A stretch of DNA of 31,745 bases, from the IMG/VR virus record IMGVR_UViG_3300048625_000059, positions 1 to 31,745 of that record, one strand, 5' to 3'. The DNA is from a virus. The notes beneath the pieces are model-generated. The model did not search any database and was not told the DNA's origin. It saw nothing but the letters and a program-made list of their open reading frames with translations. Below, piece by piece: positions 1 to 31,745 of the stretch (the first letter of the stretch is position 1; the number at the start of each line of letters is the position of its first letter). A program made the translations under genes and the position numbers.

Positions 1-380
1 CCGTTATAATAATCTGTTGTTTCTAATACTTTACGTTCGAATTGCTCTCTAGCTTCAATGTAACTACATTCAGCTTTTGATTTGCAAATGTGAAGTATCT
101 CTCTGGAAAAGTTTTCGGTGCCTAATTTTTCGATGTCTGAGGTTAACTCTGTGCTTGAACCATAATATTCTCTCCAATCGCTGTCGATCTTTGAGCGGAT
201 TTTCTTTTTCTTTTTCGTTCCATTCTTTAATTTCACTGTTTTAGTAGTGGTCTTAGAGAACTTCGCTAGTTTTTTGCCTATGTACTTTCGGCCAGATAGA
301 TTATTTGTAATTAAGTAAACAAACCCAACACAGTCTTCGGGTAATTCTTCGACGGGAGCGCCTTGATATATCCAGTTCAT
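1..380 (-). CDS. GIY-YIG family nuclease (3' part beyond window edge)
   Basis: The reading frame opens with ATG at 380 on the minus strand and runs without a stop to base 1, giving 126 residues; its C-terminus lies outside the window. Near residues 19-36 it carries the two short blocks of the GIY-YIG nuclease fold (FVYLITN, then YIGKK), followed by a lysine-rich stretch (about residues 47-65), a DWREYYGSS block and a C-terminal CKSKAECSYIEA block. GIY-YIG enzymes cut one DNA strand through a single catalytic domain, and in phages they include homing endonucleases and repair-type nucleases. I recall similar lysine-rich GIY-YIG proteins as common in T4-like aquatic phages, so this may be a resident gene rather than a recent invader. 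The upstream gap to the radical SAM gene is 33 bases, and no clear ribosome-binding site is visible. The fold is fairly secure; the biological role is not. Confidence 0.72.
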   Translation of the reverse strand, partial: MNWIYQGAPVEELPEDCVGFVYLITNNLSGRKYIGKKLAKFSKTTTKTVKLKNGTKKKKKIRSKIDSDWREYYGSSTELTSDIEKLGTENFSREILHICKSKAECSYIEAREQFERKVLETTDYYN

Positions 381-413
381 GTTAGATTAGTTTTAGTGCC
401 ATGTGTTCTATAG

Positions 414-1646
414 TTATGCCTTGATGCTGGTAGTAAAATAATTTGTTATTTGGGGCTGGTTAAGCCATTGCCATGATGATAGCTTCTCGTACAATTCCTG
501 CGTTAAAACAGGATCGCCTGGTAGCTCTAGTGCCTTGATGATTGCTTTAATTTCGTTGTCTATATGCTGTTTGAACCATGTAGGGTCGCGTGGGTTGCTG
601 TCTGCTGGCGCAGGACTGCTATGCTCCCATTTGCTATATTGTTCAATTAACCGTTTTTTAATATCTTGTGGTAAGTGTTGTATCTGTTGATATGCTGGAC
701 GAACCAACATGTTAGTCATTACATCAACTTCTCTAGATACGCACCAACGGTATAAATCGTCTAGGGTGTGTACACTTAATGCGCTAGGCACTGCACGTAC
801 TGTAACATACACATGCCCTTGTTTACGATGCTTTAGGTATAAATCAATATTGTCTAATACCGTTTGAGTATTTGCGCCCTGTCGAATCAAATCGTTAAGT
901 TCTCCAGTACACTCAATGCTAACACCCACATCCACGTGTCTGAATGCGTTTAGTTTCTGCATCAGTGATTGATTGAACACTGTTCCGTTGGTAGTAAATC
1001 CTAGGTATATGTTGTTCTTGCCCGCAAGTAGCAGGCGGTCAATTAGCTGTTCAAAGCGAGGGTTAAGTAGGGGTTCTCCGCCTATTAAGTGTACAAACTC
1101 CAAGTCTTTTGACCCACAGATGTAGTCAGTTACATGATCCCATGCTTGCTGATCTTCAGTCCAGTTCATACGAGCGGCACCTCTAAAGGTTCCTGCTTTG
1201 ATTTCCTGCACTGCAATCTTACTGCTGGCCATTGGGGTACACATTCTGCAAGCAAGATTACATTCGTTACCTAAGCTGATATGAAAGCTGTTTATACGGG
1301 GCGCAACCTGTTGGTATTTAGATTGGTCAAATGTTTTGTAGAAGTTAACAGGGTCAATTCCGTCTTTGTGATTTTCCTTGACACGCTTGCTGCTTGATCC
1401 CATTGCATCTTCATGATAGCACATGGCGCACAAGGGCTCGGTAGTGCCTGCTAGTTTATTGTCGCGAGCTGACTGTTGATGCTCGCTGTTGATCCATTGC
1501 TGGATAGTCATGTTATGTACATTGTGCTTTGCAGCCGCAGGAGTTCCGTAAATCTTATTAGGTTGTGCTCCACAAGTATGATACGTGCCATCGGCATTGA
1601 TATGCACTTCCTTCCATGGCACATTGCAAAATACTTTATCGATCAT
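414..1646 (-). CDS. Radical SAM protein with N-terminal SPASM/twitch-like motif
   Basis: This 410-residue protein has the radical SAM cysteine triad C129-x3-C133-x2-C136, which would hold the [4Fe-4S] cluster that cleaves S-adenosylmethionine, and a GGEP motif at 189-192 typical of SAM binding. In front of this domain lie C7-x12-G-x4-C25 and C73-x2-C76, the pattern of an auxiliary iron-sulphur cluster of the twitch/SPASM type, which normally sits C-terminal to the radical SAM barrel. Twitch/SPASM enzymes usually modify peptides or small molecules; the substrate here is unknown. Its ATG at 1646 overlaps the stop of the upstream radical SAM gene by 11 bases, so the two are probably translated in a coupled way and may work together. 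Family assignment is strong; function is unassigned. Confidence 0.85.
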   Translation of the reverse strand: MIDKVFCNVPWKEVHINADGTYHTCGAQPNKIYGTPAAAKHNVHNMTIQQWINSEHQQSARDNKLAGTTEPLCAMCYHEDAMGSSSKRVKENHKDGIDPVNFYKTFDQSKYQQVAPRINSFHISLGNECNLACRMCTPMASSKIAVQEIKAGTFRGAARMNWTEDQQAWDHVTDYICGSKDLEFVHLIGGEPLLNPRFEQLIDRLLLAGKNNIYLGFTTNGTVFNQSLMQKLNAFRHVDVGVSIECTGELNDLIRQGANTQTVLDNIDLYLKHRKQGHVYVTVRAVPSALSVHTLDDLYRWCVSREVDVMTNMLVRPAYQQIQHLPQDIKKRLIEQYSKWEHSSPAPADSNPRDPTWFKQHIDNEIKAIIKALELPGDPVLTQELYEKLSSWQWLNQPQITNYFTTSIKA

Positions 1647-2586
1647 TTCTACACTTTATACTACAAACTTCTAAAGGGAAGAGTTCTAATCTAGTTAGGA
1701 ACTCTTCCCATAATGGATCGGCCAGGATGTCGGACAAGGGGCGGGTCTTGATGCTTAAACGATCGCGATACTTTTCAACAAAATCGTTTTGCTGGTATCC
1801 GCTGTTAAACCAAGGACAAGGAAACACCAGCCCATCAACATTGATGAACATTTCCTTTTTCCAGTTCAAACACTTGGCCCAACTGTGTGCATCCTTTTGG
1901 TATCTAATATCAAGTACCATACCACGGGCACTGAGGGCACCCTTTTTCTTTTGATAGTTGGGCACGTTGATAACAATCTCGGGCCGTAATGGATCAACGC
2001 CGTTGACTTCGTATTGACCGTCAAACTTGGTGCTGTACACTTCGTTGAACTCGTCAACACCTGCGCCCCGCGCAACTTCTTTGATCTCTCTAGTGTGGTG
2101 CTCGTTGAAGTTAAAAATAATGTAACTCCAAATGATCCTGCACTCTGATGCGGAACGTAGACTCTTGATACCAGCAATGATACTTTCGAAGTTGCTGTTG
2201 ACTCGATATAGTTCGTTACTGGCTTGATCCCATCCATCTACGCTAAAGGTAACTGCATCATCGCTAGTCAGCATGTGACCTAGACGATCCCACCAGTCTA
2301 CACTCTTGTAGCTGCCATTGGTTACAATCTTGACTCGTATCTTGTTGAGTTTCAGGTATGCAACAATTTCCAAGAACTCGGTTGCATAGATAGGATCGCC
2401 AACGTCGCCGCAAAACAAGAAGTACTTCATGTTGGCCAGCATAGTAGGCGGAAACGCTGTCATGAATTCATGCAGCGTTATTTCTCTATTGAGCTGTTCG
2501 GGTTTTAATTCAGTACGAGGGCAGCGTGGACATTTTAGTGTACACTTGCTGCTGATCTCGATGTGAATGTCTTGTATGTTAAACAA
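1636..2586 (-). CDS. Radical SAM protein with C-terminal SPASM-like motif, TTG start
   Basis: This 316-residue protein has the radical SAM triad C15-x3-C19-x2-C22 close to its N-terminus, then a GDVGDP segment (60-65) where many relatives have GGEP. At the C-terminus are C239-x12-G-x4-C257 and C308-x3-C312, matching an auxiliary-cluster (SPASM/twitch) domain. The start appears to be TTG at 2586: an in-frame stop lies two codons upstream, and the next methionine comes after the cluster motif, so no ATG could give a complete enzyme. The TTG lies inside the end of gp46 (8-base overlap), which suggests translation coupled to gp46. Such enzymes carry out radical chemistry on peptides or metabolites; nothing here identifies the substrate. 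It could be a peptide maturase or a cofactor or nucleotide-modifying enzyme. Confidence 0.83.
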   Translation of the reverse strand: MFNIQDIHIEISSKCTLKCPRCPRTELKPEQLNREITLHEFMTAFPPTMLANMKYFLFCGDVGDPIYATEFLEIVAYLKLNKIRVKIVTNGSYKSVDWWDRLGHMLTSDDAVTFSVDGWDQASNELYRVNSNFESIIAGIKSLRSASECRIIWSYIIFNFNEHHTREIKEVARGAGVDEFNEVYSTKFDGQYEVNGVDPLRPEIVINVPNYQKKKGALSARGMVLDIRYQKDAHSWAKCLNWKKEMFINVDGLVFPCPWFNSGYQQNDFVEKYRDRLSIKTRPLSDILADPLWEEFLTRLELFPLEVCSIKCRNDR

Positions 2587-4351
2587 TGTCTATGTCTGTG
2601 TTATAACTGGTGTAGCCGTTTTCCTTAACAACGTGTAATGTGTTGTTAACTCGCCCGGCTAGTTCATCTTTGTGCGACACAAGCCAAATGCTCTTGTTGC
2701 TTTCACGACTCATCTTCTTAAGGATGCCTAGTGCGTTTTCAACACCACTGGTATCCATACCGCTGTCGACTAGCTCGTCAATGAACAACAAGTTAATGGG
2801 TTGGTATAAACTTTCCCAAACATCACGGAACGCCCAGCTCAATGACAGAATCAATCGGTTACGCTCACCACGTGACAAGTTGTCAAAGTCTAGATCTCGT
2901 CCTAGTTCGGTAATGCTAACTGACAAGTCGTTGTTGAATTTTACAGTATGCGGCAAGCCGATGCGATCTAAGTATTGTCCTAAACGTGCATTTAAGTAGC
3001 TCAAGTTCTGATCGATAATGCGCTTACGGATAAAGCTGTCCTTATTGGTCAGCAGTTTAAGTAGGAACTCTTGGTGCTCTTTTAGGCTTACCAATTCGTT
3101 CATTACATCGTAGGAGATTTCTTCCAACGCCTGCTCGCTCATTTCTTTAATTTGCTCTGCATACGGATCAGCTTCCTTTTCCTTTGCATTTAATTGTGCA
3201 AGCACACTGGCCATACTGCTACGGTGTTCAAACGCATCGCTTTCGCGATCGTAATAGACTTTTGGCGGAGCACCTGCTTCACCAAATTCAGTTAAGGCAT
3301 TCTTTAGTTCTACTATTTGAAAACCCAGTGCTTCAAAGTCAATAGTAACCGTTTCTAATTCTTTTAGTTTAGCTGCCAATTGAGTTTCGTGATTTTCATC
3401 ATGCAGTTCTTGTCCACACGCATGGCATTTGTGCTCGTGCAACGCTGCAACTTCTCGCTCAATGCGATCATATAGTTTGCGTTCACGGTCTTGATCTAAC
3501 TCTGCACGTTTAAGGGCTTTGTTTAGATCGTTGATGTCTTTGACCTTTTGGTTGTACTCACTAAGCTCTTTGTGCGCTTGCAACTCTGCTTCAATATCCA
3601 ATGTGCTTAACTCATCAAACGCACGTTGGAACTGTAGCACATCACGGTCGTGATGCTCTGTCCACATTTTTTGGCGTCTGCGTAAGCTACCAATTTGTTC
3701 TTCAATACGCTTGTTGGCATCGCCCACTGCTTTGATGCGATATTCTTCTTGTGTGATTGCATCTTTAGTGGCCTTAGACAGTTCTTTTAACGACTCTGCC
3801 TTTTCACTTAGCAGTGTAATACCTAGCAACTGTTCGATGATAGTGCGCTGATCGTTGGCTTTGAGTGCAAGGAATGGTTCAGTATAAGTGTTAAGCGCAA
3901 GGATGTGCTTGAACATATCGTGACTCATACCCAACATACGCTCAATCTCTGCTTGAGTTTCGCGGCTGTCGCCCTGTGCTTCGTCTGTAATTTCTTTCTC
4001 AGTGCCGGACACAAAGAACTTCATAATGCCGGGCTTGCGACCACGTTCAATACGATAGTCAATGCCGTCCTTTTCAAAATCAATAGTGACTAACATGCCT
4101 TTGCCGTTGGTCTTGTTGATCAAGTTGTCTTTCTTGATATTGGTAAGGGCGTTACCGTACAAGGCAAAGCTCAGTGCATTGATAATGGTCGTCTTACCTG
4201 TACCGTTACGTGCGCCCGTATCGTCGCCGCCCAAGTCCAAGTTCTCTCCTAGCACTAGAGTCAAATCGTTACGGTCAAAGTTGACAGCTTGCGTGGCATT
4301 GCCCACGCTCATGAAATTCTTCACGGTTAAATCTTTGATCTTAAAAGTCAT
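2579..4351 (-). CDS. gp46: gp46-like recombination endonuclease subunit (Rad50/SbcC family ATPase)
   Basis: This 590-residue SMC-like ATPase would partner gp47 (Mre11-like) in processing DNA ends for recombination-dependent replication. Visible parts in order: a Walker A-like GARNGTGKTT at 46-55, a long helical, charged coiled-coil region (about 180-430), a zinc-hook CHAC at 309-312 in the middle of the coil, the ABC signature LSRGERNRL near residue 486, Walker B LLFIDELVDSG near 520, and an SHKDE switch region near the C-terminus. The canonical first glycine of the P-loop appears as alanine, preceded by a glycine. Length is close to that of T4 gp46 (560 residues). Its ATG overlaps the gp47 stop (TAATG), so the two subunits are translationally coupled. 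Confidence 0.95.
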   Translation of the reverse strand: MTFKIKDLTVKNFMSVGNATQAVNFDRNDLTLVLGENLDLGGDDTGARNGTGKTTIINALSFALYGNALTNIKKDNLINKTNGKGMLVTIDFEKDGIDYRIERGRKPGIMKFFVSGTEKEITDEAQGDSRETQAEIERMLGMSHDMFKHILALNTYTEPFLALKANDQRTIIEQLLGITLLSEKAESLKELSKATKDAITQEEYRIKAVGDANKRIEEQIGSLRRRQKMWTEHHDRDVLQFQRAFDELSTLDIEAELQAHKELSEYNQKVKDINDLNKALKRAELDQDRERKLYDRIEREVAALHEHKCHACGQELHDENHETQLAAKLKELETVTIDFEALGFQIVELKNALTEFGEAGAPPKVYYDRESDAFEHRSSMASVLAQLNAKEKEADPYAEQIKEMSEQALEEISYDVMNELVSLKEHQEFLLKLLTNKDSFIRKRIIDQNLSYLNARLGQYLDRIGLPHTVKFNNDLSVSITELGRDLDFDNLSRGERNRLILSLSWAFRDVWESLYQPINLLFIDELVDSGMDTSGVENALGILKKMSRESNKSIWLVSHKDELAGRVNNTLHVVKENGYTSYNTDIDIV

Positions 4352-5367
4352 TAGAGGTTTCTATAGATATCGAGTAGTAGGTTTTTATTGAATTTGCCAT
4401 TGTCTAAATTAGTAAGCTGACCTGTAACAATTTGGTCAACACTTTCAAACTCTATATTGCCCTGAATTTCGTATTCAGTTAAGTCTGTAACTTTAGCAGG
4501 GATTAGGGTGAGTTCGCGTAACTTGTACGTATCAACAAACGTTTCTTTAATGAAAGTTGCTTCTTCGTAGCTGATGTCAATGTCTAAGTTGACACGGCAG
4601 TGCATACCAGGTTGCAACATTTTTTCAGTATGAGTGATAACGTCACTGAGTTGGAATACACGATACATAGGCTGATCTGGCCAAGCATGATACTCGGGAT
4701 CTTTGCCCCACTCTAATATAGTTAGTCCGCGATCATCGTCGCCGGCGTCTGCATAGTTATGCGGAAACGCATTACCGATATACGTGATGTTGCGTTGTGT
4801 TTGGCGCTTGTGGAAGTGCCCACTAAACACATGCCCAAAACCTTGCATGTCGTCACCAGTTAGCTCGCCGTGATCTGGCATGGCAACCATGGCGTTCATC
4901 AAGTAGCCCGGAAGTTCGAAATGGCCAAACATGTATTGGCCTTTCATCTTCTTTAGCTTTTTGTAATCATCGCCGCACAGCCAAGGAGCAATGGTGACAT
5001 TGCCATCAGTAAACCAATCATTGCAGATTTGAATGTTGGGAAGATGTTTAGCCCACTCAACACTTTGTACATCGCGCTTATCACGATAATACAAATCATG
5101 GTTTCCAGGTATAAAATACACACGTTCAAAATTTGCATTTAGATGCTCTAGTGCTTGCAGGCTGTAGCCTAGTGTTAGGATGTTGATGCTTGCGCGGTTG
5201 TTATGCCAGTCGCCTAAAAACAAACAGGTTTCGCACCCTTCTGCTTTGGCTTTGGCTGTAGCCCACTTGACAAAGTTCAAACAGTCCTCGTTGTGTAGAG
5301 TACTGTTTGACTTTAAGCCAAAATGGATGTCAGTAAAGATTGCGGCTTTTTTAAATAAATTACTCAT
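4351..5367 (-). CDS. gp47: gp47-like recombination endonuclease subunit (Mre11/SbcD family)
   Basis: This 338-residue protein has the full set of calcineurin-like phosphoesterase motifs of Mre11: DIH at 13-15, GDWHNN at 52-57, GNHD at 88-91, GH at 148-149 and the GHFH pair at 183-186. These residues bind two metal ions and catalyse DNA strand cutting. T4 gp47 (339 residues) is almost the same length. With gp46, encoded immediately downstream, it would resect DNA ends and degrade DNA during phage recombination and replication. The ATG at 5367 follows a 44-base gap after gp55 that holds a possible promoter. Nothing looks damaged or missing. Confidence 0.95.
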   Translation of the reverse strand: MSNLFKKAAIFTDIHFGLKSNSTLHNEDCLNFVKWATAKAKAEGCETCLFLGDWHNNRASINILTLGYSLQALEHLNANFERVYFIPGNHDLYYRDKRDVQSVEWAKHLPNIQICNDWFTDGNVTIAPWLCGDDYKKLKKMKGQYMFGHFELPGYLMNAMVAMPDHGELTGDDMQGFGHVFSGHFHKRQTQRNITYIGNAFPHNYADAGDDDRGLTILEWGKDPEYHAWPDQPMYRVFQLSDVITHTEKMLQPGMHCRVNLDIDISYEEATFIKETFVDTYKLRELTLIPAKVTDLTEYEIQGNIEFESVDQIVTGQLTNLDNGKFNKNLLLDIYRNL

Positions 5368-5373
5368 TGATTC

Positions 5374-5403
5374 AGTATAGCAAAAACGTCATAGCAAAAT
5401 CAA
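5374..5403 (-). promoter_or_regulatory. Possible host-type promoter before gp47
   Basis: On the minus strand, TTGATT (5398-5403) and TATACT (5374-5379) are separated by 18 bases, an acceptable -35/-10 pair. The -10 box ends only 6 bases before the gp47 ATG, so a transcript from it would be nearly leaderless, which makes the call weak. The spacer also contains a direct repeat of TTTTGCTAT. Confidence 0.2.
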
Positions 5404-5411
5404 ATGGTAAT

Positions 5412-6284
5412 TTACTCATCTCCGTCGTACCCGCCACCACCACCGCCCATTCCCATACCTTGGCGCGTGTAACTTGGGTTTAGGTTGTTCATCTCAAGGA
5501 TGTCATCTCGCAAGTTCTGGTTACGCTTTTCGATGTTTAGCACACGAGTAAAGCTGTTAGTGATAGCGGCAGTATAATACGCAAAAGGGTTCTGCGATTT
5601 GGACTCGTCAAACTGGAGTCCGATTTGGCTGAGTTGCAGCAGGGCTTGGCTTCGCATTTCGTCATTGTATGTGTATCCTCTCCAGTTAGAGCGTGTGGCG
5701 TAACGCTCGCATAATTTCATAAACATGTGCGCTAGCTTGCGGGTCATTGCGCCATGATCCTTGCAGTACTCGCCAGTTTCTAAGTCACCTTTCCAGTGGC
5801 TTTTGCCCACTACAACAGGTTCGCCTGCTTCGTTGAGCTTGTAATGTAAGAATGGAGGAAAGTTACATTTGGTGTATTTGGTAGTCTTTGCTTCTTCGGG
5901 CTCGTCGTACTCACTTAGGATTTCGTCGTCATCGTCTACCCATGCAGCAACTTTTTTGCCTTTTTTACTATCGTCAAGTGGAACATGCTCCCAACTCATT
6001 ACCCTAAAAATAACATCAGAATCGGCAATAGTATCCAGTTCGATTGCAAATTCATCTAGTTTGCGCTTTGTGCCGTCTGCGGTAGCTAGCTCATGCGCTG
6101 CTTTTGCTAAACGTTCTGCTCTATTAGTGCGGCCTTCTAGTATATTAGCCTTGTTGAGCTTTTTCAAATCCGGCAGAATAATGTCGTAATCACCGTAATC
6201 TGGTTGTGTGTAGCAACAATAGGTGTTTTTACTTTTATGGATTTCCTTTAGGATGTCTTTGTTGTTGAGATAGTTGTGTTTCAT
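5412..6284 (-). CDS. gp55: gp55-like sigma factor for late transcription
   Basis: This 290-residue protein resembles T4 gp55, the small sigma-70-family protein that redirects host RNA polymerase to late promoters. The recognisable part is a sigma region 2-like segment at about 178-262, with MTRKLAHMFMKLCERYA, a YNDEMRSQALLQL helix, NPFAYYTAAITNSF and NIEKRNQNLRDD. T4 gp55 has 185 residues; here the N-terminal part is about 100 residues longer and includes an acidic run near 117-131. The C-terminus is glycine-rich (six consecutive glycines) and ends YDGDE, with no obvious hydrophobic clamp-binding tail like that of T4. The start at 6284 is supported by AAGGAAAG nine bases upstream. It is the first gene of the leftward operon and faces the late structural genes it would switch on. 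Confidence 0.9.
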   Translation of the reverse strand: MKHNYLNNKDILKEIHKSKNTYCCYTQPDYGDYDIILPDLKKLNKANILEGRTNRAERLAKAAHELATADGTKRKLDEFAIELDTIADSDVIFRVMSWEHVPLDDSKKGKKVAAWVDDDDEILSEYDEPEEAKTTKYTKCNFPPFLHYKLNEAGEPVVVGKSHWKGDLETGEYCKDHGAMTRKLAHMFMKLCERYATRSNWRGYTYNDEMRSQALLQLSQIGLQFDESKSQNPFAYYTAAITNSFTRVLNIEKRNQNLRDDILEMNNLNPSYTRQGMGMGGGGGGYDGDE

Positions 6285-6293
6285 GTGTTAACA

Positions 6294-6301
6294 CTTTCCT
6301 T
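6294..6301 (-). promoter_or_regulatory. Ribosome-binding site of gp55
   Basis: On the minus strand this reads AAGGAAAG and sits nine bases before the gp55 ATG. It is one of the better Shine-Dalgarno sequences in the window and supports the chosen start. Confidence 0.6.
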
Positions 6302-6316
6302 ATAATAATAGTACAT

Positions 6317-6345
6317 AATATAACAAATAAATACTACAATAGCAA
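6317..6345 (-). promoter_or_regulatory. Host sigma-70-type promoter for gp55 operon
   Basis: On the minus strand TTGCTA (6340-6345) and TATATT (6317-6322) are separated by 17 bases. The boxes match the bacterial consensus at 4/6 and 5/6. The expected start near 6310 leaves a leader of about 25 bases that contains the gp55 ribosome-binding site. It overlaps the rightward late-type octamer. Confidence 0.5.
6326..6333 (+). promoter_or_regulatory. T4-late-type promoter octamer (AATAAATA)
   Basis: AATAAATA followed by C lies 22 bases before the first structural gene. It differs from the T4 late consensus TATAAATA at one position and is the type of site read by gp55-loaded RNA polymerase. The same ATAAATAC core recurs at 14033 and 29399. 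Confidence 0.55.
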
Positions 6346-6355
6346 GAGAAATCAT

Positions 6356-7231
6356 ATGTCAGACAGTTTATTTTCGTCCGTTTCTAGCATGTTTAACACA
6401 GCTAAGGAGAGCGTTGCCGACGCAATAACTTCTGCTGAGTCTAATCCTGTAATAAGAAAAGCACTCAACATCGTTGACCCTGCACAAACTCGCTTAGCCG
6501 CTGCGGGATTACTAAAAGGCGGAGCAAAAACATCTGCTACGAACTCTAGTGCTCCAAATATTTCATTTGCTACTGGTGATACCGACTGGAGATTGAAAAT
6601 TAGTCTTGCTCAATCCGCTGACTACTTTTATAAAAATCCAGAAGATGCTGGCATTATGAACCCTTTAGCACCAACAGGCGGGGTTATTTTCCCATACACT
6701 CCTCAAGTGAGTGTTACCCATGCAGCACGTTATGGCTCACAAAACCTTACACATAGTAATTATACCAATTACTTCTACGAAGGTTCAGAAGTTCAAGCAA
6801 TTAGTATTAGTGGAGACTTTACTGTGCAAACGGTTGCTGAAGGGCAGTACTTGCTAGCAGCAATTTACTTCTTTAGAGCTGCGACTAAGATGTTCTTTGG
6901 ACAAGGCAACAAAGTAGGCAATCCTCCGCCAATGGTGTTTTTAACAGGTTACGGTAGCCATTACTTTCCAAACGTTCCTTGCGTAGTTACAAACTTCCAA
7001 CACACGCTACCGCAAGATGTTGATTATTTGGCAATTCCAGCAAGCGGCGGCCAAACACTAGCCCAAGATGCAGGTAGACCAGTATCAGGCATGACCACTA
7101 GGGTTCCAACAAACAGTACACTGACTGTGAGCTTGCAACCAATTTATTCTAGATCTAATCTATACGACAACTTCAATCTTGAAGATTTTGCTGCCGGCAA
7201 ACTTATCAATGGCAAAGGTGGATACATTTAA
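6356..7231 (+). CDS. Baseplate tail-tube cap/initiator-like protein (gp48/gp54 type)
   Basis: This 291-residue protein opens the rightward structural operon. After about 70 low-complexity residues comes a folded part with FPYTPQVSVTHAARYGSQ, then LTHSNYTNYFYEGSEVQ, an FTVQTVAEGQYLLAAIYFFRA helix, a TKMFFGQG turn, a GNPPPMVFLTGYG segment and a NVPCVVTNF strand, ending in a PTNSTLTVSLQPIYSR strand. The order of helix, PP-turn and final strands resembles T4 gp48, and I recall similar baseplate proteins next to gp53 in T4-like aquatic phages. Such proteins cap the hub and nucleate tail-tube growth. Its stop shares one base with the next ATG. The structural role is well supported by context; the choice between gp48 and gp54 is tentative. 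Confidence 0.65.
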   Translation: MSDSLFSSVSSMFNTAKESVADAITSAESNPVIRKALNIVDPAQTRLAAAGLLKGGAKTSATNSSAPNISFATGDTDWRLKISLAQSADYFYKNPEDAGIMNPLAPTGGVIFPYTPQVSVTHAARYGSQNLTHSNYTNYFYEGSEVQAISISGDFTVQTVAEGQYLLAAIYFFRAATKMFFGQGNKVGNPPPMVFLTGYGSHYFPNVPCVVTNFQHTLPQDVDYLAIPASGGQTLAQDAGRPVSGMTTRVPTNSTLTVSLQPIYSRSNLYDNFNLEDFAAGKLINGKGGYI

Positions 7232-7533
7232 TGACAACTACATACAATAAGGCTAGCCCTTACGCAGCAACTAATACATTTGGGCAATTCTTAGATCTAT
7301 TAGAATACCGCGCTATCTCTAAGAAATCTGACGACGTGTCGTATACTATCGATCGTGTTTACAAATACCGCCCTGACATGTTGGCGTATGACTTGTATGG
7401 CGACAGCGCATTGTGGTGGGTATTTATTGCACGTAACCCTAACGTTCTCAAGGATCCAGTATTTGGATTTAAGCCAGGTGTGACGATTTACATTCCCAAG
7501 AAGGAAACCCTTGTTGCTGAATTAGGAATCTAA
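7231..7533 (+). CDS. gp53: gp53-like baseplate wedge protein
   Basis: This small protein of 100 residues contains the core of the gp53 family: a YRAISKKSDD strand, RPDMLAYDLYGDSALWWVF (about residues 47-65), then NPNVLKDPVFGFKPGVTIYIP. The latter half resembles a LysM-like fold. T4 gp53 is longer (196 residues), but the short form is common in relatives as I recall them. In T4 it locks neighbouring baseplate wedges together around the hub. A good ribosome-binding site (AAAGGTGG, 7214-7221) lies before the ATG, which overlaps the previous stop as TAATG. The next gene begins 3 bases after its stop. Confidence 0.85.
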   Translation: MTTTYNKASPYAATNTFGQFLDLLEYRAISKKSDDVSYTIDRVYKYRPDMLAYDLYGDSALWWVFIARNPNVLKDPVFGFKPGVTIYIPKKETLVAELGI

Positions 7534-7536
7534 CCT

Positions 7537-10344
7537 ATGGCAATGTTTAGTAAATTTACCTTAGTAACTGATCCAGTTACTGGACAGGAAGTTGAATTCG
7601 GAACTTTATCAAAGTCGGCTCAACAGCAAATACTTGCAGCAGACGAAGCAGCAACCGCGCAGCAGTTGGGCTTATATTCAGCTGCATCGCAAAATGCAGG
7701 CACAGCAGTCAACCGTGAAGCATCTCCAGTCAATGATCCAGTTGTGGCCCCTGCGTTACCAGAAGATCCCCCAGTTACCGATGGCGACCAAGCCAACGAA
7801 CTAGCAGCTACACAAAGCGATGAAGAGCCGATTAGCGACGAAGAGTCGGACATCATTGATTCATCTGACAATTCGCCTACAGAAGACGATGTTGCTGATT
7901 TTAATGCTCGACATGCAGCCGACGAAGAAGACGCATCCAACGAGTCAGCAAGTCCTGAATCTAAGACGCAGCTCGGTGAAAGTACTACATCAGTTGCAGC
8001 ATCGTCCGATATTGAAAAACCTACACCTACTAGAAATCCGTTGCATTCGTATGCCACATACACCTACGGTATTACGTTGTCGGTGTTGAGTAAAGACGCA
8101 TATAAGAGTTTAGTAAACGGAGAACTTAAAGGTGCATGGCAACCTACGTACAGCTTAATCAGTAGCGGCGGCGGCGAGCACTCTAACCGCAGTAAGTTTT
8201 TCCATGATGATTTCTATTTTGAAAATCTTAAAATGACAACCATCATTGGGCCAAGCTCGCAGTCGCGTAACACTAATGCAATTGACTTGTCATTTACTAT
8301 TGTTGAACCTTATGGAATAACGCTGCTTGATAGGATCATTGACGTATGTGCTGATCCTAAAGTCAATGGTAAAAACTATTTGCAACAGCCGTATTTGCTG
8401 GAAATAAATTTCTTTGGTGCAGACAGCTTAGGCAAGCAACATTCTAAGATTCATGAGTTACAAAAGCGTATTCCTATTAAGCTGTTGGAAATGAAAATTC
8501 GAGTTACAGCCAAAGGTACAGAATATGCAATGAAGGCGATTCCGTTCAACCACGGAGCATTGTTGGAGTCAGTAAACTCTACTCCAGCAAACTTTGAAAT
8601 TAAAGCCACTAAAGTTAGCGACTTTTTCAACGGCATGGATCAAAGCGAGATGGCTAAACAAATCCAGCAAAAGAATCAAGCCCGCAGCGATGCAATTTTA
8701 GCCGCAGGTATTACTAAAGACGATGACGGAAATGATATTCTTCCGCCGGGTCAAAGAGTTGGATTAGGCGGTGATGAAAAAGCATTGGCCGCAGCAGAAA
8801 AAACAATTAACGCACCGTATTCAGTTAAAAGTTTTCCGGGTGCATATAACGCATGGCAACAAAGCGCCGTAGACGGTGCGCACGTGGCAGTGGCAAATCA
8901 AATTAAATTTGAATTTGACCCCGCGCTTGACTCAGAGATTGTTGACCCAACTAAGGTGCCATTATACAGATCTAAGATGACTGTAGCAGACAAGGCATCG
9001 GAACAGGGTAAAGATACTGCTACTAGCAGCAAAACTCCTACCAATGACTTTGACCCAAAGACGATGTCTTTTAACATCAGCTCGGGTACTAGTGTAGTTG
9101 ATGTTATTAACATGGTCATGCGCAACAGCAAGTACATCAAGGACCAAGTAGTTGATCCGTTAACTGACAAGAATACATTACCAACTGACACTACAGTTAA
9201 GTATTATAAGATCGTACCAAAAGTTGAATTGCTGGATTTTGACGACAAGCGTAACGAGTACGCAAAGTTAACCACCTTCTATGTTAAAAAGTATGATTAC
9301 TATAACAGCAAGAGTCCCAACTTGCCGGTCGCTAAACCCAAGGGCGCAGTTAAAGAATACAACTACATTTACACTGGTAAAAACATTGATATCTTAGAAT
9401 TCTCGTTGGATTTTGACACAGCGTATTATACCACAGTGGTTGTTAACCGCGAAAAGACAGAAGCCACTAGTGGAGCAGCAAACGCAGACTCAGGTGATGC
9501 TAGTAAAGACAATTTAAAAAATCAGCCAACGCACAATGACAGGGTAGCCAAGGCAACTACGCAACCAGTGAGTGCAGATGCACAGGCAACATCTACTAAC
9601 GCTGATTCTGCAAAAGCTGTATTAGTTGCCAACGCAACAAAGAGTATTGCAGCATCTAGTCGCGGAGATATGCTTAATGTTAAATTAAAGATTCTCGGTG
9701 ATCCGCATTTTATTAAACAGGACGATGTTTACGCTAATCCGGGGCATAGTGACTATGCTGACACTAAAACCTTAATCATGCCCGGAACATTAAACATGGA
9801 TCGAGTAGAGATTTTCTGTAAGATTAATTTTACAACTCCTGTTGATATGGATGATAAGACAGGTTTAACTAGAAAAGATTCTAGATATACAAATGCTGGG
9901 TTTAGCGGATACTATAAAATTCTCACGGTAGAGAGCGAATTCTCAAAGGGACAATTTATACAGACGCTTGATTGTATTAGAGTGTTTGATCAAGACACGC
10001 CCAACGAACAAGAGCGTGCTCAATCAAAAGCAGAAAAGGCACGCAGAGATTTTGCTCAAACAGATCCTCGTTTGATTAATCAGCAGACAGATGATGAAGA
10101 TCCGTTTGAAGCGATGCGCAAACAGAATGAAGAGCAAGAGGACGAGCCAATTGACGTTGATGAATTATTTGATACACCGAATGAAGATGCCGGCCAAGAT
10201 GATGATAACAACAGCGAAGATACTAATGCCAGCGATGAAGGTCAAGCCATTGCAGATGATTTGTTTGATGCGCCAGAGATAGATGTAGACACTCAAATAG
10301 CTGAAGACAATTCAAGCTCTGAGCCACAGAACCCGTTTGCATAA
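7537..10344 (+). CDS. Baseplate hub protein, gp27-like by context, with acidic tails
   Basis: This 935-residue protein sits between gp53 and the gp5-like spike, where the hub subunit is expected. Two folded blocks are visible: about 165-370 (YTYGITLSVLSKDAYKSL, FENLKMTTIIGPSS, SFTIVEPYGITLLDRI, YLLEINFFGAD) and about 500-820 (a YTGKNIDILEFSLDFDTAYY strand, LNVKLKILGDPHFIKQDDVY, an INFTTPVDMDDKTGL turn). I recall the second block in hub or tail-associated proteins of large myophages. Residues 30-165 and 820-935 are low complexity, rich in D, E, S, N and A, and probably disordered. Start 7537 has AGGA nine bases upstream; a second in-frame ATG lies two codons later. It likely forms the hub that seats the spike. 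Structural role is confident; gp27 equivalence is inferred. Confidence 0.65.
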   Translation: MAMFSKFTLVTDPVTGQEVEFGTLSKSAQQQILAADEAATAQQLGLYSAASQNAGTAVNREASPVNDPVVAPALPEDPPVTDGDQANELAATQSDEEPISDEESDIIDSSDNSPTEDDVADFNARHAADEEDASNESASPESKTQLGESTTSVAASSDIEKPTPTRNPLHSYATYTYGITLSVLSKDAYKSLVNGELKGAWQPTYSLISSGGGEHSNRSKFFHDDFYFENLKMTTIIGPSSQSRNTNAIDLSFTIVEPYGITLLDRIIDVCADPKVNGKNYLQQPYLLEINFFGADSLGKQHSKIHELQKRIPIKLLEMKIRVTAKGTEYAMKAIPFNHGALLESVNSTPANFEIKATKVSDFFNGMDQSEMAKQIQQKNQARSDAILAAGITKDDDGNDILPPGQRVGLGGDEKALAAAEKTINAPYSVKSFPGAYNAWQQSAVDGAHVAVANQIKFEFDPALDSEIVDPTKVPLYRSKMTVADKASEQGKDTATSSKTPTNDFDPKTMSFNISSGTSVVDVINMVMRNSKYIKDQVVDPLTDKNTLPTDTTVKYYKIVPKVELLDFDDKRNEYAKLTTFYVKKYDYYNSKSPNLPVAKPKGAVKEYNYIYTGKNIDILEFSLDFDTAYYTTVVVNREKTEATSGAANADSGDASKDNLKNQPTHNDRVAKATTQPVSADAQATSTNADSAKAVLVANATKSIAASSRGDMLNVKLKILGDPHFIKQDDVYANPGHSDYADTKTLIMPGTLNMDRVEIFCKINFTTPVDMDDKTGLTRKDSRYTNAGFSGYYKILTVESEFSKGQFIQTLDCIRVFDQDTPNEQERAQSKAEKARRDFAQTDPRLINQQTDDEDPFEAMRKQNEEQEDEPIDVDELFDTPNEDAGQDDDNNSEDTNASDEGQAIADDLFDAPEIDVDTQIAEDNSSSEPQNPFA

Positions 10345-10358
10345 CAGAGAATATATAT

Positions 10359-13300
10359 ATGAGTTCAGATAAAAGATTAGTTAATAGATTACCAGAGCGA
10401 GTACGCCGCGAAGACACTCCTGGGGTAAGAATCGACTCGGGGCCGTTTATTGGCATTATTAGAAACAACAATGACCCGACTAGGGCAGGGCGTTTGCAGG
10501 TATGGATTCCTGACTTAGGCGGGAAAAGCGATGACCCGTCTAGCTGGCGCACAGTAAGTTACGCTAGCCCATTCTACGGAACGACATTCCAACCGGACAA
10601 CGTACAGAACAACAAATTTACTGACGTGTCGCACAGCTACGGCATGTGGGCAGTAGTTCCTGATATTGGTAACCAAGTTATTTGTACATTTATTGCAGGC
10701 GATCCCAACAGAGGATTTTGGTTTGCATGTATTAACCCTAATTTAAGTCATCACATGGTGCCGGCAATGGGATCGGGTGGCACAGTTGATAATAATCTAA
10801 CAACCGCGGGCTTAAAAGAAAAGTACGATCCAACCTCTAGCATTTGGCCAGTTGCCGAGTTCAATGAAAACTCAACTGGTGCAATTAAGCCGGGCTGGAC
10901 TAATAACCCTAGACCTGTACACGAATTCCAAGCTAACATTTTAATTCAGCAAGGACTAGATAGGGACGGCTTACGCGGCGCCATTGGGTCTAGCAGTCAA
11001 CGAGAAAGTCCTAGTACAGTATTTGGTATTAGTACACCGGGTAGACCTATCAACGATCCAATGGATAATCCTCAATACCAGGCTAAGTTAAAAGCTGGTA
11101 CATTAACAGAAGCAGACACGGCAATCACCGGTCGAAAAGGTGGCCACACCTTTGTTATGGACGATGGCTCATCTACCGGGGCCGATCAGTTAATGCGTTT
11201 GCGTACCGCAGGCGGGCATCAGTTGTTAATGAATGATAGCGACCGCGTTGTTTATCTTGCCAACAGTGATGGTAGTGTTTGGCTTGAGTTCACTGGAGGC
11301 GGGCACATCAACGTATTCAGTGCAGCAGGCATTAACATGCGCACTGATGGAGAATTTAACTTACACGCAGGTAAAGACATTAACATGCACAGCGGCGGAT
11401 CTATTAAGATGAAAGCCGATGTGTCCATCAACAGTCAGGCCAAAGATTATACAATTAAAGCCGGTAACAGTGTAGGCATTCAGTCCGGTAAAGTTGGTGT
11501 ATTGGCAGATGGCGCCCTGAGTTTGCAGTCTGCCAATGGCGGCTGGTTAAGTGATGGTAAGCTAGCACTACAGGGCAGTAAAGTGTTGCTTAATACTGAA
11601 GCACCGGCTACTGTAACACCTATAGAAGATATTAAAACAAATAAACAAACTGACACTGGATGGGATGACGTAAAGGGTATATGGTCTAACCAAGCAGACG
11701 TGTTTGAAAGCATTGCTACTATTACTCCATCACACGAGCCGTGGCCACGTGGCCCAGGTAAGGGTGTATCGGCAAAGAAGGCAGTTAGTCAATTTGCTGC
11801 GGCACCACAACCAGCAAAGCCTACTAGTGTTTGTGCCCCTCCGGGACAAACGTTGCCACCTAACATCAACAACATTACCCCAAGTGGTGGCAACAATGAA
11901 GCGTTGCTCGAGTCTACATTGACTGGATATGGTCTTACTGACAGAATACAGATTGCAGCTATTATGGCACAGTGTGCGCACGAATCCGGTAACTTCCAAT
12001 TCTTAACCGAGCTTGGAGCTGACAGTTACTTCCAGAAATACGAAGGGCGATCAGATTTAGGAAATAATCAACCGGGCGACGGGTTAAAGTACAAAGGTCG
12101 TGGCTTTATTCAAATTACTGGACGTGACCTATATACACAAGCTGGCTCTTATTTAAATATTGACTTAGTTAACCAGCCGCAGTTAGCAGCAGACCCTGCA
12201 ACAGCAGCAAAGCTGGTATTGTTCTTCTTCTTCCAGTTTAAGAAAAGTAGAACTAACAGTGTTGACTGGAGCGATGTAACAGCAGTGACACGTATTGTTA
12301 ACGGTGGTACAAACGGACTACCAGACCGTGTTGCTAAATTCTCAGCCTACAAACAAAAATACACCAATGGTATAGTTACAACAGGATCCGGTGGCGTATT
12401 AACAGACGGTAGTGGTAATCCAGTACAAACAGGATCAATTAAACTAGATCCGGGTCCGGATATTGCAAAGAACAAACCAGTGGTAAGTCCTGCACCCGGT
12501 GAGTCAATGAAGAAACAAGATGCCCCTAACCCAGGAGCTATTACGTCAGATGAGCCTAAGATCCCTGGTTTAATTCCTACGCAAATGAAAGCGTTGATGA
12601 TTGAAATTGGATTTGCAGAATCCAATTCGGACTACGCTGCAAAGGATACTGAGTTGAATAGAATTGGACGTTATGCGTTTAATGCCAACTTGTTGCGCGA
12701 CAACGGGTATATCAAGCCAGACTATGTTAAAAAGTACAAAGGAGCAGCGATGTTCCAGGCAGGCGCATGGACTGGTAAAGACGGTATAGCAGATGCAGAT
12801 GGCTTTGCAGGAGCAAAAGGAACTCAAGATACATTAATGGAGAAAATCCTTAATGATTACTATACATCATTGGTAAGCAATCGCGGTATTCAGATACAAG
12901 ACGATGTATGTACTGTTGCGGGTATGATGAGCGTTGCATACTTCTTACGAGATAGCGAACGCGGGTTCTTCAGCGGCAACCCACCTGATCAAGCCAAGTT
13001 CTGGAGAGAACAGGGTAATAATATTACCAATGAGCAGAAGCAAACTCCAGACACTGCATATAATCAAGGTCGCTATGCAATCGACGTATTAAGTATATCA
13101 ACTGCTGGCGCATCTAGCGGAGCTGTTGGAACTATAACTCCATCAACTACTGGCATTGACCCTAACGAGGTGTTTACATTTACAAACCGCAGCGGTGACG
13201 CAGCTCACTTTGATGTTGCAACAGTTGACTTTAAGGATCGATTGCTACAAGCTGCCCGCGACTACAAAGCAGCAACCGGCAAGAAAGTTACTATCAGTAG

Positions 13301-13628
13301 CACGGTGCGCACACAGGATGAGCAAACGTCAATTTACGATGGCTGGATTGCTGCTGGCGGCCAATTGCCAGGAAACCCAACAGTTAACGTTAATCCGTAT
13401 GGCAACATTAGCCGTCCGGTTAAGACAGTCGGAAACCACGGACTAGGTATTGCAGCAGACATTGGGGTAGCAGATGCAATCGCAATGGAAAGCATGGGTA
13501 TATTGGCCAAATACGGCTTATATAGATTCGATCCTGCAGGCGACCCACCTCACATTCAGTTAAAGCCTGAATTGCGACCAGCTAATTTAGTTACTATCCA
13601 GAGCTTACCTGGTAATAGCACAGCATAA
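10359..13628 (+). CDS. gp5: gp5-like baseplate spike with three peptidoglycan-hydrolase domains
   Basis: This 1089-residue protein begins with an OB-fold-like gp5 N-terminus (GPFIGIIRNNNDPTRAGRLQ at 28-47) and a repetitive beta-helix-like segment (about 300-410, short VxIxSGG-type repeats) as in membrane-piercing spikes. Three enzymatic domains follow. Residues 505-668 resemble glycoside hydrolase family 19, with AHES (E542 probable catalytic acid) and YKGRGFIQITGR at 577-588. Residues 735-912 resemble a lysozyme/transglycosylase-like domain (GFAES, E754; NRIGRYAFN; YNQGRYAIDVL). Residues 935-1073 resemble an M15 peptidase, with the probable zinc ligands H1027, D1034 and H1065 in NHGLGIAAD and DPPHIQL. 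T4 gp5 (575 residues) carries one lysozyme domain. It would pierce the envelope and open the cell wall on infection. Spike identity is strong; activities are inferred. Confidence 0.85.
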   Translation: MSSDKRLVNRLPERVRREDTPGVRIDSGPFIGIIRNNNDPTRAGRLQVWIPDLGGKSDDPSSWRTVSYASPFYGTTFQPDNVQNNKFTDVSHSYGMWAVVPDIGNQVICTFIAGDPNRGFWFACINPNLSHHMVPAMGSGGTVDNNLTTAGLKEKYDPTSSIWPVAEFNENSTGAIKPGWTNNPRPVHEFQANILIQQGLDRDGLRGAIGSSSQRESPSTVFGISTPGRPINDPMDNPQYQAKLKAGTLTEADTAITGRKGGHTFVMDDGSSTGADQLMRLRTAGGHQLLMNDSDRVVYLANSDGSVWLEFTGGGHINVFSAAGINMRTDGEFNLHAGKDINMHSGGSIKMKADVSINSQAKDYTIKAGNSVGIQSGKVGVLADGALSLQSANGGWLSDGKLALQGSKVLLNTEAPATVTPIEDIKTNKQTDTGWDDVKGIWSNQADVFESIATITPSHEPWPRGPGKGVSAKKAVSQFAAAPQPAKPTSVCAPPGQTLPPNINNITPSGGNNEALLESTLTGYGLTDRIQIAAIMAQCAHESGNFQFLTELGADSYFQKYEGRSDLGNNQPGDGLKYKGRGFIQITGRDLYTQAGSYLNIDLVNQPQLAADPATAAKLVLFFFFQFKKSRTNSVDWSDVTAVTRIVNGGTNGLPDRVAKFSAYKQKYTNGIVTTGSGGVLTDGSGNPVQTGSIKLDPGPDIAKNKPVVSPAPGESMKKQDAPNPGAITSDEPKIPGLIPTQMKALMIEIGFAESNSDYAAKDTELNRIGRYAFNANLLRDNGYIKPDYVKKYKGAAMFQAGAWTGKDGIADADGFAGAKGTQDTLMEKILNDYYTSLVSNRGIQIQDDVCTVAGMMSVAYFLRDSERGFFSGNPPDQAKFWREQGNNITNEQKQTPDTAYNQGRYAIDVLSISTAGASSGAVGTITPSTTGIDPNEVFTFTNRSGDAAHFDVATVDFKDRLLQAARDYKAATGKKVTISSTVRTQDEQTSIYDGWIAAGGQLPGNPTVNVNPYGNISRPVKTVGNHGLGIAADIGVADAIAMESMGILAKYGLYRFDPAGDPPHIQLKPELRPANLVTIQSLPGNSTA

Positions 13629-13631
13629 ATA
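13624..13631 (+). promoter_or_regulatory. Late-promoter-like octamer CATAAATA overlapping stop
   Basis: CATAAATA includes the stop codon of the spike gene and ends 5 bases before the gp25 ATG. A transcript from here would be leaderless, so this may be chance. Confidence 0.25.
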
Positions 13632-13636
13632 TTACT

Positions 13637-14011
13637 ATGGTAACTTATCGCGGATTTAACACAATTAACCAAGTCAAGAAGTTTAGATTAACAGATCTCG
13701 ACTTGGTTAAGCGCAACCTCTTAAATCATTTTATGATTCGCAAAGGGGAGAAGCTAATGCAGCCAAATTTTGGCAGTATTATCTGGAACATGTTGTTTGA
13801 ACCACTAACTGAAGAAACTAAAAAAGTTATTCTAGATGATGTAACAACAATCGTGGGGTACGATCCACGAATTGCAGTAGACGAAGTTATTATTCAAGAG
13901 CTAGGTAATGGGCTACAACTGCAAATAGCGTTAACATACAAGCCAGCAAATACAACAACAAACATGACGTTAGCGTTTGATAAAAATAGTCAAACGCTAA
14001 CTATGTCTTAA
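13637..14011 (+). CDS. gp25: gp25-like baseplate wedge protein
   Basis: This 124-residue protein has the gp25/lysozyme-like wedge family core: LVKRNLLNHFMIRKGEKLMQ, then PNFGSIIWNMLFEPL at about 54-68 (the conserved P-FG-x-IW-x2-LFEP signature), and YDPRIAVDEV. Length is close to T4 gp25 (132 residues). In contractile injection systems gp25 connects the wedge to the inner baseplate and helps start sheath polymerisation. It follows the spike gene by 8 bases and precedes gp6, the usual order in this module. No ribosome-binding site is evident before the ATG, suggesting coupling to the gene upstream. Confidence 0.92.
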   Translation: MVTYRGFNTINQVKKFRLTDLDLVKRNLLNHFMIRKGEKLMQPNFGSIIWNMLFEPLTEETKKVILDDVTTIVGYDPRIAVDEVIIQELGNGLQLQIALTYKPANTTTNMTLAFDKNSQTLTMS

Positions 14012-14031
14012 TAGTACCACTTTTTACACGC

Positions 14032-14039
14032 CATAAATA
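14032..14039 (+). promoter_or_regulatory. T4-late-type promoter octamer (CATAAATA) before gp6
   Basis: CATAAATA followed by C lies in the 45-base gap between gp25 and gp6 and ends 17 bases before the gp6 ATG, a good position for a late promoter. AAGG (14046-14049) between it and the ATG is a plausible ribosome-binding site. Confidence 0.55.
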
Positions 14040-14056
14040 CTGAATAAGGTATAGAT

Positions 14057-17000
14057 ATGGCTACTACTACACGTCAAACAAGTTTACTTGTCCAACAGGA
14101 TTGGACAAAATTGTATCAAACTTTCCGCAACGCGGATTTCCAAAGTTATGATTACGAAACACTACGCAAGTCAATGATTGACTATTTGCGTACATACTAT
14201 CCTGAAGATTTCAACGACTTTACTGAATCTAGTGAATACATCGCATTAATTGACTTAATTGCGTTCTTAGGGCAGAGTCTTGCGTTCCGTACAGATTTGA
14301 ATGCACGTGAAAACTTCTTGGATACAGCAGAACGACGCGACAGCGTATTAAAGCTAGCCAAGTTAATTAGTTACAATCCTAAGCGAAATTTGCCTTCCAC
14401 TGGATACTTAAAAATCAACAGTGTAAGCACAACAGAAACAATTACAGACAGCAACGGTCTAAACTTAGCCAACTTGTTAATTGGCTGGAATGATGCTGCA
14501 AACGAAAACTGGTTAGAGCAATTTACTTCTATTATTAACGCATCTTTATTGAGTAGCCAAGTAGTAGGCAAGCCCGGCGCAAGCAACACTATCAACGGTG
14601 TATTAACAGACGAATATGGTATTAGCATTGTTCCTGGTGTACTCCCAGTCTACAAGTTTACATCATCCATTGAGGGCATTAACATGCCGTTTGAGGCAGT
14701 GAGTGCAACTAGCTATAACCAAAGCTATATCTACGAAAAAGACCCAAAGCCAACTGGTGTGTTCAATATCTTGTCTCGAAACGACAACCAAGGCAATGGA
14801 TCAAACAATACTGGTTTCTTTGTTTACTTTAAACAAGGTGAGCTGAAGTCATTGGACTTTTCTCTAACTGACAGTTTGCCTAACCGTGTTGCTAATATTA
14901 ACTTTGATAATATCAATGACATCGACGTTTGGTTGTACCAATTAACTTCATCAAACATTCCAGGCGCAAAGTGGACACAGATTCCAGCAATCGGTGGATT
15001 GAATGTAGTATACAACCAAGAAAGTCGGCGTAACTTATATCAAGTTGCAACTCGTGCAAACGATCAAATTGACTTGGTATTCGGTGATGGCGCATTTGCA
15101 AACGTACCGCAAGGTAACTTCCGTTTGTACTATCGTCAAAGCAACGGATTGAATTACAAGATTACTCCTGATGAAATGCAGGCTGTGAGCTTTACTATTA
15201 ACTATGTCAGCCGCACTAACCGCATCGAGACCCTGACTATATCTGCTAGCTTGAACTACACAGTTACAAACAGCAGTGCAAAAGAGTCCATTAACGATAT
15301 TCGCACAAAAGCACCTCAACAGTACTATACTCAAAACCGTATGGTAACTGGCGAAGACTATAACACATTGCCGTTTACTAGCTTCAATAACATTTTGAAA
15401 GTTAAAGCGGTAAATCGTTCTAGTTCAGGCATTAGTCGTTACCTTGACGTAGTTGACAGTAGCGGAAAATATTCTAGTACCAACATCTTCGCACAAGATG
15501 GTATGGTTTATAAAAACTATCAGAATACCACAACGTCGTTTACGTATTCAACAATTAACGATATTAACAAGACTATCTTTAACATTGCAAAGCCAATGAT
15601 TGCAACTAAAGAGTCGGTGCATTTGTACTACAATACCGCAGCAACCTTTGTCCCATCTACTACTGCAAATTGGACGAAGGTTTCTATTGCAAACGGTACA
15701 ACCACCGGATATTTTAACGCAGGTACTAATATTGGAATTGGCGCAACCGGTAATTACCAATACATCACCATGGGTGCATTGATTAAGTTTGTGCCGCCTA
15801 CTGGATTTTACTTCGACAAGAACAATCAGTTGCAAGCGGGTACTCCTTCTCTAAACACGGACAAGACTTACATTTATGCGTCGGTTGATTCTACATCATC
15901 GCCAACATTGGTAGTGAGTCAGATTGTGCCAACTGATGCAATAATTGAATCTATTATTCCAGTCTTTAAGAATGATTGGACAACCTTGCTAATTTCAAAT
16001 ATTGCGAGTCAGATCCAAGCTAACAAAAACTTTGGCGTAAGCTACTCTGTTCTAACACCTGGTGCGCAACCAACATGGAATATTATTCCTAACACTAATC
16101 TGAGCTTAGGTGATTACAGCCTAGCTTCGGCAGGGACTGCAACAGACACCAGCTGGTATTTGGCATTCACATATAACAACGGTCAGTATACTATTACTCA
16201 GCGTAATTTGTATTACTACATTGAAAGCGTATTAGAAACACGTTTCTATTTTGATCCTAAAGTTAAAACTTACGACAGTAACACTGGCTTGATTCTCAAG
16301 GATCATATTAAGATTCTAAAGACCAACAGCATGCCGGATTCGTCATCGCCGCTTACTGTTGACCAAAATTGGTATGTATATAACAGCATTGTGCAAGCCG
16401 ATGGTTACCAAGACACCAAGAAAGTATTGATTACTTTCCCAGACACTAATAACGACGGTATCCCGGATGATCCTACATTGTTTGAAACTTTAGTAGCACC
16501 GGCGGTGAACTCGTTTAACAAATATGTATATTTCAAGCAGGTAGTAAGCTACAGCAGCTTCATTGATTACGTTGTAGTTGACGCAGGCACGATTGTTGCT
16601 ACATACGGAACTAAAACAGCAATCTCATTGAATGCAAGTTTATACAACGAAACTCAAATCTTCTACGCATTCACGGAAAATAAATTCTATGTGTTAACTA
16701 ACGGAAACCTAATAGAAAACACTCAATATATTGCTCGTGTTGGTCGCCAGGACTTGTATTTCCAATATCGTCATAACAGTCCTAACAACCGCCGTATTGA
16801 CCCAAGTCCAAATAACATTATGGATTTGTATTTGTTAACAAAGACTTACAACACATTGTATACCGCATGGATACGCGATAGCAGTAATAAAATTTCTCAA
16901 CCAGTGGCTCCAACAACTGAAGAGTTACGTGTAGATTTTAGTACGCTAGAGAACTTGAAAGCCATGAGCGACACAATCATTTATAACTCAGCTAAGTTCA

Positions 17001-17389
17001 AGCCAATCTTTGGTGCTAAAGCTCCAACAGCATTGCAAGCAACGTTTAAGATTGTTAAGAACCCCAATGTGTCAGTTAGCGATAATGACATTAAGAGTCA
17101 AGTGATCTCAGCTATTAACGCATACTTTGACATTACTAACTGGGACTTTGGCGAGACGTTCTACTTTTCAGAGTTGAGTGCATATTTGCATAACAAACTA
17201 ACTCCTAACGTGAGCAGTATTATTATTGTTCCAAGTTCGGGACAGGGGCAATTTGGTGGCTTGTATCAAATCAATGCAGAACCAAATGAAATCATTACTA
17301 GTGCAGCTACAGTTGATAACGTACAAATTATCAGCGCAATCACCGCATCACAATTGAACCAGACTGCATCTGGGTTAAATATTGTATAA
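14057..17389 (+). CDS. gp6: gp6-like baseplate wedge protein, enlarged
   Basis: This 1110-residue protein starts with the conserved gp6 N-terminus: SYDYETLRKSMIDYLRTYYP, FNDFTESSEYIALIDLIAFL, LNARENFLDTAERRDSVLKL and SYNPKRNLPSTGYLKI (all within residues 28-120). The C-terminal gpJ-like dimerisation region is at about 965-1080 (LKAMSDTIIYNSAKFKPIFG, SVSDNDIKSQVISAINAYF). T4 gp6 has 660 residues; the extra length lies in the middle (about 450-900), which looks beta-rich and probably forms surface domains. In T4, gp6 makes the continuous ring that holds wedges together and unlocks during contraction. A late-type promoter and an AAGG site precede the ATG. Confidence 0.9.
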   Translation: MATTTRQTSLLVQQDWTKLYQTFRNADFQSYDYETLRKSMIDYLRTYYPEDFNDFTESSEYIALIDLIAFLGQSLAFRTDLNARENFLDTAERRDSVLKLAKLISYNPKRNLPSTGYLKINSVSTTETITDSNGLNLANLLIGWNDAANENWLEQFTSIINASLLSSQVVGKPGASNTINGVLTDEYGISIVPGVLPVYKFTSSIEGINMPFEAVSATSYNQSYIYEKDPKPTGVFNILSRNDNQGNGSNNTGFFVYFKQGELKSLDFSLTDSLPNRVANINFDNINDIDVWLYQLTSSNIPGAKWTQIPAIGGLNVVYNQESRRNLYQVATRANDQIDLVFGDGAFANVPQGNFRLYYRQSNGLNYKITPDEMQAVSFTINYVSRTNRIETLTISASLNYTVTNSSAKESINDIRTKAPQQYYTQNRMVTGEDYNTLPFTSFNNILKVKAVNRSSSGISRYLDVVDSSGKYSSTNIFAQDGMVYKNYQNTTTSFTYSTINDINKTIFNIAKPMIATKESVHLYYNTAATFVPSTTANWTKVSIANGTTTGYFNAGTNIGIGATGNYQYITMGALIKFVPPTGFYFDKNNQLQAGTPSLNTDKTYIYASVDSTSSPTLVVSQIVPTDAIIESIIPVFKNDWTTLLISNIASQIQANKNFGVSYSVLTPGAQPTWNIIPNTNLSLGDYSLASAGTATDTSWYLAFTYNNGQYTITQRNLYYYIESVLETRFYFDPKVKTYDSNTGLILKDHIKILKTNSMPDSSSPLTVDQNWYVYNSIVQADGYQDTKKVLITFPDTNNDGIPDDPTLFETLVAPAVNSFNKYVYFKQVVSYSSFIDYVVVDAGTIVATYGTKTAISLNASLYNETQIFYAFTENKFYVLTNGNLIENTQYIARVGRQDLYFQYRHNSPNNRRIDPSPNNIMDLYLLTKTYNTLYTAWIRDSSNKISQPVAPTTEELRVDFSTLENLKAMSDTIIYNSAKFKPIFGAKAPTALQATFKIVKNPNVSVSDNDIKSQVISAINAYFDITNWDFGETFYFSELSAYLHNKLTPNVSSIIIVPSSGQGQFGGLYQINAEPNEIITSAATVDNVQIISAITASQLNQTASGLNIV

Positions 17390-17391
17390 GA

Positions 17392-17399
17392 CATAAACT
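17392..17399 (+). promoter_or_regulatory. Weak late-promoter-like octamer (CATAAACT)
   Basis: CATAAACT ends 9 bases before the ATG of the giant gene. It shares only CATAAA with the other late-type sites, so it is listed at low confidence. Confidence 0.2.
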
Positions 17400-17408
17400 G
17401 AGATAATA

Positions 17409-20400
17409 ATGGCAGCTACAAAAACAATTAACTTTTTACCTGAGATTTTTCAAACCGACACAAACAAGAAATTTCTTAACGCAACCTTAGACCAATTAAT
17501 TAGTGAACCTAATTTTAAAAAGGTCAACGGATACATTGGTAGAAAGTTTGCGCCGACGTTTAAAACAACAGACAGCTACATTAACGAAATTGATGCAGCT
17601 CGTCAAAACTATCAGCTTGAGCCAAGTACTGTGATTGTTAACCCACAGACCGACACAGTTGATTTTTATAGCAGCTATGTTGATTTAATTAACAAGATCA
17701 AATTCTACGGCGGTAACGTTGACAATCACAGCCGTTTATTCTCTAACGAAATGTACAGTTTTGATGGCAAATTTGATTTTGACAAATTCATTAACTTCTC
17801 TCAGTACTACTGGATTGAAAATGGCCCAGATTCGGTTATGATCAGTGCAAGCGGTGTACCAACTGAATACACATGGGACGTAACAATCGATTCTACAACT
17901 GGCGCATATAATTTTGCAAGTAAAGCCGGTGCAGACAATAACCCAAACATCACGCTAGCATACGGCGGTAAGTACACTTTTAATGTTAAAGCTGGCGAAT
18001 TCTGGATTCAGGCTAAGCCTGGTACTAGCGGATTTGATAGCGATCATCCAAACATCAATGTGCGTCAAGTGCTTGGCGTAACAAACAACGGTGCAACCAC
18101 AGGCTCAGTTGAGTTCATTGTTCCGCAACCTAACGGCCAATCTCGTTACACTGACATGCCATTGGCACAAAGTGTTGACTATGCAACTACGTTGGCTTAT
18201 AGAGATATTAATGGAGCAACGTCTGCAGATTTCATTGCTCAATTCAACGGATTCGACGGTGTAGCAGCAGCAATTAACGGCAAGAAAATTATCTTTGTTG
18301 GCAGCGAGATCGACGATTACTTCTGGACTAGTGCATTAACAAACAACGACGTGGTGCCAACCGTTGATCGCTCTAAGACTTGGCAAGTTCAAGTAGATCA
18401 GAATACTGACGTTATCACATTAGTACCTGCAGAAATTGTAAACAAGAACGAACGTGTTTACATTAAGTCGGGTAACTCTAATGCAAGCAAGAACTTCTTT
18501 CTTGACTATACTGGATTTTACAAAGAAGTTCCGTTACTAACTGCACCGTTAAAAACTCTATTTTATCAAAACTCATTGAGCGGTTTATCAGCCGGTCTTA
18601 TTTCTCTAGTGGATCCAGCAAGTGCAGTAATTGATCCATTGTCGGATATTGTAGGACAAAAATCCTACATTAGCCCAACTGGTGTGGTGTTCACTAATGG
18701 ACTTCGCATACGATTTGATACCACAGCAACCGGCGGGTATGCAGATAACGAATACTATGTTGAGGGTGTGGGGTCTGCAATTAGGTTAGTACCAGTGTCG
18801 ACATTGATTGCACCGGAATTGCCGAACTTAACAGCACACGACTACTTAACTATTAACCGTAGCAGTCTAAACGTTAACGCATGGAGTCGCAGTAATCGTT
18901 GGTTCCACGTTGATGTGTTGAAAGCCACCGCTGCGTATAACAACGAAGATCTAGTATTAGACCAAACGCTAAGAGCAAGTCGCTCAATTATTGAATTTGA
19001 ACCTGACGTGCAGTTGTTTAACTATGGATTCGTCGCAAAGAATCCTGTTAACATCTTTGATACAAGCATTACTAATGCGTACACTCAGGTTGAAAACAAA
19101 TCTACAAACAACGCATCTACTCTAACAGTAACCAATGGCGGAACTACTCTAACACTAACCCACGGCGACAGAGTAATTTTCTCTAATGATTCAAGCCCAA
19201 CTGTTAGAAGTAAAATCTACGTGTTTAAAATCGTAGACATCAGTGAAAACATTAACGTCCAGCAATACATTGGCAATATTGTTGAAGCCGACGATGCCGA
19301 GATTGTTGCCCGCAATAACTTATTGGTAACTGGCGGAGATAGTGCTGGAAAAGAAATCTGGTATGATGGCACTAGCTGGCACACCGCCCAGCAAAAAACA
19401 GCAGTAAACCAAGCACCGTTGTTTGACATGTACGACGAAGCTGGTCGCAGCTTTGGTGATACAAACTATTATGTTAATACCAGTTTTATTGGTACTAAGT
19501 TATTTTCCTACAAACCTGGAACTGGCGCGAACGATCCTGTGCTTGGATTTCCATTAAGCTACCGCACGTTTAACAACGTGGGCGATATCCAGTACGAAAA
19601 CAACTTTGATGTTGATACGTTTACATACCTAGTTAGCCCTTCAACTAAAGTTGAGAGCATTAACACCGGGTATCTACATGTAACTACAACCATTGATTCA
19701 CACGAAACAACTAACATCTGGACAAAAACAACAGAGGACAGCAAACAGTATCAAATTATTCGTCACACTGCTGACGGTACTAACAACTTATTTGAAATTG
19801 ATATATTGCCTAACCCAAGCGCAGATATACCTAACGTTAAAGTTTTAGTAAACAGTAAGGTAATAGATGTAAACAACTTTGGGTTGACACAAGTTGGGGC
19901 ACGTTATGCAGTGTTGATTAATCCAACAATGTTAGCCGCTGGCGACAGCGTTGACTTGTTAATCTACAGCGGCAGCGTTAGCAAGTTGGGCTATTACCAA
20001 GTTCCATCTAACCTAGATAACAACTCGTTGAACGGGAACTTTACTTCGTTGACATTGGGGCAAATTCGTAACCATTTGATTACAATAAGTCAAAATTCTC
20101 AATCCGTGACTGGTACAGTACCCGGTAACAACAACCTACGAGATATCAATATCAAAGCCAACGGTGGTAGCATTTTGAAACATGCTAGCCCTGTGGTATA
20201 CAGCAGCTTGTTCCTAGTTGATGGGACTATGAATTTTGTCGATGGTCTACGCCATGCACAAAAAGAATACGCTAAGTTTAAGAATAAAATTCTTGAGTTA
20301 TCGACTCAAATTGAAATTGATGTAAACGACATTGCTGGGTCACTTGACACTATTATTGGTAACATCAATGCAGTAAAGAATTCTAACTTCCCGTGGTACT

Positions 20401-23400
20401 ATAGTGATATGGCTCCGTGGGGACAAAACAAAACTACACTGCCACCATACACTGTATTGGATCCTCGTATCCGTGAGTATGAATTAACTAAGATCTTTAA
20501 CGACACTGAGTTAAGCAACCTTGCGGTGTTAGTATATTTGACCCGCACAGTCAACGGAGTAAGCACAAAAGAGTTGCTAGTCAAAGGACAAGACTATGTG
20601 TTTAACAGCGACCGTCCTACTATTACAGTAGTTGACTCGTTTAACTTAAACTACAATGACATTATTACCATTGTAGAATACAGCAACACTGATGGTAATT
20701 ACATTCCTGAGACTCCGTCTAAGATGGGCATGTGGACTACATCGGTGCCTCAGATTTATTCTGATGATACTTTTGCTAGCGGCCCTGTGATGGTAATCCA
20801 AGGACACGACGGTAGCATTACTCCTGCATTTGGAGATTATCGCGACGATATCTTGCTTGAATTTGAACGCAGAATCTACAACAACATCAAGCAGGAATTA
20901 ACTCCATCAGTGGTACAAGCAGGAAGCCAGTTCCCTGGACGCTTCCGCGTGACAGACTACAGTCTAGCTGAGTTTAACCAAGTTCTAAGTTCTAATTTCT
21001 TGAGCTGGGTTGGTAATAATAGACTTGACTACACTACAAACAACTATTTCCAAAGTAACAACCCTTGGACATGGAACTACAAAAATTTCAAAGATGTACT
21101 AACAGGCGATTACCTGCCAGGTACATGGAGAGCAATTTTTGATTACTTCTATGACACAGACCGCCCTCATACTCACCCATGGGAAATGTTAGGGTTCACC
21201 GAGAAGCCATCATACTGGGATGACCGTTACGGAGCTGCTCCATACACCGGCGGTAACTTAGTACTGTGGACCGATTTGAGCTTGGGATATATCCATGCTG
21301 GAGACCGTGCTGGTATCTATGCAGAGTTTGCTCGTCCTGGTTTATTAAATATCATTCCGGTAGATGACAACGGTAATTTGCGTAGTCCTGAAAAATTTGC
21401 AGTACTAGATTTTGATAGTTCAAAAGCAAACTCTAGTTATGCAGTGGGCGATTTTGGCCCAGTGGAAACTGCATGGCGTCGTAGCAGCGATTATCCGTTT
21501 GTGCTAATGCAAACGCTAGCTCTGCTAAAACCAGCATACTTCTTCTCAAACTTTGCTAACATTGACCGTTACAAGTACAATAATAGTATCGCGCAGTACT
21601 TGGTATCTCCTGGTAACCAACACCTTACACCTACTAGCTTAGAAGTAAACGGCTCAGTGGATTCCACTGGTGCTATCCAGCGCACTGCTGGTTATGTTAA
21701 CTGGATTAGCGATTACCTAAAGAATTTGGGGATCGGCGACCCTCAGACTAAAATCAAAACTTACTTGAAAAACTTGAATGTACAGTTGAGCTACAAAGCG
21801 GCTGGCTTTACAGACAAGCGTTATATCAACCTGCTAGCAGAACAAGGTAGCCCAAATTCAACTAGTGACAGTATTATTATTCCTGATGATAACTATCGAG
21901 TTGAACTGTTTAAATCGGTTCCTACTAACAAGATTGCGTACAGTGCGGTTATTGTTGAGCGAAGCCAGAATGGGTACACAGTAAGCGGATACAACCTAAG
22001 TGGTCCTTACTTTACTATTGTCCCTAGCTTATCTAACAACAACGCCTATAGTATCACCGCTGGTAAAGCAACAGGGGTAATATACAAAGACTATCAGAAA
22101 GTTCGTGTACGAGTTCCGTACGGCTTTGAATTTAAGACAACTCAAGAAGTAGTTGACTTCCTAGTAAGCTACCAACGTCAATTGCAAAGCCAAGGGTTCG
22201 TGTTCACAGAATTTGATAACGACCTAGGTGCAAAACAAGACTGGATATTGAGTGCAAAAGAATTCTTAACTTGGGCGCAACAAGGATGGCAAGCAGGTAA
22301 CGTTATTATCTTGAGTCCAGTTAACCAGTCACTATCAGTTAAGACAGCAAACACAGTAGTAGATGAGATTACAAACTTCCCAACAGGATCTAAAGTACTA
22401 GACCCTAACTTTAGCGTAATTAAGCCTAGCGCATTCTCGGTAATTCGTGAAGACAATACGTTTAATATTTCGACCACAAAGGGACAAACTATCGCGTTTG
22501 CAGAATTGCATCTAGTGCAATACGAACACGTATTGATCTTTGATAACAAGACTTCGTTTAACGACATCATCTATAGCCCAGACACTGGTAACAGACAGTT
22601 CCGATTGAAACTGATTGGTAGTAAAACTGCTGACTGGACAGGCGCATTGAATCCAGCTGGTTTCATTTACAACAATAACAAAGTTGATGAATGGCAACAA
22701 GGCAAGGACTATAAAAAAGGTGCATTGGTTTCCTACAAGAATAGTTACTATGTTGCATTAGGCAAGGTAGTTGCGGCTGACTTGTTTGACATTAAACAAT
22801 GGAAGCAAATTAATCAGAACAGCATTAAGACTGGTCTATTGCCTAACTTTGCAACCAACGCTGCAAAATTTGAATCTATTTACGATATCAACAATCAGCC
22901 AATTGATGAAGAACTAAACTTCTATAGTAACGGGATCACTGGATTCAGAGAGCGTCAATATCTAACTGATTTGGCACTTGACGTAGAAACACAAAGCAAG
23001 TTCTATCAAGGATACATCAAGCAAAAGGGTACAAAGAACGCGATCCTTGCACTAGCTCAAGCACAATTAGCTAACATCAGTAACGAGATTACAGTTACAG
23101 AAGAGTGGGCATTGCGTGTTGGTGAATACGGCGCAACTGATAGTGATCGTTTTGTTGAATTGCAACTTGATGAAGCAATTATTACCAACAACCCTGCTCC
23201 TATTCAGTTGTTGACTGATAACGAAACTCCTGTATATGGCGTAGCACACTATTATCCTCGTGAAGTATACAGAAGCTCATTAACACATACTCCGTCTATG
23301 TTTGGGGATTATGTTCCAACTGCCGATGATGTAGTATATCCAACTGCGGGTTACGTAAACATTGATGACGTAGATGATACAATATTTGACATCCAGAACT

Positions 23401-26400
23401 TTGCAGATCTAGGTAACGTACTAAACAAAATTGGTACTGGATACACTATCTGGGCAGCTAAAGGATTTAACGGCGATTGGGACGTTTACCGCGTTAGCGA
23501 AACTGAGTGTGCAGTAACCGGACTATCATATAGCATCAACAACTATGCAACGGTTACCACAAGTGCAGCGCACAATTTAACCATTGGCGATATTGTTGCA
23601 GTTCGCAGATTTGATGACAGATTTGATGGGTTCTATCAAGTATACGCCATTAATGGAATCAATAGTTTCACTATCGGCCTACGTCAAAATTACAAACTAC
23701 TAAGCCAGCTACAAACTGTATCAGGCAACGGCATTTTATTTAAGTTAGCAAGCGGCCGTATTGCAAGCCCAAGCGAAGTAGATTCGCATACACCATTGTA
23801 TGGATGGGTCCAGAATGATAAGGTATGGGTTGACACACTAGACACCGCAGGCAACTGGGGTGTGTACAATAAAACTAGTCCGTGGAATTCTGCTACAAAG
23901 ATTTATCTGAACAGCAGTGAATACCAAGGACAGGATAACTTTGGTCAAAGTTTAAAAATTTCCAGTGATGGAAAAACAATGTTTGCTGGTGCACCAAATA
24001 GTGGTACTGGACGTGCAGCAATTTTCTTAAAAACCACAGCCGGCGAATGGCTAGAGAACAGCAACTTTGTAGTAAGCAGCACTGGTACCAGTGGCTTTGG
24101 TCAAGTGATTGACGCGAGCAATAAGTCATTTGTTATTGCTGCGCCGAGAAGTTTATCAAACACTGGTTATGTTTACGTATACAGTGTTGACGTGGCCACG
24201 GGTGTTTCGATGAGCCAGGTGATAACAGTGCAAGGTGGACAGGCAAATGATTTGTTTGGAGCAAGCCTTGCAGTTAGCCAAGACGGCAACTGGTTATACA
24301 TCGGTGCACCGGGTGCAGGAAAAGTCTATGCGTATGGTTTGTTAACCTCAGCCACCGCTATTCAGACTCTGACAGCCACCGGTAGCAACAATGACTTTAC
24401 ATTAACTAATCAAACAATCACTGATCCAAGTGAATTGTTGGTTAACAGTAACACAGCGTTAGTTCCTAACGTTGATTACACAATTATTAACGTTAGCGGA
24501 ACATACAAGATTCGATTCTTGGTCAACGGAGTTGCTACTCCACCAGCAGCTGGTCCAATCTTAGTGACCGTACACTCTCGTTACAAACTAATTGATACAT
24601 GGACTCAGGGTAACGGGTTCGGTACAAGTGTTGCTTGTAACCCTGCAGGTGACCAAATTGCCATTGGCGCAAACACCGCAACTGTTGGCGGCATTGCAAA
24701 TGCTGGTAAAGGATATGTATACGACCGTATGGTTGAAGGTTTCTATGCAAACGGTTCAAGTAATACATTCATTCCTGTTCGCCCAATTGGTAGCACACGC
24801 AGAGTAACTGCAAACAATGTTGAACAAGTAGCAGGCATTGATTACAATATCATTGGTAACAACGTTCAGTTTGTGACTGCACCAATCGCGGGTACTTTGA
24901 TCAACATTGAAACTAACCAATTTAACTTAATTCAATCTGTATCTAGCAGCACAGCAACTGATGGTCAACGCTTTGGTACAAAAGTAGTTATTAGCCCGGA
25001 CTCTACTAAAATTTACTTTAGTGCTCCGTACTTCAACTTACCGTACTACAGAAGCGGCGCAGTATACACCTTTGCAAACCAAGGTCGTCTATACGGATCC
25101 ATTGTTGGTACAGTGGCGAACCCAACTGTTACTCCCGGGCACAGTATCCGAGTTAACACAGTTGAAATTCAGTTCACTAGCAATACATTAGCACACGTTA
25201 TTAGTAAAATTAACGGTGCTGGTATCCCTGGTATCACTGCGTTTAATGACAATGGACACCTAAAGATTGTGTCTGCTCGTGTTACTTCGTTTAACAACGT
25301 TGGTGTTCTTACCAAGAGCAACAAGCTAGACGTGCTACCAGGTAGCGGAACAACATTGGCCCCTGGAACAGGAACAGCACTAGCTGACTTGGGGTTGACA
25401 ATTTTTGTACAGACACAAACAATCACACATCCAGCAAGCAATGAGAACGAATTCTTTGGTTCAGCACTTGCAATTAGTGATAATTCCACTACGTTGGCCA
25501 TTGGTAGCACCGGAGCTAAGACAATTAACGGAACATCGTTTGATTCAACAGAAACAACGTTTGACGTGGGCAGCTTGAACTTTAAGGATGCGATTGCTAA
25601 CAGCGGCGCAGTATACATATACGACTTGATGGACAACCCATACGAATCAATTGATAATCCAGCGTTGTTTGCTTATGTACAACAGTTGCAAGCACCAGCA
25701 CTAGATGATAATTTTAACTTTGGTGCGTCAATCGACATTGTTGGAAATTATATTGTCGCTGGAGCAATTAATGATTACTCGATTACTGCAAGAGGCGGTA
25801 GTATCTATGCGTTTGAGAATACACTAGGCACACAAGGTTGGGACCTAATTCGTTTCAACGAAACTCGTGTTGAACCAAACAGCATTGATAAGTTATACAT
25901 CTACAACACAAAAACACAAAACATTACTTCTAGATTAGATTATTTTGATCCAGTTAAGGGTAAGTTGTTGGGCGTTGCACAACAAGATATCGATTATGCG
26001 TGTGTAGCTGACCCAGCAATTTACAATGATGGTACTGGAGTTGATACTGGTCCAACTAGTAAGTTTGACACAACCTTCCACTGGACAAATGCGCAAGTTG
26101 GCAAGACATGGTGGGACACAGATCAGATGCGTTTCATCGACTACGAACAAAGCGACATTGTTTATCGCAGCAAGCACTGGGGTGAAATGTTCCCAGGTAG
26201 TACCGTTAAGGTATACGAGTGGGTAGAGAGCAGTGTATTACCAAGCAAATACGTTGAAAACGGCGGTAACGGCATTCCTAGAGATGAATCCAATGGTGCA
26301 TTTGTTAGCTATACATTTGTTGATGCAGCAACAGGCCTGTTCAAGACATTGTACTATTTCTGGGTGAGCGATAAGACAACAGTTGATGTTATTAAAACTA

Positions 26401-29387
26401 ACAGAACAAACAGCGTAAGCACTATACAACAAATTCTTAAGAGTCCCAAGGATCAGGGAATTGCGTATGTTGCAGCACTGGCTAAAAATGCAATTAGCTT
26501 ATATAACGTAAACTCATACCTAACTGGTACTGATGCAGTTCTGCATATTGATTACAGCCCTGCAACTAGCACAAATATTATCCACAGCGAATACCAATTG
26601 GTTGAGGAAAATAGCGATGCGACTCCAATTCCGGATCGTATCATTACTAAAATGCAAGACAGCTTAGCCGGTCTTGACCGTGCGGGACTAGTGGTACCAG
26701 ACCCACAGTTGACAGCAGTCGCGCAGGTTGGTATTGATATCCGCCCACGTCAAACAATGTTTGTTGATCGTCTTGCAGCACTGGAGAACTTTGTAAAATA
26801 TGTAAACAGTATTTTTGCATTGTATCCGATTGTTGATAGCCGTGACATTTCTACACTAGAAGCCGGAGCTCCAATTCCAGCTGCCGGAACAGGTGCATGG
26901 GACGCTAAGATTGCAGAACGTGTTGAGCTAGATTACATTGTAACCTCAGCCCTAGCTGATGGATACAAGATCCTAATTGAGTCCGACAGTGAGCACAACA
27001 ATCTGTGGACAATCTTTAAATGGGTAGCAGCAACACAAAGCTGGTTCTTGGTACAGATCCAAAGTTTCGCTACTAGTATCTATTGGACAAAGATTGATTG
27101 GTATGCAACAGACTTTGACTACACACAAAAGCCAACATACACCATTGATCGCTATTACCAGCTTGACAAACTAGCTCTAGCAGTTGGTGACACTATCAAG
27201 CTGAACGACAATGGCGCAGGCCGATTCGTCTACTACAGAGTTGCTAGCGATATGTCGTTAACTCAAGTTGGCATTCAAGACGGAACCATTGAGTTGTCTA
27301 GTAACATCTACGACCTAGAAGCGGGCAATATGGCGTTTGATAACGACAACTTTGACACTGTTCGATTCGATCAGAACCCTAACCAAGAAGTTCGCTATAT
27401 TTTTGATAGCGTATACAACGACATCTTCACTAAGGATATCAAAGTTGAATTTAACAAGCTATTCTTTGGTTTAGTAAATTACATCTTCAGCGAACAAAAG
27501 TCTACAGATTGGATCTTTAAGACTAGCTTCATCCGTGTACTACATAAGATTCGTGATCTTGTGCAATATCCTAGCTATGTTAAAGATAACCAAACTTTCT
27601 ACGAAGACTATATCAACGAAGTTAAGCCATATCGTACACAGATCCGTGAGTATGTGCCTTTGTACAGAGGTACTGATTACCTACACGCCGGTGCAACTGA
27701 CTTTGATTTGCCTTCATATTATGATACAGTGTCTAGCACCTTCCGCAGCCCGGATGGCACATACTCAACTGACGCTGAATTGTTAACTACTGCTAACTAT
27801 GCAGATTGGAATAACAATCACTCTTATAGTGTAGTTGAAATTGACATTGCCAATGGCGGCACTGGTTACACATTAACACCAAACGTTGAAGTGTCTGGTG
27901 GCAATGGGTCTGGCGTAGTTGCACATGCAACAATTAACGTCACATACGGAAACATCGCAAGTGTTACTATTGTTAACCCTGGGTCAGGATTTACTACTCC
28001 TCCGGTTGTTACAGTTAACGGTAACGGAACTGGTGCAATTCTTGTACCTAAATTAAAGAACGTATTCTTTAAGCCTGACCCATCTAGCAGCTACAACACA
28101 GTGCGCACATTTGATACAACTATTAAATTTGACCGCACTAACTTTAGTAGCAACGTAGTAGACTGGGCTGCGAACACCGCTTACTCTGCAACTATTTCGA
28201 CAGGCGCGGGCACAGGAAACATCTGGCTAGCCAGCGGAAACCTAGTAACGTATAACAACATCATCTACAAGCCAGTGACTGCAAATGCAAACACTCATGC
28301 TACATTTGATTCTAGTTTGTTTGAAGTTGTTAATGCTGGTAACGCACTGATTAGAGCAAACGACCGCGTTCTAGGTTACTACCAACCGGGTGTTGGGATG
28401 CCAGCTCGTGTAGTATCTCTATTAGTTGATGGCATTGAATACCCTGGAGTAAATGTAACTGGTGGAAAGTTTGATAACTTTACCAGCAACATCAATGTTG
28501 GGGCAAACGTGGCATTCTTTAGCGCGAACTCAAGTATCGTTAGCACCAATTCAACTGTTAATTTCGTTGATTTAGGTTACGAACTAAACCAACAAATCAC
28601 AGTGATTGGGTCAACTAACAATAACAAGGTATTTAATATTGTTGACGTAAGCGCAAACACAATGATCTTAGATACTGCATTAGTATCAAACGAAAGTGTT
28701 GGCGCAAACGTAACATTACGTTACTTGGATTACAATGATAGTAGCAAAATTGACAGCACTATCCAAAGTACCTACCTTGATAGTGCATTGGGCACCCGTC
28801 CAGAAGATATCAATATCGATGGTGGCGCATACGTAGACACTTTCAGCAGCCATGCACCCGAAGAATTGATTCCCGGGCGTGTATACGACACATTGTCAAT
28901 GACAGTGTTTACTAAGATTTCTGGTAATACAGTAACTCTTGGGCACCGCGTATTCCAAAACATGAACGGTCAAGTACAGTATCACCGCATCGCAGATGCA
29001 AATACAACTACTTTGAGCGCCAACTTATCTCTAAGTGATAGTAACGTTCATGTAACAAATGCTAGCGTATTGCCTGCACCTAACGCAGAACAGGGTCATC
29101 CTGGTATTGTGTTTATTAACGGCGAAAAGATCACATATTACACAATCGACACTGTAAATAATGTGTTGGGTCAAATCCGTCGTGGTGTTGATGGCACAGG
29201 CGCACCGTTAACTCATGTTGCTGGTAGCCGTGTTGTTGATGCTAGTATGCAACAGATTATTCCTGGAGCAACTGCAACAGAATCGTGGTTAAACATGACA
29301 GCTAACGTAGCAGATGGAACAGGATTTAACGGATCTACAACAACAGAAGTAACGTTCCTTAAAGCTAGCCCAAGTTATACACCATGA
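17409..29387 (+). CDS. Giant baseplate/tail structural protein in gp7 position, with FG-GAP propeller
   Basis: One uninterrupted frame encodes 3992 residues, 38% of the window. Its N-terminus (FLPEIFQTDTNKKFLNATLD; NGYIGRKFAPTF; SRLFSNEMYSFDGKFDFDKF) and segments such as HPWEMLGF near 1256 and GGNGIPRDESN recall very large structural proteins of T4-like aquatic phages. It lies where T4 has gene 7 (1032 residues), so it probably forms part of the wedge periphery. Recognisable modules: several beta-sandwich-like repeats with a VDYTI or QDYVF strand, a carbohydrate-binding-like W-x-x-GKDYKKGALV segment at 1762-1800, seven FG-GAP blades at about 2170-2825, a paired GGTGYT/GSGFTTPP repeat at 3477-3548, a second W-x-x-NTAY-type segment near 3586, and a GIVFINGEKITYY motif near 3898. 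Its stop overlaps the next ATG as ATGA. Confidence 0.7.
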   Translation: MAATKTINFLPEIFQTDTNKKFLNATLDQLISEPNFKKVNGYIGRKFAPTFKTTDSYINEIDAARQNYQLEPSTVIVNPQTDTVDFYSSYVDLINKIKFYGGNVDNHSRLFSNEMYSFDGKFDFDKFINFSQYYWIENGPDSVMISASGVPTEYTWDVTIDSTTGAYNFASKAGADNNPNITLAYGGKYTFNVKAGEFWIQAKPGTSGFDSDHPNINVRQVLGVTNNGATTGSVEFIVPQPNGQSRYTDMPLAQSVDYATTLAYRDINGATSADFIAQFNGFDGVAAAINGKKIIFVGSEIDDYFWTSALTNNDVVPTVDRSKTWQVQVDQNTDVITLVPAEIVNKNERVYIKSGNSNASKNFFLDYTGFYKEVPLLTAPLKTLFYQNSLSGLSAGLISLVDPASAVIDPLSDIVGQKSYISPTGVVFTNGLRIRFDTTATGGYADNEYYVEGVGSAIRLVPVSTLIAPELPNLTAHDYLTINRSSLNVNAWSRSNRWFHVDVLKATAAYNNEDLVLDQTLRASRSIIEFEPDVQLFNYGFVAKNPVNIFDTSITNAYTQVENKSTNNASTLTVTNGGTTLTLTHGDRVIFSNDSSPTVRSKIYVFKIVDISENINVQQYIGNIVEADDAEIVARNNLLVTGGDSAGKEIWYDGTSWHTAQQKTAVNQAPLFDMYDEAGRSFGDTNYYVNTSFIGTKLFSYKPGTGANDPVLGFPLSYRTFNNVGDIQYENNFDVDTFTYLVSPSTKVESINTGYLHVTTTIDSHETTNIWTKTTEDSKQYQIIRHTADGTNNLFEIDILPNPSADIPNVKVLVNSKVIDVNNFGLTQVGARYAVLINPTMLAAGDSVDLLIYSGSVSKLGYYQVPSNLDNNSLNGNFTSLTLGQIRNHLITISQNSQSVTGTVPGNNNLRDINIKANGGSILKHASPVVYSSLFLVDGTMNFVDGLRHAQKEYAKFKNKILELSTQIEIDVNDIAGSLDTIIGNINAVKNSNFPWYYSDMAPWGQNKTTLPPYTVLDPRIREYELTKIFNDTELSNLAVLVYLTRTVNGVSTKELLVKGQDYVFNSDRPTITVVDSFNLNYNDIITIVEYSNTDGNYIPETPSKMGMWTTSVPQIYSDDTFASGPVMVIQGHDGSITPAFGDYRDDILLEFERRIYNNIKQELTPSVVQAGSQFPGRFRVTDYSLAEFNQVLSSNFLSWVGNNRLDYTTNNYFQSNNPWTWNYKNFKDVLTGDYLPGTWRAIFDYFYDTDRPHTHPWEMLGFTEKPSYWDDRYGAAPYTGGNLVLWTDLSLGYIHAGDRAGIYAEFARPGLLNIIPVDDNGNLRSPEKFAVLDFDSSKANSSYAVGDFGPVETAWRRSSDYPFVLMQTLALLKPAYFFSNFANIDRYKYNNSIAQYLVSPGNQHLTPTSLEVNGSVDSTGAIQRTAGYVNWISDYLKNLGIGDPQTKIKTYLKNLNVQLSYKAAGFTDKRYINLLAEQGSPNSTSDSIIIPDDNYRVELFKSVPTNKIAYSAVIVERSQNGYTVSGYNLSGPYFTIVPSLSNNNAYSITAGKATGVIYKDYQKVRVRVPYGFEFKTTQEVVDFLVSYQRQLQSQGFVFTEFDNDLGAKQDWILSAKEFLTWAQQGWQAGNVIILSPVNQSLSVKTANTVVDEITNFPTGSKVLDPNFSVIKPSAFSVIREDNTFNISTTKGQTIAFAELHLVQYEHVLIFDNKTSFNDIIYSPDTGNRQFRLKLIGSKTADWTGALNPAGFIYNNNKVDEWQQGKDYKKGALVSYKNSYYVALGKVVAADLFDIKQWKQINQNSIKTGLLPNFATNAAKFESIYDINNQPIDEELNFYSNGITGFRERQYLTDLALDVETQSKFYQGYIKQKGTKNAILALAQAQLANISNEITVTEEWALRVGEYGATDSDRFVELQLDEAIITNNPAPIQLLTDNETPVYGVAHYYPREVYRSSLTHTPSMFGDYVPTADDVVYPTAGYVNIDDVDDTIFDIQNFADLGNVLNKIGTGYTIWAAKGFNGDWDVYRVSETECAVTGLSYSINNYATVTTSAAHNLTIGDIVAVRRFDDRFDGFYQVYAINGINSFTIGLRQNYKLLSQLQTVSGNGILFKLASGRIASPSEVDSHTPLYGWVQNDKVWVDTLDTAGNWGVYNKTSPWNSATKIYLNSSEYQGQDNFGQSLKISSDGKTMFAGAPNSGTGRAAIFLKTTAGEWLENSNFVVSSTGTSGFGQVIDASNKSFVIAAPRSLSNTGYVYVYSVDVATGVSMSQVITVQGGQANDLFGASLAVSQDGNWLYIGAPGAGKVYAYGLLTSATAIQTLTATGSNNDFTLTNQTITDPSELLVNSNTALVPNVDYTIINVSGTYKIRFLVNGVATPPAAGPILVTVHSRYKLIDTWTQGNGFGTSVACNPAGDQIAIGANTATVGGIANAGKGYVYDRMVEGFYANGSSNTFIPVRPIGSTRRVTANNVEQVAGIDYNIIGNNVQFVTAPIAGTLINIETNQFNLIQSVSSSTATDGQRFGTKVVISPDSTKIYFSAPYFNLPYYRSGAVYTFANQGRLYGSIVGTVANPTVTPGHSIRVNTVEIQFTSNTLAHVISKINGAGIPGITAFNDNGHLKIVSARVTSFNNVGVLTKSNKLDVLPGSGTTLAPGTGTALADLGLTIFVQTQTITHPASNENEFFGSALAISDNSTTLAIGSTGAKTINGTSFDSTETTFDVGSLNFKDAIANSGAVYIYDLMDNPYESIDNPALFAYVQQLQAPALDDNFNFGASIDIVGNYIVAGAINDYSITARGGSIYAFENTLGTQGWDLIRFNETRVEPNSIDKLYIYNTKTQNITSRLDYFDPVKGKLLGVAQQDIDYACVADPAIYNDGTGVDTGPTSKFDTTFHWTNAQVGKTWWDTDQMRFIDYEQSDIVYRSKHWGEMFPGSTVKVYEWVESSVLPSKYVENGGNGIPRDESNGAFVSYTFVDAATGLFKTLYYFWVSDKTTVDVIKTNRTNSVSTIQQILKSPKDQGIAYVAALAKNAISLYNVNSYLTGTDAVLHIDYSPATSTNIIHSEYQLVEENSDATPIPDRIITKMQDSLAGLDRAGLVVPDPQLTAVAQVGIDIRPRQTMFVDRLAALENFVKYVNSIFALYPIVDSRDISTLEAGAPIPAAGTGAWDAKIAERVELDYIVTSALADGYKILIESDSEHNNLWTIFKWVAATQSWFLVQIQSFATSIYWTKIDWYATDFDYTQKPTYTIDRYYQLDKLALAVGDTIKLNDNGAGRFVYYRVASDMSLTQVGIQDGTIELSSNIYDLEAGNMAFDNDNFDTVRFDQNPNQEVRYIFDSVYNDIFTKDIKVEFNKLFFGLVNYIFSEQKSTDWIFKTSFIRVLHKIRDLVQYPSYVKDNQTFYEDYINEVKPYRTQIREYVPLYRGTDYLHAGATDFDLPSYYDTVSSTFRSPDGTYSTDAELLTTANYADWNNNHSYSVVEIDIANGGTGYTLTPNVEVSGGNGSGVVAHATINVTYGNIASVTIVNPGSGFTTPPVVTVNGNGTGAILVPKLKNVFFKPDPSSSYNTVRTFDTTIKFDRTNFSSNVVDWAANTAYSATISTGAGTGNIWLASGNLVTYNNIIYKPVTANANTHATFDSSLFEVVNAGNALIRANDRVLGYYQPGVGMPARVVSLLVDGIEYPGVNVTGGKFDNFTSNINVGANVAFFSANSSIVSTNSTVNFVDLGYELNQQITVIGSTNNNKVFNIVDVSANTMILDTALVSNESVGANVTLRYLDYNDSSKIDSTIQSTYLDSALGTRPEDINIDGGAYVDTFSSHAPEELIPGRVYDTLSMTVFTKISGNTVTLGHRVFQNMNGQVQYHRIADANTTTLSANLSLSDSNVHVTNASVLPAPNAEQGHPGIVFINGEKITYYTIDTVNNVLGQIRRGVDGTGAPLTHVAGSRVVDASMQQIIPGATATESWLNMTANVADGTGFNGSTTTEVTFLKASPSYTP
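23920..25880 (+). other. Seven-unit FG-GAP (integrin-like) beta-propeller region inside the giant protein
   Basis: Seven Phe-Gly positions open similar units at residues 2178, 2230, 2283, 2404, 2522, 2683 and 2771 of the giant protein. Each continues as FG-x-S/x-hydrophobic strand, S/N-D-G/N turn, hydrophobic strand ending in (A/G)AP or IGA, then a VY-aromatic strand. Spacings are 52, 53, 121, 118, 161 and 88 residues. The two shortest equal bare blades; the longer ones hold inserted beta domains between blades. Confidence 0.7.
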
Positions 29388-30067
29388 TAATGAATACAAT
29401 AAATACAGATATGGATAAAAATATGACAGACGTACAACCAGAAAACAATGCCGCTACTGCGGTAGTTAAGCAGCCCGATGAACAGGGTAACATGACTATC
29501 CGCGGTCACATTAAAATTTCGGACCCAGAAACTGGGGAAGTGTTTATTGATAAGCCAAACGCTATTCACTATGAAAATATCAGTGAAGCAATGGCTTACA
29601 GTTTAGCTGACAAAAGCGGAAACTTCATTAATGTAATGAATTTTGGTAACGGCGGTACAAGTGTTGACCCAACTGGCGTTATTAACTATTTGCCAACTAA
29701 TACAAACAGTCAAAACGCTGCATTGTATAATCAAACATTCAGTAAAAACGTTGACGATACTAGCATTGCTAACTTAGACCCAACTAATAATAAGATGGAA
29801 ATCCGTCATATCCCCGGACAAGTGTTTACAGACATTCTAGTAACATGTCTATTGGACTACGGCGAGCCGGCAAGTCAAGCAGCGTTTGACAATAGCCAGA
29901 ACTTAACTGAAGCCTTTGTTTTTGATGAACTAGGTTTGTTTAGTACTGCTGGAAAAATGCTTACTCACGTGGTATTCCACCCAGTGCAAAAAGCTCTTAA
30001 CCGCAAAATTCAAATCGACTATACAGTGCGTATTCAAGCCTTGACTAACCTAAGCGCGATCGGATAA
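29384..30067 (+). CDS. Conserved phage structural protein downstream of giant baseplate protein
   Basis: This 227-residue protein begins at an ATGA overlap with the giant gene. A late-type promoter octamer lies inside its first codons, so ATG at 29423 (residue 14, sequence MTDVQPEN) may be the start used on late transcripts; the first 13 residues look dispensable. The folded part runs GHIKISDPETGEVFIDKPNA, NISEAMAYSLADKSGNFINV, MNFGNGGTSVDPTGVINYLP, MEIRHIPGQVFTDILVTCLL, AFVFDELGLFS and HVVFHPVQKALNRKIQIDYT. I recall similar proteins next to giant tail proteins in T4-like aquatic phages, usually without a named function. Position after the gp7-like gene suggests a peripheral baseplate protein, perhaps taking the place of gp8 or gp9. 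That equivalence is not shown by the sequence. Confidence 0.6.
   Translation: MIMNTINTDMDKNMTDVQPENNAATAVVKQPDEQGNMTIRGHIKISDPETGEVFIDKPNAIHYENISEAMAYSLADKSGNFINVMNFGNGGTSVDPTGVINYLPTNTNSQNAALYNQTFSKNVDDTSIANLDPTNNKMEIRHIPGQVFTDILVTCLLDYGEPASQAAFDNSQNLTEAFVFDELGLFSTAGKMLTHVVFHPVQKALNRKIQIDYTVRIQALTNLSAIG
29398..29405 (+). promoter_or_regulatory. T4-late-type promoter octamer (AATAAATA)
   Basis: AATAAATA followed by C ends 17 bases before ATG 29423, the same spacing as the site before gp6. It lies inside the longest possible reading frame of the 227-residue protein, which argues for a second, downstream start on late transcripts. Confidence 0.5.
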
Positions 30068-30073
30068 TAACGT

Positions 30074-31540
30074 ATGTCATACCTAGTTAATAAAACAGAC
30101 GGCCAGTTACTTGCTACTATCTTAGATGGACAAACCAATGGCTCTGCCAGCAGTATTGTTCTAATTGGTAAACAAGTAACCGGATATGGTGAAATACAAA
30201 ACGAAAATTTTGTACACATCATGGAAAACTTTGCAAATAGCATTGATCCTGCCCACCCACTAGCGGGCCAGTTGTGGTGGAATACCGCAGCCAACACTAT
30301 GCAGGTGTTTGACGGAGCGCTCTGGCGCCCAGTAACTGGTTTTACTAGTGCAACCACTGCCCCATCTAATGCTTATATTGGCGATCAGTGGTGGGACACA
30401 ACTAACGACCAGTACAGAATTTACAACGGCACTGAGTGGGCTCTGGTGGGACCATCATACAGCAAGCTAGACGGTAAAAGCGGCGCATTAGTTGAAACAG
30501 TTTACGACACTGGACTAACTAAACACACAGTTATTAAATTATATCACAACGGAAACGTAACTGCAATTATCAACCGTGATGCAGCTTTTACTCCAAACGT
30601 TGCAATCGCTGGGTTCACTACAGTACATCCTGGTATTAGTTTTACTAGCGAAGTTGATGCAATTAAATTGTACGGTACTGCAACTAATGCTGACACTCTA
30701 GGAAACTTAACGCCTAGTCAGTTCTTGCGCAGCGACATTGATTCAACTACAACAAGTACATTAAGTGTCAATGGGCAGCTTAATGTTGGTCTTAACAATG
30801 AATTTAATGCAACAGTCAATGGCCTTAGCCAAGTAATTCTAAAAAATACAGCAAACAACCAGGACCTGCAAATTAAAGTAACGGTTGCTAATTCGTTAAC
30901 TACTGCATTGGTAGTGAGCGGAACTGACGGGTTAGTTACGGTTGCACAAAATCCAGTGGATGCAATGGGTGTTGCTACTAAAGGCTATACTGATGCAGTA
31001 ACTGATAATTTGCGTAACGATACGTCTGCGGATCTTCAAGCTAACGTTGCAATAATCAACGTTGAATTGACAGCAATGCGTGCTAATACTTCGGCGGCCA
31101 ACGTTGCGATTAACACATTACGTTCATTCAAGGCGAACACAGCTAACCCAACATTTACAGGCACAGTGCAAGCACCTACTCCTACAGCAGGTGACAGTTC
31201 CACTAAGGTTGCTACTACTGCATTTGTTGCAAACGCAATTGATATTTTTGATGCGACTCAAATCTATAACAATACCACAAACGTAAAAGCAAACGATGGC
31301 TCCATTGACTTAGTGGCCAGTGGTATCACTACTGCAACTATCACTAGCAGTGGTATTACTACTGCAACTCGTCCGCAAAATGATAACAATACATTTGCTG
31401 CTACTACAGCATACGTTGATCGCGGCGATAAGAACTTTGTGTTGAATGCAGTTAAGTACCAACCAACATGCTATGTATCAGACCAGCTGCCTAACAACAG
31501 TATTGGTGCAAATGGCGACCTTTGGTTCCAATACCAATAA
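30074..31540 (+). CDS. Tail fibre-like protein with WW repeats
   Basis: This 488-residue protein has an N-terminal block (NENFVHIMENFANSIDPAHP) and two successive repeats, GQLWWNTAANTMQVFDGALW and GDQWWDTTNDQYRIYNGTEW, at about 64-123; a weaker third copy (GANGDLWFQYQ) ends the protein. The middle carries tail-fibre motifs: VDAMGVATKGYTDAV, PTFTGTVQAPTPTAGDSSTK and VATTAFVANAI, with a second TFAATTAYVDRG. In my memory these are common in fibre or baseplate-attached proteins of T4-like phages of aquatic bacteria, where they form trimeric shafts that contact the host. It begins 6 bases after the previous stop and is followed 9 bases later by a glycine-rich gene that may supply the adhesive tip. 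Which T4 fibre (gp10, gp12 or long fibre) it replaces is unclear. Confidence 0.7.
   Translation: MSYLVNKTDGQLLATILDGQTNGSASSIVLIGKQVTGYGEIQNENFVHIMENFANSIDPAHPLAGQLWWNTAANTMQVFDGALWRPVTGFTSATTAPSNAYIGDQWWDTTNDQYRIYNGTEWALVGPSYSKLDGKSGALVETVYDTGLTKHTVIKLYHNGNVTAIINRDAAFTPNVAIAGFTTVHPGISFTSEVDAIKLYGTATNADTLGNLTPSQFLRSDIDSTTTSTLSVNGQLNVGLNNEFNATVNGLSQVILKNTANNQDLQIKVTVANSLTTALVVSGTDGLVTVAQNPVDAMGVATKGYTDAVTDNLRNDTSADLQANVAIINVELTAMRANTSAANVAINTLRSFKANTANPTFTGTVQAPTPTAGDSSTKVATTAFVANAIDIFDATQIYNNTTNVKANDGSIDLVASGITTATITSSGITTATRPQNDNNTFAATTAYVDRGDKNFVLNAVKYQPTCYVSDQLPNNSIGANGDLWFQYQ
31319..31369 (+). repeat. Short tandem repeat in fibre gene
   Basis: Two 21-base copies at 31319-31339 and 31349-31369 differ by one base (C/T) and have a 30-base period. 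They encode the repeated peptide SGITTAT in the fibre shaft, so the period adds whole codons and keeps frame. Confidence 0.7.
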
Positions 31541-31549
31541 GGATTATTA

Positions 31550-31745
31550 ATGGCTAGCGAATTAGAAACCGTTGTCACCGTTCCGCTTGAATATATTGGC
31601 GGGCGCTATGTCCTAACCATGCCTGAATTTGGATTTACAGGTAAAGTTGGATTCAACTTGTGGGGCGCAGGAGGTGGCTGCGGAGGTAACGATTCTCATC
31701 ATGGCGGCAATGGCGCAGGCGGCGGCTACGTTGAGGGCATTATTA
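31550..31745 (+). CDS. Glycine-rich adhesin-like tail protein (N-terminal part, cut by window edge)
   Basis: The frame opens at ATG 31550 after a good ribosome-binding site (AAGGA, 31539-31543) and runs open to the window end, giving 65 residues. It begins with a strand-rich segment (VPLEYIGGRYVLTMPEFGF, then GKVGFNLWGA) and continues into a glycine-rich stretch with GAGGGCGG and GGNGAGGGY. This arrangement, a short beta segment leading to a GAGGGG-type run, is typical of glycine-rich domains at the tips of phage fibres and of adhesins such as the T4-like gp38 class, which bind host receptors. Its place directly after the fibre-like gene fits. The C-terminal part that would set specificity is outside the window. 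Confidence 0.6.
   Translation, partial: MASELETVVTVPLEYIGGRYVLTMPEFGFTGKVGFNLWGAGGGCGGNDSHHGGNGAGGGYVEGII

Follow-up and report, generated by a model that had tools for sequence, protein, structure and literature searches.

The carrier gene and its neighbours

The window analysed here is a whole stretch of 31,745 nucleotides (positions 1 to 31,745 of virus record IMGVR_UViG_3300048625_000059). An ORF on its plus strand (17409..29387) encodes a virion or baseplate protein of 3992 aa, which was assigned to the phrog_10938 family by profile and homologues and which bears the propeller module described below. The phrog_10938 profile (virion structural protein) matched this ORF in 4 stretches with 1144.8 bits. 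In tblastn, the first 2991 aa of the ORF had homologues in 60 phage records, including PA5oct, Atu_ph07, SCTP-2, RaK2, and GAP32, and the homologous gene in the PA5oct record carries an ESI-MS/MS note. The excerpt available of the CBB paper describes CBB_236 as a large structural protein, numbered beside a baseplate wedge protein and detected in virions (PMC5259590). Likewise, in the excerpt on phAPEC6, gp245 is a 382 kDa structural protein numbered beside a wedge protein and detected in virions (PMC7247149). By the position and size given in these excerpts, both probably belong to the family of the 3992-aa protein.

The ORF is directly preceded by a gp6-like baseplate wedge gene (14057..17389, +; phrog_10646, baseplate wedge, 976 bits; also phrog_219). 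Before it, the gene at 13637..14011 (+) matched phrog_43 and phrog_261, both baseplate wedge, a family that we take to be the one known as gp25. The name gp25 is in use for this wedge family in the excerpt of the CBB paper (PMC5259590). The order of the gp25-like gene, the gp6-like gene, and the propeller gene was kept in the relatives whose records show these genes. The preliminary description had placed the propeller within a baseplate protein, and the company of these two genes agrees with this. A gp5-like hub/lysozyme gene (10359-13628, +) encodes a single chain with Phage_base_V, a class I chitinase-type (GH19) domain, and, below the cut-off, a DUF2345 stretch. Beside the structural block, on the opposite strand, two radical-SAM genes, SbcC/SbcD-like genes, and a late sigma factor gene occupy 414-6284 (-).

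In T4, gene 7 directly follows gene 6, as the gene of the window protein follows the gp6-like gene, and the window protein is about four times as long as T4 gp7. The position fits an identity with T4 gp7, but the sequence tests of it failed. Gp7 domains V and VI and the helical domain (PF21427, PF21456, and PF21428), all found in T4 gp7 as a control, were not listed up to E 10 in the window protein. The comparison of A9 and A8 with T4 gp7 (a single sequence) by hhalign gave probabilities of 0.1–0.2%, the N-terminal 1000 aa lying outside this comparison. An identity with the P-HM1 protein annotated as gp7 was also dropped, as no homology to the window protein was detected. In this protein of the cyanophage P-HM1 (L177, 2389-9666), a lectin domain, Laminin_G_3, was matched (E 8e-20), which is one more indication that wedge proteins acquire such domains.

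Seven FG units and the predicted propeller fold

The module extends over aa 2157-2806 (23877..25826, +), as delimited by FG-GAP_2, an AlphaFold2 model, the integrin alignment, and the junctions at aa 2155 and 2807. A propeller had previously been placed at 23920-25880; it does lie there, and its bounds were refined to the positions given here. The seven FG units begin at aa 2178 (23940..23945), 2230 (24096..24101), 2283 (24255..24260), 2404 (24618..24623), 2522 (24972..24977), 2683 (25455..25460), and 2771 (25719..25724), all on the plus strand. Their spacings were 52, 53, 121, 118, 161, and 88 aa, which is exactly the range of 52–161 residues reported earlier for seven FG-starting units. The 650-aa module holds 7 of the 13 FG dipeptides of the whole protein (binomial p 0.002). 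Counted with a pattern that was defined after the sequence had been seen, the module has seven FG...GAP-like units, and 5000 shuffled versions of it had 0.58 on average and never more than 4; a plain FG count of seven was reached in 165 of the 5000 shuffles. Pfam FG-GAP_2 (PF14312) matched the whole protein with 37.8 bits (E 2e-9), above the curated cut-off of 23 bits, and the insert alone with 56.1 bits (E 4e-15). No other Pfam family matched this insert at E 0.01.

The AlphaFold2 model of aa 2010-2850 had a mean pLDDT of 85.8 and a pTM of 0.83. According to its strand list, which was assigned by hand, blades 1–6 have four strands each, with extra strands in the inserts, and blade 7 has three. 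Propellers usually close by the first strand completing the last blade. In the strand order read by hand from the list alone, strand 151-156 of the model precedes blade 1, which fits this usual closure, with the last strand of blade 7 predicted to come from the start of the module. The preliminary description had named a predicted structure with no propeller, or with fewer than six blades, as the outcome that would speak against it, and seven blades were readable in the model.

The longer gaps between FG units had been ascribed to inserted beta domains, and extra sequence and strands were indeed seen in blades 3, 4, and 5, together with a shorter insertion in blade 6. By the AlphaFold2 strand list, with bounds set by eye, blade 3 has a small beta domain of about 76 aa, placed by strand order between strands C and D (aa 2313-2388; 24345..24572, +), and blade 4 has another of about 65 aa (aa 2441-2505; 24729..24923, +). 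The larger inserted domain in blade 5 is about 108 aa long (aa 2559-2666; 25083..25406, +).

A profile of 42 relatives was compared with the PDB and matched integrin alpha chains (alpha4, alphaM, and alphaIIb) with E-values down to 5e-12, over parts of the module only, the best stretch being profile positions 220-315. When the model was compared with the PDB by VIA-align, all 50 of the 50 matches listed were integrins (Z 36.8–39.8). The best row was integrin alphaM, with Z 39.8, 346 residues aligned, an rmsd of 2.7 Å, and 17% identity; this alignment covers model residues 148-803, which correspond to window aa 2157-2812. The integrin alpha propellers aligned from model residue 148, where the first integrin residue falls, to about 797–806, and integrins without an inserted I domain were aligned with the phage module from their first residue to about residue 440. 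Plain Foldseek was less specific. A WD-type chain (E 2e-10) headed its list, followed by an integrin (E 4e-10). Integrin, WD, and lactonase propellers are mixed in this list, and the whole-model TM-scores were low (0.34/0.60 for the best integrin row). The profile, the model, and the integrin alignment agree on the seven-bladed FG-GAP propeller that had been proposed. Aa 2157-2806 are thus predicted, with little room for doubt, to adopt a seven-bladed propeller fold of the integrin FG-GAP type.

The phage module shares the FG...GAP units and the seven blades with FG-GAP_2 and integrin alpha propellers. Unlike integrin alpha, it has extra beta domains in blades 3–6 and is embedded in a phage structural protein with flanks of phage baseplate sequence, and the 3992-aa protein is not claimed to be an integrin. 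A further difference lies in the calcium loops. Integrin alpha has DxDxDG calcium loops in its FG-GAP units, whereas the integrin DxDxDG-type loop was absent from all seven FG units of the window module; the search for DxDxDG-like loops suggested in the preliminary description was therefore negative in these units. A loose calcium-loop pattern occurred in one place only in the window module, just before the seventh FG, and in 13 of the 89 clusters of relatives defined below, partly outside FG-GAP loops.

A bounded slot and its contents in relatives

The module lies between two conserved flanks, one upstream of it (anchor A3, aa 1569-1947; 22113..23249, +) and one downstream (anchor A4, aa 2807-3147; 25827..26849, +). 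IMG/VR was searched with these flanks and not with the propeller, and 160 loci were taken (the best 80 of 149 and the best 80 of 530), so that the sample is biased towards relatives of the window. Together with L001-L012 and the window, these loci gave 176 ORFs with an anchor match. The 150 ORFs with both anchors were used, and they contained 115 distinct inserts, which formed 89 clusters when grouped at 80% identity with 70% of the shorter insert covered. All 47 of the 47 downstream flanks matched phrog_10938.

FG-GAP_2 was found in 77 of the 89 clusters with both flanks (35/37 and 42/52; E 0.01). The 12 others, all scanned directly, were four clusters with YHYH, L036, L078, and six cultured isolates (L004-L009). 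The YHYH domain fills the slot in L109, L162, L165, and L171 (4/89 clusters; E 1.8e-26 or better), and the slot is empty in one cluster of the 89, L078. The residues aligned to window aa 2155 and 2807 are adjacent in L078. L051, which is sister to L078 on the core tree (support 100), carries FG-GAP_2. These two loci were 61 and 62% identical on the two sides of the slot, and the residues between the two matches numbered 407 in L051 compared to 3 in L078. In the YHYH group, the upstream border was at window aa 2152-2157, the same as that of the propeller within a few residues, and the downstream border was at 2811 in 3 of 5 loci, the match beginning at 2792 in L162 and at 2785 in L165. We are confident, on these alignments, that the propeller occupies a sharply bounded and optional slot in the baseplate protein.

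The phrog_10938 proteins of RaK2, PA5oct, Atu_ph07, SCTP-2, and other jumbo phages share the core on both sides of the slot with the window protein, at about 25–30% identity over 53–65% of the query. Unlike the window protein, those of the six fetched cultured phages (L004-L009) had no FG-GAP propeller in the slot. Pairwise blastp of the isolates showed conserved flanks and an intervening part of variable length, short in RaK2 and Vibrio phage 2.275.O and longer than 1000 aa in Atu_ph07 and Phosso. No cultured phage carrying the propeller in the slot was found in the collection: a search with the window propeller gave 0 records at E 1e-5, and two diverged propellers had one and two matching records, which covered 22 and 8% of the query. 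Outside the 89 clusters, four relatives came from genome collections (L173-L176), and two of them, L173 and L174, gave matches to parts of the propeller profile. The other two, contigs in a MAG named as Gammaproteobacterium (MED685), have 632 and 822 aa between the anchors and gave no match to the propeller profile at E 1e-3.

Two further candidates for the content of the slot were discarded. A GDSL-type esterase domain in L036 (7376-9997; E 3e-11) had been considered as a third content, but on the junction map it lies at another site of the protein, upstream of aa 1979 in window numbering, which is perhaps a second place of exchange; the propeller slot of L036 holds about 180 aa of other sequence. 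The slot content of SCTP-2 looked LamG-like by eye and was dropped, as it had no Pfam or PDB match. In the window protein, downstream of the slot, a glycine-rich domain (27831-28049; about aa 3475-3547), which overlaps a profile match of phrog_460 (head closure), matched several separate places in the large insert of Atu_ph07 and Phosso. From the sequence, it appears to be a repeat module common to these three.

The core of L078 was modelled with a pLDDT of 79 and a pTM of 0.50, and structure searches with this model matched single domains only. Just before the slot, a small beta-barrel resembled endosialidase, ubiquitin E1, and phage tail-tube domains (Z 8–11 over about 75–80 residues). Further upstream, a chitin-binding-like domain was matched (Z 8–9 over 45 residues), for which the Pfam match to CBM_5_12 was below the cut-off. 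These two domains weakly fit a carbohydrate-facing region. No gp7 chain was among the 50 matches listed by Foldseek or VIA-align for the L078 core.

The core tree was built with a quick method from the upstream core (89 rows, 934 columns) and is unrooted, with long branches that include L007, L036, and L004 and an odd letter make-up in L005 and L007-L009. On this tree, three changes explain the presence of the propeller and one explains YHYH (support 96). The 42 rows of the profile represent 42 of the 89 clusters, picked for the similarity of their inserts to that of the window, with five similar ones with very long inserts excluded. In all 861 pairs of these rows, the module showed lower identity than the upstream core (mean 37% vs. 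56%), and in all 41 comparisons of a row with the window it showed lower identity than either flank (means 39, 57, and 49%). Since the rows were picked for propeller similarity, the selection acts against this result of faster divergence. The identities of propeller and core were correlated (Mantel r 0.88; 0 of 999 permutations as high), which indicates that the module was mostly inherited with the protein and is long-standing rather than quickly swapped. Frequent lateral swapping of the slot content was unsupported, given this correlation and the three propeller changes on the tree.

A survey of the variability of the propeller faces had also been proposed. The upper loops had a variability of 2.09 bits, the lower loops 2.21 bits, and the strands 1.76 bits. 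The loops were thus more variable than the strands, yet upper and lower loops were alike and neither face was preferred, so the idea of a hypervariable ligand face was rejected. Part of the L016 insert weakly matched P-HM1 gp7 (E 8e-3) and was considered as a counterpart of the insert in blade 4 of the window module. Of the 73 residues in this part, no more than 26 could be aligned with the window protein (aa 2365-2394), so that the matched part is mostly an extra stretch of L016, and this candidate was not kept.

Possible function of the propeller

The fold, the borders of the slot, and its contents rest on sequence or prediction. Of the roles suggested in the preliminary description, the binding of a receptor, a place on the baseplate rim, and the docking of fibres are all hypothetical. 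We infer, with a probability of roughly 0.5, that the propeller serves as a surface-binding module or head on the virion. In this reading, a giant baseplate protein, whose gene holds the position of T4 gene 7, would have a self-contained seven-bladed propeller plugged into its slot. The two ends of a closed propeller lie at one edge, so that the core stays undisturbed whether the propeller is there, missing, or exchanged for another domain. Located in the baseplate and exposed at the virion surface, such a binding head would help the baseplate to hold a polymer of the host surface, either sugar or protein, during adsorption. Some relatives have YHYH, a predicted hydrolase, in its place. In favour of this reading were counted the FG-GAP_2 and integrin matches, the predicted model, the empty slot of L078 beside its filled sister L051, the YHYH contents, and the faster divergence of the module. 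According to the excerpt of one report, YHYH domains are often fused to tail or baseplate proteins and are predicted to act as tail-associated, metal-dependent hydrolases (PMC7824862), and YHYH domains were noted in structural genes of pelagimyophages in the excerpt of another (PMC7029224). The YHYH tail proteins of jumbo phages and pelagimyophages are of a different family from the propeller, and YHYH stands in the same slot in four clusters. Several results count against a binding head. Many receptor-binding tips are expected to be hypervariable, and no hypervariable face was seen; the fast divergence would also fit a relaxed, unimportant decoration. The Mantel correlation of 0.88, the WD-type first row and low whole-model TM-scores of Foldseek, and the failure to find a cultured carrier were counted on the same side.

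The main competing explanation, which we regard as rather unlikely, is that the propeller is a structural docking platform holding tail fibres or neighbouring wedge proteins. Its inheritance with the core, its retention in 77 of the 89 clusters, and the lack of a hypervariable face would agree with such a part, and in phage A-1(L), according to the excerpt available, an insertion domain of a wedge protein holds the long tail fibre (PMC10966104). However, the baseplate can evidently be built without the propeller, as the slot is empty in L078 and filled in its sister L051, holds YHYH in four clusters, and has no propeller in six cultured relatives; the propeller also diverges faster than either flank. 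These features of an optional and fast-diverging module would suit a passive decoration or spacer with no specific partner as well, and so would the lack of an integrin-type calcium site in the window units and the restriction of the loose pattern to 13 of 89 clusters. We consider such a decoration improbable, since FG-GAP_2 was retained in most clusters, a complete predicted seven-bladed fold of 650 aa costs about 2 kb of genome, and one alternative content of the slot is a predicted hydrolase and not filler.

It is very improbable that the propeller is itself an enzyme, either a glycosidase or a lyase. Many propellers are catalytic, including phage endosialidases (PMC4901313, excerpt), and the domain just before the slot in L078 resembles the endosialidase beta-barrel, with Pfam End_beta_barrel in 3 of 52 inserts. 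Lactonase propellers also appear in the Foldseek list, and PF10282 (Lactonase) matched weakly in 2 of 37 and 1 of 52 inserts. But the matches listed by VIA-align were all integrin propellers, which are non-enzymatic, FG-GAP_2 was the sole family at E 0.01 in the window insert, and the beta-barrel is a widely used fold that is also like ubiquitin-E1 and phage tail-tube domains.

Propellers are already known from phages. In the excerpt of one paper, phiKZ gp131C has a seven-bladed propeller as a C-terminal domain at the baseplate periphery, and phi11 Gp45, a receptor-binding protein, has a five-bladed propeller (PMC4901313). As described there, both place a propeller in a tail part that contacts the host. 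Unlike gp131C, with its C-terminal domain, and Gp45, a separate trimeric protein in that account, the window propeller is an internal insert of a protein at the wedge position. What is new, judged by the open-licence PMC literature, is an integrin-type propeller in a baseplate protein together with its slot, which were not found described there. In the same literature, no report combined FG-GAP with either phage and baseplate or bacteriophage and propeller. With these genomes, the integrin-type FG-GAP propeller is now placed in contractile phage baseplates.

For the surface-binding head, a wider but more tentative proposal can be made. The protein at the wedge position of RaK2-type phages may be a fixed accessory port that is filled with a binding propeller of the integrin type or a potentially cutting YHYH enzyme, or left empty. 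Keeping, losing, and replacing a domain at one point suggests an exchangeable tool for touching the host surface. If this is true, the way in which an uncultured jumbo phage engages the host envelope would be readable from its genome, with the slot content as the marker, and an integrin-type fold would serve the virus side of a virus–host contact. No role has been assigned to many of the giant structural proteins in jumbo phages, and here an internal module with exact borders is defined. Its fold is confidently predicted and could be produced by itself, natural versions of the slot are empty or hold something else, and a core tree is available; what such a baseplate touches on the host thereby becomes directly testable.

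In BFVD, the matches were viral proteins with an FG-GAP or propeller fold, including those of uncultured Caudovirales and of giant viruses of eukaryotes. A 393-aa protein of Atu_ph07 named hemagglutinin and a virion protein of cyanophage S-TIM5 matched the propeller model, which indicates that the fold is present in other phage genes.
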